Assembly (NCBI RefSeq): GCF_026191185.1
Contig: NZ_JAPHOV010000001.1
Location: forward strand, 2,165,001 to 2,229,000
Length of the DNA: 64,000 nucleotides
Origin: Legionella sp. PATHC032
GTDB lineage: Bacteria > Pseudomonadota > Gammaproteobacteria > Legionellales > Legionellaceae
Direction of reading: 5' to 3'
Both the position numbers and the translations under genes were made by a program. The notes under the pieces were generated by a model. The model saw only the letters and a list, made by a program, of their open reading frames with translations, was not told where the DNA came from and did no database searches. Shown here one piece after another: positions 1 to 64,000 of the stretch. Positions within the stretch are counted from its first letter, which is position 1; every line of letters begins with the position of its first letter.

Positions 1-279
1 CACAGCACAAGATTCCCAATCAAAACCCATCTGAGAACTATTATAGCCGATGTCCTTGATAACATGACGAGTTATCTCTTCAACATCAACCCAAGCCTTC
101 GTTGTAATTTCCCCACCAACCAAAACCATACCGGTTTTAACCAATACCTCACAAGCTACTCGTGCTTTGGGATCTTGGGCTAAAATAGCATCTAAAATGG
201 CATCTGAAATTTGATCAGCTATCTTATCAGGATGACCCTCGGAAACAGATTCTGAGGTAAAAACATGGACTTCATTCAT
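1..279 (-). CDS. metK: S-adenosylmethionine synthase, N-terminal part
   Basis: The first 93 codons of MetK are visible; the rest lies beyond the window edge. MetK makes S-adenosylmethionine from methionine and ATP. The N-terminus reads [20 protein letters not shown], which contains the family signature [13 protein letters not shown] that binds ATP and magnesium. The ATG at 279 is preceded by AGAGGG at a good ribosome-binding distance, which fixes the start. It lies downstream of carA on the same strand, 205 bp away. I saw no recognisable SAM riboswitch in that gap. Confidence 0.95.
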
Positions 280-484
280 TACATACCCTCTGTATTTTCT
301 ATTTATAGTATCCCTAATCCTATCTCTGCTTAAAACCAAACAATTTAGAGTCATTGTTTTGGTGAATCCATGTCATTTTACTAACCTTTAATAATCATGG
401 ATAGCTTTTAGGAGCATTACAAACATTTTAAGCAGGCTTAAAACAAGCCACCCTTACCAAAATAATAATTTTTAAGCTAAAAAC

Positions 485-1597
485 TTACTTCATCAGATTT
501 ACAAATTCATTAAATAAAATATCTATATCATGTGGTCCAGGGCTTGCCTCTGGATGACCTTGAAAACCAAATGCCGGTTTTGTTTTGTGTCTTATTCCCT
601 GTAAACTGTTATCAAATAATGAACGATGCGTTACTTCCAGGCAATTAGGCAATGAATCCTCATCCACAGCAAAACCATGATTTTGACTTGTTATAAAAAC
701 ACGTTTTTTACCAGTTGTTTCAACTACAGGATGATTGGAACCATGATGACCAAATTTCATTTTTTTAGTAACACCACCACATGCCAAAGCTAAAATCTGA
801 AATCCAAGGCATATACCAAATAACGGAATATTATTGTCTAAAAATACTTGAGTTGCTCTGATAGCATAATCACATGCTTGGGGATCACCTGGCCCATTAG
901 ATAAAAAAACACCATTAGGATTCATTGCTAAAACTTCTTCTGCTGAAGTTTTAGCAGGAACTATAGTAATATGGCATCCCTTATCATGTAAGATACGTAA
1001 AATATTATGTTTCACACCAAAATCATAGGCAACGACATGAAACTGTTGAGGCTGTTTGCTTAGACTCCATATTCCCTGGCCTTCATGCCAACGCTCTGTC
1101 GTTTGTCTTGTAACCTCTAAAGCTAAATCTGCACCCTGAAGCCCGGCAAACGATTTAGCCTTTGCCACAGCAATTTCAGGTTTCTCCACATTAGTGCTAA
1201 TACATGCTCCGATAGAACCCTTCTCACGCAATTTCAAAGTAAGCGCGCGCGTATCAATACCAGAAATGGCAACGACTCCATTTTTACTTAGCCAGTCAGG
1301 GAAGGATTGTTCAGATCTGTAGTTACTTGGAATAGCAGTGCAGTTTCTCATAACCAACCCGGCTGCCCATACTTTTGTGGACTCCATATCTTCCATGTTA
1401 CAACCTGTATTTCCCACATGAGCAGTAGTTAAGGTAATTATTTGTCTGGCGTACGACGGGTCAGTAAGCATTTCCTGATAGCCAGTCATTGACGTGTTAA
1501 AAACCAACTCACCAACAGAATCACCAGTGGCCCCTACTGACAGGCCCTCATAAACAGTGCCATCAGCTAAAGCTAAAATTGCTGATTTATTAATCAT
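485..1597 (-). CDS. carA: Carbamoyl-phosphate synthase small (glutaminase) subunit
   Basis: CarA releases ammonia from glutamine and channels it to CarB for carbamoyl phosphate, which feeds arginine and pyrimidine synthesis. The N-terminal CPSase small-chain domain starts [14 protein letters not shown] and contains [17 protein letters not shown]. The class I glutaminase domain has the nucleophile motif GICLGFQ near residue 265 and the catalytic HPEASPGP near the C-terminus. The reading frame stays open 12 nt upstream to a TTG at 1609, but the ATG at 1597 gives the family's usual N-terminus and 370 residues. carB is not in the window, so the subunit genes are not adjacent on this side. Confidence 0.95.
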
Positions 1598-1692
1598 GAA
1601 TATACTCAATTATGTTCAAAGTATGCTTATCCAGCGTAAAATAAGCAATCCATGCTGAAAACGACAAATCTTCCAATTGTAACTTAATTAAG

Positions 1693-2832
1693 TCAAAATT
1701 TCATGTCTTCGAAAAATTTTTTCACACCGGCAAACCAGGAGCTTGTTTTAGGTGAGTGCGTTCCCTTGGCATTCTCTAACGAATCCTGTAGCTTATTTAA
1801 CAGTTCTTTTTGCTCACGGGATAAATTAACTGGTGTTTCTACAACTACTTTGCATAGCAAGTCACCTTGTCCATATCCTCTGACAGATTTCATCCCTTTA
1901 CTTCTCAATCGAAATACTTTGCCTGTTTGAGTTTCTGCCGGGATTTTTAAGGTGACGCGGCCTTCCAAAGTGGGCACCTCAATTGAGCCTCCTAACGCCG
2001 CGGTTGCAAAACTAATAGGTACTTCACAATGCAAATCATTTTCATGACGTTCAAAAATAGCATGCTTTTTCAAACTAATTTGAACATATAAATCGCCTGA
2101 ACCACCACCATGTACTCCGGCCTCACCTTCTCCGCTTAACCGAACCCGATCACCAGTATCAACTCCAGCCGGGATTTTGACATTTATTTTTTTACTTTCT
2201 CTCACTCGTCCTTGACCATGGCAACTGACACAGGGATCAGAAATTATTTTTCCCTCACCATGACAAGTGGGACAGGTTTGTTGTATGGAAAAAAAACCTT
2301 GTTGAATTCTGACCTGCCCCATACCTTGGCAAGTTTCACAAGTTTTTGGACTAGTGCCTTTTTTAGCCCCCGAGCCCTCACAAACAGTACAGGTACCATG
2401 CCGTGGAACAGTAATTTCAACTTCTTTTCCAATAGCCGCTTCTTCAAGAGTCAATTGCACATTAAATTGCAAATCAGCGCCTCTTTGTCCACGCGATTGA
2501 CGCCCATGTCCACGTCCCCCTGAAAAAATATTCTCAAAAATATCTTCAAAAACGTCACCAAATCCTCCAAATCCGCCAAAACCACCTGGGCCGCCACCCA
2601 TTGACGGATCCACACCAGCATGGCCAAATTGATCATACGCAGCCCGTTTTTGCTTATCGGATAAGATATTATAGGCTTTTTGAATTTCTTTAAATTTTTC
2701 TTCGGCAGAGGCATCACCTGGATTCCGATCGGGATGATATTTCATTGCCAGCCTGCGATATGCTTTTTTAATCTCCGCATCACTCGCATTTCGACTTACT
2801 TCTAAAAGTTCATAATAATCCCGCTGTTCCAT
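1693..2832 (-). CDS. dnaJ: Chaperone DnaJ (Hsp40)
   Basis: DnaJ delivers unfolded proteins to DnaK and stimulates its ATPase. It has a J domain (residues 1-70) with the HPD tripeptide at 33-35, then a Gly/Phe-rich linker (about 78-110) ending in a [10 protein letters not shown] stretch. Four CxxCxGxG zinc-binding repeats follow ([32 protein letters not shown]), then the two-part C-terminal substrate domain. At 379 residues it matches type I DnaJ. It lies 188 bp downstream of dnaK on the same strand, across an imperfect terminator-like hairpin, so it is probably expressed by partial readthrough from the dnaK heat-shock promoter. Confidence 0.97.
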
Positions 2833-2923
2833 AACCGCTCACAATTTATAACAACCACTTAATTATAATGAGCTCAGTCGTATGAAGACTCTAAAATAAT
2901 TTAAGTGCTATTCAATAGACAAA

Positions 2924-2944
2924 CGGGACGATAATATCGCCCCG
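2924..2944 (-). terminator. Hairpin between dnaK and dnaJ
   Basis: A 21-nt inverted repeat: CGGG and CGAT pair with ATCG and CCCG around an AAT loop, with one A/C mismatch. On the transcribed minus strand it is followed by TTTG and not by a long U tract, so it looks like a leaky terminator or a processing hairpin that would lower dnaJ expression relative to dnaK. This is inference from sequence alone. Confidence 0.45.
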
Positions 2945-3020
2945 ACCCAAAATTTATTTATTATAACTTGATGAACTCTTCTTCCGCCCTCTTAAATCAG
3001 AGAGCGAGAGTAACATTAAA

Positions 3021-4955
3021 TTACTTTTTATCCTCTTCTTTAACTTCTTCAAACTCAGCATCAACAACTCCCTCTTCTGTGGGCTTTGTAGATTCCTGAG
3101 ATTGTGTTTGCCCCTGAGCCGCCTGACCTTCAGACGATTTTTTCGCATAAATACGTTCAGCCATTTTTGCGGAAGCATCAGTCAATACTTTCAGCTTGTC
3201 TTCAATACGAGCTTTGTCAGTTCCTTGCACTGCCTCTTTCAGTTCAGAGATTGCTGTTTCAATGCCTTTTTTCTCGTCCTCAGACAAATCATCAGACAAA
3301 TCTTTCATGGATTTTTCACAACTATGAATCAAACTATCTGCCTGATTACGAAGTTCTGCCATTTCCTTGAATTTCTTATCTTCTTCGGCATGCGCTTGGG
3401 CATCTTTCACCATAGCAGCAACTTCTTCTTCACTTAAACCACTGGAAGCTTTGATGACAATGGATTGTGCCTTGCCAGTTGCCTTGTCTTTGGCAGAAAC
3501 ATTCAAGATACCATTGGCATCAATATCAAAAGTTACTTCAATTTGAGGAACGCCACGAGGAGCAGGAGGAATATCACGCAAATCAAACCGTCCCAATGAT
3601 TTGTTTGCTGAAGCCTGTTCTCTTTCACCTTGCAATACATGCACAGTCACTGCTGTTTGATTATCATCGGCTGTTGAAAATACTTGAGTCGCCTTTGTAG
3701 GAATAGTCGTATTTTTTTCAATGAGTTTGGTCATTACACCACCCATTGTTTCTATACCAAGAGACAGCGGAGTAACGTCGAGTAAAAGAATATCTTTAAC
3801 CTCACCAGACAATACTGCTGCTTGAATCGCAGCACCTACTGCTACAGCTTCATCAGGGTTTACGTCCTTACGAGGTTCTTTGCCAAAGAATTCCTCAACA
3901 GTTTTTTGTACCAGTGGCATACGAGTTTGACCACCAACTAAAATAACTTCATTGATTTGAGATACAGTAAGTCCAGCGTCTTTTAAAGCTATTTTGCATG
4001 GCTCAATAGTTCTCTCAACCAGTTTTTCCACTAAGGATTCCAGTTTTGCTCGGGTCAACTTGATATTTAAGTGTTTTGGCCCAGAAGCATCTGCAGTAAT
4101 GTAAGGCAAATTGACATCAGTTTGTTGTGCAGACGATAATTCAATTTTTGCTTTCTCAGCAGCTTCTTTCAAGCGCTGCAGAGCCAGAGGATCATTATGC
4201 AAATCAATACCAGTATCTTTCTTGAACTCAGAAGCTAAATATTCAATTAAAGCCAAATCAAAATCTTCTCCACCAAGGAAGGTATCACCATTGGTCGCGA
4301 GTACTTCAAATTGGTGTTCTCCATCCACTTCGGCAATTTCGATAATTGAAATGTCAAAGGTACCCCCACCTAAATCATATACCGCGATAACAGAATCACC
4401 GCGTTTTTTATCCATACCATAAGCCAGAGCAGCAGCGGTCGGCTCATTAATAATTCGTTTTACTTCCAAACCAGCAATACGACCAGCATCTTTGGTTGCC
4501 TGGCGTTGCGAATCGTTGAAATAGGCAGGTACAGTAATTACTGCTTCTTTTACTTCTTCACCCAAATAATCTTCTGCTGTTTTCTTCATTTTTCTTAACA
4601 CTTCAGCCGAAATTTGTGGTGGTGCCTTATCTTGATCTTTGACTCTAACCCAGGCATCCCCATTGTCTGCCTTGATAATTTTGTAGGGAACCATCTTAAT
4701 ATCTTTTTGCACGATAGGATCATCAAATCGACGCCCTATTAATCGTTTGATCGCAAACAGTGTTTTCTCTGGGTTGGTCACTGATTGACGCTTGGCTGAT
4801 TGACCAACCAATATTTCATTATCATCAGTAAACGCTACGATAGAAGGAGTTGTTCTGTGACCTTCACTATTTTCAATTACCTTCGGTTTGTCACCTTCCA
4901 TGACAGCAACACAAGAGTTCGTAGTCCCCAGGTCTATACCTATAATTTTAGCCAT
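3021..4955 (-). CDS. dnaK: Chaperone DnaK (Hsp70)
   Basis: ATP-dependent chaperone working with DnaJ and GrpE. The nucleotide-binding domain begins [15 protein letters not shown] and carries the Hsp70 signatures [19 protein letters not shown] and [10 protein letters not shown]. The interdomain linker is [16 protein letters not shown]. The C-terminal tail ends in an acidic [13 protein letters not shown] stretch. The frame is open to a TTG 15 nt upstream, but the ATG at 4955 has GGAG at the right distance and gives 644 residues, the expected length. The order grpE-dnaK-dnaJ on one strand is the common proteobacterial arrangement. A sigma-32 type promoter lies 44 nt upstream. Confidence 0.98.
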
Positions 4956-4998
4956 TCTATTTTGCTCCAAATTAATATTTTCTCATGCAATATTCCAC

Positions 4999-5026
4999 AT
5001 ATGGGGTGTGTCATGATGATTTCAAG
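4999..5026 (-). promoter_or_regulatory. Heat-shock (sigma-32) promoter of dnaK
   Basis: On the minus strand CTTGAAA (5026-5020) and CCCCATAT (5006-4999) are separated by 13 nt. This matches the RpoH consensus CTTGAAA-N13-17-CCCCATNT. It lies 44 nt upstream of the dnaK start, the expected place for a transcription start with a short leader. Confidence 0.85.
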
Positions 5027-5101
5027 CCATCACTCCAAAAAAAGCTGAATATATTGCAACTAAAAATTTGTTTAAAAAAACACCTCACCCGAGACATCTG
5101 A

Positions 5102-5701
5102 TTATTTAGTTGAAACTATAACTCGAGCTGGTCGAATTACCCGATCACTCAATTTGTATCCTTTTTGGAATACCGTAATTACAGAATTGGGAGGAGCTCC
5201 TGGGGCAGGTTGCATTGACATTGCCTCATGTTGTTGAGGGTCAAATACCTGTCCTAGAGGATCAATTTGTTCCACATCAAATTTTTGTAATGCATCAATA
5301 AAGAGTTTCATAGTTAACTCAAGCCCTTCATGCATAGCCGGATCGCTGTTCTTGTCCGCTAATTGCAATGCTTGCTCAAGACTGTCAACTACTGGCAATA
5401 AAGCTGAAATCAGTTTTTCTACACCATATTTATGAGCATTGGCAACTTCTCGTTCCATACGACGACGAACGTTCTCCAATTCAGCAAGGGCACGTACAGA
5501 TTTTTCCCAATTTTCATGAGCTTTTTGTTCCGCCAGTGTCAATTGCTCTTCCAAGGCAGTATAGCTAGGATGCCCTAACGCAGGTTCTTGATGTTGTGAT
5601 TCTTCATCAGTTTCTTCTTCCAGAATCTCATTCTCAACCTTATGTTCTTCTTTATGCTCGTCTTTAAACTTTTTCCAGTCTTTTTTATTTTGTTTACTCA
5701 T
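5102..5701 (-). CDS. grpE: Nucleotide exchange factor GrpE
   Basis: GrpE releases ADP from DnaK. The 199-residue protein has a charged, disordered N-terminus rich in Lys and Glu (residues 1-45), a long coiled-coil (about 50-110, including ELENVRRRMEREV) and the C-terminal beta domain with the family signature around DPQQHEAMS and GYKLSDRVIRPARV. The start is the ATG at 5701, preceded by AGGAG. A TTG immediately before it is also open but unlikely to be used. It is first in the grpE-dnaK-dnaJ cluster and has its own heat-shock promoter, so each gene of the first two can respond to RpoH independently. Confidence 0.97.
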   Translation of the reverse strand: MSKQNKKDWKKFKDEHKEEHKVENEILEEETDEESQHQEPALGHPSYTALEEQLTLAEQKAHENWEKSVRALAELENVRRRMEREVANAHKYGVEKLISALLPVVDSLEQALQLADKNSDPAMHEGLELTMKLFIDALQKFDVEQIDPLGQVFDPQQHEAMSMQPAPGAPPNSVITVFQKGYKLSDRVIRPARVIVSTK

Positions 5702-5732
5702 CAAAATCGCTCCTGACTAACTCAATCCCTAC

Positions 5733-5761
5733 AAATGGGGATTGCATTTGGAATTTTCAAG
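5733..5761 (-). promoter_or_regulatory. Heat-shock (sigma-32) promoter of grpE
   Basis: On the minus strand CTTGAAA (5761-5755) and CCCCATTT (5740-5733) are separated by 14 nt. This is a near-perfect RpoH promoter, 31 nt upstream of the grpE start codon. It closely resembles the dnaK promoter at 4999-5026. Confidence 0.87.
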
Positions 5762-5980
5762 CCCCTATTAAGATTTTAAATCCTGATTTAAAATTCAAGT
5801 CATTAACTCATTGAAACTTTTCAAATCATGGCTTGCAGTAATTGTCCATTTATTCCATACTTAGGTAGCTAAAAAATCTGTCTTAATTCTCATTTAGGTA
5901 AAAGAATCAGGATAATTAACAATCCTTTGAGTTAAATTAAGTCTAAACGACAACCAAAACAAAAATTACTTGGGTAGATT

Positions 5981-7318
5981 ATGCAAGAATGGTCGCCAAC
6001 TACATGGCAGAAATATTCGTATTTGCAGGCAGCTTCATACGCTGATCAAGAGCAATTAAATAAAGTAGTAGAACAGTTAAGTTTGCTACCCCCATTGGTT
6101 ACCAGCGGTGAAATCAAACATTTAAAAAATGAAATTGCCCAGGCTGGCCGAGGTGATGCTTTTATTCTGCAAGGTGGTGATTGCGCTGAATCTTTTAATG
6201 ACTGTCGTTCAGAAGTCATAAGTAACAAATTAAAAATCATTCTTCAAATGAGCCTAATCTTATTATATGGATTACGCAAACCGATTATTCGTATCGGTAG
6301 AATAGCCGGACAATATGCGAAACCACGTTCTTCAGATTACGAAACCATAAATGGAGTTACCTTACCCAGTTATAGAGGAGATATCGTTAACTCACCAGAG
6401 TTTACTGCCGCTGCCAGAGAGCCTAATCCTAAATTATTACTCCAGGCATACAGTTGTTCTGCGATGACTTTAAATTTTATCCGAGCTCTGTTGGACGGTG
6501 GTTTTGCTGACCTGCATCACCCTCAACGCTGGGATTTAGGTTTTGTTGAACACTCCCCTCAGAAAAATGAATACCAACATATTGTAGATTCTATTGAAGA
6601 CGCTCTGGATTTTTTGAAAGCCATAGATGGAATACGTTCGAGCAGTATAAGTAAAGTCGATTTTTACACCTCTCATGAGGCATTGCATTTACATTATGAG
6701 CAAGCCTTAACAAGACAGTTAAAAGATGGAAAATGGTACAATCTTTCAACTCATTTACCCTGGATTGGAATGCGCACTGCACAAATTGACAGTGCGCATC
6801 TTGAATTTCTAAGGGGAGTACAAAACCCCATAGGCATTAAGATAGGCCCAGCAGCTACACCTGAATGGTTATCGGAAGTGTTAAGCATCGCCAATCCGCA
6901 AAAAGAAGAAGGACGAATTTTACTTTATACTCGCTTGGGAGCCAAACTTATAGACCGGTTGTTACCTCCACTTATTGACACAGTAAGGAAAAGCAAAATT
7001 CCAGTCACGTGGTCATGTGACCCTATGCATGGCAATACTGAAACAACAGAGGATGGCACTAAAACACGTCATTTTGACAATATCTTATCTGAATTAAAAC
7101 AAGCTCTGGAAATTCATCGCAACATGGGCAGTTATCTGGGAGGCGTCCATTTTGAGTTAACCGGCGACAATGTAACAGAATGTATCGGAGGGGCTCGTGG
7201 CTTAGCTCCTCATGACCTTAAAACAGCCTATCACAGCCTGGTTGATCCAAGATTAAACTATGAACAATCGCTGGAAATGGCCATCCAGCTCAGCCATCAA
7301 TTCAGAAATGAGACTTAA
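5981..7318 (+). CDS. Class II 3-deoxy-D-arabino-heptulosonate 7-phosphate synthase
   Basis: First enzyme of the shikimate pathway, condensing phosphoenolpyruvate with erythrose 4-phosphate. The 445-residue protein is of the plant-like class II family, unrelated in sequence to E. coli AroF/G/H. Visible signatures are QGGDCAESF near residue 65 (with the metal-binding Cys), GRIAGQYAKPRS, YRGD, HEALHL, WSCDPMHGNT (metal-binding His region) and a C-terminal VHFELTGDNVTEC. It is a single gene transcribed divergently from grpE, and a bidirectional terminator separates it from hemE. The exact aro symbol used for class II enzymes varies, so none is given. Confidence 0.93.
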   Translation: MQEWSPTTWQKYSYLQAASYADQEQLNKVVEQLSLLPPLVTSGEIKHLKNEIAQAGRGDAFILQGGDCAESFNDCRSEVISNKLKIILQMSLILLYGLRKPIIRIGRIAGQYAKPRSSDYETINGVTLPSYRGDIVNSPEFTAAAREPNPKLLLQAYSCSAMTLNFIRALLDGGFADLHHPQRWDLGFVEHSPQKNEYQHIVDSIEDALDFLKAIDGIRSSSISKVDFYTSHEALHLHYEQALTRQLKDGKWYNLSTHLPWIGMRTAQIDSAHLEFLRGVQNPIGIKIGPAATPEWLSEVLSIANPQKEEGRILLYTRLGAKLIDRLLPPLIDTVRKSKIPVTWSCDPMHGNTETTEDGTKTRHFDNILSELKQALEIHRNMGSYLGGVHFELTGDNVTECIGGARGLAPHDLKTAYHSLVDPRLNYEQSLEMAIQLSHQFRNET

Positions 7319-7353
7319 TATGATTCTGAAATTTAATTTCTCTTGAATGAAGC

Positions 7354-7388
7354 AAAAAATCACTCTTAGGAGCTGATTTTCTTTTTTT
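7354..7388. terminator. Bidirectional terminator between the DAHP synthase gene and hemE
   Basis: A hairpin in which AAAATCA-CTC pairs with GAG-TGATTTT around TTAG, with one bulged C, is flanked by an A run on the left and CTTTTTTT on the right. It can therefore end transcription from both convergent genes. Confidence 0.7.
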
Positions 7389-7430
7389 GAGCCATGTCAC
7401 TACTTTAAGCAATAAATTGCATTGAGCGCA

Positions 7431-8492
7431 TTAAACATGATATTGGGGACTTATTTCATGCACAGCCTCAATCATTATTGCAACATTGTCAGGAGGTACG
7501 TCTGGAGTAATGCCATGCCCCAAATTAAAGATATGCCCTGTTCCATGTCCATAGGATGCCAATACACTGCTTACTTCTCTGCGTATACAATCTTTTGTAG
7601 TTCGTAAAACAGCAGGATCCAGATTTCCTTGTAAAGCAACCTTTCCGCCTACTCTTTGACGGGCAGAAGTCAACTCACACGTCCAGTCAACTCCTAATGC
7701 GTCACAACCTGTCTCAACCATCCATTCTAACCATTGTCCACCATTCTTGGTAAATAAAATTACAGGGATCTCGGGGTATTCCTTTTTTAATTGCTGAACA
7801 ATTTGATACATGTATGCCAAAGAAAAATCCTTATAATTTTGTGGAGTTAAAACTCCCCCCCAGGTATCAAAGATCATAACCGCATTAACCCCTGCCTTTA
7901 TTTGTTCAATTAAATAAGCAGTGACAGAGATAGCGAGTTTATTCAATAACAGATGAGCAGCCTCTTTTTTAGTGTATATCAAATTTAAAATTCGTTTAAA
8001 ATCTCTACTGCTCCCGCCTTCTACCATGTAACATGCTAAAGTCCATGGACTACCTGAGAATCCAATCAAAGGTAATTCTTTGGGCATTTTCTGGCGGATT
8101 AAGCGCGCAGCATCAAAGACATAGGATAAAGATTCAGGAATTGAAGGAATTTTCAGCGCATGGATTGCTTTGACATCTTGCAGAGGATTTGTGAAACAAG
8201 GTCCTTCCCCTTCAGCAAAATAAAGCCCTAGCCCCATGGCATCGGGTATCGTTAAAATATCTGAAAATAAAATAGCGGCATCCAAAGCATAGCGACGCAA
8301 GGGCTGCAAGGTCACCTCACAAGCAAGTTCCGGATTCTTACAAAGATTTAAAAAATCACCAGCCTGTTCTCTTACTTTTCTATATTCAGGCAAATAACGC
8401 CCAGCCTGGCGCATAATCCATATTGGAGTTCTCTCCACAGGTTGTCGTCTCAAGGCTCGAAGAAAAAGGGATTGGTTCAAATCAAACATCAT
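7431..8492 (-). CDS. hemE: Uroporphyrinogen III decarboxylase
   Basis: HemE converts uroporphyrinogen III to coproporphyrinogen III in heme synthesis. The 353-residue protein has the first family signature [16 protein letters not shown] near residues 24-39 and the second signature near residue 145 ([17 protein letters not shown]). The active-site Asp is in [12 protein letters not shown], and [12 protein letters not shown] lies near the C-terminus. Two adjacent ATG codons (8492 and 8489) can serve as start. It is convergent with the DAHP synthase gene and divergent from folB. Confidence 0.96.
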
Positions 8493-8730
8493 TTAATCAC
8501 TATCACAATAAAAAGTGTTTATAGTATCATGTTAAGCTAATCAATACAGTGGTATAAATAGCAATCGATACTTAACTACATAAACGGGACGTACGAAAAA
8601 CCCCAAGGCCAAGGAAAAAAATGTTTTTAATGAGAGAATTTAGATATACTAAATGACCGAGCTAAAAACTCTTTTTAACAAAGAGATTGGGGATTTCCGT
8701 AAGTACTGATAAATTATTAATGGATATCAA

Positions 8731-9069
8731 ATGGATACTTTAAATATTACAGCTCTCAGTGTCGAAACAAAAATTGGTGTTTATGGGTGGGAGCAACGTA
8801 TTAATCAACGATTATTAATTGACATATCCATTCCCTTTGACTTTAAAGATTGCAGGGATAATTTGTCTAATACACTGGATTACGCTGATCTGTGCCTAAC
8901 AGTAACCCAATTTGTAGAATCAACTTCATTTCAATTAATTGAAACGGTAGCGGAACAAATTGCCGATTTAATCAAGCAAAAGTATCCGGTTAACAAAGTT
9001 TCAGTCGCTGTTACCAAACCCCACGCTGTAAAAAACGCTGCGGGTATTCAAGTAGTTGTTAACAGATAA
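8731..9069 (+). CDS. folB: Dihydroneopterin aldolase
   Basis: FolB cleaves 7,8-dihydroneopterin in folate synthesis. The small 112-residue protein carries the expected motifs: IGVYGWEQR near residue 15 (substrate-binding Glu), LDYADL near 50, a LIETVAEQIADLI helix with the conserved Glu, and a C-terminal VSVAVTKPHAVKNAAG containing the conserved Lys and Pro. The length is normal. It is transcribed divergently from hemE and converges on the SPOR-domain gene. Confidence 0.93.
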   Translation: MDTLNITALSVETKIGVYGWEQRINQRLLIDISIPFDFKDCRDNLSNTLDYADLCLTVTQFVESTSFQLIETVAEQIADLIKQKYPVNKVSVAVTKPHAVKNAAGIQVVVNR

Positions 9070-9108
9070 TCTATAAACAGCAACCTTCCATGATTAAATG
9101 AGTAACAC

Positions 9109-9804
9109 TCATCCTCCAACGCTTCGCACCATACCGTTCAGATGCTCTGTTTTGGCAAGGTTTATTTGTGCTTTTTGAGCCAACGCCTTATTTGGATAGG
9201 GACCTACCACTACCCGGAACCAATTTCCCTGTGCTTGAGTGACTGGAACCACACTGACATCAAAGCCTTTAAGGATTAACATCCCCTTCATTTGTTCTGC
9301 ATCCTGGCGTGCTTTAAAAGAAGCAACTTGAACCAAATAAGCTCCTTTATTAAGTTGTTGTGGAGTTGTTGGTTTTGCCTCTGCCACCTTCACTGAGGTT
9401 TGTGGTGTTGAATTAGCTATCGTTGATTTCACTGTGGTATTGACAGCAGCAGTGACAGTGCTAGTATTCTTTTGTGTTGGAGTTGATGACTTGTCTGCCG
9501 CATGATTGTCTGTATTTTGCTGACTAGCTGCCTGAGGTGCCGACCCTCTTTCATTCGTTAATAATGTATAAAACTCAAATTTAGGTTTAGGAGGCACTTG
9601 TTTATGTTCTTGCGCCACTTTAGTTGGCGCTTTTTCAGCATCATGTTGAGCTAAAACCTGAGTATTCACCCATTGACTTATCGTTTGTACATCAAGAAAA
9701 GAAGCTGTTAAATATCCAAACAAAAAAGTCATAATAATGACCAAAAACTGGTGTGGTCCTTTGTTGCGACGTGAAGTACGCCTATTTCCATAATCTTTTG
9801 CCAT
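9109..9804 (-). CDS. SPOR-domain cell-division protein, FtsN-like
   Basis: The 231-residue inner-membrane protein has a basic cytoplasmic N-terminus (residues 1-18), one membrane segment (about 20-40), a low-complexity Thr/Ser/Gln/Pro-rich periplasmic linker and a C-terminal SPOR domain (about 153-231). The SPOR domain contains GAYLVQVASFKARQDAEQMK and VVVGPYPNKALAQKAQ and binds denuded septal peptidoglycan. This layout matches FtsN. Its start codon overlaps the argS stop (TAATG), so the two are translationally coupled. The argS-ftsN order is common in Gammaproteobacteria, which supports FtsN over other SPOR proteins such as DedD. Confidence 0.82.
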   Translation of the reverse strand: MAKDYGNRRTSRRNKGPHQFLVIIMTFLFGYLTASFLDVQTISQWVNTQVLAQHDAEKAPTKVAQEHKQVPPKPKFEFYTLLTNERGSAPQAASQQNTDNHAADKSSTPTQKNTSTVTAAVNTTVKSTIANSTPQTSVKVAEAKPTTPQQLNKGAYLVQVASFKARQDAEQMKGMLILKGFDVSVVPVTQAQGNWFRVVVGPYPNKALAQKAQINLAKTEHLNGMVRSVGG

Positions 9805-11573
9805 TACATACTCTCAGGAGCTGATACACCTAATATAGCCAAACCATTATTTAAAACCTGTCGCACCGACTCCAGCAAACACAAACGAGCACATCGTAAT
9901 TGTTCTTGCTCGCATAATAGCTGGATCGCATTATAATAACTGTGTAATCCATTGGCTAGTTCCCTTAAATAGTAAGCAAGCTGATGCGGCTCGCAAGAAG
10001 CGGCAGCAGATTGGATCACTTCAGGATATCGAGCAATCAGAGAAATTAATGTGGTCTCATGTTGTTGCTCCAATAAATCAAGATTTTTAAGCCCCATATC
10101 CTTATCCCACTTCAATCCCCTTTCTTTTAACTGCCTCAATACACTGCAGATACGGGCATGTGCGTATTGAATATAATAAACAGGATTGTCACTGGATTCG
10201 GATTTTGCCAAATCCAGATCAAAATCCATGTGTTGTTCAGGCTTTCTGGCCACATAAAAATAACGGGCAGCATCATTTCCTACTTCTTCTCTTAATTCTC
10301 TCAAAGTGACAAATGAACCGCTACGAGTAGACATTTGCACCCTGTCACCGCCTCGATAAAGAATAGCGAACTGAACCAAAATAACATCCAGTGCACTTTC
10401 ATCATGCCCTAATGCCTTAACTGCTGTTTTAATTCTTGTGACATAGCCATGATGATCAGCACCAAAAATATCAATGACCCGATCAAAACCTCTATCGTAT
10501 TTATTCCAATGATAAGCAACATCAGAAGCAAAATAAGTCGTTTGTCCATTTGCGCGGACTAATACTCTATCTTTTTCATCACCAAAATCAGTTGCCCTAA
10601 ACCATAAGGCGCCTTCTCTCTCATAAGTATGATTTCTGTCTTTCAAGGCTTGAATGCCCTTTTCAATAGAGCCGTCCTCAAATAACGATTGTTCAGAAAA
10701 CCAATTGTCAAAATTTACACCAAACGCCTGCAAATCGTCTTTTATATCGTCCAATACTGTTTTCAAAGCGTGTTGATGAAAATTTGCAAACCCTTCTTTG
10801 CCCAGCAAGGTTTGCGCCCGCGCAATGATCGCATCGATATAAATTTCCTTATCTCCACCCTCGGGTTCATCAGCAGGTAAATTGTCTACTACCGAAGTCC
10901 ATGGATATACCAATCGATTAGCCTGCTCGGACCACATCACTTGTGCAATCTCATAAACATATTGACCTTTATAGCCATTCGTTGGAAACACAACAGGCTC
11001 ACCTGCCAACTCCAGGTAGCGCAACCACACACTAACAGCAAGGATATTCATTTGCCTGCCAGCATCATTGACATAATATTCCAAAGTCACATCATACCCA
11101 GCAGCCTTTAAAACATTCCCCAAAGTTGCTCCGAAAGCAGCTCCTCTTCCATGACCTACATGCAAAGGGCCAGTGGGATTAGCAGAAACAAATTCAATCA
11201 ATACTTTCTGACTCTGTCCTAAATTACCTCGGCCAAACTCATTACCTTTGTTCAAAACTTCAGAAATAATGAGTGAACGTGCCGTACTACGCATAAAAAA
11301 ATTAATAAATCCTGCCCCTGCTATCTCAATTTTCTCTACAGACGGATCCGAAGGGATTGCTGCAACCAGTCGCTCGGCTAATATTTTAGGTGACTGTCGG
11401 CATGGTTTGGCTAATACCAAGGCCAAATTAGTCGCATAATCACCATGGGCAGGATCTTTAGCATTCTCAACTTTTATTTCAATATCCAAATCAATTGGCA
11501 TTTCGCCTGATTGTTGCAGATTAATTAATGCTTGTTTCAAAAGATATTCGATTATAGCTTTCATACTTCTCAT
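9804..11573 (-). CDS. argS: Arginyl-tRNA synthetase
   Basis: Class Ia synthetase of 589 residues. After an additional N-terminal tRNA-binding domain come the HIGH-type motif in [18 protein letters not shown] (near residue 130), the QMSTRSG stretch in place of KMSKS (near 375), and the C-terminal anticodon-binding DALR domain ending in [17 protein letters not shown]. The first ATG is at 11573. A second in-frame ATG at 11564 has GAGAAG just before it and could be the real start. The downstream ftsN-like gene overlaps by one base. Confidence 0.95.
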
Positions 11574-11675
11574 TTATCCGTCAAAAATACCGCTATTATG
11601 CTCTTTTTCATACCATATGGAAAGGCTCTCAATCCAGGAGATCATCACTACAACAACAGAAATATCAATAGCTCA

Positions 11676-12734
11676 TTAATTTTCAAGAGATTCATAGGAC
11701 TTATGAATATAACCATCTTGAGAAAGCAGAATGGCTATGGGTCTTGTCACATCAAAGTGCGCAAAAATAATCATCATCATTACCGTGATAGGCACAGACA
11801 GAAACATGCCTAGTACCCCCCAAATGGCACCCCATAGAGCCAAAGCAAACAATATCACTAAGGGACTTAAGTTTAATGATTTACCTAACAGACGAGGCTC
11901 TAAAAAATTGCCTACGAAAAACTGTATAGCTACTATTCCGGAAGTCACTTCCAAAAACGGCCACCAGCTTTCAAATTGAATCAAGGCAAGTGCTGCCGGA
12001 AAAGCAGTTGCTACAATAGCTCCTATATTGGGGATGTAATTTAAAAAGAAAATTAATAATGCCCAAAACTCGGCAAAATCCAAACCAACCCATTTCATAA
12101 TAAACCAACTCAACGTGGCAGTGAGCAAGCTCAACAAAGTTTTGATACCCAGATAAGTTTGAGTGTCTTTTGTAATATGCGAGATAATGTTTTTAACCAG
12201 TTTCCTGTGCTCTTCCTGTGGAAAAAAAGCATCCATCTTTTGAGTGAAATAATGCTGCTCAACAAATAGAAACACAACATATAATGAAATCAGCACAGCG
12301 GAACTGGTTATAGTCGTAAAAACTCCATAAATATTAACAAGCATACTCTGAATACTTAATCCTTGAATTAAACTGTCGAAATCGAAAATACCCTTAACAT
12401 GAAATCGTTGATCCAGATTGTTAAATATATGCAGTAAATTTTCCTGATACCTGGGAGATGCGGCAATTACATCACTGACATTATTGGTAATGATGTTAAT
12501 AAGAATCATTACCAGGCAAACAACAACAAACAAAGATAAAATCATGCTTATCCAGGACGGGAGATGTGTGCCGATGAAAGGAATTTTCTGTACACCACTA
12601 TTAATGGTATTCAACAGGTGCCAAACAAAAATGGATATAACAATTGGAATTAATAATCCTCTTCCTGCGATTAATAAATAACCTGTTATCCAAACCAGTA
12701 TCAAAGCCGCCGTAAACGTTATAATACGATTCAT
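11676..12734 (-). CDS. AI-2E family (PerM/YdiK-like) membrane permease
   Basis: A hydrophobic protein of about 352 residues with roughly eight membrane segments. It has the family features of a long central soluble helix region, a WALLIFFLNYIPNIGAI stretch and a C-terminal FFVGNFLEPRLLGKSLNLSP followed by VLGMFLSVPITVMM. Members export AI-2 or act as ion antiporters; the substrate cannot be told from sequence. The frame is open further upstream, but the ATG at 12734 has GGAG nine bases before it and begins directly before the first membrane helix. It is divergent from recG. Confidence 0.85.
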   Translation of the reverse strand: MNRIITFTAALILVWITGYLLIAGRGLLIPIVISIFVWHLLNTINSGVQKIPFIGTHLPSWISMILSLFVVVCLVMILINIITNNVSDVIAASPRYQENLLHIFNNLDQRFHVKGIFDFDSLIQGLSIQSMLVNIYGVFTTITSSAVLISLYVVFLFVEQHYFTQKMDAFFPQEEHRKLVKNIISHITKDTQTYLGIKTLLSLLTATLSWFIMKWVGLDFAEFWALLIFFLNYIPNIGAIVATAFPAALALIQFESWWPFLEVTSGIVAIQFFVGNFLEPRLLGKSLNLSPLVILFALALWGAIWGVLGMFLSVPITVMMMIIFAHFDVTRPIAILLSQDGYIHKSYESLEN

Positions 12735-12880
12735 CCAATTGCACTCCATCTCTGACGAATAGATACTCGCAAGCAACAAGTAACTTGGTAATGATTTGGG
12801 CAAAATTGCCAGAATGATAACTCAAGTCGCAACGAATATATTTTCCTGTTATTATTAAATTTTTAATCTTAAATAATACC

Positions 12881-14953
12881 GTGCTGAGTAACTCTTGTGA
12901 ATATTTAACTGGTGTTGGCCCAACCATTGCAGCAAAACTCGCTAAATACAGGATTTTCACCATACAAGACCTGCTTTTCCACTTGCCTTATAAATATCAA
13001 GACAGAACCAGGATAACACCAATTCAGGATTTGCGCTCTAATGAATGGTGTGTTATCGCAGGCCATGTATGCAAAACTGAAATTAAATACGGCAAAAGGA
13101 TGATGTTAAATTGTTATGTAGAAGATAAAACAGGAGTAGTTAAGCTTCGCTTTTTTCATTTCAATAAGCAGCAAGTTCAGTCTTTGAATAACAGCACCAT
13201 GATTCGAGCTTTTGGCGAAGTACGCGGATTTAACAACCATTTGGAGATGATTCACCCTGAGTATCAATTACTTGACCAGGAATCAGACTTCCACGTGGAA
13301 GAAACACTTACGCCAATTTATCCAACAACTCAAGGCTTAACTCAAACCCGATTAAGACAGTTAGTTAAAATAGCCTTGGAACAATGTGAACATGAACTTC
13401 ATCAATTGGAATGGATGAGTGAAAAACAATTACAGGAAAACAATTTTTATGATCTGGGCGAATCTATTAAATTACTGCATAACCCTCCGCCGGACATCTC
13501 CCTTTCTAACCTGGAAACAGGCGAACATCCTGCCCTCAAGCGGTTAATATTTGATGAATTGCTGGCACAACAACTCAGCATGCAATTTGCGAGACAATCG
13601 CGTAGCAAGCTTCAAGCTCCTTCTATACCTCTTGATAAGGCTATCCATACACGCTTTATCGAATCATTGCCCTTCACTCTTACAAAAGCACAACAAAGAG
13701 TTTTTAAAGAAATCAGCCATGATTTAGCTCAAAGCAAACCCATGCTTCGCTTGTTACAGGGTGACGTTGGGGCAGGTAAAACCATTATCGCAGCGCTAGC
13801 CGCCCTTCAAGCCATCTCACAAGGATTCCAGGTTGCCTTTATGGCACCAACCGATTTATTAAGCGAACAACACACTAATAATCTCAGTAAATGGTTAAAA
13901 CCTATCGGTGTTAATGTATTAAGACTGAGTAGTAAAATGAAAACCACAGAACGAAAAAATGCGCTTGCAGCCCTACAGGACAATAGCTGTCAGCTCATCG
14001 TTGGAACTCATGCCTTATTTCAGGAGCAAGTGGAGTTTGCTCATTTGGGTTTGGCCATTATTGACGAACAACACCGATTTGGAGTAGAACAACGGCTCCT
14101 TCTACAACAAAAAGGGCAATTAAACCAATTAATCCCTCATCAATTATTAATGACAGCCACCCCTATTCCAAGGACCCTGTCAATGTCTCATTTCGCCCAT
14201 TTGGATATATCGGTCATCGATGAACTACCACCTGGCCGTATGCCAATTACAACAGCTGTGTTGAACCAGGATAAGCGTGAACTCATTATTGAACGTTTGC
14301 AAGCAGCAATCGCCAACGGCAAACAAGCTTACTGGGTATGCACTCTTATAGAAGAGTCTGAAAAGTTGCAATGCATGACAGCAACAGATACCTCAAAAAA
14401 ACTACAAGAACAGCTCCCTTTCGCACGTGTAGGTCTTGTTCATGGGAGGATGAAAACACTTGAAAAAGAGGCTACTATGGCGGCTTTTAAACAAGGCGAG
14501 CTTGATTTATTGGTAGCAACTACCGTTATAGAAGTAGGTGTTGATGTTCCTAATGCCAGTTTAATGATCATTGAAAATGCAGAGAGACTTGGTTTGTCGC
14601 AGTTACATCAGTTACGAGGACGCGTCGGCAGAGGTAATAATCAATCTCACTGCCTTTTACTTTATCAATCCCCCCTATCACATCAAGGTGCTGAACGTCT
14701 AAAGATCATGCGTTCAACAACAGACGGTTTTCTGATCTCCGAAAAGGATTTGGAGTTAAGGGGCTCAGGAGAAATATTAGGGACCAGACAGACTGGCTTT
14801 AGACAATTTAAAATAGCTAACTTACAACGCGATAAAACCCTCTTCACTATTTTACACCCAATTGCAAAACAACTGGTGATGGAAAAACCAACAATCGCCA
14901 GACAAATTACACAACGATGGCTAGGCGATTTTGAACAATTTTTGCAAAGTTAA
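12881..14953 (+). CDS. recG: ATP-dependent DNA helicase RecG
   Basis: RecG remodels stalled forks and Holliday junctions. The 690-residue protein has an N-terminal helix-hairpin-helix and wedge (OB-fold) domain, with GVGPTIAAKLAKYRIFTIQDL near the start. The helicase core contains Walker A GDVGAGKT (near residue 295), motif II DEQH, motif III LLMTATPIPRT, motif V ATTVIEVGVDVPNAS and motif VI QLRGRVGRG. The C-terminal region has ELRGSGEILGTRQTG, typical of RecG. The start is a GTG at 12881, as no suitable ATG lies near. Length is that of E. coli RecG. Confidence 0.95.
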   Translation: MLSNSCEYLTGVGPTIAAKLAKYRIFTIQDLLFHLPYKYQDRTRITPIQDLRSNEWCVIAGHVCKTEIKYGKRMMLNCYVEDKTGVVKLRFFHFNKQQVQSLNNSTMIRAFGEVRGFNNHLEMIHPEYQLLDQESDFHVEETLTPIYPTTQGLTQTRLRQLVKIALEQCEHELHQLEWMSEKQLQENNFYDLGESIKLLHNPPPDISLSNLETGEHPALKRLIFDELLAQQLSMQFARQSRSKLQAPSIPLDKAIHTRFIESLPFTLTKAQQRVFKEISHDLAQSKPMLRLLQGDVGAGKTIIAALAALQAISQGFQVAFMAPTDLLSEQHTNNLSKWLKPIGVNVLRLSSKMKTTERKNALAALQDNSCQLIVGTHALFQEQVEFAHLGLAIIDEQHRFGVEQRLLLQQKGQLNQLIPHQLLMTATPIPRTLSMSHFAHLDISVIDELPPGRMPITTAVLNQDKRELIIERLQAAIANGKQAYWVCTLIEESEKLQCMTATDTSKKLQEQLPFARVGLVHGRMKTLEKEATMAAFKQGELDLLVATTVIEVGVDVPNASLMIIENAERLGLSQLHQLRGRVGRGNNQSHCLLLYQSPLSHQGAERLKIMRSTTDGFLISEKDLELRGSGEILGTRQTGFRQFKIANLQRDKTLFTILHPIAKQLVMEKPTIARQITQRWLGDFEQFLQS

Positions 14954-15531
14954 AAAATAATTAAAATTATTGAAGTCAAGACTGTTTTTTATTTTTTTCT
15001 TTGCTAACATGAGTGAGCCAGAAATAAAATTCATTTCCTCTTATCCCTGTGGATAACTTTAAAAATTAATTGCACAAAACTCTTTCTAATTTTGCTATTG
15101 AAATTTCTATAGCCCTTTTCATGCAAAGGTTATCTGGCTTTTTTAATTTAATTCACTCAAATATATTTATCCACAAAATCTGTGGATAATCCTGTGAACA
15201 GAATGCAAAACACCTTGTAAAATCAGTCTATTTTCTAACTGATTCAGAACTTTCCAATTTGCTTCCAGGTGAAATCAACAAATATTTTTTTTCATTGTTG
15301 TATAGGTTTTAAGCCTATGAAACCCAAAACTAATGGTACTAAAATTAGTATTTTTCAAAACTCCCAAAGTTTATGCATAAACAACTCCGCAGCATCAGTA
15401 TTAATATCATTCATTAAACTAAGGTCTATGAGGATAAGAGCTTGAATTTTCATTAGAAAAATCCTCTCTTTTTTTAGAGTGATAAAAAGTCAAACCTACT
15501 GAAGAAATCTGAGGTAATGACAAAATTTTTT
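14954..15531. other. Gene-poor AT-rich interval with DnaA boxes
   Basis: No convincing gene is present in these 578 bp. The segment holds T-rich runs (for example 14987-15000 and 15138-15156), the DnaA-box cluster listed separately at 15041-15189, and hairpins. One hairpin at 15329-15349 (ACTAAT pairing with ATTAGT) would put a U-rich stretch after a minus-strand transcript and may terminate the broken gene at 15532-16490. A GAGGAT/ATCCTC pair near 15429-15466, followed by a T run, looks like a plus-strand terminator. Confidence 0.6.
15041..15189. promoter_or_regulatory. Cluster of three perfect DnaA boxes
   Basis: TGTGGATAA at 15048-15056, TTATCCACA at 15167-15175 and TGTGGATAA at 15181-15189 all equal the strong R1-type DnaA box TTATCCACA in one orientation or the other. 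The last two form a tight inverted pair separated by 5 nt. A weaker half-match, TTATCCCTG, sits at 15041-15049 and makes a TTATCC/GGATAA inverted repeat with the first box. The surroundings are AT-rich. dnaA is not in the window. The cluster could titrate or reactivate DnaA (as datA or DARS do in E. coli), regulate a gene, or be an origin. Confidence 0.7.
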
Positions 15532-16490
15532 TCAATGCTTTTTTATTATCTTGAGTTTCATAAAACTCCTGAAATTTTTTTCATACTTTTGAGGGATCTT
15601 ATTTTTAACTTGTAATTCATCAAGTATCACTCGGATTTTTGCATTAAAATCCTCAACAGGAAATTGTTTCTTTGCTTTCACAATACTTTCCATTAATAAT
15701 TTAAAATAGATATTATTTCCCAAACAGGCATCTGCAACTCCTGCAATTATAGTTAAAGCCTTCTCCTCTGAGTTCAAAGCGTAGAAATGAGCATCCCGGT
15801 TTGCTTTGGCATATAATGAATTATATGTCAGTTTGGAATTCTTTTTTGCCACAGTTGCAATTTTAATATCCTCTAAAATTTCACTACGCAATCGATTATG
15901 CATTTCTTTTCGAATATCTTCAAAATCGATACAATTAGACAATTTAATAAAGGTTTTAACAGTAGGATGGCTCATCTTTTCTATGGAATTGGCCGAGAAC
16001 AGAGAAAATAGTTTAAAACATATCGCGCCACAGACAAGTTGTTTCGCTTTATGCAATTTGGCTTCATCCAGAAGTTGTGACTCTTTTTCCCAAAAATTCT
16101 GCCAATGCTGATTATGTTCCAGCAGTTTTAAATAGAGAAGATGATCTGGTTCCAGATATAATCATAATTTTCTTTGCTGTATTCGATAGTAACCCGCTCA
16201 ATTTTCTCATTTAGATCATTTAACAATGCCTTATTTAATTTGAAGAGTTTAGTCAAATCCCTCGATGAATTCTTTTCTGAGTCATGAAAGAATAATCGCC
16301 CATGTTGCGCACCACAATTTTCTACCCCAAAAAAATCAAAGATAGAATTTAAGTTATAGAACTCTTTTATTTCCGCTAAGTATACAACGATTTGATGTTG
16401 TTCTTCTTTTGTTAAAAGTGGTTGGGGATGAATTTTCATTTTCAGAACTTCTTTTAACTCTTGCATTAAAACATTTTCATTAGCACTCAT
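15532..16490 (-). pseudogene. Unrecognised gene split by a frameshift
   Basis: Two minus-strand reading frames overlap. The first runs from the ATG at 16490 (MSANENVLMQELKEVLK) to a stop at 16128, giving 120 codons. The second is open from 16161 to 15532. It has no ATG start; its first possible start is a TTG at 16056 without a good ribosome-binding site, yet the preceding 36 codons read like normal protein. Joined by a one-base shift, the product would be about 320 residues, soluble, helical and Lys/Glu/Asn-rich. No domain is recognised. The style (no signal peptide, charged helices) fits a Legionella-specific protein, possibly a former effector, but that is speculation. Confidence 0.55.
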
Positions 16491-16747
16491 GTTTGATTCC
16501 TAAATGCTTCAAAATAAAAATTAAATATTCAATCGCTGTAAATTCAAATAACTATCTGATTGATTAAAATAGGTTTGTTTATATGTATTACAATTAGATT
16601 AATTGACAAACAATAATTTTGAATATTTTAAAGACACTTTAGTTATTTATTGAATTTAAAGCTGGAATGCTTGATCCTGGGTACTTGATTTTTCCTATTG
16701 TCGACTGAGTTCTAATAATTGATAACCCAAGATAAATAGGAACTCAC

Positions 16748-16765
16748 ACTATAACATGCTATAGT
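16748..16765. promoter_or_regulatory. Near-perfect 18-bp palindrome upstream of the CDF transporter gene
   Basis: ACTATA and TATAGT arms flank a CATG centre with a single mismatched pair. It lies about 62 bp upstream of the transporter's ATG in a 336-bp AT-rich gap, so it is a candidate operator for a dimeric regulator. A TTGACA promoter-like element occurs further upstream, near 16604. Otherwise I see nothing in the gap. Confidence 0.45.
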
Positions 16766-16827
16766 TTATCCTCTAATTTTTATTTACAAAAATCCAAATT
16801 ATTTTTGTGATTGAAAAAGGAACAGCA

Positions 16828-17970
16828 ATGTACCCCCATGACAGGTATTGGCAAGCTAAAAAAGTTACCCTTATCGGTGCTTTTATTAATGCCTTACTCG
16901 GTGTTGTCAAAATGATTGGTGGTTTTTTATATCATTCTCATGCTCTCATTGCGGATGGGGTCCACTCCATTTCAGATTTAATTACTGATGTGATGGTTGT
17001 ATTTGCTTCAAAATATGGAAGCGTCAGCGCCGATGACTCTCATCCATATGGCCATCAAAGAATCGAAACGGCAGCAACTTTATTGCTTTCCCTTTTACTA
17101 ATTCTGGCAGGCTGTGGTATTGCCTGGGATGCACTTGATGAATTGCTTAAATCAGACCATACCATGCCAAACTGGTTATCGATTCCAATAGTTTGCTTCT
17201 CAATCATCGCAAACGAAGCTTTATTTCACTATACCCGCCATGTAGGAAAGAAGATTAGCTCCCAATTAATCACTGCGAATGCATGGCATCATCGATCAGA
17301 TGCCGCTTCATCCATAGTGGTGCTGATTGGATTAATCGGCAGCTTGGCAGGGCTTGTTTATCTCGATGCTATTGCCGCCGTCATCGTAAGCTTGATGATT
17401 ATAAAAATGGGGTGGAGCTATGGCTGGAACAGTGTCAAGGAATTGGTAGACACTGCGGTTGATGCAGAATTATTTTCTCAAATTGAACGAGTTATACAAA
17501 GCATCGACGGAGTAAAGCGTATTCACCAACTGAGAAGCCGGTTTATGGGTAGTGATGTGCTCATTGATGTCCATATACTGGTTTCACCCAAAATATCCGT
17601 TTCCGAAGGGCACTACATTGCCCAACATGTGCATCATACTCTGGTAAAAAAAATTGATTGCGTCAAAGATGTGATTGTCCATGTTGACCCTGAAGACGAT
17701 GAAATTTCATGTCCATCCTTGCATTTACCAAACAGGGCAATACTCCAGGAAAAATTCTTTAATGACATTTGCTATGATTTTCCGCAGGTTTTATTTTGGA
17801 ATATACATTATTTAAATGGAAAAATGAGTTTGGATATTTTTTGTTCAAATGATTTTAATCAATGGAAAAAATTGCATAATCGAGTAGTCTCAACCCTGAA
17901 ATCACAAATCGATATAGAGGAGGTGCGTCTCTTTGGCTTGCATGAAGCGATGCATCATCCATCAAACTAA
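16828..17970 (+). CDS. Cation diffusion facilitator (CDF) metal efflux protein
   Basis: Proton-coupled divalent-metal exporter of about 380 residues in the inner membrane. Six membrane segments span roughly residues 10-210. The transport-site motifs are HALIADGVHSISDLITD in helix 2 (Asp and His ligands) and WHHRSDAASS in helix 5. The cytoplasmic C-terminal domain (GVKRIHQLRSRFMGSDVLID, then VIVHVDPEDDE) binds metal and dimerises. The family exports Zn, Fe, Mn or Cd; the HxxxD pattern (WHHRSD) is often seen in Zn/Fe members, but the substrate is not certain. An upstream GTG at 16807 is in frame, but the ATG at 16828 has AAGGAA before it. A ZIP transporter gene follows. Confidence 0.9.
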   Translation: MYPHDRYWQAKKVTLIGAFINALLGVVKMIGGFLYHSHALIADGVHSISDLITDVMVVFASKYGSVSADDSHPYGHQRIETAATLLLSLLLILAGCGIAWDALDELLKSDHTMPNWLSIPIVCFSIIANEALFHYTRHVGKKISSQLITANAWHHRSDAASSIVVLIGLIGSLAGLVYLDAIAAVIVSLMIIKMGWSYGWNSVKELVDTAVDAELFSQIERVIQSIDGVKRIHQLRSRFMGSDVLIDVHILVSPKISVSEGHYIAQHVHHTLVKKIDCVKDVIVHVDPEDDEISCPSLHLPNRAILQEKFFNDICYDFPQVLFWNIHYLNGKMSLDIFCSNDFNQWKKLHNRVVSTLKSQIDIEEVRLFGLHEAMHHPSN

Positions 17971-18085
17971 TACCCGGAAGGCATAAAAGAATTGCTATAT
18001 TTTAACAGTTTAATACTTCTGTGCCCTGTAGATTCGATTAGTCATTTCAGGATAATATATACGCATTTTAAAGTAGGAAGACTTC

Positions 18086-18844
18086 ATGTTGTCCGCAACC
18101 AGTTTAAAAATAATTTTTGCTGTTTCAATATATATAGTCATTCTCATTGCAGGCTGGTACCCATTCAAAAAGCGAATTAAAGACGATAAACACATTGATT
18201 TTCCCATAGGTGAAACTTTGGCCACAGGCGTTTTTCTGGGCGCAGCACTTCTTCACATGCTACCTGAATCAAACGCCTTATTTAAAGAGATGGGGTATAA
18301 CTATCCCTTTGCGTTTATTATTACCGGAGTAGTATTCCTTATTTTCTTGTGGTTTGAACATTTAGGAAAAGAACTATACCACCATCATGATGCAGAACAT
18401 CCTGCTTTCGCGATACTTGCCTGGGCAATGCTTTCTGTTCATTCACTTATGCTGGGAGCTGCTTTAGGTTTTACCCAATACAACTCCATGGTCATTATGC
18501 TTTTTTTAGCGATCATCACACATAAGTGGGCAGAAAGTTTGGCCATTGCTATTCAATTAAACAAAAGTTCCATGAGCACCCGAAAAAGTATGGTGTTCTT
18601 TTTCTTTTTTAGTCTTATGACACCTTTGGGCATTTACTTTGGTTGGTATTTTGGCCATGGCGTGGAAACTAACTCTTTATTTGACCCTATATTGATTGCG
18701 GCATCCGCCGGTACTTTTCTCTATTTGGGAACCTTGCATGGTTTGGAGCGCTGCGTCATGGTGGAGCGTTGCTGTAATTTAAGTGACTTCAGCTTTGTAA
18801 TCATAGGCTTTTTGCTCATGGCATCGGTGGCCATCTATGTCTAA
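18086..18844 (+). CDS. ZIP family metal transporter
   Basis: A 252-residue membrane protein with about eight helices. Helices 4 and 5 carry the metal-path residues: VHSLMLGAALG (in place of the usual HSVxEG) and ITHKWAESLAIA (matching HKxxE). A His-rich HHHDAEH stretch near residue 103 lies in the variable loop, as in other ZIP proteins. The family brings Zn or related metals into the cytoplasm. It lies downstream of the CDF exporter gene, and its end overlaps maf by 8 nt, so it is probably co-transcribed with maf. The missing Glu in the first signature makes exact substrate prediction unsafe. Confidence 0.85.
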   Translation: MLSATSLKIIFAVSIYIVILIAGWYPFKKRIKDDKHIDFPIGETLATGVFLGAALLHMLPESNALFKEMGYNYPFAFIITGVVFLIFLWFEHLGKELYHHHDAEHPAFAILAWAMLSVHSLMLGAALGFTQYNSMVIMLFLAIITHKWAESLAIAIQLNKSSMSTRKSMVFFFFFSLMTPLGIYFGWYFGHGVETNSLFDPILIAASAGTFLYLGTLHGLERCVMVERCCNLSDFSFVIIGFLLMASVAIYV

Positions 18845-19439
18845 ATTTTTACAACAAAAACCGATTATTCTTGCCTCCTCTTCGACCATAAGACTTAAAC
18901 TCATGAACTCTCTGGGTCTGGATTTTCTTGTAGTACCATCGAATTGTAACGAAGAGGAAATTAAAACAAGGCATAACTCTGACGAACTCATTGAGTTAGG
19001 GATTACCCTGGCTAAAATTAAAGCGTTGGATGTAAGCCAACATTACCCAGAGCATTATATCATTGCCGCAGATCAATTATGTGTCGCTGATAAAAAAGTA
19101 TTTAACAAACCACTGAATCATCACACAGCTGTAAGACATTTGCGAGAATTAAGCGGGAAGCAACATCAACAAATTGCTTGCCTGTGTATTGTTAAAGAGA
19201 GCAAAATACTTTGGCAATACCATGAAACGGCTACTCTGACACTACATCATCTAAGTGAAAAAACAATTGAAGCTTATTTACAAGCGGAAAAACCTTATCA
19301 GAGTTGCGGTGCTTATCAATATGAAGGTCTAGGGAAGTGGTTATTTAAGGAAGTACAAGGAAGCGAGGATGCTATTCTTGGTTTGCCACTAATGCCATTA
19401 GTTAAAGCGCTTATAAACCTTAAAGTGGTATGTATTTAA
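18837..19439 (+). CDS. Maf-family nucleotide pyrophosphatase
   Basis: A 200-residue protein with the Maf N-terminal signature ILASSSTIRLKLM (residues 11-23, usually LASxSPRR), then AADQLC (catalytic Asp near 78), FNKPLN and GAYQYEGLGKWLF. Maf proteins hydrolyse dTTP/UTP or 7-methyl-GTP to clear non-canonical nucleotides. The signature is looser than in most relatives, and the usual SPRR is replaced by STIR, which resembles the YceF/YhdE split poorly, so the preferred nucleotide is unknown. The gene overlaps the ZIP transporter and is followed by eno. Confidence 0.85.
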   Translation: MSKFLQQKPIILASSSTIRLKLMNSLGLDFLVVPSNCNEEEIKTRHNSDELIELGITLAKIKALDVSQHYPEHYIIAADQLCVADKKVFNKPLNHHTAVRHLRELSGKQHQQIACLCIVKESKILWQYHETATLTLHHLSEKTIEAYLQAEKPYQSCGAYQYEGLGKWLFKEVQGSEDAILGLPLMPLVKALINLKVVCI

Positions 19440-19453
19440 ATTAATAAATATAA

Positions 19454-20740
<1,287 letters not shown>

Positions 20741-20963
20741 GTTCAAGCTTTCAGCATTATTTATGTTTAAGTTGGGGGAGGGTGTTGAGTGTTGAATAGA
20801 ACTCGGCATCAGCCCAAATTTAAATCAAGGATAATATAGATAAAATACAATTTAAAATCAGTTCGATAAAAAATTTAATACTATATAGCCTGAACACATA
20901 TTGCTCCTCGTGGTAATAAGATACTACAATAGTCATTAGATACATTCTTCAATAGAAAATTCT

Positions 20964-21233
20964 ATGCGCCCCATATTCATTGTCTTAATTATTGCTTTAG
21001 TTGCTTTACAACATAAGCTATGGCTAGGTGATGGAAATATCATCCAATGGATTAAACTCGAAAAAAAACTGGAGGCTCATAAAAATCAAAACGATAAATT
21101 AGCTGCCAGAAATAAAGCTTTGGAAGCAGATATCAAAGAGTTAAAAAGTGGGGATCAAGCCCTTGAAGAACAAGCTCGATATGAACTTGGCATGATTAAG
21201 CAGAATGAAGTCTATTATCAATTTGTCGATTAG
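20964..21233 (+). CDS. ftsB: Cell division protein FtsB
   Basis: A bitopic septal protein that joins FtsL and FtsQ in the divisome. The 89-residue product has a membrane segment at about 4-20, then a coiled-coil (about 30-65) and the family's C-terminal LEEQARYELGMIKQNEVYYQ. The size and position after eno (223 bp downstream) are as in other Gammaproteobacteria. It converges on the mevalonate kinase gene, leaving only 13 bp between the stop codons. Confidence 0.92.
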   Translation: MRPIFIVLIIALVALQHKLWLGDGNIIQWIKLEKKLEAHKNQNDKLAARNKALEADIKELKSGDQALEEQARYELGMIKQNEVYYQFVD

Positions 21234-21246
21234 GCTTCAAAAGAGG

Positions 21247-22128
21247 CTAGACCGGAATCAACTCTATATGCGATGAAGGAATTTTATCCCAAAGGCTTAA
21301 TACAAACCCTCCACCACCTGAACCAGTTGGCTTAACAGCAATTGCACCATCAGCAAACAAATGATTCATATGTTGTTGTAAGCTTTCACTAACCAAACCC
21401 CATTGTAAAAAACAATCTGCCGCTTTATTTATCGCTTTTGCCAAACGATTTAAAGCATTGCCTCCCCCCTCTTCCAAAACAGCTTTTGCTTCCTGAACAG
21501 CCTCTACCATTTGCCTATCCACTTGGTGAGCAAGCTCTGGATTTTTATCCCATAAATATTCAACTTGCTGTATACAATGAGAAGTAATGCCAATTTGATT
21601 GCAAGAGGATAAATACCAATAGGGATAAATGGTTTGTTTTACTGGAGTACAAAGCCCGGACTTAAAATATACTCCGGTATCTGAGGCTACACCAGCTACA
21701 TCCAAACCGCTGCTTTTACCATGAAACAGATGTTCTAATTGTTTGGCGAATTCACTGCATTGATTATCTTGTATCATTTTCTGCGTGCAATACCACCGAC
21801 TCATTGCAACACAAAGCGCCGCCGAAGCACCCATGCCGACTCCAACAGGAATATTGGTTTCCAAATAAAAATGACCACCTAATTCATTCAGTGAACGCCC
21901 TAATAAATGCATACCGCGCTCTAATACACTCCAAAATAATAAATGCATATCAGAACCATTACTGCCTTTAAATTCTGCGCTCAAGGACGGAGAGGAAGGG
22001 TTATATTTCAAAGTTAATTGCCGCTCTTTAATAGGAAATACTAAAGCTTCATGTCCTCTTACTACTGCATGCTCACCTGCTAAAATCCACTTGCCAAAAG
22101 TGGTGGTTTCAAAATCATAAAACATCAT
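21247..22128 (-). CDS. Mevalonate kinase (GHMP family)
   Basis: Phosphorylates mevalonate to mevalonate 5-phosphate. The 293-residue protein begins with the substrate-binding stretch FGKWILAGEHAVVRG, has the GHMP ATP-binding loop PVGVGMGASAALCVA (near residue 92) and the C-terminal PTGSGGGGFVLSL. HGKSSGLDVAGVASD supplies the catalytic Asp. It overlaps the upstream mvaD by 14 nt, so the two act as one operon. Two adjacent ATG codons are possible starts. The other GHMP kinase, at 33752, is better assigned to the next pathway step. Gammaproteobacteria usually lack this pathway. Confidence 0.86.
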   Translation of the reverse strand: MMFYDFETTTFGKWILAGEHAVVRGHEALVFPIKERQLTLKYNPSSPSLSAEFKGSNGSDMHLLFWSVLERGMHLLGRSLNELGGHFYLETNIPVGVGMGASAALCVAMSRWYCTQKMIQDNQCSEFAKQLEHLFHGKSSGLDVAGVASDTGVYFKSGLCTPVKQTIYPYWYLSSCNQIGITSHCIQQVEYLWDKNPELAHQVDRQMVEAVQEAKAVLEEGGGNALNRLAKAINKAADCFLQWGLVSESLQQHMNHLFADGAIAVKPTGSGGGGFVLSLWDKIPSSHIELIPV

Positions 22129-23062
22129 AGTTTCCTACCAAATAATCCGATTTAAATTGTCGTGCGAGATCTATTTGATCTGATCTATAAAGCAAATGAA
22201 CATTAGGACCGGCATCCATAGTCACTACAGGGCCATCGCCTTTCTCGTTCCAAAATTTTTCAATAACATTCAATATATGTAAGGTATTATCTGTTATGTA
22301 AGAAAATGGTTTTTCACAGGTTTTAAATAATTGATGCATGTCGAGAAATTCATGCCAGCAAATTTGGTATATACTCGTCCAATCTTTATTTTCAAAAGCG
22401 TTCAGTAATAATTTCAAATTTGCCTCGGCCCTTTCACTTCGCGTTTCATAAAAAGGACTTGTTTTAACCAGCTTATGCGCCACCCTGGACGGTATTTCTT
22501 TTTCCTGGCTGCTAATTACTATGACTTGGTGTAATAAATCTTTATAAGGCAAATCAATTGCAGAGACTTTATCTCCCGTCCATAACGCCCATGGCGCATA
22601 AAAAGAACGACAAGACGACCCCGAACCTAATCGACTCAATTGTGCTTGCTCATCAATAGAAGGCAAAGGTTTTTGAGTAAGTTCACTTAATGCAATTGAC
22701 GCACACTTTGTTAAGGCAGCAAAACTGGAAGCAGAGCTCGCTAAACCACTACTATGAGGGAAATTATTACTGGATTGAATTAAAAATCCACCAATATATC
22801 CAAAATACTCTTTCAATCGTATTAAATGATCAATAAAGCGTTTTTGCGCCTCAGCTGACAGGTTGAATTCTGGTGCTCCAGGAATACCAAGCGGCTCCCA
22901 AATGTCTTTTTTAGTTGGTAATTTCTCTAATTTCACAGAACTTAATAAATTACTCAAGGTGTAAGATAGAGAAGAATTATCAGGTAAATTGGAATCTTCA
23001 TCTTTTTTACCCATATATTTGATCAAAGCAATATTAGCTGGTGCCTGAGCAAACCAATGCAT
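22115..23062 (-). CDS. mvaD: Diphosphomevalonate decarboxylase
   Basis: ATP-dependent decarboxylation of diphosphomevalonate to isopentenyl diphosphate. The N-terminus APANIALIKYMGKKD is the hallmark of the family. It is followed by the Ser-rich ATP loop SSGLASSASSFAAL and RLGSGSSCRSFYAPW. The C-terminal VVTMDAGPNVHLLY contains the catalytic Asp. The ATG at 23062 has AAGGAG seven bases upstream and gives 315 residues; a TTG at 23083 is also open but less likely. Mevalonate kinase follows and overlaps, and queE precedes it with 17 bp between. Confidence 0.93.
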   Translation of the reverse strand: MHWFAQAPANIALIKYMGKKDEDSNLPDNSSLSYTLSNLLSSVKLEKLPTKKDIWEPLGIPGAPEFNLSAEAQKRFIDHLIRLKEYFGYIGGFLIQSSNNFPHSSGLASSASSFAALTKCASIALSELTQKPLPSIDEQAQLSRLGSGSSCRSFYAPWALWTGDKVSAIDLPYKDLLHQVIVISSQEKEIPSRVAHKLVKTSPFYETRSERAEANLKLLLNAFENKDWTSIYQICWHEFLDMHQLFKTCEKPFSYITDNTLHILNVIEKFWNEKGDGPVVTMDAGPNVHLLYRSDQIDLARQFKSDYLVGNYDVL

Positions 23063-23079
23063 AGTTAGTCTCCTTGAGG

Positions 23080-23733
23080 TCAATGACCAGGTGCATCATT
23101 CCATAAAATCTTATGTAATTGTAGTTGAAAACGAACTGGTAATTTATCCTGAATTATCCAATTTGCAAGATCAGTAGGATTTAGCTGATTCCAACTTGGA
23201 GAAAATAAGAGTTGTGCCCGTTCAGCTAACTGATATTCACTTAGTATACTACACGCCCATTCATAATCATTTCGGCTGCATAATACAAACTTAATCTGAT
23301 CAGTGGGTTTCAGAAAATTCAAATTGGACAGCAAGTTTTTATCAGCCTCCCTGGAATCGGGAGTTTTTAAGTCCATGATGATCATAACTCGTTGATCTAC
23401 ACAGGCTATATCTCTGGCGCCACTGGTTTCCAAAGAAACAAAGTACCCCGCATCACAAAGTTTACTTAATAAAGGGATACAGCCAGGTTGAGCTAGTGGT
23501 TCACCACCAGTAACACAAACATGTTGGCATTGATAGGAAGCGACTTTATTCAAAATATCATCTATTTCAACGACTTCACCTCCTGAAAAAGCATAAGCCG
23601 TATCACAATACTGACATCGCAATGGACAACCAGTCAGACGAACAAATACAGTAGGTAAGCCTACTGTTACTGATTCTCCTTGCAATGAATGAAAAATCTC
23701 CGTAATTCTTAATTGTTCATTAAATCGTTTCAT
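23080..23733 (-). CDS. queE: 7-carboxy-7-deazaguanine synthase (radical SAM)
   Basis: Makes the deazapurine core of queuosine precursor preQ0. The 217-residue protein has ITEIFHSLQGESVTVGLPTV, then the iron-sulfur motif CPLRCQYC (CxxxCxxC, near residues 36-43), and CVTGGEPLAQPG binding SAM. The C-terminus reads RFQLQLHKILWNDAPGH. The start overlaps the stop of cpoB (ATGA type), as in other Gammaproteobacteria where queE follows cpoB. Confidence 0.94.
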   Translation of the reverse strand: MKRFNEQLRITEIFHSLQGESVTVGLPTVFVRLTGCPLRCQYCDTAYAFSGGEVVEIDDILNKVASYQCQHVCVTGGEPLAQPGCIPLLSKLCDAGYFVSLETSGARDIACVDQRVMIIMDLKTPDSREADKNLLSNLNFLKPTDQIKFVLCSRNDYEWACSILSEYQLAERAQLLFSPSWNQLNPTDLANWIIQDKLPVRFQLQLHKILWNDAPGH

Positions 23734-24701
23734 AAAGCATTAATTGCTTCCAATTTAGAGCTGGCTAGTTGTGCTGTTGGCGTATCAGGATATGTTTTAA
23801 CGACTTGTTGAAAACGCTTTTTGGCTTCTTGTTTGTCACCTTTCCCAGCATAAGCATAACCAGATTTTAACAAACTGGCAGCAGCCTTGCTGGATGAAGG
23901 ATATTGCTGCAAAACAATCTCAAAATGTTCTATTGCTTTAGAATAATCTTTTTTAACGAGATATAATTCACCTAACCAATATTCTGCATTGGCAGTATAA
24001 CCACCTCTGGGATATTTTTGCACAAAAGTCTGCATAGACTTAATCGCTTCATCATAGCGTTTGTTTTTAACTAACTCGTAGGCAGCCAGGTAGCTTATCT
24101 GTTCATCTGCAGGATTAGCCCTGGAAACAGCAATAACAGGCTGTGGTTTACTATTATTAGATGATCCTGCTTTGATTTGAGGAGAAGTCGCTTTTAAAGT
24201 TGCTGGAGAACTAGATCCTAATGAAATATCTGTTGCTGGTTTATCATTTTGAATAGTTTTTGCCGAAGTTGAAGAATTGGATAGTCGAGAATCCAAATCC
24301 TTGTAGAAAGCTACTTGCTGCTGCTGTAATAATTTTAAATCGTGCGCCTGTACTTCAAGCTGGCCACGTAACTCTTGTATTTCCTTTTGAAGTTGCTGAA
24401 TTTTATCAATTAACTTTGCACTGTCGTTGATACTTTTTTGATCGTCTTTGACAAGTGCGGGTTCATCATAAGGTTGAGAAGTATCGGTTGCATAATTATC
24501 GTTTTGAAGCCCATCCAACTCGGCATTCTCAATTTGAGGTTCATCGTACTTGGGATTGACAAGAGGAGCATCATGCTCCTCTTGCCTATCAATCATTGCA
24601 AAATTTTCACTATCATCTATTACTGGCGCTTCCGCCCATAGGGCGAAAGGAAGCATCAGTACAAAACATACGGTGATAATGGATTTTTTGCAATTAATCA
24701 T
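23730..24701 (-). CDS. cpoB: Tol-Pal associated periplasmic protein CpoB (YbgF)
   Basis: A periplasmic protein that coordinates PBP1B and Tol-Pal during constriction. The 323-residue protein has a signal peptide (about 1-23, ending ALWA), an N-terminal coiled-coil (about 90-130, with IQQLQKEIQELRGQLEVQAH), a low-complexity Ser/Ala/Pro linker and a C-terminal TPR domain beginning YLAAYELVKNKRYDEAI. The TPRs repeat NAEYWLGELYLVKKDY and LKSGYAYAGKGDKQEA. It overlaps pal upstream and queE downstream. The linker from about 80 to 190 is longer than in E. coli. Confidence 0.9.
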   Translation of the reverse strand: MINCKKSIITVCFVLMLPFALWAEAPVIDDSENFAMIDRQEEHDAPLVNPKYDEPQIENAELDGLQNDNYATDTSQPYDEPALVKDDQKSINDSAKLIDKIQQLQKEIQELRGQLEVQAHDLKLLQQQQVAFYKDLDSRLSNSSTSAKTIQNDKPATDISLGSSSPATLKATSPQIKAGSSNNSKPQPVIAVSRANPADEQISYLAAYELVKNKRYDEAIKSMQTFVQKYPRGGYTANAEYWLGELYLVKKDYSKAIEHFEIVLQQYPSSSKAAASLLKSGYAYAGKGDKQEAKKRFQQVVKTYPDTPTAQLASSKLEAINAL

Positions 24702-25228
24702 CTTGTTGCCTCATAAATAAACTCTACGCGTCGATTCTGCGCATGCGACGCTTCATCATGGCCATAATTAGCTGGGCGCTCTTTGCCATAGCTAACTACA
24801 CGAATTTGTTGTCTGCTAACACCTGCCATACGCAAAATTTCAGCTACAGTATCAGCACGACGCTCACCAAGAGCAACGTTATATTCACGACTACCACGCT
24901 CATCAGTATGTCCTGCTATCATCACTCGAGCACCTGGGTGAGTCTTTAAATATTCTGCCTGCGCGTTCACTGAAGGTAAATATTTTGATGCCAAAGTGCT
25001 GTCATCATATGCAAACAAATACAATTGATTATGCGGTGCCTGCGTTGTATAAGATTCACCAGGCTCTTGTCCAGCAAAGTGAGTCATTTGCCCCAAACCT
25101 TGAGCAGTAGCATCACCATCACCTACAGCAGCACCACCATCCGCACTGCCTGGGGTTTTAGAACAGGCTGCAACCAATACAGCGCTTGCTACAAGCAGTC
25201 CCAGTTTATAAAACGATCCGGCTTTCAT
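24698..25228 (-). CDS. pal: Peptidoglycan-associated lipoprotein Pal
   Basis: An outer-membrane lipoprotein that ties the outer membrane to peptidoglycan within Tol-Pal. The 176-residue precursor has a signal peptide ending in the lipobox VAAC, so Cys22 is lipidated. A short Gly/Ala/Asp-rich spacer precedes the OmpA-like domain with MIAGHTDERGSREYN and LGERRADTVAEIL. The Legionella homologue is a well-known diagnostic antigen. tolQRAB are not adjacent; instead an MCE-type lipid transport operon precedes it, 95 bp upstream. Confidence 0.95.
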   Translation of the reverse strand: MKAGSFYKLGLLVASAVLVAACSKTPGSADGGAAVGDGDATAQGLGQMTHFAGQEPGESYTTQAPHNQLYLFAYDDSTLASKYLPSVNAQAEYLKTHPGARVMIAGHTDERGSREYNVALGERRADTVAEILRMAGVSRQQIRVVSYGKERPANYGHDEASHAQNRRVEFIYEATR

Positions 25229-25323
25229 TCCACAATCTCCTTAAACTCTTCTTATTATTTTAGAAATTACACATGATAATCATGGAGAGCCATTGTACAA
25301 TTCTTTTTATTTTTTGGCTATTC

Positions 25324-25926
25324 CTAATCACGTTTAATATGCGATACAACAAAGTCTGTTGCCGTTGCAGTAAATCGAAATGTAGCCTGGTTCGCGGCAA
25401 TAACTCCGCCATAAGGAGTATCTTGTGAACAGGGTATTTGCAGGCTAACAATTCGCGAGCCTATAATTTGATTATCACTAATATGGGTTAGTACTATTTT
25501 TGCAGAAAATTCAAGAACACTAGGTTTCTTGATAAAATTTTGCTCTAACTTCAATAGTTGAGTATCTAATCGATAATCTGCTTCTTCACTATAAGGACTC
25601 GATGTGACGGCATAAAAATACCCGGAACTCTGTAGACTTTGTACTAATAAAGGAAAAAGCATATCTGCGGGAGGTGAAGTCCACGCGTTTTTTACAAATG
25701 GCTCCAATTTAAAAGGTTTCTTCATGTAAAGCATTTCTTCGGTCTGATATCCTGCTACCGCTTCAGGCAATGTAACTTGCATTGTGATGGGCCTGGGTTT
25801 CCTGGTCAATTGCTTGGTACTGTATGCTGTTAATTGATATTCGTTGGTCACTGGGACTTTAACAGGTGAACAACTCATCAGTGTTAATATTCCTAGTATA
25901 AAACAAACACTACTGAGAACTTTCAT
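25324..25926 (-). CDS. ABC-type transport auxiliary lipoprotein (PqiC-like)
   Basis: A 200-residue lipoprotein whose signal peptide ends at MSC (Cys19). The mature part contains [21 protein letters not shown], a pattern of the PqiC/auxiliary lipoprotein family that is exposed in the outer membrane next to MCE transporters. It is the last gene of the operon mlaE-mlaF-mlaD-like-lipoprotein, and only three bases separate it from the MCE gene. It likely supplies the outer-membrane end of the lipid path, a role inferred from the family and position. Confidence 0.75.
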
Positions 25927-25929
25927 ATT

Positions 25930-26853
25930 TTATTCCCCTGGCCCAAGTTTAGGTGCTTTCGTACCTCGAATAATCACAGAAGGGTTTTGTCTCATTTCAT
26001 TACTGACCTTTTCAAGGTTCGCAGAAATGGCATTCAAGCGTCGCAATAAAATTACTGCTGGAGGTATGGCCTGTTGGGAAATTTGATCGATAGTATTCTT
26101 ACCCGCTATCATCGTTTTTGAAACATCCTTACCCGCAGCACTCATATTGTCAGCCAAAGATTTGAATTTTGAAATACCTGTTTTTAAATCTTTTATCAAC
26201 TGAGGGAATTGTTTGCTTGCCTTCGCCATATTAGCTACAAATACGTCAAAATTACTTAAAGAACTATTGATTGATTGACCATTGTCGGCAATTATTTCTG
26301 TAATACGTTCTATATTAGCCAATGATTTTCTCACATTGTCAGCGTTTTCTTCATTAAAGATAAGTTGTGCCTTTTCACTCACCGCACCTACATTCTCAGC
26401 AACCTCTTTTAAAACAGCATCCAACTGATTCAGAAGAGACGGTTTGGAGGGAATTACAGGATAGGGCTCTCCCGGCATTTTTCGTAAAGGAGTCAAATCG
26501 GATGAACCAGCAGATAACCCAACATAAGTGACGCCTGTAATACCTTGTGTAATTAAGGTTGCAGAAGTACTGGTTGTTATTGGCGTACTCTTTTCGATAT
26601 TTAACAATAATTCCACTTGCCTGGGATCATTTTTATTGAGTTTAATTTCCTTGACATAACCAACCTGAACCCCATTAAATTTAACAGGCGATTCGACACT
26701 GAGGCCAGAAACAGACTCCTTGAGATACACAGTATAGGAAGTATACTCTTTCTGGTTAAATCCGACTGAGAGCCATAAACCCGCGGATAATAGACCGGCT
26801 GTCAGAATAAGTACAATGAGGCCTACTATGGTGTAGTTGGTTTTAGATTCCAA
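25930..26853 (-). CDS. MCE/MlaD-family substrate-binding protein
   Basis: A 307-residue protein anchored by one N-terminal membrane helix (about 8-30), with an MCE domain (about 38-118, including VSGLSVESPVKFNGVQVGYV and ITGVTYVGLS) followed by a long helical region. MCE proteins form hexameric rings that bind lipids. The only start that keeps the whole membrane helix is a TTG at 26853, with AGGGG at a good distance; no ATG precedes the MCE domain. The C-terminal helical tail is much longer than in E. coli MlaD, suggesting a tube or needle shape, as in other long MCE proteins. Confidence 0.87.
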   Translation of the reverse strand: MESKTNYTIVGLIVLILTAGLLSAGLWLSVGFNQKEYTSYTVYLKESVSGLSVESPVKFNGVQVGYVKEIKLNKNDPRQVELLLNIEKSTPITTSTSATLITQGITGVTYVGLSAGSSDLTPLRKMPGEPYPVIPSKPSLLNQLDAVLKEVAENVGAVSEKAQLIFNEENADNVRKSLANIERITEIIADNGQSINSSLSNFDVFVANMAKASKQFPQLIKDLKTGISKFKSLADNMSAAGKDVSKTMIAGKNTIDQISQQAIPPAVILLRRLNAISANLEKVSNEMRQNPSVIIRGTKAPKLGPGE

Positions 26854-26882
26854 GTAAATTGTCCCCTCTGTTATAGTATTTC

Positions 26883-27620
26883 TTAGAATTTGCTAAAGTA
26901 TTCAGCAATTAGCGGGTTTTTATTTTTCATCAATTCATTAATGGGTTCAACACTAAGAATCTTCCCATCACCTACAAATGCCACTCGATCCGTTGTTCTT
27001 TTCAAAGACTCTATATCATGACTCACCATAACTATTGTCAAATTTAACGCATCTCTTAAAAAAACAACCAAATCATCAAAAAGTCTGGCTCCCCTGGGAT
27101 CCAAACCTGTTGTAGGCTCATCCAGAAATAATAACTCTGGATCCATTGCAATAGCTCTTGCCGCAGCAGCTCTTCTCTGCATCCCCCCGCTTAACTCGGA
27201 AGGATATTTCACAGCCGCTTCCTTAGATAAGCCTACCAAAGTTATTTTTAAAAGTGCCAGTTCTTTCATAAAATCCTGATCTAAAGTAGTGAATTCTCTC
27301 ATTGGGAACATCACATTCTCGAGAACGGTCATGGCTGAAAATAAAGCACTGTGTTGAAATAACATACCCCATCGGCGCCTAAGCTTAAAAGCTTGCTCCG
27401 CATCAAGATTATAAATTTCTTCACCGAATACTTTAATACTACCCGCAGAAGGTTTCAATAACATCAGCAAACTGCGTAATATAGTGGTTTTGCCACTTCC
27501 AGAGCCACCTATAATAGCCAGGATTTCTCCTCTCTCTACGGTGAGATTAATATCGGTGTGCACCCATTGACCGCCAAGGCAATTTTTCATTCCCTTGATT
27601 TCAATGACTGGTTCGCTCAT
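26883..27620 (-). CDS. MlaF-like ABC transporter ATPase
   Basis: The energising subunit of the lipid transporter, 245 residues. It shows Walker A GGSGSGKT (residues 38-45), the Q-loop in MLFQHSALFSAMTVLENV, the ABC signature LSGGMQRR, Walker B LLFLDEPTTGLDP and the H-loop MVSHD. The FSAMTVLENV and LSGGMQRR stretches are typical of the MlaF subgroup. It sits directly between the permease gene, which ends one base before, and the MCE protein gene. Confidence 0.9.
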   Translation of the reverse strand: MSEPVIEIKGMKNCLGGQWVHTDINLTVERGEILAIIGGSGSGKTTILRSLLMLLKPSAGSIKVFGEEIYNLDAEQAFKLRRRWGMLFQHSALFSAMTVLENVMFPMREFTTLDQDFMKELALLKITLVGLSKEAAVKYPSELSGGMQRRAAAARAIAMDPELLFLDEPTTGLDPRGARLFDDLVVFLRDALNLTIVMVSHDIESLKRTTDRVAFVGDGKILSVEPINELMKNKNPLIAEYFSKF

Positions 27621-28745
27621 TTATAAACCCATCCAGCTATAAGCTATGGAGAAAGCAGCGTCAGCAATAATAATTAAGAATAAAGCTTGCACAACACTTT
27701 TGGTTGTTTGGCTTCCTATACTATCAGCACTTGATTCTACTCTAAACCCCTGAAAACAACCCACTAAAGCAATTAATATTGAGAAGGCAGGAGCTTTATA
27801 TAAACCCAGCATCATTTGGTTAAGTCCTACGGAATCTCTCAAGCGAGTTAAAAAATCTTCGAAACCGATGTTTAACATATTTTTGGACATGATCATTGCC
27901 CCCCAAATGCTAAAGATATCTGCCCAAAAAATTAACAAAGGAAACACTATTAATAAACCCAATACTTTTGGTAAGACTAATAATTCAGTAGGAGAAAGCC
28001 CCATGGTCAAGATCGCATCTACTTCTTCATTAATCTTCATACTGCCGATTTGAGCTGTGAATGATGAACTGGTTCTCCCCGCTACAATAATTGCTGTAAT
28101 TAAAGGGCCAAATTCCCGAAAAATTGCCATGCCAGATAAATAAGCAATAAAAATATTGGCACCATAAGTTTCTAATTGTAAACCCATTTGATAAGCTAAA
28201 ACGACTCCTATCAAAAAAGACAACAAGCCAATGATAGGCAATGCTTTTAGCCCGGCAGAATCAATAACAGAAACAATACTGGGTAAATGAAATCGCCGCC
28301 AATAAGCAAACGCTTCGAAAAGCCTTGTGCTTAAATCTCCAATCAAAATAATCAACCCATCAACCTGATGCAATTTATTTTCTGACTCCTTACCAATCTG
28401 ATAAAGTATGCCCTCTTTAGAAACAACAGGTAATTGGTAGGAAAGAATCTCCTGTTTGGATTCTATGAGTTCCAGCATTTGCTGTTGGCTGTCGGAAAAA
28501 TTGATTAATTCAACCTGGTTATTTCTTTTTTTAAGCTCATCTACGCATTTCTTTAATGCCAAAGCCCCGGCACTATCAAAGGCACTTATTTTTTCACCGT
28601 TTATAGTTATTTTTTGCGAATCAGGCAATGGGCTTTCGCCAAATTTTTTAGGTAATCCATCAAGTGATAAAACAGACCAGGAACCACAACACTGGTATGT
28701 TGCATTCTTTTGCTCGAAAACAATTTGTGCGCTAGTCTGTTCCAT
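27621..28745 (-). CDS. MlaE-like lipid transport permease with N-terminal STAS domain
   Basis: A 374-residue permease. The N-terminal part (about 15-110) reads as a STAS-like domain (AFDSAGALALKKCVDELKKRNN), normally a separate protein (MlaB) in E. coli. The remainder (about 140-374) is the MlaE domain, with GLLSFLIGVVLAYQMGLQL, GPLITAIIVAGRTSSSFTA, EVDAILTMGLSP and a C-terminal EADSIG-like region (VESSADSIGSQTTKSVV). The operon is permease, ATPase, MCE protein, lipoprotein. There is no MlaC-type periplasmic carrier in the neighbourhood. Confidence 0.9.
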   Translation of the reverse strand: MEQTSAQIVFEQKNATYQCCGSWSVLSLDGLPKKFGESPLPDSQKITINGEKISAFDSAGALALKKCVDELKKRNNQVELINFSDSQQQMLELIESKQEILSYQLPVVSKEGILYQIGKESENKLHQVDGLIILIGDLSTRLFEAFAYWRRFHLPSIVSVIDSAGLKALPIIGLLSFLIGVVLAYQMGLQLETYGANIFIAYLSGMAIFREFGPLITAIIVAGRTSSSFTAQIGSMKINEEVDAILTMGLSPTELLVLPKVLGLLIVFPLLIFWADIFSIWGAMIMSKNMLNIGFEDFLTRLRDSVGLNQMMLGLYKAPAFSILIALVGCFQGFRVESSADSIGSQTTKSVVQALFLIIIADAAFSIAYSWMGL

Positions 28746-28864
28746 AGTTATTTCTTTTATTGAATTTTCCTAGAATAATACAAAATACCACAAGACCGCA
28801 AAACATTACGATTCATGGTATCATAATAATATAGGCAGTGCTCTTTTATCATCAGGTTATCTTC

Positions 28865-29689
28865 ATGAATGAAACATTAATTGAAATCCAGACTAACCTC
28901 ATCAAGCAAGCGGAAACAGAACTTATTCAATCTAATCGGCTCCTGGAATCTTTACAACAGAAAAAAGAACTGCCGGAAGAATTCGACTCTGATGAGTTAG
29001 ACTCACTCAAATCTCTCATTTTGGTTTTGCAATACAGGCTGGATACACAAAATGCCTTAAGCCAGTTAGGTAATTTACAACAATACCTGCTTCAGTTATT
29101 AGGGATAGAAGCCAAGCATTCTTTTGAATTCAATATTGAGCGATTGGCCTTTGCTCTGGGAACAGATGAATTAAAACAAATTCTGTCGATGCTTAATCAT
29201 TTGGTAGATTCGTTGTTACGTGTTATTGCCCAAAAGCAACTTAAAGAGTCTCAGGACAAAAAGAAATCACTTCAACAGGCCAGGCAATGCAAACCGATAG
29301 ATACCCTGGTTAAGGTTTTGAATAAGCAAAAATTATTTATGGCAAAACTTGATGAATTAAAGCTGGCTCTTGAAAACATTGGGGGAGCTCCACAACCAGG
29401 CATAGTTTATGACCATATTGCCGCGTTACAGGGGCCCATATCCCGTTTCTACCAAGCACTACAACATGGCTTAGGCTTAAGTAACTCTCTTTATCAACAA
29501 TTGCATAAAAAGAATCAATTCAGTTATCAATTACCCGATACCTTGCTTAAACCAGAACATGTAATTCGCAATATGAATTTTCATCCCGAATCGCAGCGAC
29601 TATTTAAAACAACCTTGGAACGCAATAAGATGGAGAGCCTTGAGGAACGTGCTGCAGCCAAAAGGCTCGGGCATTTTTTTAATCATTAG
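28865..29689 (+). CDS. Helical protein of unknown function
   Basis: Not recognised. The product has about 274 residues, is Leu/Gln/Lys-rich and has no signal peptide or membrane helix. Leucines recur with heptad spacing at about 1-60 (TNLIKQAETELIQSNRLLES) and at 95-150, suggesting coiled-coils, with a region of regular residues near 170-200 (GGAPQPGIVYDH). The preferred start is the ATG at 28865, preceded by AGGTT; a GTG at 28838 is in frame. It is monocistronic and divergent from the Mla-like operon. In this genus such soluble helical proteins are often secreted substrates, but there is no specific evidence here. Confidence 0.6.
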   Translation: MNETLIEIQTNLIKQAETELIQSNRLLESLQQKKELPEEFDSDELDSLKSLILVLQYRLDTQNALSQLGNLQQYLLQLLGIEAKHSFEFNIERLAFALGTDELKQILSMLNHLVDSLLRVIAQKQLKESQDKKKSLQQARQCKPIDTLVKVLNKQKLFMAKLDELKLALENIGGAPQPGIVYDHIAALQGPISRFYQALQHGLGLSNSLYQQLHKKNQFSYQLPDTLLKPEHVIRNMNFHPESQRLFKTTLERNKMESLEERAAAKRLGHFFNH

Positions 29690-29816
29690 CCATAATAAAT
29701 CACTTACTGCCTCAATAAAATTTATACTCATTTCCAGCAATCATTTTGCTCAAAAAATAATCAAAAAATCCCCTGTAGTCTATACTTAAGTAGAATACGC
29801 TTTAAGGAGTAAAATA

Positions 29817-30116
29817 ATGGAAAGTTTTATCTTTAAAGGGACCTCTTTACTAAAACTGGCGCTAGCTTTTACCCTTTTGATTGTTGCTTTGATTTTAGTC
29901 ACTCCTGCCAATGCAAAAGCGGTTAACAGAGACATCAATCCGATAATTAATAAAGCCAATCCGACTCAAGTTGCTTACTGGGTACGCTATCGATATTGGG
30001 GTCCATATTACTATCGCGGATACTATTACAGGCCATATTACTATCGTTGGGGATATCCTTATTACAGACCTTATTATCGACCTTACTACAGACCTTATTA
30101 CTATTACCGCTGGTAA
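29817..30116 (+). CDS. Small secreted protein with Tyr/Arg/Pro repeats
   Basis: A 99-residue protein preceded by a strong AAGGAG site. Residues 1-34 form a signal sequence or membrane anchor (LALAFTLLIVALILV, ending PANAKA). After residue 52 it is almost only Tyr, Arg, Trp, Gly and Pro, with RPYY recurring six times or more (YYRPYYRPYYRPYYYYRW). No catalytic residues are visible. Such a low-complexity aromatic and basic tail could bind nucleic acid, polysaccharide or heme, or form a surface layer; function is unknown. The gene is monocistronic and followed by a convergent kinase-like gene. Confidence 0.75.
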   Translation: MESFIFKGTSLLKLALAFTLLIVALILVTPANAKAVNRDINPIINKANPTQVAYWVRYRYWGPYYYRGYYYRPYYYRWGYPYYRPYYRPYYRPYYYYRW

Positions 30117-30209
30117 GCAATAGTCTACTGTTGACCTACGATGATAGGTTTACTGTAATATGGACAAAGATGCAAGCTGTAATATTGACATGATAGCAAC
30201 AGGATCCAT

Positions 30210-31268
30210 TTATAATTGGAGGTTATGCTTATTAGGTCCATTTTGAGATTTGAGTAAAGTAAGTTCAGTTATTTTCTCATTCAAGCAATTGATATAAAGG
30301 TCAAGTCTGTAACTAATGTGACCTTGTTTTGATTTAATATGATTGCCAATAACACAAGCGGCCGAGCGATCAGTTAACGATCCAGAAAAATTAGATAGAT
30401 TCACTGAACTAATGATATTCTCATCGAGTTTAGTAAACCCCCATTGCCCATTATACAAACATCCGTAAACAAAATAATAATACAACTCATTTTGCAAACA
30501 ACTCTTGATTCTTATCAAAGTAGGTTTTTTTTGGGATAGTTCTTTTTTTATTCCATCCAGTTTTGAGCGTGCTTCAAATTCATTTTCTACAGGGGTATCA
30601 ATTGATTTCAAAGCAATATAACCAGGTGGACAAACATCGGGACTTTTTAGGCCAGTGTCGTCAAATAGAAATGCAAGGACAATATTCCAATCATAATCAT
30701 GATCATTAGGATTAAGCTTGCCTACTGAATCGAGATCAATTATATAGGCTCTAAAGGTACCATCTTGCTTTCTTTCTATCAAAAAATTATCATATTTAAC
30801 ATCGCAGTGCTTCAATCCAAGTTCAGTAAAACGCTTAAACTCAGAAAATACTGCATGTGTTAGTTGACACCAAGTCAACTGATCTTCTTCCCTGCTAATA
30901 AAAGAAAATAGAGTTTTACCAGGTAAATAAGGGAGAACCAATCGAATGCCGTTATCTGTAAATAAGTAGGCTTTGTTACCTGGATGAACCAAATTCCACA
31001 CGTCCAATTCATGCTGATAACGTCTTTTATTATATTCATTATTAAGTTTTTGATCTCTAAGATCTGACAAGGCACGGACTTTATCTGGTTTAGGTTGCTT
31101 AACAACATATTTTGGAGACGTGTTTTGATGACAAAAAAATCTGGTCCATGCAGTCCACCCATGTGATGGTACACCATTTGGTGTGAATTCATCACCCTCA
31201 TCTTCTTCAATATATGATTCGTCGTCATTCTCGTTTGTAGAAAAATAGTATTGTAATTTAGATTTCAT
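30210..31268 (-). CDS. Protein-kinase-like protein, candidate Dot/Icm effector
   Basis: A 352-residue soluble protein with eukaryotic-kinase-type motifs. A Lys at 57 (YVVKQPK) may be the VAIK lysine, a Glu near 79-87 the helix C partner, and VLPYLPGKTL (111-120) the hinge. The catalytic loop HCDVKYDN (154-161) fits HxDxKxxN, and IIDLDSVG (176-183) replaces DFG with DLD. The N-terminus is acidic (DDESYIEEDEGDE). No signal peptide is present and the C-terminus is polar, both common in type IV effectors of Legionella. Kinase fold is supported; activity and secretion are inferred. Base composition is like its neighbours. Confidence 0.7.
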   Translation of the reverse strand: MKSKLQYYFSTNENDDESYIEEDEGDEFTPNGVPSHGWTAWTRFFCHQNTSPKYVVKQPKPDKVRALSDLRDQKLNNEYNKRRYQHELDVWNLVHPGNKAYLFTDNGIRLVLPYLPGKTLFSFISREEDQLTWCQLTHAVFSEFKRFTELGLKHCDVKYDNFLIERKQDGTFRAYIIDLDSVGKLNPNDHDYDWNIVLAFLFDDTGLKSPDVCPPGYIALKSIDTPVENEFEARSKLDGIKKELSQKKPTLIRIKSCLQNELYYYFVYGCLYNGQWGFTKLDENIISSVNLSNFSGSLTDRSAACVIGNHIKSKQGHISYRLDLYINCLNEKITELTLLKSQNGPNKHNLQL

Positions 31269-31437
31269 GATAATTACCTTAAATTTATTATCAAAATAGC
31301 GAATAAACGAAAGAATATTAGTTAACCCATAGCCAAATTAAGCTTCTAATTAAAACACTATGCAGAATAAAAACACAATAGTCTATTTGATGATTTCATG
31401 CTAAAATTGATGCTATTTTTCAAAAGTAAATTTAGGC

Positions 31438-32466
31438 ATGCAAAACGAATACAGCCAATTTGAACAGCGTAAGCGCGATCACATAGAACTAGCCTTAATG
31501 CCAGCTAATCAAAGCAGCGAGTTAAATCCCTTTGATCATTTTTCTTTGGTACATGAAGCCTTACCTGATCTTGATTTTAAAGATATTTCCATACAAAGCA
31601 CCCGGTTTAAAAAACCGGTTGAAAAACCATTTATTATCAGTTCAATGACAGCCGGCCATTCCAATGCTATAGAAATTAACCATCGATTGATGGAAGCTTG
31701 CTCAATGACAAAATGGGCAATGGGCGTTGGTTCACAGCGAAGAGAATTAACCGACAAACAAGCTGCGTTTGAGTGGGAACCACTCCGTCGTGATTTCCCT
31801 GTGGTCAGCCTGTTCAGTAACCTGGGAATCGCTCAGTTGATTGACACCCCAATTTCTGCAATCCAGCGTTTAATTGATACTTTACACGCTGAAGCATTAA
31901 TTATTCATTGCAATCCATTACAGGAGTGTATTCAACCGGAAGGAACAACTAATTTTCAAGGGTGTTGGGCAGCATTGGAAGCATTAGTCAAAAAGATTAC
32001 CTCTCCAGTTATAATAAAAGAAACTGGTTGTGGCTTTTCAAAAAGTACACTGCTCCGGTTAAATAATATAGGTATTGCCGCTGTTGATGTCAGTGGTGTG
32101 GGAGGTACGCATTGGGGGCGAATTGAAGGACATCGGGCAAACAAAGATCCGATAAGGCACCGAACTGCAGATACTTTCCGAAATTGGGGAATTGATACCT
32201 TGCAAAGCATTCATAATGCCATAAGCCTCAATCCTTCCTTCGAAATTTGGGGTTCTGGCGGCGTAAGAAATGGTCTGGATGCCGCAAAACTGTTTGCGCT
32301 GGGTGCTACCACAGTCGGCTTCGCGAAACCCATGCTTGAAGCGGCTTTGGATTCAACCGGGCAAGTACTTACCCAAATGGATACAATTGAATATGAATTG
32401 AAAACTGCTATGTTTTGTACTGGCAGCCTGGTTCTTGATGATTTAAAGGAGAAGGCATGTCCATAG
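31438..32466 (+). CDS. fni: Type 2 isopentenyl-diphosphate isomerase (FMN-dependent)
   Basis: Interconverts IPP and DMAPP using reduced FMN. The 342-residue TIM-barrel protein starts with FEQRKRDHIELAL (substrate-binding RKxxH), then has FIISSMTAGH (FMN-binding Met/Thr/Gly), GVGSQRR and a Gly-rich phosphate-binding stretch VDVSGVGGTHWGRIE. A C-terminal IWGSGGVRNGLDAAK follows, then FALGATTVGFAKP. It is first in the operon fni, HMG-CoA reductase, phosphomevalonate kinase, with a short overlap (10 nt) to the next gene. Confidence 0.93.
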   Translation: MQNEYSQFEQRKRDHIELALMPANQSSELNPFDHFSLVHEALPDLDFKDISIQSTRFKKPVEKPFIISSMTAGHSNAIEINHRLMEACSMTKWAMGVGSQRRELTDKQAAFEWEPLRRDFPVVSLFSNLGIAQLIDTPISAIQRLIDTLHAEALIIHCNPLQECIQPEGTTNFQGCWAALEALVKKITSPVIIKETGCGFSKSTLLRLNNIGIAAVDVSGVGGTHWGRIEGHRANKDPIRHRTADTFRNWGIDTLQSIHNAISLNPSFEIWGSGGVRNGLDAAKLFALGATTVGFAKPMLEAALDSTGQVLTQMDTIEYELKTAMFCTGSLVLDDLKEKACP

Positions 32467-33755
32467 CTGCTAATGCTGGTGAATTATTTCGAGGATTCTC
32501 AAAATTATCACGTGAAGAGCGCTTTCAAAGATTATGTGCTTTAGGGGCCTTGACTCATGAAGACATAATATTTCTTAAACAAGGTGGTATTAAAGATTTA
32601 AATCTGGCCGACAAGTTGATTGAAAATGTGATTGGATATTTTCAGCTTCCATTGGGTGTGGCTACTAATTTTAATATTGATGGACGTGATTATGTAATAC
32701 CCTTGGCAGTTGAGGAAACCTCTATTATTGCCGCTCTCTCCAAATCAGCAAAATGGATTAGGCAACATGGTGAAATCAATACATGGATTCATGGAGAAAG
32801 TATTCTTGGACAAATTCAACTGGCAAAGGTAAAGGATTTTCAAAGATTCTCTGATCTCTTTAATAAAAATCGTCAATATTTTATAGAAATAGCGAATAAA
32901 GACGTTGCCGCCAATATGGTCAAACGAGGCGGCGGTGTTACCGATTTGCTAGTACGTCATTTAAAGAGAGAAGATGGGCAAGATATGGCAGTAATTCATT
33001 TGGCGATGAACAGCTGCGACGCTATGGGTGCCAATATCATCAATCAAGTACTTGAATATTTAAAACAACCCATAGAGCAAATAACTGGTGAAGAAGTCAC
33101 CATGTGTATTTTATCCAACTTAAACGATCAAAAATTAACGACCGCTCAAGTCATTATTCGTAATATTGACCCAATCCTCGGCCAAAAATTGCAAGAGGCC
33201 TCACTCTTTGCAGAAATAGACCCCTATCGTGCTGCTACCCATAATAAAGGGGTTATGAATGGAATTGATCCGGTTTTAATTGCTACAGGTAATGATTGGC
33301 GGGCTGTGGAAGCTGGGATACACGCCTATGCGGCACGTTCTGGACAATACAAAGCGATCACTCGTTGGCGGTATCAAAATGAAATACTCACAGGAGAATT
33401 AACTGCTCCTATCATAGTAGGTACTGTTGGAGGCGTAACCTCTTTACACCCCACGGCTAAAATGTGTTTACGCATGATGGATATCACTTCTGCCAATCAA
33501 CTCTCACAAGTTATTGCAGCAGTTGGGCTAGTGCAAAATCTTGGCGCACTCAAAGCTTTATGCACTGATGGAATCATTCAAGGGCATATGAAATTGCATA
33601 TTGATAATTTGCTATTAGTTGCAGGGGCCAATGAAAATGAAATGCCCGTGCTAAAAGAAAAATTGCAAGAATGGCTTAACTTAAACAAACGAGTCAGCTT
33701 GAATAACGCTTATGACTTATTAGCTGAAATCCGACAAGCCCCTGTTGCAGTATGA
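32457..33755 (+). CDS. Class II hydroxymethylglutaryl-CoA reductase
   Basis: Makes mevalonate from HMG-CoA. The 432-residue protein belongs to the bacterial class II. It lacks the membrane anchor of the eukaryotic enzyme and shows LPLGVATNFNIDGRDYVIP, EETSIIAALSKSAKW, MNSCDAMGANIIN, GIDPVLIATGNDWRAVEAG, VGTVGGVTSLHP and GHMKLHIDNL (catalytic His near the C-terminus). An AAGGAG site precedes the ATG. It overlaps fni at the start and the GHMP kinase at the end. HMG-CoA synthase is not in this window. Confidence 0.93.
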   Translation: MSIAANAGELFRGFSKLSREERFQRLCALGALTHEDIIFLKQGGIKDLNLADKLIENVIGYFQLPLGVATNFNIDGRDYVIPLAVEETSIIAALSKSAKWIRQHGEINTWIHGESILGQIQLAKVKDFQRFSDLFNKNRQYFIEIANKDVAANMVKRGGGVTDLLVRHLKREDGQDMAVIHLAMNSCDAMGANIINQVLEYLKQPIEQITGEEVTMCILSNLNDQKLTTAQVIIRNIDPILGQKLQEASLFAEIDPYRAATHNKGVMNGIDPVLIATGNDWRAVEAGIHAYAARSGQYKAITRWRYQNEILTGELTAPIIVGTVGGVTSLHPTAKMCLRMMDITSANQLSQVIAAVGLVQNLGALKALCTDGIIQGHMKLHIDNLLLVAGANENEMPVLKEKLQEWLNLNKRVSLNNAYDLLAEIRQAPVAV

Positions 33756-34630
33756 AATGGCAAATTCCCGCTAAAACATTTTTATTAGGAGAATACGCTG
33801 CCATTGCGGGAGAACCGGCTATCCTCTTAACGACGAGTCCTTATTTTACTCTTACATTAACCGACAATGCAAAATTAGAAGGAATTCATTCAGAGTCACC
33901 TGCTGGATTATGGTGGCAAAAAAATTGGTATCCTCCCTTTGGCCTATCCTGGCAAGATCCTTATCAAGGCCAAGGTGGCCTGGGAGCATCCAGTGCTCAA
34001 TTTTTAGCCTGTTATTTGGCAACTTGTTTACTGCAAAAGATTCCCCCTCAACTAAACCATATGCTTGAGGCCTATTATCAATCGTCCTGGTCAGGTTTTG
34101 GATTAAGGCCAAGTGGTTATGATGTGATTGCTCAGTCACAGCAAGGTTGTGTTTACATTAATAAACAAAAAAATCAGGTTGATTCTTTCCCATGGCCATT
34201 TAAAGATTTATCGTTCTTGATCATTCACACAGGCAACAAACTGGCAACACATCATCATCTTAAAGAAGCCACCCTACCTTCTCAAATAGATTACCTGGCT
34301 TCCTTGGTTGTCAAAGCAAAAGAGGCTTTTGATTTAGCTCATAGCCATCATTTAATCCAATGTATTAACTTATATGCTCAAAAACTGTCAGAATTAAATC
34401 TGGTGAATCAACATAGTCTAGCTCTTATCCAGTCTATAAAATCTTATCCAGAAGTCTTGGCAATAAAGGGCTGTGGCGCTTTGGGAGCTGATACATTATT
34501 AATTCTTGCCGATAAAAGAGACTTACAATCCCTCAAAGATAAAGTTCAAGATCAAAACTGGTCAATTTTAGCTACAGAAAATAATCTAACTACCAGGAAC
34601 AATAATATCTTGCTTGAAAAAAGCATATAA
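33752..34630 (+). CDS. GHMP kinase, probably phosphomevalonate kinase
   Basis: A 292-residue kinase of the GHMP fold, with PAKTFLLGEYAAIAGEPAIL at the N-terminus (pattern of mevalonate-type kinases), the ATP loop QGGLGASSAQFLACY near residue 75, and a C-terminal IKGCGALGADTLLIL. With mevalonate kinase at 21247 and decarboxylase at 22115, the remaining step is the phosphorylation of phosphomevalonate, so this is the likely job; it is an inference by elimination and position. It overlaps HMG-CoA reductase by 4 nt (ATGA). Confidence 0.72.
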   Translation: MKWQIPAKTFLLGEYAAIAGEPAILLTTSPYFTLTLTDNAKLEGIHSESPAGLWWQKNWYPPFGLSWQDPYQGQGGLGASSAQFLACYLATCLLQKIPPQLNHMLEAYYQSSWSGFGLRPSGYDVIAQSQQGCVYINKQKNQVDSFPWPFKDLSFLIIHTGNKLATHHHLKEATLPSQIDYLASLVVKAKEAFDLAHSHHLIQCINLYAQKLSELNLVNQHSLALIQSIKSYPEVLAIKGCGALGADTLLILADKRDLQSLKDKVQDQNWSILATENNLTTRNNNILLEKSI

Positions 34631-34674
34631 ATAACACATCTTGTTTGTTAAACAAAAATAATCTCTAAAAAGAC

Positions 34675-34702
34675 TTGAAATTCTGCTCTAATCCGGTATG
34701 AT
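34675..34702 (+). promoter_or_regulatory. Sigma-70 promoter of the tRNA genes
   Basis: TTGAAA (34675-34680) and TATGAT (34697-34702) are separated by 16 nt and lie 13 nt before the first tRNA-Lys. Both boxes are one base from consensus, as expected for a strong tRNA promoter. Confidence 0.7.
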
Positions 34703-34715
34703 TTCAGCCTCTTCA

Positions 34716-34791
34716 GGGCCGTTAGCTCAGGTGGTAGAGCAGGAGGCTTTTAACCTCTGTGTCATAGGTTCGAATCCTATACGGCCCACCA
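34716..34791 (+). tRNA. tRNA-Lys (anticodon TTT)
   Basis: A 76-nt cloverleaf: GGGCCGT acceptor strand paired with ACGGCCC, anticodon loop CTTTTAA with anticodon TTT, T loop GGTTCGAATCC and an encoded CCA end. It is the first of two near-identical copies. Confidence 0.97.
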
Positions 34792-34846
34792 GTTTTTAAT
34801 AAACTTATACCATCAACTATTGTATTTTGCTGGTTATACCCTGAAA

Positions 34847-34922
34847 GGGCCGTTAGCTCAGGTGGTAGAGCAGGAGGCTTTTAACCTCTGTGTCATAGGT
34901 TCGAATCCTATACGGCCCACCA
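34847..34922 (+). tRNA. tRNA-Lys (anticodon TTT), second copy
   Basis: Identical over all 76 nt to the copy at 34716-34791, with encoded CCA. The 55-nt spacer between the two copies is unrelated to the sequence flanking the pair, so this is a tandem duplication of the gene itself. Confidence 0.97.
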
Positions 34923-34983
34923 TTCTGGTCTCCCTCCTGTATCAGACAGACCAGAAATATAAAATGATCATCCACACCCCATT

Positions 34984-35060
34984 GCGCTCGTAGCTCAGCT
35001 GGATAGAGTACTTGGCTTCGAACCAAGGTGTCGGGGGTTCGAGTCCCTCCGAGCGCGCCA
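34984..35060 (+). tRNA. tRNA-Arg (anticodon TCG), probable attachment site
   Basis: A 77-nt cloverleaf with acceptor strand GCGCTCG, anticodon loop CTTCGAA (anticodon TCG), T arm GGGGGTTCGAGTCCCTC and encoded CCA. An integrase gene ends 65 bp beyond its 3' end, so this tRNA's 3' half is the probable integration target. No second copy of that half was found elsewhere in the window. Confidence 0.95.
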
Positions 35061-35125
35061 TTTAAAATCAAGCACTTAGCTCTAGTTTGTGTCCAAAAAA
35101 CCAAGTTACTGTGACCAAAACGTGT

Positions 35126-36100
35126 CTAAACACGTTCAGCCGCAGCTCTGAGATGTGCACTTGAAAGGTGTGCATACCGCAACACCATTTCATAATTAGA
35201 CCACCCACCGAGTTGTTGTAGCTCATGTAAAGGTGTACCATTTTGCACATGCCAACTTGCCCAAGTATGGCGTAAATCATGCCAACGAAAATCATTAATA
35301 CCTGCACGTATTAATGCCTTTTGCCAAGCGTGGTTATTACAACGAGTTACCGGATTTCCATTGTATGTAAATACATACGTTGAATTCCTTCCCTGCTGTG
35401 CTTTTAAAATTGAGATTGCTTGTTTGTTTAACGGTACTGGTATGGGGCGCTTGGATTTAGATTCATCAGCATGTATGAGCGCATGCTTTTTATCTAAATT
35501 TATTTCGCTCCATTTCAATTGCGTTACATTAGACTCTCTAAGACCTGTTGCTAATGTGAAAGAAGCCATTGCCTCTAAATGAGGAGGTAATTCTTTCAAA
35601 AGCAAATTAGCTTCTTCCTTCGTTAACCAACGGATGCGTTTATTCTCAATTTTTCGCATCCTAATAATAGGAGTCTTATCAAGCCAACCCCACTCTTTAT
35701 GAGCGCGATTTAAAATTGCACGAACCAATTCCAAAACCCTATTAACAGTGGTTAAGGAAACATGCTCTGCTTCCTTCTTCTTAGCAATAAACTCAATTAA
35801 ATCTCTGTCAATATCAGAAAGTTTTTTTGCTCTTAAAAAGGAATCTAACCATGCCAGATGGTATTTATCTGTTTCCAGACTACGCTTATGAGACGATTCA
35901 TCAATCCACCTCAATACCGCATCCATCCAGGTTCTATTCGGCAATGACTTAATTTTATCGGTTTGCCACAATTCATGCTTCAGTTGATCATGTAACCGCA
36001 GCGCATCTTCTCTTATTTCAGTCCCAGTACTTTTGCGTACTCTTTTTCCTTGGTGCCTGATATCAAGCCACCAAACTCCATCTCTTTTGTAGAGTGCCAT
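35126..36100 (-). CDS. Tyrosine recombinase (phage/island integrase)
   Basis: A 324-residue integrase. An N-terminal arm-binding part (about 1-60) precedes a SAM-like core-binding domain (60-150) and the catalytic domain, where the active residues are Arg188 (TGLRESN), His274 and Arg277 (HDLRHTW), Trp300 (GGWSNYE) and Tyr309 (RYAHL). All key positions are present, so the enzyme may be active. It reads toward tRNA-Arg and is overlapped at its start by the excisionase-like gene. Confidence 0.93.
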   Translation of the reverse strand: MALYKRDGVWWLDIRHQGKRVRKSTGTEIREDALRLHDQLKHELWQTDKIKSLPNRTWMDAVLRWIDESSHKRSLETDKYHLAWLDSFLRAKKLSDIDRDLIEFIAKKKEAEHVSLTTVNRVLELVRAILNRAHKEWGWLDKTPIIRMRKIENKRIRWLTKEEANLLLKELPPHLEAMASFTLATGLRESNVTQLKWSEINLDKKHALIHADESKSKRPIPVPLNKQAISILKAQQGRNSTYVFTYNGNPVTRCNNHAWQKALIRAGINDFRWHDLRHTWASWHVQNGTPLHELQQLGGWSNYEMVLRYAHLSSAHLRAAAERV

Positions 36101-36306
36101 TCTTTATTACTCCTAACATAAGCACCCTGCGAAGCGTCGCAAGTAGAGTACTTGTTTCTAATATGCATCACAAGATCTTGTTCTATAAATATCCATCTTC
36201 GGCCAATTTTGACGCCTGGTAGCTGGCCATTCGCAGCCATGCGCCTAAGGCTTTCTTTATGTACACCTAAAAATTGTGAGGCCTGCAAAATATTCATTGT
36301 TTTCAT
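36013..36306 (-). CDS. Excisionase-like helix-turn-helix protein
   Basis: A 97-residue protein beginning with a winged-helix/MerR-type DNA-binding motif (ILQASQFLGVHKESLRRMAA, then VKIGRRWIFIEQDL), which matches the Xis/AlpA-type DNA-binding domain used to control excision. The rest (about 52-97) is unstructured and its last 30 codons overlap the integrase start in another frame. Start choices are ATG at 36306 or 36297. An 88-nt overlap suggests coupled expression with the integrase. Confidence 0.78.
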   Translation of the reverse strand: MKTMNILQASQFLGVHKESLRRMAANGQLPGVKIGRRWIFIEQDLVMHIRNKYSTCDASQGAYVRSNKEWHSTKEMEFGGLISGTKEKEYAKVLGLK

Positions 36307-36518
36307 AAGGCAATCCTTACGCTTGATAAAAGTAATTAATGGATAGCTTTTGAGTAAAATCAGATGTCTGATGTTGGCACTTTAATTTAGATCGATTTCT
36401 AAAATTATGTGATAGAAATTTAACGCACTGGGTTTGTGAATATAGCCTAACCTTTATAATAAATAACTTCTGCTCAATAAAATATTTGATCATCTCAACT
36501 CCTGTAATACTTACATCA

Positions 36519-36539
36519 AAATACTCGTTTCGAGTATTT
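36519..36539. promoter_or_regulatory. Perfect palindrome between xis and the peptide operon
   Basis: Arms AAATACTCG and CGAGTATTT flank a TTT spacer. It sits in the 336-bp gap between the divergent xis/int pair and the peptide operon. Flanking direct repeats TTACATCAAAAT (36511) and TTACATCATAAT (36541) lie on either side. It looks like an operator for a dimeric repressor controlling one or both transcription units. Confidence 0.55.
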
Positions 36540-36642
36540 ATTACATCATAATGAGCATATCAGTGCAAATACTTTTTTTGGCTATACCTATAAGAATTTT
36601 ATTTGTACAATGGCTATCAAAGTTTAATAAAAGGTACATCAA

Positions 36643-36828
36643 ATGAGTTTAATGGAAGAACTTGAAGCCGCTGTAGGAAATGAGTATTTGATAAGCCACA
36701 AAAATTTATTGTTAAACACTAATCAAAATACACAGAGGCAGGCTCACTCTAATAAAATAGTCTCGATACAAAGACAGTATCAGCCTGATAGCAATAAGAT
36801 AGTTAATATAAAGCGAGTTAATGCATAA
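36643..36828 (+). CDS. Candidate borosin-type RiPP precursor peptide
   Basis: A 61-residue peptide with AAAGG ribosome-binding site eight bases before the ATG. The N-terminal part (1-29) is acidic then amphipathic (MSLMEELEAAVGNEYL). The C-terminal part holds a repeat: SNKIVSIQR (36-44) and SNKIVNIKR (50-58), separated by QYQPD. Its stop overlaps the start of the methyltransferase gene by 8 nt, so the two are coupled. RiPP precursors commonly have a leader or binding part and repeated core segments; the hydrophobic KIV-I positions would suit backbone N-methylation. Function is inferred from the partner enzyme; no similarity to a known precursor was found by eye. Confidence 0.72.
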   Translation: MSLMEELEAAVGNEYLISHKNLLLNTNQNTQRQAHSNKIVSIQRQYQPDSNKIVNIKRVNA

Positions 36829-37597
36829 ACTTATAGTAGTAGGGTCGGGAATAAAGTCGATTTCTCATCTGACCGAAGAAACTAAACGGGTTATTCAAAG
36901 TGCCGATAAGGTACTCTACCTCATTAATGAAGATAACCTAAAACAATGGATTCAACGAGAAACGAAAAATTCTGAATCGTTGGATTCTATCTACTTTAGT
37001 AGCGAAAAACGAATTGAAGCGTATCAGGCACTAACAACTCATATCATTGAAGAATATAAAAAGGTTTCCATTTTATGCGTTGTATTTTACGGCCACCCTA
37101 CCGTTTTTGCAGACTCTGCACTTAATGCCGTTAGACAAATTAAACAGGATAATGGCGAAGCAATTATTTTACCTGCAGTATCCTCCCAAGACTGCTTGTT
37201 TAGTGATCTAGAAATTGATCCAGGCGATCAGGGATGTTTTTCAATTGAAGCCACAGAGCTGGTATTATTTGAACGGTGCATTGATATTCACGCGCATTTA
37301 ATACTTTGTCAGGTAGCAAATTTTGGTAGAACTGATGGAAAAAAAACTAGCAGTCTATCAATTTTAAAAGATTATCTAAGTGGCTACTATCCAGCAGATT
37401 ACTCCATTTGTCTTTATGAGGCGCCCTCCCTTCCTACTTACCCTCCCCGAATAGAATGGATACAACTTCGTAATCTCGAGCTATCAGCTATTTCTTCAAT
37501 AACAACAGTATATATTCCGCCGATCGAAAAAAAGGCAATTAGCAAAAAGTACCTGAAATTACTCGATTTGAAAATTGATGATTTAGCCTTGAGTTGA
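36821..37597 (+). CDS. Borosin-type peptide backbone alpha-N-methyltransferase (split form)
   Basis: A 258-residue protein of the tetrapyrrole-methylase fold, starting with the SAM-binding LIVVGSGIKSISHLT. It matches fungal OphMA, recalled from memory: R64 and Y68 in KRIEAY have the spacing of catalytic Arg72/Tyr76, VVFYGHPTVF matches OphMA's FYGHPGVF, and LPAVSSQDCLFSDLEIDP matches LPGVSAEDCLFADLCIDP. IHAHLILCQV and a C-terminal TTVYIPP also match. Fungal enzymes carry their core peptide at the C-terminus; here the protein stops after the catalytic domain, so the substrate must be separate, presumably the upstream 61-residue peptide. This argues against a role in cobalamin or heme synthesis. 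It overlaps the convergent GNAT gene by 15 nt. Confidence 0.88.
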   Translation: MHKLIVVGSGIKSISHLTEETKRVIQSADKVLYLINEDNLKQWIQRETKNSESLDSIYFSSEKRIEAYQALTTHIIEEYKKVSILCVVFYGHPTVFADSALNAVRQIKQDNGEAIILPAVSSQDCLFSDLEIDPGDQGCFSIEATELVLFERCIDIHAHLILCQVANFGRTDGKKTSSLSILKDYLSGYYPADYSICLYEAPSLPTYPPRIEWIQLRNLELSAISSITTVYIPPIEKKAISKKYLKLLDLKIDDLALS

Positions 37598-38140
37598 TAA
37601 ATACTCTGATCGTTTTAATCTATACAACACATGCCCCATTAAAGGGCTACCTGAGGTTACTTTAGGGTTATCAAAATTATCTTCTGAATTGGTATATAAT
37701 CCGATCTTTTGCATTACTCGAATAGACGGCTTATTTAATTCGGATGTAAATGAGACAACTTCATCCAAATCTAGTTTCCTAAAAGCATAATCAAGGACTG
37801 CTTTGGCGGCCTCTGTTGCATAGCCTTGGTTCCAGTGTTTTGAAGATAAACGCCAACCAATTTCAATCGCAGGAGTAAAATGAGCTTGAAATGTTGCAGT
37901 AAATAAACCGACAAAACCTATCATCTCACCGGTATTTTTAATTTCAACAGCATATAGCGAGAAATTCTTTTCTTCTTGATGAGAGATGATTCTATCTATG
38001 AATGCAATAGTTTCTTCTCGCGTAGGTATGGCTGGAAAAAACTGCATTACTTTTTGGTCTTGGCTAATGGCAATTAAGGATTCCACATCATTTTCTTGAA
38101 AAGTCCGCAGAAATAATCGTTCTGTTTCTAATATTCTCAT
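37583..38140 (-). CDS. GNAT acetyltransferase, RimJ/RimL-like
   Basis: A 185-residue N-acetyltransferase with the N-terminal ILETERLFLRTFQEND and the acetyl-CoA binding stretch WNQGYATEAAKAVLDYAF (near residue 105), followed by LNKPSIRVMQKIGL. RimJ/RimL relatives acetylate protein N-termini or small molecules. It converges with the methyltransferase gene, overlapping at the 3' ends, and lies 10 bp from the next gene on the same strand, so it may belong to the same island. A role in peptide modification is possible but not shown. Confidence 0.87.
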   Translation of the reverse strand: MRILETERLFLRTFQENDVESLIAISQDQKVMQFFPAIPTREETIAFIDRIISHQEEKNFSLYAVEIKNTGEMIGFVGLFTATFQAHFTPAIEIGWRLSSKHWNQGYATEAAKAVLDYAFRKLDLDEVVSFTSELNKPSIRVMQKIGLYTNSEDNFDNPKVTSGSPLMGHVLYRLKRSEYLSTQG

Positions 38141-38150
38141 CTATATAGCC

Positions 38151-39494
38151 TTATTGTTTGCTTAATCTAACGCAACCTCTAAATAACTTCGCATCGCTGG
38201 CAAATTGCGTTTTATCGCTACAATAGGAAAAAGCAAATCTGTTATCAGTACCTTCTAATTCTTCAGAACTATTAATGTTCTTATTACTAGAAGATTTATA
38301 ATGGTAAAAAGAAAATTCCGTTTGTTTACTTACATGGTAAAGCAGACTTCCAAAAGCGGAACTATTATCTGCGGTAAACTCCGACTGATAAGCCAGCAGC
38401 ACATTTTTTAGCATTTCCAGTTCACTATAAGCGCTATTGCTTTGATTGGTTTTAAATGTATTAATCTTGGCAAAAGGACACTGTAAGGGATAGTAAACAC
38501 TATCAGACTGACCATTCAAAGCTGACGGCACCATTACTGTCGCTGTGTATTCTAAGTCATAACATTCATTATAAATTTTCTGAATTGTTTTAACTGGGAA
38601 GTATTGCTCATCAATTGCTGGCTTCACACCAATACCCGATCCCATACAAATATTAAAAATGTATTTTGCTGTATCCATGATGAATGGTGTAGGTCTGAAA
38701 CGATTAATACTCTTGGCGCTGAGAAATAAATCGTTACAAGAAGCATCATAGGTATTTTGAGTCAGTTTTTTTCTTAACGACTCCGAGAAATATAATTTCA
38801 GTTTAAGCCATTTATCATTATGTTTAACTTCATTGATAAACTGCTCAGAAAAATAAAGAATCTCGCTATACCAGTTATCAATAGTATTTTTATCCTTCAA
38901 TATCTCTTTAAATACTAGATAATGCTCATAAGGTGATTTAGGTGCCGGAGCAGCGACATTAAAATATTTCTGAATTCTCGCATGCTTCCTTTTACAACCA
39001 ATATTCGGCAATAAAAAAGATGAAAGTGCACCAGAAGAAACAGACAGCACATTATTATCTACAGTCTGATCCTCGTCAAAAATAACCTGCATATTAAAAA
39101 TTGCACCAGGTCCCTGAACACAGTCTGGAAAGATGCGTTCATCTTCACCAAAATAATGCCACTCGCAAAACTTATCCAATATTAAGCCCAAGGGTAGACT
39201 ATTTTTACCATACCCAAGATGATTGAATAATTCATTATCTGTGTGCTTGCTGTCAATCTTTTCCATTTGACCGCTGCTTGTCGGCAGATAGGCATGATTT
39301 TTAATGCCAAAATGTTCACCAAATTTAAATCGAGCTATAAAGAAAGGGATTGTATTGCCCGGTTTAATTTCTTCAATGACATGATATATGGATTCGTTAA
39401 CTTGCTTTACTTGATACTTGATTTCATCCCATGAAACTCTACTAATTTTGTTCATTCCTAAACACCCATACAACAATTGAATATCAATTATCAT
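38151..39494 (-). CDS. Unrecognised 447-residue protein
   Basis: Not recognised. The protein is rich in Asn, Tyr, Phe and Ser, has no clear signal peptide or membrane helix, and is soluble. Features include PGNTIPFFIARFKFGEHFG near 45-65, VQGPGAIFNMQVIFDE near 125-140, RFRPTPFIMDTAKYIFN near 265-285 and a Cys-containing tail (FSYCSDKTQFASDAKLFRGC). A second in-frame ATG at 39455 is preceded by GGGTG and may be the real start, giving 434 residues. It lies upstream of the GNAT gene on the same strand and divergent from the peptide transporter. It could tailor, bind or resist the borosin product; nothing proves this. Confidence 0.6.
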   Translation of the reverse strand: MIIDIQLLYGCLGMNKISRVSWDEIKYQVKQVNESIYHVIEEIKPGNTIPFFIARFKFGEHFGIKNHAYLPTSSGQMEKIDSKHTDNELFNHLGYGKNSLPLGLILDKFCEWHYFGEDERIFPDCVQGPGAIFNMQVIFDEDQTVDNNVLSVSSGALSSFLLPNIGCKRKHARIQKYFNVAAPAPKSPYEHYLVFKEILKDKNTIDNWYSEILYFSEQFINEVKHNDKWLKLKLYFSESLRKKLTQNTYDASCNDLFLSAKSINRFRPTPFIMDTAKYIFNICMGSGIGVKPAIDEQYFPVKTIQKIYNECYDLEYTATVMVPSALNGQSDSVYYPLQCPFAKINTFKTNQSNSAYSELEMLKNVLLAYQSEFTADNSSAFGSLLYHVSKQTEFSFYHYKSSSNKNINSSEELEGTDNRFAFSYCSDKTQFASDAKLFRGCVRLSKQ

Positions 39495-39584
39495 CCCTTG
39501 AAAATCAGGATAATTGTAGAAAGGGATTAAGTTTATCCATTTTTAATGGTAGAGTCACCTTCCAAATAGTTTTAGGGAAAAAAT

Positions 39585-41066
39585 ATGTTGTCACCAGAAA
39601 AAATGCCAAAAGGAATCATGCCCCTGTATTTAATACAGGCATTTTCAACCTTCTCTTATGCAATTCTGTATTCCTCATTATCTCTGTTTCTCACTAAACA
39701 ATTAGGGTTGTCTAATGCTCTTTCAAATAGCATTGTTGGTTTATTTCTCGCATTTAACTATGTTCTGCATTTACTCGGTGGAGTGGTTGGTGGACGATAT
39801 CTAAGTAACCGAGCCTTATTTTTGATTACCACAACCATACAAACGATTGGTATTTTACTTTTGGCGCTTTCAGTTAAGTCGTTGCTTTATCTTGGACTGA
39901 GTTTATTTCTGGTAGGATGTGGCTTAAACACTACTGCATACAACAGCATACTGACACAACGCTTTGCACCGGATGATAACCGCAGAGATAAAGCCTTTTT
40001 CTTGAGCTACTCCTATATGAATGTAGGCTTCTGCGCTGGCTATATCATAAGCGGCTTTTTTGATTACTCCAATCAATATCAAACACTACTCTATGCCAGC
40101 ATAATTCCAAACGTAATCACTCTTTTGCTTATGTGGGGTTATTGGTCGAACTTGAATGATCGCGATACTCCTTTAATTAAAGTTACAAATAAAGCTTCCC
40201 TGAATTTAAAAAAATCTTTTGGCTGGGGAATTATATTAGCTCTTATCCCATTCACCTTACTTTGTTTTCATAAAGCCCAGTTCAGTAATGGGGTTGTAGT
40301 AGGCCTCAGCGTTATTATGCTTTTTGTCATTTTATACCTTGGCTACCAACAAAAATCGACTTTGGATAAGCAAAAGATTATGACTTTTCTAATCCTGACA
40401 GTAACATCAATTCTATTCTGGATGATCTACTTCACAGGCCCTATGGGCGTAACTCTGTTCATTAAAAACAATGTCGATAAACACCTCTTCCATTATGAAA
40501 TGGCGACCCAATGGATTTTGAATATCAATGCCATCGTAATCATTATAGGCGCCCCATTATTATCAATAGTATTAACGCGGCTGCAGGCAAAAGGATACAA
40601 TGTATCAGTAACCAAACAATTTATCTGGGCCTTTCTGATACTAGCAGGCTCCTTCTTTTTGTTATCCAGCAGTATACTCTCTGCCAATAAGCATGGCTAT
40701 GTTAGTGTTTATTGGGTGATGCTCCATTTTACTACTCAAGCAATTGCGGAGTTACTCATAGGACCAGTAGGCTACGCCATGATCGGCAGAATTTCCCCAC
40801 CGCAATTACAAGGCGTGCTTATGGGCACTTGGATGATGGTCTCAGGCGTATCAGCATCGTTATCACATTATTTTTCTAATGCCATGACTAAAGAGGAGTC
40901 CACAAATCCATTGCTATCCAATGGTGATTACCAGCATGTGTTTAATCAGCTAGGTATCTGGGCACTATTGGGCGCTGTTTTCCTTTACTTGATTGCGAAA
41001 AGAATCAAGCCTGTTATTGAGCAGAAAACAGATTCAGGGTTATCGGAGACTATAACAGCCGCATAA
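39585..41066 (+). CDS. POT/PTR family proton-dependent oligopeptide transporter
   Basis: A 493-residue inner-membrane protein with about 14 helices. Early motifs GGVVGGRYLSNR and LVGCGLNTTAYNSIL fit POT family members (E. coli DtpA/B), although the usual ExxERFxYY in helix 1 is not seen (the equivalent reads FSTFSYAILYSSLSLFL). Family members import di- and tripeptides with protons; here it might take up or export modified peptides, a guess based on its place near the peptide operon. SD AGGGAA precedes the ATG. Confidence 0.82.
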   Translation: MLSPEKMPKGIMPLYLIQAFSTFSYAILYSSLSLFLTKQLGLSNALSNSIVGLFLAFNYVLHLLGGVVGGRYLSNRALFLITTTIQTIGILLLALSVKSLLYLGLSLFLVGCGLNTTAYNSILTQRFAPDDNRRDKAFFLSYSYMNVGFCAGYIISGFFDYSNQYQTLLYASIIPNVITLLLMWGYWSNLNDRDTPLIKVTNKASLNLKKSFGWGIILALIPFTLLCFHKAQFSNGVVVGLSVIMLFVILYLGYQQKSTLDKQKIMTFLILTVTSILFWMIYFTGPMGVTLFIKNNVDKHLFHYEMATQWILNINAIVIIIGAPLLSIVLTRLQAKGYNVSVTKQFIWAFLILAGSFFLLSSSILSANKHGYVSVYWVMLHFTTQAIAELLIGPVGYAMIGRISPPQLQGVLMGTWMMVSGVSASLSHYFSNAMTKEESTNPLLSNGDYQHVFNQLGIWALLGAVFLYLIAKRIKPVIEQKTDSGLSETITAA

Positions 41067-41227
41067 AAAAGGGCATCAAACAATAATAATTGATATCAAA
41101 TAAATCAAAATTGCATTTTACCTCTGATATTTTCCATGTAAAAAAACTAATTTTATCGATATTACAGCTATGGTTTACTGTTTTTCGAATGGACTATGCC
41201 GTAATAATATGAAAGTGAGGTTGTTAC

Positions 41228-41470
41228 ATGGAATGTTTTATCGAGGTTGCAGAACCTGTAATTGATGTTAAGTTTCAATTAAAAAAAGATACTCAGAAAT
41301 ATCTGATTGATTACATTCTGTCCTACAGTGAGTTGGACTGTAAACAACTAGCCCAAATACTTAAAGCCAGCCCACTGGTGCTTAGCCAGGTATTGGCGGG
41401 AAAAGAGTTTTTAGGATCTGCGAAGGCACGCAACTTATTTCATTATTTCACCATGCTGATTGGGCATTAA
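41228..41470 (+). CDS. Small unrecognised protein with possible helix-turn-helix
   Basis: An 80-residue protein with good GAGG site at eight bases. Residues 40-80 (LDCKQLAQILKASPLVLSQVLAGKEF) resemble a lambda-repressor or Cro-type helix-turn-helix, so it may be a small DNA-binding regulator. The N-terminal 25 residues are beta-rich. No toxin partner is next to it. It may belong to the island. Assignment is tentative. Confidence 0.5.
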   Translation: MECFIEVAEPVIDVKFQLKKDTQKYLIDYILSYSELDCKQLAQILKASPLVLSQVLAGKEFLGSAKARNLFHYFTMLIGH

Positions 41471-41694
41471 CGCTTTTAATTTCTGCCAATCAAGATCTGT
41501 TCTATGGTCTTAGATACCTTGATGGACAGATCCACCCATCAAATAAATCAAGATTGATACACTATGTCCATAATGATACTTACAAATTAATTAATCATGA
41601 TAAATTGGTTAGCACAAGCAGGCCTTAAACCTTTTTAGCCGGTGTGATCTAGTTTTCGTATTGCAAAAATGATCTAAATTTCAGGGGTCGTGTT

Positions 41695-41853
41695 TTAATC
41701 TTTGATAAGCTTCAAACAAAATATAGCCCCACCTATGGAATCTAAAATGATAGAAAATAATCCACTCCAACCAATCAAGTCATCGTTGAACAGTATACAA
41801 GAAATAACAAAAAGTGCAGGAAATCCTACTTTGAGACTTGGAAAAGTGTGCAC
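41695..41853 (-). pseudogene. Possible remnant of a membrane transporter gene
   Basis: On the minus strand a reading frame opens at a GTG at 41853 and runs 52 codons to a stop at 41695. The product is hydrophobic: LKVGFPALFVISCILF, then DDLIGWSGLFSIILDSIGGAIF. This looks like two helices of a small-molecule exporter (DMT/EamA-like) without its N-terminal part. It lies in a 436-bp gap otherwise without genes. Weak evidence, could be chance. Confidence 0.3.
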
Positions 41854-41906
41854 TCATTGGTAGTCAGGTATTTATTTTGCGCGCCAAGTCCTCTCATCTG
41901 CTTTAC

Positions 41907-42647
41907 CTACATATATTGCCCACCATTAATATCCAGATTAGCGCCTGTAATAAATCCTGATTCAGAAGATGCTAAGAAAGCCACAGCCTTTGCAATTTCT
42001 TGAGGCTTACCTAAACGCCCTATGGGAATGTTGGCAATAATAGACTTTAATACATCTTCTCTCATGGCAGAAAGCATAGGGGTTTCGATGTAGCCTGGGG
42101 AGATAGTATTCACAGTAATTCCCTTATTAGCTACTTCCAATGCCAGACTTTTACTAAATCCAAATAAACCGGCTTTGGTCGCCGCGTAATTGCACTGTCC
42201 GAACTGGCCCTTGCGACCATTAATTGATGAAATGCTAATAATTCGCCCATAACCTTTATCCAGCATGGCCGGTAACACATTACGCGTCATATTAAACACG
42301 CTGGTTAAGTTCGCATCAACAACCTGCTGCCATTGCTCAAGTGTCATTTTTTTGAGAGTCGTATCACAAGTAATACCAGCATTATTCACCAAGACGTCGA
42401 TACGTCCATAGCGCTCCATGACCAATTCCGTGAACTTTTCACAATCAGCAAAATGTGTGGTATCCGCATAAAGGATATCAACATCAAAACCCGCTTCTTT
42501 TTGAGTAGCTTGCCACCGTTTTGCTTCCTCATGTTGCCCATTTTTAAAATAACAAGCAATGACTTGATAATCGGCGGCCAGATGTTGGCATATGGCCGTA
42601 CCTATTCCGCCCGTACCTCCTGTTACAACCGCTGTCATTCGTTCCAT
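41907..42647 (-). CDS. phbB: Acetoacetyl-CoA reductase (short-chain dehydrogenase)
   Basis: NADPH-dependent reduction of acetoacetyl-CoA to (R)-3-hydroxybutyryl-CoA for polyhydroxybutyrate. The 246-residue protein has the cofactor loop TGGTGGIG (residues 9-16), NNAGI, the catalytic Ser in SISSINGRKGQFGQ and the YAATK (Tyr-x3-Lys) pair. The FGQCNY stretch is typical of PhbB. An AGGAG site precedes the ATG. The PHA synthase gene lies about 14 kb downstream in the same window. Confidence 0.9.
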   Translation of the reverse strand: MERMTAVVTGGTGGIGTAICQHLAADYQVIACYFKNGQHEEAKRWQATQKEAGFDVDILYADTTHFADCEKFTELVMERYGRIDVLVNNAGITCDTTLKKMTLEQWQQVVDANLTSVFNMTRNVLPAMLDKGYGRIISISSINGRKGQFGQCNYAATKAGLFGFSKSLALEVANKGITVNTISPGYIETPMLSAMREDVLKSIIANIPIGRLGKPQEIAKAVAFLASSESGFITGANLDINGGQYM

Positions 42648-42703
42648 AAATGACTCCTATAGTTTGTATGGTTATGAGTTTTTTTGATAAGAATTCATTG
42701 ACT

Positions 42704-42910
42704 TTAAACGATTTCGACTTCCTCGGCGTGTGGGCCTTTTTATCCTTGACCTACTTTAAATAAAACGCGTGCTCCATCAGGAAGGTTTTTAAAGCCATTG
42801 CCTTGAATGGCACTGAAGTGAACAAAATAATCTTTGCCATTACTTTCAATAAAGCCAAATCCTTTGGCTTTATTGAACCATTTTACTTTTCCACGTACTT
42901 TGTCTGCCAT
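42704..42910 (-). pseudogene. Cold-shock protein gene with premature stop
   Basis: CspA-type OB-fold protein starting [20 protein letters not shown] (RNP1 KGFGFI, RNP2 VHFSAI), with AGGAGG before the ATG at 42910. The frame stops with TAA at 42740-42742 after VLFKVGQG. Directly after the stop the same frame continues KGPHAEEVEIV to a second stop at 42704, exactly the usual CSP ending. The gene has therefore lost its last dozen residues through one nonsense codon. The truncated 56-residue protein keeps both RNA-binding motifs but lacks the final beta strand. Confidence 0.75.
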
Positions 42911-43083
42911 ATCGGTTGTCCCTCCTGATAAGAGTCTATAGTTTAACACTTTTTTATCGGTTTGACAGATGAATGAATCATCGAATCAATATAGAAAATA
43001 TTGGCTTATTTTAATCATTGTTGGTCAATAAGTAATACAATTAAAAGAAAGGGAGTTAATAGGTTCTAGTGCAGGGTCAATCA

Positions 43084-43278
43084 ATGAGTGAGCATTATAC
43101 GGCGAAAATTTATTGTGGCACTGAGGAAATTGCCCGTCAATCCGGTGAAAACCTGGAGCAATTATATGTGTGGATTTTAGCCTATGCGGAGAAAACTTAT
43201 GGGGAAATCCATGGAGAAATTACGGATAAAATAAGTCATCAAGTGGTTAGGCGATTTAAAAAACAATCAATAGAATGA
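43084..43278 (+). CDS. Small unrecognised protein
   Basis: A 64-residue product from the ATG at 43084, preceded by AGGG; a GTG at 43069 is also open. Composition is normal with a predicted alpha/beta mix (EHYTAKIYCGTEEIARQSGENL, WILAYAEKTYGEIHGE). No domain is recognised. It lies between the cold-shock gene and the broken receiver gene. Confidence 0.5.
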   Translation: MSEHYTAKIYCGTEEIARQSGENLEQLYVWILAYAEKTYGEIHGEITDKISHQVVRRFKKQSIE

Positions 43279-43358
43279 TTTAATCAGGCAACAAGAAAAA
43301 CAATATCATTAATCCATACCATGAATCACATCATAGGTTGACTTATACCTGATTTCTT

Positions 43359-43741
43359 TTAATTTAATGTGCTCTTGACATAATTGATAATTTTTAGCGC
43401 ATTGCCCTCACTAAAAGGTTTATAAAAATGACATAAATTTTTTAGTGTGGTATTGACTTTATTCCCAATAGGCGGTTGTTGGGAAGTGATAACAATAATA
43501 GAAGCAATACTATGGGGTTGTTGTTTTTTATAAACGCAATCAAATCATAATCACCCAGTGAGTTGTACAAGTGATTATCAATTAAAAGAGTATCATACGT
43601 TTTAACTGCTATTTTATCGAACATCTCCTCTGCGGTAGTAGCCAGATCAACCAGTTGCCCAAGCTGCATTAATTGACTTCGAATAACAATTCGAGCAGCA
43701 AATGAGGCCTCTACAACAAGAAAGCGGAAAGAATTGTTCAT
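43359..43741 (-). pseudogene. Response-regulator receiver domain broken by a frameshift
   Basis: The ATG at 43741 starts MNNSFRFLVVEASFAARIVIR, a receiver domain with the phosphoacceptor region YDTLLIDNHL. The frame then reads AFIKNN and runs into Leu repeats, stopping at 43442. In the frame reached by restoring one A in the A6 run near 43530, the product continues QQPHSIASIIVITSQQ, then CHFYKPFSEGNALKIINYV with the conserved Lys, to a stop at 43359. That gives about 128 residues, the normal size of a stand-alone receiver. A one-base deletion in a homopolymer therefore disrupts it; an assembly error or phase variation is possible. Confidence 0.72.
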
Positions 43742-43881
43742 CAAATCCTCATTGTTTGGATAAAACCCTATTTTAAATTATAACCTCCCTATTTCATGCC
43801 TTGCTAAGCTCAATAAGAAAAAAGATTGCAAGCACCCAAAATTCTTGATCAAAAAAACTCACCGAGTCAATAAATTGAAAA

Positions 43882-44346
43882 CTAATTAAAATGCTCCGTT
43901 TTTTGTTTCAAATAATAAGTATGAAGCTGATTCAAAAGTTTTTGCAATTTGTCCAAATGGCGTTGGGTAGTTTTTTTATCGTTAGCATTGCTGCTCTTAA
44001 TCAGGTCGGGGATCAAGTGACTGATAGCATCGATGTGACTTTGTATGTTTTTTAATTGTTTTGGGGATAAATCCTGACTTAATCCCGGTAAGGCATTGAT
44101 TAAATCAAGAATAACAAAGGCATGTTGACGCACCTCACTTAACCGATTCATTTCAAGATCTTTGTAAATGGCAAGACTATACTCATCCATCTCTTGTAAT
44201 AGTTCTGGTACTGTCGCAGGAATAGTCACCTTTGATGCAGGTTGTTCACTTGCCATGGTATGCGATATTGAGATTAAAAAAAGTAGTATTACTTTGGATA
44301 ATAATTTGTTGATACGCGAATTAAAATTAAGATACCTAATGGCCAT
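43882..44346 (-). CDS. Small periplasmic protein, paralogue of the one at 60660
   Basis: A 154-residue protein with a membrane or signal segment (about 15-32, ending SHTMA). It shares a pattern with the product at 60660-61112: TIPATVPELLQEMDEYS against TTIPAIWEAINQHTAAI, HAFVILDLINALPGLSQDLS against HAFAIRDLVKALPDLSKNLS, LKNIQSHIDAIS against LKNLKQNVGYTEQL, and SSNANDKKTTQRHLDKLQKLL against TGDANDKEGTQANWQKLQKVL. Both lie next to metal-efflux gene clusters, suggesting a metal-related periplasmic family. The ATG at 44346 has AAAGGA before it and was preferred over an upstream start. Confidence 0.65.
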   Translation of the reverse strand: MAIRYLNFNSRINKLLSKVILLFLISISHTMASEQPASKVTIPATVPELLQEMDEYSLAIYKDLEMNRLSEVRQHAFVILDLINALPGLSQDLSPKQLKNIQSHIDAISHLIPDLIKSSNANDKKTTQRHLDKLQKLLNQLHTYYLKQKTEHFN

Positions 44347-44655
44347 GGTCTTTCCTTTGATTTTTATCATTCTGTTGTTTTGATTCACTCATCTTCAATT
44401 TCTAAAACATTATAGACCTTTAAGAGGGAGTTTGAAGCCCAGGGGACAAAAACGTACACTAAAGATCTAATGGTTATTCCAGTATAAAAACATGATTGAG
44501 TTATTACTGTAACCTGAATAAAGAATTATCATTGACTTTGGCAATATGCGAAGAATAGTCGATACAGGGGCAAGAAGACATCAAAAGTAATGCGCCATAC
44601 TTACTACTTGTACTCAAATCAATGACCACTACATATCCCATATAAGAATATCAAA

Positions 44656-44766
44656 TTAATGTAATTGAAATGACGCGCCATGTAAAAAAATAGCCAATAT
44701 AGCAAGGGAAATAATTAAAATCATGTAAAAACGTGTCGTTTTCTTCTTTTTTCGAAAATAAATCAT
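44656..44766 (-). CDS. Tiny membrane protein (36 residues)
   Basis: Reads MIYFRKKKKTTRFYMILIIS followed by LAILAIFLHGASFQLH. It has a basic start and one membrane helix. Its ATG overlaps the stop of the preceding tiny frame (ATGA), implying coupled translation. The gap from 44389 to 44841 has no other gene; I saw no clear promoter. Confidence 0.4.
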   Translation of the reverse strand: MIYFRKKKKTTRFYMILIISLAILAIFLHGASFQLH

Positions 44767-44819
44767 GAAACAATAATCAACACCCACAGAGCACCTATAA
44801 TCCATGCCTTCATTTCCAT
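44763..44819 (-). CDS. Tiny hydrophobic peptide (18 residues)
   Basis: MEMKAWIIGALWVLIIVS preceded by AGGG at six bases; a second ATG lies at 44813. It is coupled to the next frame by the ATGA overlap and could be a leader for it. Membrane-active or regulatory role unknown. Confidence 0.35.
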   Translation of the reverse strand: MEMKAWIIGALWVLIIVS

Positions 44820-44841
44820 GCTTACCCTGTTGCGTTATTGA

Positions 44842-45006
44842 TTATTGATTTGGATGCCTATGCTCCCCATCGCCACCAAAGCCCCCTTCATACCCACTCT
44901 CAGGATGCACTTCTTTAGAAGTCGTTGTCTTAGTGCATGCAGTCAATCCATATCCTAAACAAAACATTCCGATCAAAAAGAAAATCTTAAGCCCTCGAGT
45001 ATTCAT
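44842..45006 (-). CDS. Small lipoprotein
   Basis: A 54-residue precursor from the ATG at 45006, with GGAGAAGT before it. The signal peptide ends in the lipobox LTAC and the mature part is short, Gly/Glu/His-rich (GYEGGFGGDGEHRHPNQ). A His-containing tail next to a cadmium/zinc ATPase suggests a metal-binding or sensing role, but this is only context. Confidence 0.6.
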   Translation of the reverse strand: MNTRGLKIFFLIGMFCLGYGLTACTKTTTSKEVHPESGYEGGFGGDGEHRHPNQ

Positions 45007-45136
45007 TACTTCTCCTGTTTCCAAATAAAAAGCTGCTCAATCCATCATAACATATTGAATCATTGATTGTTATCTCACCAAATGAATACAAACAATAGCT
45101 ATGTGTCCTTCTTGTACTTAACTTCTTATCACTAGG

Positions 45137-47290
45137 CTATATTTCCTGAATTTCAGAATGTCCTTGATGCGAATTCAATAATCGCAATCCATTCACAACC
45201 ACAATCAAACTCGCTCCCATGTCTGCAAACACTGCCATCCAAAGAGTTGCGATGCCCGCAAGTGCCAAAAAGAAAAAAATCCCTTTGATTGCAATGGATA
45301 AGCTAATGTTTTGACGAAGAATCCGTGCTGTGTTGCGACTTAAATCAATGTACAAAGGAAGCATCGCCAAATTGTCATTCATCAAGGCCACATCCGCTGT
45401 TTCCAATGCGGTATCTGTTCCTTTGCCCATTGCAAAACTAACAGTTGCTTTGGCCAAAGCAGGCGCATCATTAATTCCATCACCAACCATTCCTACCGCT
45501 TTATATTGCTCTATGAGAAAATCAATGGCCTGGAGTTTATCCGTAGGCAAAACATTCGCTTTCACTTCATCAATACCCACTTGCTTGGCAATCGCATGAG
45601 CAGTCACCGCATTATCTCCTGTTAACATGGCTGTTTTTATCCCTTGTTGGTGAAGCCTTGCAATCGCCCATTGGCTGGTTGTGCGAAGCGTGTCGGCGAC
45701 TGCAAAAACAGCCAATACAGTGGAGCTGTTGCTTAAGATAACGGTGGTTTTTCCTTCCTCTTCTAATCGTTTGAGTGCTTGTTCTATCGCAGAATTACAG
45801 ACTTGATTGTCTTCAGCCAATTGATGATTGCCTATGTAATAAAGTTCTTGCTGAACCAGTCCTTTCACACCTCGCCCAGGAAGAGCAAAGAATTCCTCCA
45901 CATCCAGCAAGGAACTATTGGATTGTTCTTGTTGCCAATACGTCACTAAAGCATGAGCCACAGGATGTTCGGAGTGACTATCCAGGCTTGCAGCCAACAA
46001 TAACAGTTGCTCTTTGGTTTGGCTCTTATCATAAACAATAAAATCAGTCACAATTGGTTTGCCTTCTGTTAAAGTACCTGTTTTATCCAATGCGATTAAT
46101 TTTAATCGATAACCTGTCTCTAAATAGCTCCCTCCCTTAATAAGAAGTCCATGTTTTGCAGCAGCAGCCAATCCACTCACAACGGTCACCGGCGTTGAAA
46201 TGACTAAAGCACAAGGGCAAGCAATCACCAGCAAAGTTAACGCCTTATAGAGCCAGTCATAAAAAGGATAACCCAATGCCAATGGAGGGAACAGTGCAAT
46301 AAGAACTGCTATCAAGACCATGATGGGTGTGTAATACTTGGCAAATTGGTCCACAAAACGTTGAGTTGGCGCCCGTTCAGCCTGCGCTTGTTCAATGGCC
46401 TTACCAATTTTAGCAAGCAGCGTATCTCCTGATGCTTTTGTGACCTGGACCTCAAAAGCACCATGCTCATTTAAACTACCTGCAAAAACCTCATCCCCTA
46501 CTTGTTTGACTACTGGCATGGACTCACCTGTAATCGGCGCTTGATTGACGGTACTTTGCCCCGAAATCACTACTCCATCCAAGGGAATTCGCTCACCCGG
46601 CCTTACCCTGAAAACAGCCTCTAGTGGTACCTCTTCTACCGGCATGGTTTGCCATTGACCATTGTCCATTTTAACTCGAGCCACTTCCGGAGCAATTTGC
46701 ATCAAACTTCGAATAGCTAATCGCGCTTTATCTAACGAATAACGCTCGATACGCTCAGCCAAAGCAAACAACACGGTAACCATCGCAGCCTCAGGCCACT
46801 CGCCTATCAATACAGCACCACTGATTGCAATCAACATCAAACTGTTAATATTCATGGCTTTGGTGCGCAAAGCAAGCCAACCTTTTTTGAAAGTAGGTGA
46901 ACCACTTAAGACCATAGCCAATAAGGCAGGGATAATACTCCAGGTGGATTGCTCTGTGCCTAAAAAATAAGCCGCCAATTCGGAAAAAAGAGCGAAAACA
47001 CCAGCTAAAATAATGAGTAGCCAAGACGAATCAGAAAGAGACCTCCCTCCTTCTTTTGCTGGATGGATGCCGCTTTTAGAACGCACACTCATTCCTAATG
47101 CTGCAATACGTTGTTGCAACAAATCTATGGAAGAAAGACGATGGTGAATAGTCACTTCTTCAGCAATGAAATTAAAATCCAAATGTTCAATTTCAGGAAT
47201 GCCCTGTAATTGTCGTCGAATCAGTTGCTCTTCTGCAGGACAATCCAGTCCTGCCACAAAAAACGTTGTTAACCTTAAAGGCGTTGTCAT
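45137..47290 (-). CDS. cadA: Zn/Cd/Pb-transporting P-type ATPase (CadA/ZntA-like)
   Basis: A 717-residue P1B-type ATPase exporting Zn, Cd or Pb from the cytoplasm. An N-terminal metal-binding domain carries GLDCPAEEQLI, a CPxEE variant of the usual CxxC. The membrane core has TGES, CPC (in IACPCALVIS, near residue 370), DKTGTLTEG (phosphorylated Asp), SEHPVAHAL and GDGINDAPAL. The ATG at 47290 overlaps the end of the zinc-ribbon gene by 4 nt and was preferred over an upstream start at 47353. It is the last gene of the arsR-type operon. Confidence 0.92.
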   Translation of the reverse strand: MTTPLRLTTFFVAGLDCPAEEQLIRRQLQGIPEIEHLDFNFIAEEVTIHHRLSSIDLLQQRIAALGMSVRSKSGIHPAKEGGRSLSDSSWLLIILAGVFALFSELAAYFLGTEQSTWSIIPALLAMVLSGSPTFKKGWLALRTKAMNINSLMLIAISGAVLIGEWPEAAMVTVLFALAERIERYSLDKARLAIRSLMQIAPEVARVKMDNGQWQTMPVEEVPLEAVFRVRPGERIPLDGVVISGQSTVNQAPITGESMPVVKQVGDEVFAGSLNEHGAFEVQVTKASGDTLLAKIGKAIEQAQAERAPTQRFVDQFAKYYTPIMVLIAVLIALFPPLALGYPFYDWLYKALTLLVIACPCALVISTPVTVVSGLAAAAKHGLLIKGGSYLETGYRLKLIALDKTGTLTEGKPIVTDFIVYDKSQTKEQLLLLAASLDSHSEHPVAHALVTYWQQEQSNSSLLDVEEFFALPGRGVKGLVQQELYYIGNHQLAEDNQVCNSAIEQALKRLEEEGKTTVILSNSSTVLAVFAVADTLRTTSQWAIARLHQQGIKTAMLTGDNAVTAHAIAKQVGIDEVKANVLPTDKLQAIDFLIEQYKAVGMVGDGINDAPALAKATVSFAMGKGTDTALETADVALMNDNLAMLPLYIDLSRNTARILRQNISLSIAIKGIFFFLALAGIATLWMAVFADMGASLIVVVNGLRLLNSHQGHSEIQEI

Positions 47291-47559
47291 AAAGATTTCC
47301 CACATTGGCCACAAAATTTCGCACCTATGGCAATCACTGCACCACAAATGCATAGTGCACTTTCCAGGCTACTGCCACATTCACTGCAAAACCGCATCCC
47401 AGGAGTAAGAGAAGTTTGACATCGTGGGCAATTCATTTTGCCTCGTGAAAGATTAGCTGAGTCCTCTCGATAATCATTTCTTTGACCATGATGAGAGTTA
47501 CGGTAACCGCCATGATGATCGCTCAAGCCATTGCCAAAAATTCTTTTTAAAAAGCCCAT
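47287..47559 (-). CDS. Zinc-ribbon protein in the cadA operon
   Basis: A 90-residue protein with a His/Arg/Asn-rich N-terminus (GLSDHHGGYRNSHHGQRND) and two zinc ribbons: CPRCQTSLTPGMRFCSEC and CICGAVIAIGAKFCGQC. It has no transport or catalytic domain. Placed between the ArsR regulator and CadA, with a 4-nt overlap onto CadA, it could be a metal buffer or chaperone. Function not shown. Confidence 0.75.
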   Translation of the reverse strand: MGFLKRIFGNGLSDHHGGYRNSHHGQRNDYREDSANLSRGKMNCPRCQTSLTPGMRFCSECGSSLESALCICGAVIAIGAKFCGQCGKSL

Positions 47560-47560
47560 G

Positions 47561-47857
47561 TTAATTCTCCATTTCCTCAGTAAAGTGTTTGAGCATGTCC
47601 TCTAAGATGCAGCGCACATGCCTGTCATAAATACTGTAGTAAATGTGTTTGCCTTCTCGAGTGGCTATTAAAAGACGTGCTGAGCGGAGCAGACTCAGAT
47701 GATGGCTGGTTAAAGGCACAGAAAGCTGTAATTGCTCAGCAAGCTCAGATACGGATTTGGGACCTTCCAGACACCTCAAGAGGAGCTTTAACCGATTGGC
47801 TTCGCCCATTAAATGTAAGATGTCACTTAATGTGATAATTTGGTCTTCTGTTAACAT
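47561..47857 (-). CDS. ArsR/SmtB-family metal-responsive repressor
   Basis: A 98-residue winged-helix repressor. The DNA-binding helices read SVSELAEQLQLSVPLTSHHL and the wing AREGKHIYYSIY-like stretch follows. The alpha5 zinc-sensing motif DxHx10HxxE is complete: Asp78, His80, His91 and Glu94, as in CzrA/SmtB. The Cys pair of the alpha3 site (ELCVCDL) is absent, so Zn or Co is more likely sensed than Cd or As. A perfect inverted repeat lies just upstream of its start, so it is probably autoregulated. Confidence 0.9.
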   Translation of the reverse strand: MLTEDQIITLSDILHLMGEANRLKLLLRCLEGPKSVSELAEQLQLSVPLTSHHLSLLRSARLLIATREGKHIYYSIYDRHVRCILEDMLKHFTEEMEN

Positions 47858-47871
47858 AGTTAATTAAACGG

Positions 47872-47887
47872 TTAAACAAGTGTTTAA
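47872..47887. promoter_or_regulatory. Operator-like inverted repeat of the zinc/cadmium operon
   Basis: TTAAACA-AG-TGTTTAA is a perfect 7-2-7 palindrome, 15 bp upstream of the repressor's start codon. This is the form of ArsR/SmtB operators (imperfect 12-2-12 repeats around TGAACA-like arms). An adjacent TTAAAC-like copy precedes it. Confidence 0.72.
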
Positions 47888-47998
47888 TTATAAATATAGT
47901 GCACCGACCTATTTTGTCAAATGGAACTCCAGGCTAGTTTGCACTTTCAAAGAAATATCATTTAAACTAAGTATGTGAAGCCACTTAATGGAGCATTG

Positions 47999-48199
47999 AT
48001 GAATTTCCTTTTCTCTCACATGCCTCTTACGATTGCAGTTTTGGCGTTTCTTCTAGGAATGCTAATGATGATTGCAACTAAAAATCAACACTCGAAATTA
48101 AAAAGAGCCATCGCCACCTCAGGTTTTCTCCTGCCCTTTTTTGGATTGATAGCCTTAATCGCTATCCTTCCTTTGACTTACTTGCCAGAACTAAGATAG
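47999..48199 (+). CDS. Small membrane protein of unknown function
   Basis: A 66-residue protein from the ATG at 47999 with two membrane helices (about 8-26 and 40-60) and a basic loop (KNQHSKLKRA). GGAG lies at a usable distance. It is divergent from the zinc/cadmium operon and convergent with the efflux operon. No family recognised. Confidence 0.55.
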   Translation: MNFLFSHMPLTIAVLAFLLGMLMMIATKNQHSKLKRAIATSGFLLPFFGLIALIAILPLTYLPELR

Positions 48200-48238
48200 A
48201 GTTCTTTCTTTACAGAGTTGGCATGCCAAAAGGACTCG

Positions 48239-51200
48239 TTACATTATTTGTTCTTGTGGTTCGCTTTTAGATTGGCCTTTTTTTCGACGCCCATGAAACA
48301 CATAGTACAAACCAGGCAATACTAATAAAGTCAGAAAAGTGGACGAAATAATACCACCAATTACCACGGTAGCTAAAGGCCGTTGCACCTCAGAGCCCGT
48401 TCCTGTAGCTAAGGCCATCGGTACAAAACCTAAAGAGGCTACTAAAGCGGTCATTAGTACAGGACGAAGTCTTGCCAGTGAACCTTGCAATACAGCATCT
48501 TTCAAATATACTTTTTTCTGCTCGCGTAATTTATTAATAAAAGTAATCATCACAAGACCATTGAGTACGGCCACCCCTGACAAGGCAATGAATCCAACTC
48601 CTGCCGAAATAGATAAAGGAATTCCCCTTAACCACAAAGCAAAAACACCACCCGTTAAAGCCAGAGGAATGCCTGTAAATACCAACAGAGCATCTCTGAC
48701 CTTGCCAAAACTTATAAACAGAAGGAGGAAAATACCTAACAAGGTAATGGGTACAACGATTTGCAATCGTTGGTATGCTGATTGCAATTGCTCAAACTGA
48801 CCTCCCCAGGTAATCCAATAACCGCTCGGTAGTTTGACCTGGCCATCAATGCGCTTTTTTGCTTCACTCACAAACGAACTTAAATCACGGTTTCTGACAT
48901 TCGCAGTAACCACCACACGACGCTTTCCATTTTCACGACTGATTTGATTGGGGCTTTCGCTGCGAATAAGAGAAGCCACTTCACTTAACGGGATAAAATG
49001 CTGCTCACCATCTTTAGACAGAGGCAAAGGAATAAAAATTTGCCGCAATACATTCGGATCGGAACGTAAGGATTCTGGTAGACGTACCACGATATCAAAG
49101 CGCTTATCTCCTTCAAAAAGCTCACCACCTTTTTTCCCGCCTGTGGCTATCACTACCGCCTCTTGAACGGTACCAATTTGCAAGCCATAACGGGCCAGCA
49201 CATCACGATTAATTTCTACCGTCAAGAGAGGTAAACCACTGACTTGCTCGACCTTCACATCGGCAGCGCCAGGTACCTGTTTTAGTTGCGCACTAATCGC
49301 TTCTGCTGTTTTCAGCAAAGTATCCATGTCATCACCAAACACCTTGACCGCTACATCACTACGAACCCCGGAAATTAATTCATTAAAGCGCATTTGAATG
49401 GGCTGGGTAAACTCATAGTTATTCCCTGGAATTTGTTGGACAGCACTCTCAATCTCCTGCACTAACCCTGGTTTGGTTTTTTTCGGGTTAGTCCACTTCT
49501 TCCTTGATTTTAATATGATAAAGGTGTCAGCCACATTAGGCGGCATGGGATCGGTTGCCACTTCGGCAGTTCCCAGCTTTGCAAAAACATTCTTGACCTC
49601 AGAAAATTGCCGGATGCGTTTCTCCACTAAATCCTGCATAGTAATCGCTTGCGTCAAACTGGTGCCTGGAATGCGCATGGCGTGCATGGCAATGTCCCCT
49701 TCATCAAGGCTTGGGATAAATTCTCCGCCTAAATGAAAGGCAATCCCTAAGCTAACAACAACCAATGCCACGGCAGCACTAATAACTACTCGTCGCGCAT
49801 GAAAACAACGTCGTAGCACTTTGGCATACCCTAAAGACAGATAATGCACCAACCAGTTTTCTTTTTCCTGAAGATGTCCTCGTAAAAAAATCGCAACCGC
49901 TGCAGGCACAAAGGTTAAAGCAAACAACATGGAGGCTAAAAGTGCGATAATGACCGTTTGAGCCATGGGCAAAAACATTTTGCCTTCCACACCAGTTAAC
50001 GTCAAAATCGGCAAATAAACGACGGTAATAATAAACACCCCAAAGATACTGGGCCTGATGACTTCCGTAGTCGCATACGAAATCACCTTTAAACGCTCTT
50101 CAAGGTTTAAAACTCGATGGAGCGCATGCTGCTGTTCAGCCAAGTGTTTGATGCAGTTTTCAACAATAATGACCGCCCCATCCACAATCAAACCAAAATC
50201 AAGTGCCCCTAAACTCATTAAATTGGCACTGATTTGATTCTCCACCATGCCAGTAATGGTCAGCAACATGGATAAAGGAATAACCATCGCGGTAATGAGT
50301 GCGGCACGGATATTTCCTAAAAACAAAAATAAAATCACACAAACTAATAAGGCACCTTCCAACAAATTATTCTTCACGGTATTAATCGTCGCATTCACGA
50401 GCGTTGTTCGGTTATATACAGTGATCGCTTCAACGCCTTCAGGAAGAGTCTTGTTAATGTCCTTCATTTTGGCCGCCACGCGCTCAGAAACCGTACGACT
50501 GTTTTCTCCCATTAACATAAAAACCGTACCTAAAACTACTTCTTTACTGTTTTCAGTCGCAGCCCCAGTTCGTAACTCCTTGCCTAAAGCCACTTCAGCG
50601 ACATCACGAATACGAACTGGCGTGCCCTCAAAACTAGCAATGACAATGTTTTCAATATCAGCCATATTTTGGACTTGTCCTGGCACACGGATTAAATTCT
50701 GCTCGCCATTGGTTTCAATATAACCCGCACCGACATTGGCGTTATTGCGCTCTAAGGCTTCCACCACATCGTTTAAACTTAAACGGTAGCGAACCAACTT
50801 GGATGGATCTGGAGTAATATGGAATTGTTTCTCATAACCCCCTATGGTGTTGACTTCAGCAACCCCCTCCACATTGCGAAGTTGTGGTTTAATAATCCAG
50901 TCCTGAATGGTGCGCAACTCCGTAGGATTATAATGCTGGCTTATGGGTACATTCGGTTTGTTGGTGACTGTGTACATAAAAATCTCACCAAGACCAGTTG
51001 AAATGGGTCCTAAGGTGGTTTCCACCCCAGGAGGCAATTTGTCCTTGACCTCTTGTAAACGCTCATTAATCAATTGCCTGGCAAAATAAATATTGGTACC
51101 GTCCTTAAACACCACGGTGACTTGCGATAACCCGTAACGCGATAAGGAACGAGTATAATCCAGACTAGGTAACCCACTCATAGCCAGTTCAATAGGAAAC

Positions 51201-51397
51201 GTGATGCGCTGCTCCACCTCAAAAGGGGAGTAACCGGAGGCTTGGGTATTAATTTGCACCTGCACGTTGGTAATATCAGGAACCGCGTCAATAGGAAGGC
51301 GCTGGAAGTTATACACACCAAGAATGGCAATGACAAGCGTGAATAACAACACAAACCAGCGATGTTTCAGGGAAAAGCGAATGATTTTTTCAAGCAT
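48239..51397 (-). CDS. Heavy-metal RND efflux pump, inner-membrane subunit (CzcA/HelA-like)
   Basis: A 1052-residue proton-driven exporter of divalent metals. It has 12 membrane helices and two large periplasmic loops. The N-terminus MLEKIIRFSLKHRWFVLL and PDITNVQVQINTQASGYSP are typical. The helix 4 motif reads LDFGLIVDGAVIIVEN, matching the zinc/cobalt/cadmium type (HME1), with the charged Asp and Glu pair. It is last in the operon OMF, MFP, RND. L. pneumophila HelCBA has the same order; whether this is that locus or a paralogue cannot be told here, so no symbol is given. Confidence 0.92.
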   Translation of the reverse strand: MLEKIIRFSLKHRWFVLLFTLVIAILGVYNFQRLPIDAVPDITNVQVQINTQASGYSPFEVEQRITFPIELAMSGLPSLDYTRSLSRYGLSQVTVVFKDGTNIYFARQLINERLQEVKDKLPPGVETTLGPISTGLGEIFMYTVTNKPNVPISQHYNPTELRTIQDWIIKPQLRNVEGVAEVNTIGGYEKQFHITPDPSKLVRYRLSLNDVVEALERNNANVGAGYIETNGEQNLIRVPGQVQNMADIENIVIASFEGTPVRIRDVAEVALGKELRTGAATENSKEVVLGTVFMLMGENSRTVSERVAAKMKDINKTLPEGVEAITVYNRTTLVNATINTVKNNLLEGALLVCVILFLFLGNIRAALITAMVIPLSMLLTITGMVENQISANLMSLGALDFGLIVDGAVIIVENCIKHLAEQQHALHRVLNLEERLKVISYATTEVIRPSIFGVFIITVVYLPILTLTGVEGKMFLPMAQTVIIALLASMLFALTFVPAAVAIFLRGHLQEKENWLVHYLSLGYAKVLRRCFHARRVVISAAVALVVVSLGIAFHLGGEFIPSLDEGDIAMHAMRIPGTSLTQAITMQDLVEKRIRQFSEVKNVFAKLGTAEVATDPMPPNVADTFIILKSRKKWTNPKKTKPGLVQEIESAVQQIPGNNYEFTQPIQMRFNELISGVRSDVAVKVFGDDMDTLLKTAEAISAQLKQVPGAADVKVEQVSGLPLLTVEINRDVLARYGLQIGTVQEAVVIATGGKKGGELFEGDKRFDIVVRLPESLRSDPNVLRQIFIPLPLSKDGEQHFIPLSEVASLIRSESPNQISRENGKRRVVVTANVRNRDLSSFVSEAKKRIDGQVKLPSGYWITWGGQFEQLQSAYQRLQIVVPITLLGIFLLLFISFGKVRDALLVFTGIPLALTGGVFALWLRGIPLSISAGVGFIALSGVAVLNGLVMITFINKLREQKKVYLKDAVLQGSLARLRPVLMTALVASLGFVPMALATGTGSEVQRPLATVVIGGIISSTFLTLLVLPGLYYVFHGRRKKGQSKSEPQEQIM

Positions 51398-51406
51398 CTT
51401 TAATCC

Positions 51407-52657
51407 TTAGTGCTCATGGCTTGCACCTTCTTTTCCAAGCTCTGCTTTCATAAAAAAACTGTTTTTACTGACATAACGTTGTTCTACATCAAGCCCAGAC
51501 ACCACTTCTGCCCATTGACTGTCTTTTTCACCCAAAATAACGGGTGTTGCCTCAAAATAATCCCCTTGCTGTACAAACACTACTTCTTTTCCATCCATTC
51601 GTTGTATGGCAGAAAGAAGAACAGCAACCGGCACTGTTTTTTCTTTAATAGTAATAGCCCCATTCACATACATCCCTGGCAACCAAAGACGCCTGTCATT
51701 AGAAAGTACGGCACGCGCCAAAGTGGTTTGGCTATCCTCAACACCCAAGGGTGAAATATAAGAAATAGTACTGATGGATTTTGGTTTGCCCTCATCCCCT
51801 GTCACAGTGACTTCCATACCTTGTTTCACAAGGGGCGCTTCCTTGCGATACAATGTAAAATCCGCCCACACCGTAGCCAAATTAGCCACTTCATAAATGG
51901 GCTTGGTGTTTTGAGCAAGCTCTCCATTGGTCGCATATTTTTGTACGATAGTCCCAGTAATAGGCGCAGTAATGGTATAGTTTTGTAAGCTTTCATTACT
52001 TTCAATAGTGACTAACACTTCTCCTTTCATCACTTCATCACCTAAATTTTTAGTCATGGACTGAATAATACCTGAATAGCGCGGATAAATTGGAGCCAAC
52101 GTATCGCGATTAGGAGCAATCTTGCCTACCACTTTTAATTGAGTCTTAATGGTTTGACTTTGAGCGGTGGCCATTTGAATATCAGCCGCCTTTAAAACCT
52201 CAGCTACTATTTTAACTCGCCCCTCGTAGCTGGCATAATGCCAATTGTAACGCTTTTCCTGCAAGGTTAATTGAATGGTAACATCAAACGAATGAGGTTC
52301 TCGAATCACCTGGTTGCTTTGTAAAAAATTCTCAACTGGAATGAAGGTAATAACCTCTTTTTTATCATTAAACCGAGTGAGTTCAACTGTTAAATGGGCT
52401 TTATCAGGAGAGATCATTTTTCCGTTTTGATACAAGTAAGCACGAAAACGAGGAGGCATACCCCTTTCAAAAATTAAAAGTTCCAATGCCGTATTTCCCT
52501 CTTTAAACAAACGTCCACCTTGTGGACCTTTTTCCATAGTCTTTTGATGTTCGCTTTCTTCAGAGTGGTTGTTTTCAGCTCTTAAGGAAAACGAACTAAA
52601 GCTCAATAAAAGAATCAGCGATAGAAAATAAGGAATGAATGGCCTTTGAAATTTCAT
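51407..52657 (-). CDS. Membrane-fusion (adaptor) protein of the metal RND pump (CzcB/HelB-like)
   Basis: A 416-residue periplasmic adaptor with signal peptide (about 1-27, SFSLRA). A lipoyl/barrel-sandwich pair (YSGIIQSMTKNLGDEVMKG, VLVTIESNESLQNYTI, ITGTIVQK) and beta-barrel domain follow, then a His-rich C-terminus (KEGASHEH). It overlaps the outer-membrane gene by 4 nt and lies 9 bp before the pump gene. The N-terminal SEESEHQ part is also His-rich, which fits metal binding. Confidence 0.9.
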   Translation of the reverse strand: MKFQRPFIPYFLSLILLLSFSSFSLRAENNHSEESEHQKTMEKGPQGGRLFKEGNTALELLIFERGMPPRFRAYLYQNGKMISPDKAHLTVELTRFNDKKEVITFIPVENFLQSNQVIREPHSFDVTIQLTLQEKRYNWHYASYEGRVKIVAEVLKAADIQMATAQSQTIKTQLKVVGKIAPNRDTLAPIYPRYSGIIQSMTKNLGDEVMKGEVLVTIESNESLQNYTITAPITGTIVQKYATNGELAQNTKPIYEVANLATVWADFTLYRKEAPLVKQGMEVTVTGDEGKPKSISTISYISPLGVEDSQTTLARAVLSNDRRLWLPGMYVNGAITIKEKTVPVAVLLSAIQRMDGKEVVFVQQGDYFEATPVILGEKDSQWAEVVSGLDVEQRYVSKNSFFMKAELGKEGASHEH

Positions 52658-53898
52658 TGACTCTCCTTAATGGGCTCTAATCCTAAAAGCCCTGTCATCT
52701 GAATTAAAGATTTATGATAATCGGCATGAGCCTGCTGATAATGACGCTCTTCCTCATACAAGGTACTTAATGCCGTATAAAGTTCCACATAAGTATAACG
52801 ACCCATTTGATAACCCTCTTGAGCCAATTGGATGGACTTACGCGCGGAGGGCAATAAGGAATCCGTGACTAAATTGGCTTCGTATTGACTTTGTTGGGCT
52901 TGTAAAAAAACCGCATAGACATTTTGACGCACCTCAAGACGCGTGCTTTGAAACTCATGAGCCGCTTGAGTATATTGCGCTTCAGCCGTCATGATTTTCC
53001 CTTGATTGCGATTATAAACAGGTACTTCTGCAAAAGCAGACATCACCGCAGCATTACTGCCATCATCAGAAAAATGGCGACCACCCAATTGAATATTTAA
53101 ATCAGGCCAAACGGATTTTTTAACGGCAGTAATCGTGGCTCGCCTGGCTTGTAATTGCAATTGCATTTGCACAAGCTGCGGGCTTTGCGGTAGTTTTTTT
53201 ATTAATTCGGACCAATCCAGAGTAAGACCAGGCAATCCTTTATCCACCAAAGGCTTATCAATTCTTAACCCATAACCTAATAGACGGGCGAGCCTTGCTC
53301 GTTGTAGCAAAGCATCACGTGATGCTTTGCTTTCCTGAATTCGAGCCTCACCCAAGCGCACTTGGGCTAATCGCAAATCCAACTCCGCACCAGCACCCGC
53401 TTTAACCCGGCGTTCAATGGCGACTACAATGTCTTGATTAAGTTTGGTTAATTTTTTGGTTACCTTATGCCATTGTTCTGCATATAAAGCATCCACGTAC
53501 GCGTTACCAACTGCCATATAAAGCACCGTTTTTTGCACTTTAATACTCGCAAGAGAAGTCAAATAATCCGCATAGGTTGCTTTTTGCAAATACTGAAGAC
53601 GATGCCCTAAAGGAATAGGTTGTGTCACAGAAGCCGTGGTTTCTGCTGATTCATAACTGGAATAGACACCAGAACCACCAAAATTTTCTGCTGTTAAATT
53701 AAGTTGGGGGTTAGGATAAAGTCCGCTTTGAATAAAAGCACCTCTCATGGCTTGCGCTTTATCTATTTCAGCTTGCAATTCAGGGTTATTGCGATAAGCC
53801 ATAGCCAAGGCTTGTTTGAATGTGAAGGTTGTATTGGCTTTTGTACTGAATGACAAGCTCAGTAAAACCAGTGAAACCAACCTTAAAAAAAGCCCCAT
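52654..53898 (-). CDS. Outer-membrane factor of the metal RND pump (CzcC/HelC-like)
   Basis: A 414-residue TolC-fold protein with a signal peptide (about 1-21, ending TKA) and long helical hairpins (LRLAQVRLGEARIQESKASRDAL). The tail contains EERHYQQAHADYHKSLIQM. It starts the metal-efflux operon. A short GGATT/AATCC inverted repeat at 53963-53973 lies upstream, but no clear promoter was identified. Confidence 0.9.
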   Translation of the reverse strand: MGLFLRLVSLVLLSLSFSTKANTTFTFKQALAMAYRNNPELQAEIDKAQAMRGAFIQSGLYPNPQLNLTAENFGGSGVYSSYESAETTASVTQPIPLGHRLQYLQKATYADYLTSLASIKVQKTVLYMAVGNAYVDALYAEQWHKVTKKLTKLNQDIVVAIERRVKAGAGAELDLRLAQVRLGEARIQESKASRDALLQRARLARLLGYGLRIDKPLVDKGLPGLTLDWSELIKKLPQSPQLVQMQLQLQARRATITAVKKSVWPDLNIQLGGRHFSDDGSNAAVMSAFAEVPVYNRNQGKIMTAEAQYTQAAHEFQSTRLEVRQNVYAVFLQAQQSQYEANLVTDSLLPSARKSIQLAQEGYQMGRYTYVELYTALSTLYEEERHYQQAHADYHKSLIQMTGLLGLEPIKESQ

Positions 53899-54171
53899 TC
53901 CTTTTTCCTTGAATTAAGATAACCAAGATAATCTGTTCACACCATGATTTGACATTCTAACTGGATTTAATCCATACTTAAACCACTGTTTTGATGCCTT
54001 TAATTATGAGTAAATGCTTCTTTCTCTATAAATACCTAATTCTTGAAATCCATAAAACAAAACCGATACCAATTCAATGTAAAAAACCAGATGCTTTCAA
54101 TTAAAAACGGATTTTATTAAGTAGTGTGTTATGCAAAAATAGGGCAATACATGTAATCATCAAGAAGCTTG

Positions 54172-54927
54172 TTAGCCTTTGATATTATAACCGGCATCCA
54201 CATAGAGAATTTGCCCCGTAATAGAAACGGCTTTATCAGACACCAAAAACGCCGCCATCTCACCTATAGCCTCTATGGTCACCAGCTGATGAAGGGGTGC
54301 CTCATTGGCTGCCTTCTCCATCAGTTTATCAAAATCGGCCAACCCTGATGCCGCGCGCGTACTGATTGGCCCCGGAGAAATGGCATTGACCCTAATCTTT
54401 TTACTCCCAAGTTCCATAGCAAGATAACGAACTGAAGTTTCTAAAGCGGCCTTAACTGGCCCCATGAGATTGTAATTTTTAACGACTTTTTCTGCACCAT
54501 AATAACTCATGGTCATGATACTTCCTCCATTGACCATGAGTGGCTCAGCCGCTTTTGCCAATCGGATAAGAGAATGACAAGAAACATCCATGGCCACCAT
54601 AAATCCCTCTTTGGAGCAATCGACAACCCGACCTTGTAAATCCGCTTTTGGCGCAAAAGCAATGGCATGAATGACAAAATCAAGATGACTCCAGCTCTCC
54701 TTTATCCTTTGGAATAATGCATCGAATTGGGCTTTATCCGTCACATCAAGGGGCATGAAAATGGATGCTGAAACCTGTTCTGCTAGAGACTGAACATAAC
54801 TCTTGGCTTTCTCATTCTGATACGTGATGGCTAATTCGCAATTGGCCTCATACAATACTTTGGCACAACCCCAGGCAATTGAGTGTTCATTAGCAATACC
54901 AATAATCAGTCCTTTTTTATTCTTCAT
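54172..54927 (-). CDS. fabI: Enoyl-ACP reductase, FabI-like
   Basis: A 251-residue short-chain dehydrogenase of the FabI group, with the NADH loop GIANEHSIAWG at the N-terminus and AIAFAPKADLQGRVVD. The catalytic Tyr and Lys are in YNLMGPVKAALE (Tyr-x6-Lys), and the C-terminal motif is QILYVDAGYNIKG. It may be a second FabI beyond the genome's main copy. It overlaps the end of the decayed ackA and closes the PHA operon. Confidence 0.88.
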   Translation of the reverse strand: MKNKKGLIIGIANEHSIAWGCAKVLYEANCELAITYQNEKAKSYVQSLAEQVSASIFMPLDVTDKAQFDALFQRIKESWSHLDFVIHAIAFAPKADLQGRVVDCSKEGFMVAMDVSCHSLIRLAKAAEPLMVNGGSIMTMSYYGAEKVVKNYNLMGPVKAALETSVRYLAMELGSKKIRVNAISPGPISTRAASGLADFDKLMEKAANEAPLHQLVTIEAIGEMAAFLVSDKAVSITGQILYVDAGYNIKG

Positions 54928-55363
54928 AAGCTTCCAACTCCTGTTTGGTGCTCAAGAAGTGACATGGCATGCACTGCCATCATCCGTTCTTCATTGGCAG
55001 CAACAATACGAGTTTCAGAAACTCCAATTGACGTAAAATACCATCACGCACAAACGCTGAATTCTCACCTGTACCACCGGTAAAAACAATCGCATCAACT
55101 TCACCTAGTGCCATTGCCATCATACCCATGAATTGGGCCATTTTGAGGCAGAAATACTTTAATGCAAATCGTGCTTTTTCATTCTCGCTCTCTTCTAGAA
55201 TTTTGAGGTCATCGGTGACTGTAAATGAAGGCTTACACCCAATATCGACTACTTTTCCATAAGCTAAAATCTTTGGATTGGGTTGTCTTGAAAAAAGCTG
55301 AAATTTGATACTGGAGGAGCCCACATTAATCACAAGAAGGCACGAGGCTTTGATGTTCGTCAT
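54924..55363 (-). pseudogene. ackA: Acetate/propionate kinase remnant
   Basis: Two AckA pieces are fused. The first part (about 1-58) begins with LLVINVGSSSIKFQLFS, the kinase N-terminus. It then jumps to the C-terminal part EKARFALKYFCLKMAQF and VDAIVFTGGTGENSAFVR, losing about 250 residues. A further frameshift follows near 55027: the other frame continues VSETRIVAANEERMMAVHAM, the normal AckA ending, to a TGA at 54924 that overlaps the fabI ATG. The gene therefore cannot encode a working kinase. Its phosphotransacetylase partner next door is intact. Confidence 0.85.
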
Positions 55364-56766
55364 TTAATTCGTCCTTCCTTTCGCGCTGCGGCCATTTTAA
55401 CCGCCAGAGCACAGGAAAAAAGCCGGGTGCGTAGTGAATCAGCACGACTTACCAAAATGATGGGCACACGAGCCCCTAAAACAATGCCAGCAGCATCCGC
55501 ATGCCCTAAAAAGGTGAGTTGCTTGGCTAAAATATTACCGGATTCGATTTCAGGCACCAAAAGAATATCAGCATCCCCAGCAACCAGTGAAACAATTCCT
55601 TTTTCTTTGGCTGCCTCTTTGTTAATTGCGTTATCAAAGGCCAAGGGACCATCAAGGATACCATGGGTTATCTGACCTCGGTCAGCCATTTTACATAAAA
55701 TCGACGCATCAACTGTGGCTTGCATCTTGGGATTGACGGTTTCGATAGCTGCCAATAGTGCTACTTTGGGCTTCTTGTTCTCACCATACAATACTCGCCA
55801 AAGGTGAATGGCATTCTGACAAATGTCGGCTTTGTCACTCGCACTTGGGGCGATATTAATCGCTGCATCGGTAACAATCAGTGGCTTATGGTAAGAAGGT
55901 ACATCCATGACATAGGCGTGGCTGACTCGGTGTTGGGTGCGTAAACCGGATGTCGAAAGCACAATCGCTGCCATCAATTCATGGGTGCTTAATGAGCCTT
56001 TCATGATGGCATCAATCTCGCCTGCAGCGGCCAAATCAGCAGCTTTATTGGCGGCAGCATCGCTATGTTCGGTATCCATCGTTTCCCATTGGGATAAATC
56101 AATATGGGCATCACGAGCTGCAGCCCTCATTTTAGCCAAAGGTCCCACCAATATAGGAGTAATGAGTCCTGCCTTCATCGCATCGTTCACCGCTTCCATG
56201 ACGTTGCTCGTTACAGGATGCACGATTGCCGTACGGACAGCAGCCATACAGCGACACGTCTTAATAATGGCTTCAAAGCGATCGTGGTTATAAATTTCAA
56301 TAGGCGGAAGGTGGGCACGCGCCACTCGCATTTTTTCTGTTGGTGCAAGGACGGTTGCTAATCCCTCAATCACGGTTTCTCCACGCTGATTGATACCCTT
56401 GCAACCAAAAATCACAATGGGTTTATTGGTGTGCTTATCCTTAACCATGAGGGTAATGGTGATGGTATCGCCTAAACGCACTGGCTTTTTAAATTGGATA
56501 TCCTGTTCAAGATAAATCGTACCTGGCCCAGGTAAAACGGTGCCAAGAAGTGCGGAAATCAATGAGCCAGACCACATACCATGCCCAACAATCCCATGAA
56601 AAATAGTACTCTTGGCAAACACGGAATCCACATGAGCGGGATTCACATCGCCCGACATGGCAGCAAACAAATTGATGTCGTCTTGAGTGAGTGTTTTACT
56701 TAAGCTAGCCTGACGGCCCACTTCAAGTTCATTAAAGGTCACATTCTCAAGAAATTCCTGCTCCAT
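55360..56766 (-). CDS. MaoC-like enoyl-CoA hydratase fused to phosphate acetyl/butyryltransferase
   Basis: A 468-residue two-domain protein. Residues 1-150 form a MaoC/PhaJ hotdog hydratase (MSGDVNPAHVDSVFAKSTIFHG, then LVHGMWSGS-like VGHGMWSGSLIS) that makes (R)-3-hydroxyacyl-CoA. Residues about 160-468 form a Pta/Ptb domain (MKAGLITPILVGPL, LSTSGLRTQHRVSHAYVMD, then GDADILLVPEIESGNILAKQ). It lies between phaC and ackA, so it could supply monomers to the polymer and run the acyl-phosphate side in the reverse direction. It overlaps the ackA remnant by 4 nt. Confidence 0.9.
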   Translation of the reverse strand: MEQEFLENVTFNELEVGRQASLSKTLTQDDINLFAAMSGDVNPAHVDSVFAKSTIFHGIVGHGMWSGSLISALLGTVLPGPGTIYLEQDIQFKKPVRLGDTITITLMVKDKHTNKPIVIFGCKGINQRGETVIEGLATVLAPTEKMRVARAHLPPIEIYNHDRFEAIIKTCRCMAAVRTAIVHPVTSNVMEAVNDAMKAGLITPILVGPLAKMRAAARDAHIDLSQWETMDTEHSDAAANKAADLAAAGEIDAIMKGSLSTHELMAAIVLSTSGLRTQHRVSHAYVMDVPSYHKPLIVTDAAINIAPSASDKADICQNAIHLWRVLYGENKKPKVALLAAIETVNPKMQATVDASILCKMADRGQITHGILDGPLAFDNAINKEAAKEKGIVSLVAGDADILLVPEIESGNILAKQLTFLGHADAAGIVLGARVPIILVSRADSLRTRLFSCALAVKMAAARKEGRIK

Positions 56767-56778
56767 CCTTCTTCCCTT

Positions 56779-58569
56779 CTATTTCTGATGCACGTAAGTA
56801 CCGGGGGCTGCTGGTAGTGACGTATCTATAACCGGTGGAGGAATGCGTTTCTTGGTGGATTGCAGCACCAGCCACTCATGCCAACCGCGCCACCAGGAAC
56901 CCTCTCGCTTTTCTGCAACGGTTAGCCAATTTGCGGGGTTTAAGTAAGCCTCGCCCTCTTTATGTTCATGAATACGGTAAGAACGTCCTGGATGTCCCGG
57001 TTCACTCACAATACCCGCATTATGGCCGCCACCCGTGAGGACGAAGGTCACATCACTATCCGTCATCAAGTGGATTTTATACACTGACTGCCAGGGAGCT
57101 ACGTGGTCTTTTTCAGTGCTCACAGCAAAAACAGGCAGCTGAATATTTTCGGCGGCCACCGGTTTTCCTTCCACCGTATAACGACCTTCAGCAAAATCAT
57201 TCTTTAAAAAGAGTTTTTCTAAGTATTCGCTGTGCATTTTATAAGGCATTCGAGTGGCATCGGCATTCCAAGCGGTTAAATCAATCATTCCACGCCGCAT
57301 GCCATGCATGTAATCTTGAATCATCTTGGACCAGATTAAGTCATAAGCACGCAACATCTGGAAAGAACCCGCCATTTGCTTCGTGTCCAGATACCCTTGT
57401 TCCCGCATCATGCTTTTCAGAAAGTCCACTTGGCTTTCCGTCACAAAGAGCATTAATTCGCCAGCCTCGGTAAAATCCCCTTGGGCTGCCAACAGCGTAA
57501 GGCTATTTAAACGTTCATCCTTGTCTCTTCCCATCACGGACGCCGTAATTAGAGCCAAGGTGCCGCCTAAACAATAGCCCATCAGATTGATTTTGGCCTC
57601 TGGTAGAATGGTGGAGACCGCATCAATCGCCGCCATAGCACCAAGACGATAATAATCATCCATCCCCAAATCACGGTCCTCTTTATCGGGGTTGCGCCAG
57701 GAGATTATAAATACCGTGTGTCCCTGCTTGACGAGCCACTTCACTAAAGAGTTATGTGGGGACAAATCCAGTATATAATATTTCATAATCCAAGCCGGCA
57801 GTATCAGTATCGGCTCTTTGTATACTGTCTTGGTTTGCGACTCATATTGAATGAGTTCAATTAAGTGATTCTGAAACACGACTCGTCCTGGCGTAATGGC
57901 CACCTGTTGGCCTGGGATAAAGTGTTCGGAGCCTGTTGGTGGTGTGCCGGTTAGTTTTTCTAGCCAGTCATCCAATGCAATTTGGCTGCCTTGAATAAGG
58001 TTAAGCCCACCCGTGCGTATGGCTTCGTTGAATAAATCAGGGTTCGACCAGACAAAATTGGAAGGGGATAGGGCATCAAGCCATTGGCGTGCCCAAAATG
58101 AAACCGTGCGCTCCACCGGACGAGGTAACCCTGGTACATTCGTTGTAGCACGTCGCCACCAATCCTCCACCTGCAAAAATCCTTCTGCGAACAAACGCCA
58201 TGGCATGGGTTGCCAACTGTCTTTTTTAAACCGCACGTCTTTACCCCCAGCAGCACGGTCAACACAAACAATATTATTAATACAATCATTGGCATGAAAA
58301 ATAGGGTAAAAAGCCAGTTCCCATAAATTTCCTGGGGATTGGATTAATTGCCAAAGCCAAGTGGAATAGGACGAACCTATTGCGGCAGGACTTATTCCCA
58401 TTGTCCATTTTGCCAGGTTGGCTTGAATTAGCTGATTAAAGAACGGAAAAAAATTATCCGAGGTGCTTGCATCAGTAGGAACACAACATGAATCCGTACC
58501 AACTGACAATTCTTCCCGCTGAGTCAATAAAACTTCCTTGGGACAACATTGTTTTTCTAGTCCATTCAT
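56779..58569 (-). CDS. phaC: Polyhydroxyalkanoate synthase
   Basis: Polymerises (R)-3-hydroxyacyl-CoA into PHA granules. The alpha/beta-hydrolase core has the nucleophile motif GYCLGG (Cys), the Asp in VSTEKDHVAPWQSV and the His in GGGHNAGIVSEPG. ILPAWIMKYYILDLSP and FIISWRNPD are characteristic of the class. The N-terminus has a Cys-rich, variable extension (residues 1-45). ATG choices are 58587, 58578 and 58569; the last has AAGGA at eight bases and gives 596 residues. It is first in the operon phaC, maoC-pta, ackA remnant, fabI. Confidence 0.93.
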   Translation of the reverse strand: MNGLEKQCCPKEVLLTQREELSVGTDSCCVPTDASTSDNFFPFFNQLIQANLAKWTMGISPAAIGSSYSTWLWQLIQSPGNLWELAFYPIFHANDCINNIVCVDRAAGGKDVRFKKDSWQPMPWRLFAEGFLQVEDWWRRATTNVPGLPRPVERTVSFWARQWLDALSPSNFVWSNPDLFNEAIRTGGLNLIQGSQIALDDWLEKLTGTPPTGSEHFIPGQQVAITPGRVVFQNHLIELIQYESQTKTVYKEPILILPAWIMKYYILDLSPHNSLVKWLVKQGHTVFIISWRNPDKEDRDLGMDDYYRLGAMAAIDAVSTILPEAKINLMGYCLGGTLALITASVMGRDKDERLNSLTLLAAQGDFTEAGELMLFVTESQVDFLKSMMREQGYLDTKQMAGSFQMLRAYDLIWSKMIQDYMHGMRRGMIDLTAWNADATRMPYKMHSEYLEKLFLKNDFAEGRYTVEGKPVAAENIQLPVFAVSTEKDHVAPWQSVYKIHLMTDSDVTFVLTGGGHNAGIVSEPGHPGRSYRIHEHKEGEAYLNPANWLTVAEKREGSWWRGWHEWLVLQSTKKRIPPPVIDTSLPAAPGTYVHQK

Positions 58570-58854
58570 GGCCGACATCCTTGGCATTTAGCACTATAAT
58601 CAATAAGATATAATAAATGATAGCACAAAATCTAACCCATCCCTTCTGTCTAGGGGGTATCTTTTCATGAGTTAAACGACTAAATGATCACCTCTTGTGG
58701 ATTTCTTTGGCCAGGGAGTGTTTCTAGTTCCTTGAGCCTTAGCAATTTATTTGCAGGGAATCCCCAATAAAATTAAGTATTTTGTTTTGAATTTTTATTG
58801 ATTCAATAATAAGATAGGTTTCCATTTGTCGCTGTTAACAAGGAACAGTATTGT

Positions 58855-59772
58855 ATGCGATTACGTCTGTTAGCATTCCCTTTAGCCGGAATTATCGTTG
58901 GTGTGAGCATTTATTCTGGAATCATTAATACGATTAAAGAATATGTGGACAATTATGTTGTTCAACACAAAAATCCCGCAGATTGGAATAACCGCGGGAT
59001 AGATTATATGATTGGCAAAAAGGTACCCCAAAATTACTCTGAGGCAGTAAAGTGGTTTCAAAAGGCAGCAGAGCAGGGTGATACCATGGCTCAACGCAAC
59101 CTTGGTTTAACGTACACAACCGGCACAGGTGTTGCTCAAAATCATAGCAAGGCCATGAAATGGTTTCGAAAAGCAGCTGAAAAAAATGATCCCGTCGCTG
59201 AATTTAATCTTGGTGTACTCTACATAGAAGGCATTGGCATTTCACATAATGATGGGGAAGCTGTTAAATGGATCCACAAAGCAGCTGAACAAGGATTTCC
59301 AGATGCGGAACGTACTCTGGGTATCTTATATTTAACTGGCAAGGGTGTAAAACAAAATGATGGTGAGGCAATAATATGGTTTCGTAAAGCAGGTGAACAT
59401 GGCGATCTTGCGTCTCAGCGTACTCTCAGTGCAATGTATGTAGAAGGTAATCATACTCAGCAAAATGATTTTGAGGCAATGAGATGGTTTTATCTGGCTG
59501 CTAAGCAAGGAGATCCTATCGCTCAGTATAATATCGCTATCGGTTTTCTTGTAGGGAAAGGTATGAAACAAAATAATATTGAAGCAATGAAATGGTTTCA
59601 TCTTGCTGCCAATCAAGGGTTACCTCAAGCTCAATACGCGCTTGCTGCAATTTATCATGATGGCCAGGGGGTTCCTCAAAATCATGATGAAGCACTAAAG
59701 TGGCTTCAAAAAGCTGCTGAGCAGGGGTACCCAGCGGCTCAACAGCACTTGCAGAATCTTAGGGGAGAGTGA
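58855..59772 (+). CDS. Sel1-like repeat (TPR-related) protein
   Basis: A 305-residue protein with an N-terminal membrane or signal segment (about 4-25, LLAFPLAGIIVGVSIY) and about seven Sel1 repeats of 36 residues, each like AVKWFQKAAEQGDTMAQRNLG with following G-x-GV-QN. Sel1 proteins bridge protein partners; in Legionella, several (LpnE, EnhC, LidL) aid host entry and trafficking. The start follows AAGGAACAG at a reasonable distance. A role in infection is only inferred from the family. It is monocistronic. Confidence 0.88.
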   Translation: MRLRLLAFPLAGIIVGVSIYSGIINTIKEYVDNYVVQHKNPADWNNRGIDYMIGKKVPQNYSEAVKWFQKAAEQGDTMAQRNLGLTYTTGTGVAQNHSKAMKWFRKAAEKNDPVAEFNLGVLYIEGIGISHNDGEAVKWIHKAAEQGFPDAERTLGILYLTGKGVKQNDGEAIIWFRKAGEHGDLASQRTLSAMYVEGNHTQQNDFEAMRWFYLAAKQGDPIAQYNIAIGFLVGKGMKQNNIEAMKWFHLAANQGLPQAQYALAAIYHDGQGVPQNHDEALKWLQKAAEQGYPAAQQHLQNLRGE

Positions 59773-60314
59773 ATCACGTGACTGTAATCTCGATGACTTA
59801 CCACCAATTTCGCTTTTATTGCCTTAATTTTACTTACTTAAATAGGAATGTAAAAAACTAGGAACTCTCGTTATTGTTTACTGGATACGAAGGTGGTACT
59901 AATGCCTTCGAGTATGACTGGCCCAAACACGCCCAATAGAAGGATTTTTATGCTTTAGACCACTGCTCTGATTTTTGCCATTATTTTGAGTTTTTTTAGT
60001 TGTTGGAGTCAAAGACGTGCATGCTGAGACACTAAAGAAAAGAATAAAAAAGTGCTATTAAAAGAATGGTGTTCCTTAATACTGTTACAATATTCATAGC
60101 AAATCCTTATAAAATTAAAGTGTTTATTCCCCCATTAAATTAAGATATAAAAATTGGCATGAATAGGGTCATTTAAAAATCAATGACTCTATTTATCAAA
60201 ATAGATACGCATCAGAACGAGATCCCTTTTCTTAATGTCTCTTTGGTGTATTCAGTCAAATCTTTTGAGGTAACTCGGAATAGTGTACAACTCGAAGTAC
60301 TGCTCAATAACTGA
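59773..60314. other. Gene-free interval before the His-rich remnant
   Basis: I see no convincing reading frame, RNA gene or repeat here. The strand content is AT-rich and contains fragments such as a hydrophobic stretch near 59950-60010 that is interrupted by stops in every frame, which looks like decayed sequence. No tRNA or terminator was recognised. Confidence 0.4.
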
Positions 60315-60527
60315 GCAAGTCTACATCCTGACTTATACTTACATAAAGCTCCTGTTGTTTTTGCGTTTATTCCTAATGCTCCAGTAAACCCTCAAGGTAA
60401 CGTCGTTTTAGCCGCAAATAACTATCATCATGGCGGACATCACAAAGCTCCTCACGGAGGACATCCTGGATGGATAAAGTGGAAAGGACATTGGATTTGG
60501 TGGGATGGGCATCATAGTGGGCATTAA
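60315..60527 (+). pseudogene. Remnant of a small His-rich secreted protein
   Basis: A 70-codon frame without an ATG or other start. Its C-terminal half is unmistakably protein: VVLAANNYHHGGHHKAPHGG, then HPGWIKWKGHWIWWDGHHSGH. The His-Gly-Trp repeats suggest metal binding, and LAA resembles a signal-peptidase site. The signal peptide seems to lie in another frame: reading from about 60351 that frame gives KLLLFLRLFLMLQ before a stop, so a frameshift separates the two. It sits beside a metal RND cluster. Confidence 0.6.
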
Positions 60528-60659
60528 ATCAATTGCCTTCTGTGATTATTATTAATGAATCAGATGGCCTTTTTGTTGTGTGGTGTTATGTTTTATTCCA
60601 AAACAGAAAGGCAGAGCTTACCATCAGGCAAGTTGATTGGCTGTGAATCAAGAAGTAGT

Positions 60660-61112
60660 CTAGGATCCTGAAAGAGAGTAATTGGCTCGAATTTGTGCCA
60701 GCACTTTTTGCAATTTTTGCCAGTTGGCTTGCGTACCTTCTTTATCATTGGCATCACCCGTTTTATCAAGGCGCTTTGCCAGTTGCTCGGTATACCCCAC
60801 GTTTTGCTTCAGATTTTTGAGTTGTTCTTCAGACAAATTCTTGCTTAAATCGGGCAGTGCTTTGACTAAGTCTCGAATCGCAAATGCATGTTGGTGAATG
60901 GTATCCAGCTGATTGTCAGCCAACGCTTTATTAATGGCTGCAGTATGTTGGTTAATGGCCTCCCAAATGGCAGGAATGGTAGTTGGGATAGACTGAGCTT
61001 CCTCTTCATGATTAGCAGCAGCATACGCAGGTGACAATAAAAAAAGCAAAACAACAAGCAGGTTAAACAAACCTAGTGCTTTTTTATTAAAAGACTTCGT
61101 TATTTGATTCAT
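60660..61112 (-). CDS. Small periplasmic protein next to the second metal RND pump
   Basis: A 150-residue protein with signal peptide (about 10-32, LLVVLLFLLSPAYAA), then a helical domain with two conserved patches: HAFAIRDLVKALPDLSKNLS and LKNLKQNVGYTEQLAKRL. It is homologous by eye to the product at 43882-44346. The start overlaps the stop of the RND gene (TAATG), so it is expressed with the pump. A metal-handling or pump-accessory role is inferred from this repeated link. Confidence 0.75.
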   Translation of the reverse strand: MNQITKSFNKKALGLFNLLVVLLFLLSPAYAAANHEEEAQSIPTTIPAIWEAINQHTAAINKALADNQLDTIHQHAFAIRDLVKALPDLSKNLSEEQLKNLKQNVGYTEQLAKRLDKTGDANDKEGTQANWQKLQKVLAQIRANYSLSGS

Positions 61113-64000
61113 TATGATTCTCCTTGAGAGTTTGCCTTTGCATACTGTCTCTTTTCACGCCAAGTTTCCATCGTGTTATACACTGTGGGCACCACAAACA
61201 TATTTAAAAACGTGGAGGTAAACAATCCTCCAAGCAATACTTGTGCCAAAGGACGCTCCAATTCTTTCCCAGAAGGCGAGCCCCACAACAGAGGAATTAA
61301 GCCAAGCGCTGCCGTTGCTGCGGTCATGAGCACAGGCACCAAACGGTCAAGAGTGCCTTGAATGACTACCTGTTCCCGTGGTTGTCCTTGGGTACGCAAC
61401 TGATTGTAATGGCTTACTAAAATAATCCCATTACGTGCCGCAATGCCAAATAAAGTGATAAACCCAATCATGGCGGCCACACTCATATCCCCACTTGCTA
61501 GAAACAAAGAAACCACGCCACCAATCAAAGCGAGCGGCAAATTAAACATGACCAATAATGCTTCACGGAAGGTGCCAAACGCTTTATGAAGAAGAATCAA
61601 CATGATGAAAATGGCCAACGCGCCAAACAGAATTATCACGCGAGAGGCCTGTTGTTGACTTTCAAACTGTCCGCCATATTGAATGAAATAGCCACTTGGC
61701 AACGACACTTTTTCCTTAATCCGTTGCTGAACTTCTTGAATCACACTGCCTAAATCCCGCCCTTGCACATTAAACGCAATCACCAAGACGCGCTGTACGT
61801 TTTCCCGATTAATTGCAAAAGGTTGAGGCTCTAACTGAATATCCGCCACCGCACGCAAAGGAATTTTGGTTTCCTGATTCGCCAAACCATGCGCATCAAT
61901 CAGCATGTTTTGAATGGCTTTCATGCTGTCTCGCCCTTCTTCACCCATGCGTACATACAAATCAAACGTTCGTTGGCCTTCGAGAACACTCGATACCGTC
62001 ACCCCATTAAGAAGAACTTGCACATCTTCTGAAATCTGCCCCACATTAACCCCATAACGGGCCGCTTTCTCTCGGTCAATGGTAATGACCAACTGCGCCA
62101 CCTTGATTTGTTGCTCTTTGTTCACATCCACCACCCCTGGAACGGTTTTTAAAATGGCTTCAACCGATTGACCTAATTCGTTAAGGGTGGCCAGATTATC
62201 GCCAAATAGCTTCACCGCCACTTGCGCTCTGACTCCTGAGAGCACTTCATCCATACGATGGGCAATAAATTGCCCGACATTAAACACAGCACCCGGAATG
62301 TTCGCCAAATCTGCTCGAATACGTCGCAACAATTCATCCGGTGACATGGTTTTGTCTTTGTCAAAATCAAGTCTCACATCAAATTCACTGGCATTGGGTG
62401 GCATGGCGTCTTCATCCAACTCACTACGCCCTGCCCGTTGGGCAATGGAAACGACTTGCGGATACTTCAACAAAGTTTTGCTCACTTGTTGTCCTAAGCG
62501 CATGGTTTCATCCAGGGAAGTCCCTGGAAGGGTGCTCATCGCGATAATAAAATTGCCTTCATGAAATTCGGGCAAAAACGAAGTTCCAAAAAAAGGAAGT
62601 AAGGCTAAAGCGAAAAGAAAGGCGCCTATAGCCATAGTTACAACCGTTTTACAATGCGCCAACGACCAATTTAAACCTGTTAAAAAATGTTTTTTTAACC
62701 ACATCACAAAACGAGTTTCCGCTTGAGCATGTTGGGCGATTTCTTCTTCGGTCAAATGATAACGCGCCTCTTGAGGCAAAGCATGCATCACGACTTGAGT
62801 ATCTTGTTTTTTTTCCGTTTTTCCCACTAAAAGAAGATAACAAAGAGCAGGCACCGTGGTAATAGAAACCACAAGAGAGCCCATCACTGACGCAATGTAA
62901 GCAATCGCCAAAGGACTAAAAATTCGCTCAGAAATTCCTGATAAAAAGAAAATGGGCAAAAATACGAGGCTAATGATAATGGTCGCATAAACGACCGAGC
63001 TTCGAATTTCCAAAACCGCATCAAAAACAATTTCAATGGCGGGCAAGGACTTCTTGGCCAAGCGATTTAATCGTAGGCGATGCACCACGTTTTCAACGGT
63101 GATAATACCATCGTCCACCACTTCACCAATGGCAATCGCCATCCCTCCTAAAGTCATCGAATTAATACCAAAACCAAAATAGTGAAGAACCAAGAGGCCC
63201 ACTATGAAAGAAACCGGCATGGAAAGAAACGTAATAAAGGAAGCCCGCCAATTCATTAAAAACAAAAACAACACCGCAATGACGATGATGGCTCCTTCAA
63301 TCAAGGCTCTAGTCAAGTTGTGAATCGCCGATTCAATAAAATTGGCTTGGCGAAATACTTCAGTTACTAATTCCACCCCTGCTGGCAAAGAGCGTTTGAT
63401 CTCCTCTAATGCTTGTTCGACCTTATAGGTGGTGGTTAAGGTATCCGCTCCATAGATTTTGGAAATCGTGCCAATGACTGCATTTTTTGCATTATAAGAC
63501 GCATCGCCCCGTTTGATTTCACCACCGAAAGCGACAGTTGCTACATTGTTAATGGTAATAGGAACTCCATTACGAACCACAATCAATGTTTTTTTAATGT
63601 CATCCAGTGTTTTGATGCGACCCATGGTACTCACCACAAACTCCGTACCCGCCTGATGCACAAAAGCACCAGGAACGTTTTGATTCGCGGACGTTAAGGC
63701 TTGGCGTACCTCTTCAATGGTGATGCCATAAGCCACCATGCGTTGTGAGTCAAGCAGCACCTGATATTGCTTGACTTCTCCACCAACGGAAACCACCGCA
63801 GCCACCCCACCTAAAGCCAAGATGCGAGGACGAATGGTCCAGTCGGAAATCGTACGCAACGCTTCAGGGCTTGCGGTGCGGCTAATAAGCGCGTATTTAA
63901 CAAGCCATCCCACCGCCGAAGTCACAGGCAGCATCACTGGTGCATTAGCCCCTGGAGGAAGGCGATTGACTGCTTGCTGAAGACGCTCGTTCACCAATTG
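61112..64000 (-). CDS. Second heavy-metal RND efflux pump (CzcA/CusA-like), 5' end cut by window
   Basis: At least 962 residues of an HME-type RND protein; the frame continues past the window end, so about the first 90 residues of a 1040-1060 residue protein are missing. The helix 4 motif is GGMAIAIGEVVDDGIITVENV, which differs from the DFGLIVDG motif of the pump at 48239, so the two likely differ in metal. Other marks are PPGANAPVMLPVTSAVGWLV, NLTRALIEGAIIVIAVLFLF, LPEFHEGNFI and ARNGIILVSHYNQL. Its stop overlaps the start of the small periplasmic gene at 60660-61112. Confidence 0.9.
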   Translation of the reverse strand, partial: QLVNERLQQAVNRLPPGANAPVMLPVTSAVGWLVKYALISRTASPEALRTISDWTIRPRILALGGVAAVVSVGGEVKQYQVLLDSQRMVAYGITIEEVRQALTSANQNVPGAFVHQAGTEFVVSTMGRIKTLDDIKKTLIVVRNGVPITINNVATVAFGGEIKRGDASYNAKNAVIGTISKIYGADTLTTTYKVEQALEEIKRSLPAGVELVTEVFRQANFIESAIHNLTRALIEGAIIVIAVLFLFLMNWRASFITFLSMPVSFIVGLLVLHYFGFGINSMTLGGMAIAIGEVVDDGIITVENVVHRLRLNRLAKKSLPAIEIVFDAVLEIRSSVVYATIIISLVFLPIFFLSGISERIFSPLAIAYIASVMGSLVVSITTVPALCYLLLVGKTEKKQDTQVVMHALPQEARYHLTEEEIAQHAQAETRFVMWLKKHFLTGLNWSLAHCKTVVTMAIGAFLFALALLPFFGTSFLPEFHEGNFIIAMSTLPGTSLDETMRLGQQVSKTLLKYPQVVSIAQRAGRSELDEDAMPPNASEFDVRLDFDKDKTMSPDELLRRIRADLANIPGAVFNVGQFIAHRMDEVLSGVRAQVAVKLFGDNLATLNELGQSVEAILKTVPGVVDVNKEQQIKVAQLVITIDREKAARYGVNVGQISEDVQVLLNGVTVSSVLEGQRTFDLYVRMGEEGRDSMKAIQNMLIDAHGLANQETKIPLRAVADIQLEPQPFAINRENVQRVLVIAFNVQGRDLGSVIQEVQQRIKEKVSLPSGYFIQYGGQFESQQQASRVIILFGALAIFIMLILLHKAFGTFREALLVMFNLPLALIGGVVSLFLASGDMSVAAMIGFITLFGIAARNGIILVSHYNQLRTQGQPREQVVIQGTLDRLVPVLMTAATAALGLIPLLWGSPSGKELERPLAQVLLGGLFTSTFLNMFVVPTVYNTMETWREKRQYAKANSQGES

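What the first reader, a model, noticed from the sequence alone, without database searches (positions are those of the whole stretch)
36643..37597. Split borosin system: a peptide gene overlapping an OphMA-like backbone N-methyltransferase
The 258-residue enzyme shares with fungal OphMA (recalled from memory) a run of specific motifs that general tetrapyrrole methylases lack: Arg-x3-Tyr (R64/Y68), FYGHP, the SSQDCLFSDLEIDP block and YIPP. It lacks the C-terminal core peptide that fungal forms carry. The preceding gene encodes a 61-residue peptide with a repeated C-terminus and overlaps it by 8 nt. In a Legionella genome, beside an integrase and a tRNA, this would be a mobile RiPP pathway making backbone N-methylated peptides, to my knowledge not described in this genus.
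Basis: partly seen in the sequence, partly recalled or inferred. Interest (0 to 1): 0.93.

Follow-up and report, generated by a model that had tools for sequence, protein, structure and literature searches.

The report
Mobile split borosin cluster in Legionella
A Legionella chromosome carries, at one end of a 75-kb stretch that is predicted to be a self-transferring DNA element, a tiny peptide gene overlapping the gene of an enzyme that most likely puts methyl groups on that peptide's backbone, and close relatives of this gene pair sit beside other integrases and transfer-RNA genes in related species.

Summary
In detail: a 61-codon gene (36643-36828) overlaps by 8 nt a 258-codon enzyme (36821-37597). 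The enzyme matches the backbone N-methyltransferases dbOphM (7.6e-39) and SonM (1.9e-33); residues aligned with SonM Y58/R67/Y71/Y93 are kept in 61 of 61 same-genus homologues. A small ORF ends at the enzyme start in 62 of 63 loci; 57 of 62 of these peptides carry a related C-terminal motif (window: AHSNKIV and PDSNKIV). The cassette (36493-41657) lies 0.56-0.79 kb from a divergent integrase in 15 of 15 clade-A loci with enough DNA, by tRNA-Met or tRNA-Arg in twelve; here it is the left end of a ~75.4-kb tRNA-Arg element with relaxase and type IV secretion genes. At most 33 residues precede the first core, against SonA's 53-residue binding domain. Methylation, product and role are untested. 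New variant of a known kind; absent from the papers searched, but the two main surveys could not be read.

The parts
34984..35060 (+). tRNA-Arg (TCG), integration site; its 3' end 35014-35062 is the likely attL
   Evidence: ARAGORN; 49-nt repeat, 98% identical, at G000:C1:2275402-2275450 (window-style coordinate 110402-110450, outside the window)
35126..36100 (-). tyrosine integrase, 324 aa
   Evidence: PF00589 1.2e-32; integrase in the same divergent place in 15 of 15 clade-A loci with enough upstream DNA
36013..36306 (-). excisionase-like HTH protein, 97 aa
   Evidence: PF12728 1.5e-10; TIGR01764 excise 2.3e-7
36493..41657 (.). conserved cassette shared with clade-A relatives
   Evidence: left edge 36493 in 13 of 15 relatives; right edge 41656-41657 in seven and 41468-41517 in five of those with a block reaching that far
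36519..36539 (.). palindrome AAATACTCG-TTT-CGAGTATTT, candidate operator
   Evidence: arms change together in some clade-A relatives, mismatched in others, missing in L021
36580..36613 (+). conserved promoter-like block upstream of the precursor
   Evidence: strongly conserved among 17 clade-A rows; promoter role inferred
36643..36828 (+). candidate precursor peptide, 61 aa
   Evidence: conserved in place and sequence, pN/pS 0.36
36742..36768 (+). core copy 1, residues 34-42 AHSNKIVSI
   Evidence: motif scan; repeat test
36784..36810 (+). core copy 2, residues 48-56 PDSNKIVNI
   Evidence: motif scan; repeat test
36821..37597 (+). borosin-type peptide alpha-N-methyltransferase, 258 aa
   Evidence: PF00590 6.7e-12; PDB 6mjf 7.6e-39, SonM 7ltc 1.9e-33; catalytic residues
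37583..38140 (-). GNAT acetyltransferase, optional
   Evidence: PF13302 8.7e-37; seen in 9 of 17 clade-A loci, window included, one of them partial
38151..39494 (-). p447, conserved partner of unknown function; the family start is probably the ATG at 39455
   Evidence: no Pfam or NCBIfam family above cut-off; homologue in 54 of 63 methyltransferase loci; AF2 pLDDT 90
39585..41066 (+). POT/PTR2-family transporter, 493 aa
   Evidence: PF00854 6.9e-20; TIGR00924 1.1e-50
41228..41470 (+). 80-aa conserved protein, unknown
   Evidence: homologues at the same place in many clade-A and A' loci; no family

Best explanation
This is a split borosin-type gene cluster carried by what is likely an integrated mobile element: the 258-aa enzyme is a homologue of OphMA and SonM and is predicted to bind the short N-terminal leader of the separately encoded 61-aa peptide and, using SAM, to methylate backbone amides in its two C-terminal SNKIV-type cores. 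The N-terminal helix (MSLMEELEAAVGNEYL) would serve as the recognition handle, and the beta-branched KIV(S/N)I stretches would be threaded past Y58/R64/Y68, as in SonM (inferred). The product is most likely cut from the leader by a host protease (no peptidase was recognised in the cluster) and moved across the inner membrane by the POT-type transporter; p447 is a conserved accessory or regulatory protein whose step is unknown. The ~5.2-kb cassette travels in integrase-borne elements that target tRNA genes; here it sits at the left end of a ~75.4-kb element with conjugation genes. Shown: sequence, homology, conserved residues, synteny, repeats, conjugation genes. Inferred: leader binding, methylation, which residues, export, element transfer, biological role.
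For: Enzyme: PDB matches at E<=1 are the borosin enzymes OphMA, dbOphM, SonM and MroMA plus two weak unrelated rows (0.015 and 0.041). SonM Y58/R67/Y71/Y93 (whose mutation lowers catalysis, PMC8429565 passages) align with Y58/R64/Y68/Y90, invariant in 61 of 61 full-length homologues. Precursor: small ORF ending -38 to +13 nt from the enzyme start in 62 of 63 loci (the miss, L080, is a truncated enzyme); purifying selection; C-terminal motif in 57 of 62, with one, two or three repeats in different relatives (L024, window, L029). Cluster: p447 homologue in 54 of 63 loci; an ORF with 8 or more hydropathy-predicted spans within -5 to +6 kb in 49 of 63. Mobility: integrase in 15 of 15 clade-A loci with enough DNA, different tRNA genes, cassette 92.5% identical to L. 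anisa over 5027 bp against 69.6% for the flank with tRNA genes and integrase; 49-nt repeats, 98% identical, 75.4 kb apart; relaxase, coupling protein, VirB11-, TrbE- and TrbI-type genes between them.
Against: No mass-spectrometric or expression evidence. The window's cores are short and polar (Asn/Lys/Ser), while a review says of 11 tested pairs that methylation is on primarily hydrophobic cores (PMC11285071 passages). Neither precursor profile (A4, A5) hits SonA in the PDB. Of 8 borosin-type enzyme genes found in other families of the class, 6 have no motif-bearing small ORF of 35 aa or more within 300 nt upstream. D55 is not Tyr as in dbOphM, though SonM has Gln there. POT transporters usually import peptides (recalled), so export is unsure. 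Two of the 17 clade-A loci (L064, L073) lack p447 and transporter within the ~8 kb held downstream. The motif pattern was written after seeing the peptides.
Confidence: 0.83

Rival explanations
1. The enzyme is a true backbone N-methyltransferase, but the neighbouring peptide is not its (only) substrate: it is a regulatory or inhibitory peptide, and the methylated target is another protein or peptide.
For: The peptide has no full borosin-binding domain by length, neither precursor profile finds SonA, its cores are polar, and 6 of 8 enzyme genes in other families lack such a peptide gene just upstream.
Against: A small ORF touches or nearly touches the enzyme gene in 62 of 63 same-genus loci, and its C-terminal motif is shared across clades with very different leaders; the number of core copies varies from one to three, as in multi-core RiPP precursors.
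Confidence: 0.1
2. An ordinary tetrapyrrole/RNA methylase of the PF00590 superfamily in an unusual neighbourhood.
For: The only Pfam match is the broad TP_methylase family; NCBIfam's best hit is YabN, far below its cut-off.
Against: PDB matches are the borosin enzymes; Y58/R64/Y68 and YGHP are invariant; the genome's RsmI-like paralogue lacks them and joins the tree by a branch of length 10; no fourth PF00590 gene in the genome at E<=0.001.
Confidence: 0.03
3. A decayed or passive cargo that no longer makes a product.
For: Some relatives lack p447 and transporter (L064, L073), hold a truncated enzyme (L079, L080) or have a stop inside the matched stretch (rows).
Against: In the window all genes are open; the precursor is under purifying selection (pN/pS 0.36) and the cassette, including its upstream block, is kept across species.
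Confidence: 0.04

Closest known systems
SonM-SonA, type IV split borosin of Shewanella oneidensis (PMC8429565)
   Same: Separate ~260-aa methyltransferase and short precursor; full-length homology (1.9e-33); same active-site residues.
   Different: SonA's leader is a 53-residue five-helix borosin-binding domain followed by one core (passages); the window peptide has at most 33 residues before its first core, two core copies, and overlaps the enzyme gene. Here p447, POT transporter and integrase are neighbours; whether the Shewanella cluster has the like was not checked.
OphMA/dbOphMA, fused fungal borosins
   Same: Methyltransferase domain (dbOphM 7.6e-39, OphMA 6.4e-37), R-x3-Y and YGHP motifs.
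   Different: There the core is the C-terminal part of the enzyme chain itself; here it is a separate gene upstream.
'Class 4' borosins (separate enzyme and core, no BBD identified; Figure 1 legend of PMC11395268)
   Same: Architecture as far as the legend goes.
   Different: Which types belong there and whether any has this leader, core motif or p447 was not in what I read.
Second, clade-C system of the same genome (G000:C1:2280683-2281426)
   Same: Precursor, methyltransferase, MFS transporter, p447 homologue; duplicated core (DMSHVIP/DMSHVFP); follows a tRNA-Arg repeat and an integrase too.
   Different: Enzyme 38% identical; 72-aa precursor with a longer leader; other transporter type and gene order.

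Membership tests
Borosin (split) | Methyltransferase homologous to OphMA/SonM over its length | tested here: met
   Residues 2-251 of 258 match SonM and 3-249 match dbOphM
Borosin (split) | Active-site Tyr/Arg/Tyr (SonM Y58, R67, Y71) and Y93 | tested here: met
   Y58, R64, Y68, Y90; 61 of 61 full-length homologues
Borosin (split) | Discrete precursor gene next to the enzyme | tested here: met
   Small ORF in place in 62 of 63 same-genus loci
Borosin (split) | Hydrophobic C-terminal core | tested here: inconclusive
   Short KIV(S/N)I stretches inside polar sequence
Borosin (split) | Backbone alpha-N-methylation of the core | not testable with these tools
   Needs mass spectrometry
Type IV borosin | 53-residue five-helix borosin-binding domain as leader | tested here: not met
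   By length: at most 33 residues precede the first core of the window peptide, about 34 in the 45-aa relatives. By sequence undecided: no SonA match, but the longer-leader profile finds none either; only the first ~24 residues of the two groups align (hhalign probability 40)
Tetrapyrrole methylase proper / RsmI | Clusters with those enzymes, lacks borosin residues | tested here: not met
   (one RsmI-like control; no cobalamin or siroheme methylase in the tree)
Integrative conjugative element | Integrase at a tRNA with flanking direct repeats | tested here: met
Integrative conjugative element | Relaxase, coupling protein, type IV secretion ATPases between the repeats | tested here: met
   PF03432 1.4e-34, PF02534 4.1e-132, PF00437 9.4e-37, PF03135 7.7e-27, PF03743 1e-59
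Integrative conjugative element | Excision and transfer | not testable with these tools
   Needs experiment
Cyclic-nucleotide-binding (CRP/FNR sensor) fold, for p447 | Fold of residues ~10-238 | tested here: inconclusive

The most novel reading that the evidence does not exclude
Legionella and its relatives carry a mobile family of split borosins whose precursors have shrunk the borosin-binding domain to a single helix of ~20 residues, and whose product is handled by a hitherto undescribed protein family (p447: cyclic-nucleotide-domain-like half plus a half with no good fold match) that serves several unrelated methyltransferase and YcaO/ThiF clusters as a common partner of POT/MFS transporters.
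Probability: 0.3. Interest if true: 0.72.

Novelty: new variant of a known kind. Interest (0 to 1): 0.56.

Why it matters
It would put ribosomal backbone N-methylation, a chemistry known for making peptides stable and membrane-permeable, on conjugative-type elements moving among Legionella species, with natural precursors as short as 45 residues: a minimal leader useful for engineering. It also points to p447, a widespread uncharacterised protein family, as a testable lead.

Tried and rejected
Cobalamin/siroheme/RNA methylase: rejected. Phage gene: no match in 50,697 phage records; 33 viral stretches matched a pattern but none encodes a relative. Plasmid gene: 14 plasmid records match, all under 60% identity, one of them Legionella israelensis at 31%; window 35100-47000 finds no plasmid in near mode. 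Defence system: of five proteins scanned only the excisionase-like HTH hits a PADLOC model. RNA element: only the three tRNAs in 34000-42000. attR inside the window: no exact copy of 14 nt or more of the tRNA-Arg stretch 34984-35125 and no second place with up to 3 mismatches to its 3' end; found outside.

In one search the RsmI control row was a wrong ORF; redone. In the tree one divergent row (L060) fell into group A by a naming slip, and SonM/dbOphM sit on long branches, so the tree is used only for coarse statements. In one search two precursors (L004, L067) were cut 3 residues short by my rule, and L033's start is unsure. In one search the query stopped at 41600 and so hid the right edge of the cassette; one search repeated it with a longer query. 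The integrase counts rest on a profile built from the window's and one relative's integrase, so other kinds could be missed. The shuffle test of the motif is lenient, the pattern being fitted to the same peptides.

Full report
1. Observation. The integrase (35126-36100, -) and tRNA-Arg (34984-35060) are real.

2. The enzyme. Pfam gives only TP_methylase (6.7e-12), but phmmer against the PDB lists dbOphM (7.6e-39), OphMA (6.4e-37 and on), SonM (1.9e-33) and MroMA (1.3e-29) and, at E<=1, only two further weak rows (0.015, 0.041), neither a tetrapyrrole enzyme. In PMC8429565 (passages read) SonM Y58F, R67K, Y71F and Y93F lower kcat/KM (SonA varied) 14-, 97-, 98- and 1.6-fold. The aligned window residues are Y58, R64, Y68 and Y90; all are invariant in 61 of 61 same-genus homologues of at least 230 aa (two truncated ones dropped), and the RsmI-like paralogue has none of them. 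The genome has three PF00590 genes at E<=0.001: RsmI-like, the window gene and a second borosin-type gene at C1:2280683-2281426.

3. Distribution. 33 of 45 same-genus genomes have a homologue (E<=1e-5), 47 of 143 in the order (E<=1e-10), 10 of 369 sampled across the class (profile, E<=1e-20). Named hosts of the window's clade, 13 loci: Legionella anisa, quinlivanii, sp. PC1000, bononiensis, saoudiensis, quateirensis, jamestowniensis, shakespearei, gratiana, santicrucis, Fluoribacter gormanii and two MAGs. Where a source names such proteins it is as SAM-dependent methyltransferase, methylase, tetrapyrrole methylase or the like (best 120 of 216 listed).

4. The precursor. I took 63 enzyme loci of the genus with a match of 450 nt or more (shorter matches such as G010:C20 dropped). 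In 62 of 63 a small ORF of at least 43 aa ends between -38 and +13 nt of the enzyme start; the miss has a truncated enzyme. Groups: A (enzyme 77-100% identical), mostly 61 aa with two cores; A' (59-62%), 45-54 aa with one core of QPxxNKIVxI type; one relative (L029, 47%) with three repeats of IAQPN type; B and C (36-45%), mostly 57-72 aa, ending in e.g. LADRTTIFEL, FADMSRVVR or FSDMSHVIPYPDMSHVFPV. A pattern written from these, [PASTF][DHN]x[NST]x[IV][VFAI], is in 57 of 62, in each with its last copy in the C-terminal half; among 57 distinct sequences 52 match, against a mean of 1.0 and a maximum of 6 in 500 shuffles (post hoc pattern). Of 8 enzyme genes in other families of the class, two have a small ORF with the motif just upstream (G293 PDANKVF, G459 SDVSHVF) and the other six have no motif-bearing ORF of 35 aa or more within 300 nt. 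Among 13 distinct clade-A alleles pN/pS is 0.36 (0.28 in residues 1-32, 0.45 in 33-61).

5. No full borosin-binding domain by length. SonA has a 53-residue five-helix leader (PMC8429565). The window leaves at most 33 residues before its first core and the shortest relatives (L024, L025) about 34. The short and long leaders share only the first ~24 residues (hhalign probability 40, E 3e-4). Neither profile finds SonA in the PDB, so sequence does not decide homology. The Figure 1 legend of PMC11395268 knows a 'Class 4' without BBD; the primary surveys are not held.

6. The rest of the cluster. Blocks of homology start at 36493 in 13 of 15 clade-A relatives compared (L021: 36573; L064: 36451) and end at 41656-41657 in seven and at 41468-41517 in five; two (L064, L073) stop before 38000 and L021 ends at 41464. 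Inside lie GNAT (9 of 17 clade-A loci), p447, a POT transporter (TIGR00924 1.1e-50) and an 80-aa protein. p447 has a homologue in 54 of 63 enzyme loci (of the nine misses two hold under 1 kb downstream and two have truncated enzymes), convergent with the enzyme gene in all but one (L060). In most B and C loci an MFS-like ORF lies between enzyme and p447. A 9-3-9 palindrome about 100 nt upstream of the precursor (36519-36539) shows paired changes in some relatives and mismatches in others.

8. Mobility. Of the clade-A loci at 80% identity or more, all 15 that hold enough upstream DNA, window included, have a tyrosine integrase pointing away 0.56-0.79 kb upstream of the enzyme; L004 holds too little, L021 (77%) has none in 4 kb, and of 11 A' loci 3 have one. 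Eleven of the 15 lie by tRNA-Met(CAT) with an integrase 27-33% identical to the window's, the window by tRNA-Arg(TCG); in three (L062, L064, L073) no tRNA was found, but L064, with a 97% identical integrase, has a 49-nt tRNA-Arg repeat beside it. The cassette is 92.5% identical to L. anisa over 5027 bp, while the stretch with the tRNA genes and integrase is 69-76% identical to six genomes (69.6% to L. anisa). In the own genome the 49-nt 3' end of tRNA-Arg recurs at 2275402, 75.4 kb on, and in two longer copies at 2339597 and 2344634. From 2275402 the sequence equals, at 99.99% over 7599 bp, what follows the same tRNA directly in G001 (L. anisa), and at 87.5-98.9% in four more genomes; a sixth (G044) matches in two pieces (80.6% and 97.7%). 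Just after that repeat lies another integrase gene (PF00589 4.1e-29). So the window element stands in front of a second integrase-bearing element that carries the clade-C borosin locus. Between the repeats lie relaxase, coupling protein, VirB11-, TrbE- and TrbI-type genes: an integrative conjugative element by gene content; transfer untested, and no strain of the window's own species without the element was compared.

9. Literature. Searches, listings only: borosin+Legionella, 0 papers; omphalotin+Legionella, 0; backbone N-methylation+Legionella, 2, whose titles concern a drug-delivery assay and MNIO enzymes (not read); Legionella+RiPP+biosynthetic gene clusters, 29, 20 listed, none read; borosin, 32, 30 listed; borosin+N-methyltransferase+split, 8, 7 listed; split borosin, 7, 6 listed; two on Legionella elements, none read. 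PMC11395268: three sections and passages read. PMC11285071: passages. Imani 2022 and Cho 2022 were not seen beyond their references; that Imani 2022 reports over 1600 pathways is recalled.

10. Verdict. The decisive test, mass spectrometry on the peptide, is open.

Noticed in passing
G000:C1:2280683-2281426 (L051, L124): Second split borosin system in the same genome, behind a tRNA-Arg repeat and its own integrase; 7.6 kb there are 99.99% identical to L. anisa, which points to a very recent transfer between species.
   Followed up: yes
G000:C2:1174-6055 (L134): The genome's 69-kb second contig (similar to conjugative Legionella plasmids) carries a p447 homologue next to ATP-grasp, ThiF and YcaO genes: a likely second RiPP-type cluster.
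   Followed up: partly
L160, L162-L164, L169, L174, L177, L182, L188: p447 relatives in other Gammaproteobacteria lie beside a recurring class-I methyltransferase, with a POT transporter in 4 of these 9 loci.
   Followed up: partly
L029:2639-2821: Precursor with three IAQPN-type repeats, next to an enzyme 47% identical to the window's.
   Followed up: no
L153, L154 (G506, G308): Two distant borosin-type enzymes lie in open frames of about 450 codons, possibly fused forms.
   Followed up: no
window 48239-51397 and elsewhere in 45000-64321: The element's cargo includes at least one RND-type efflux gene (PF00873) and several other large ORFs that look like transport proteins (not scanned).
   Followed up: no
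window 36519-36539: Palindrome with paired arm changes among some relatives, candidate binding site of an unknown regulator.
   Followed up: partly
G000:C1:2339597-2344692 (L133): Two further tRNA-Arg 3'-end repeats 5 kb apart: probably more elements in the same tandem array.
   Followed up: no
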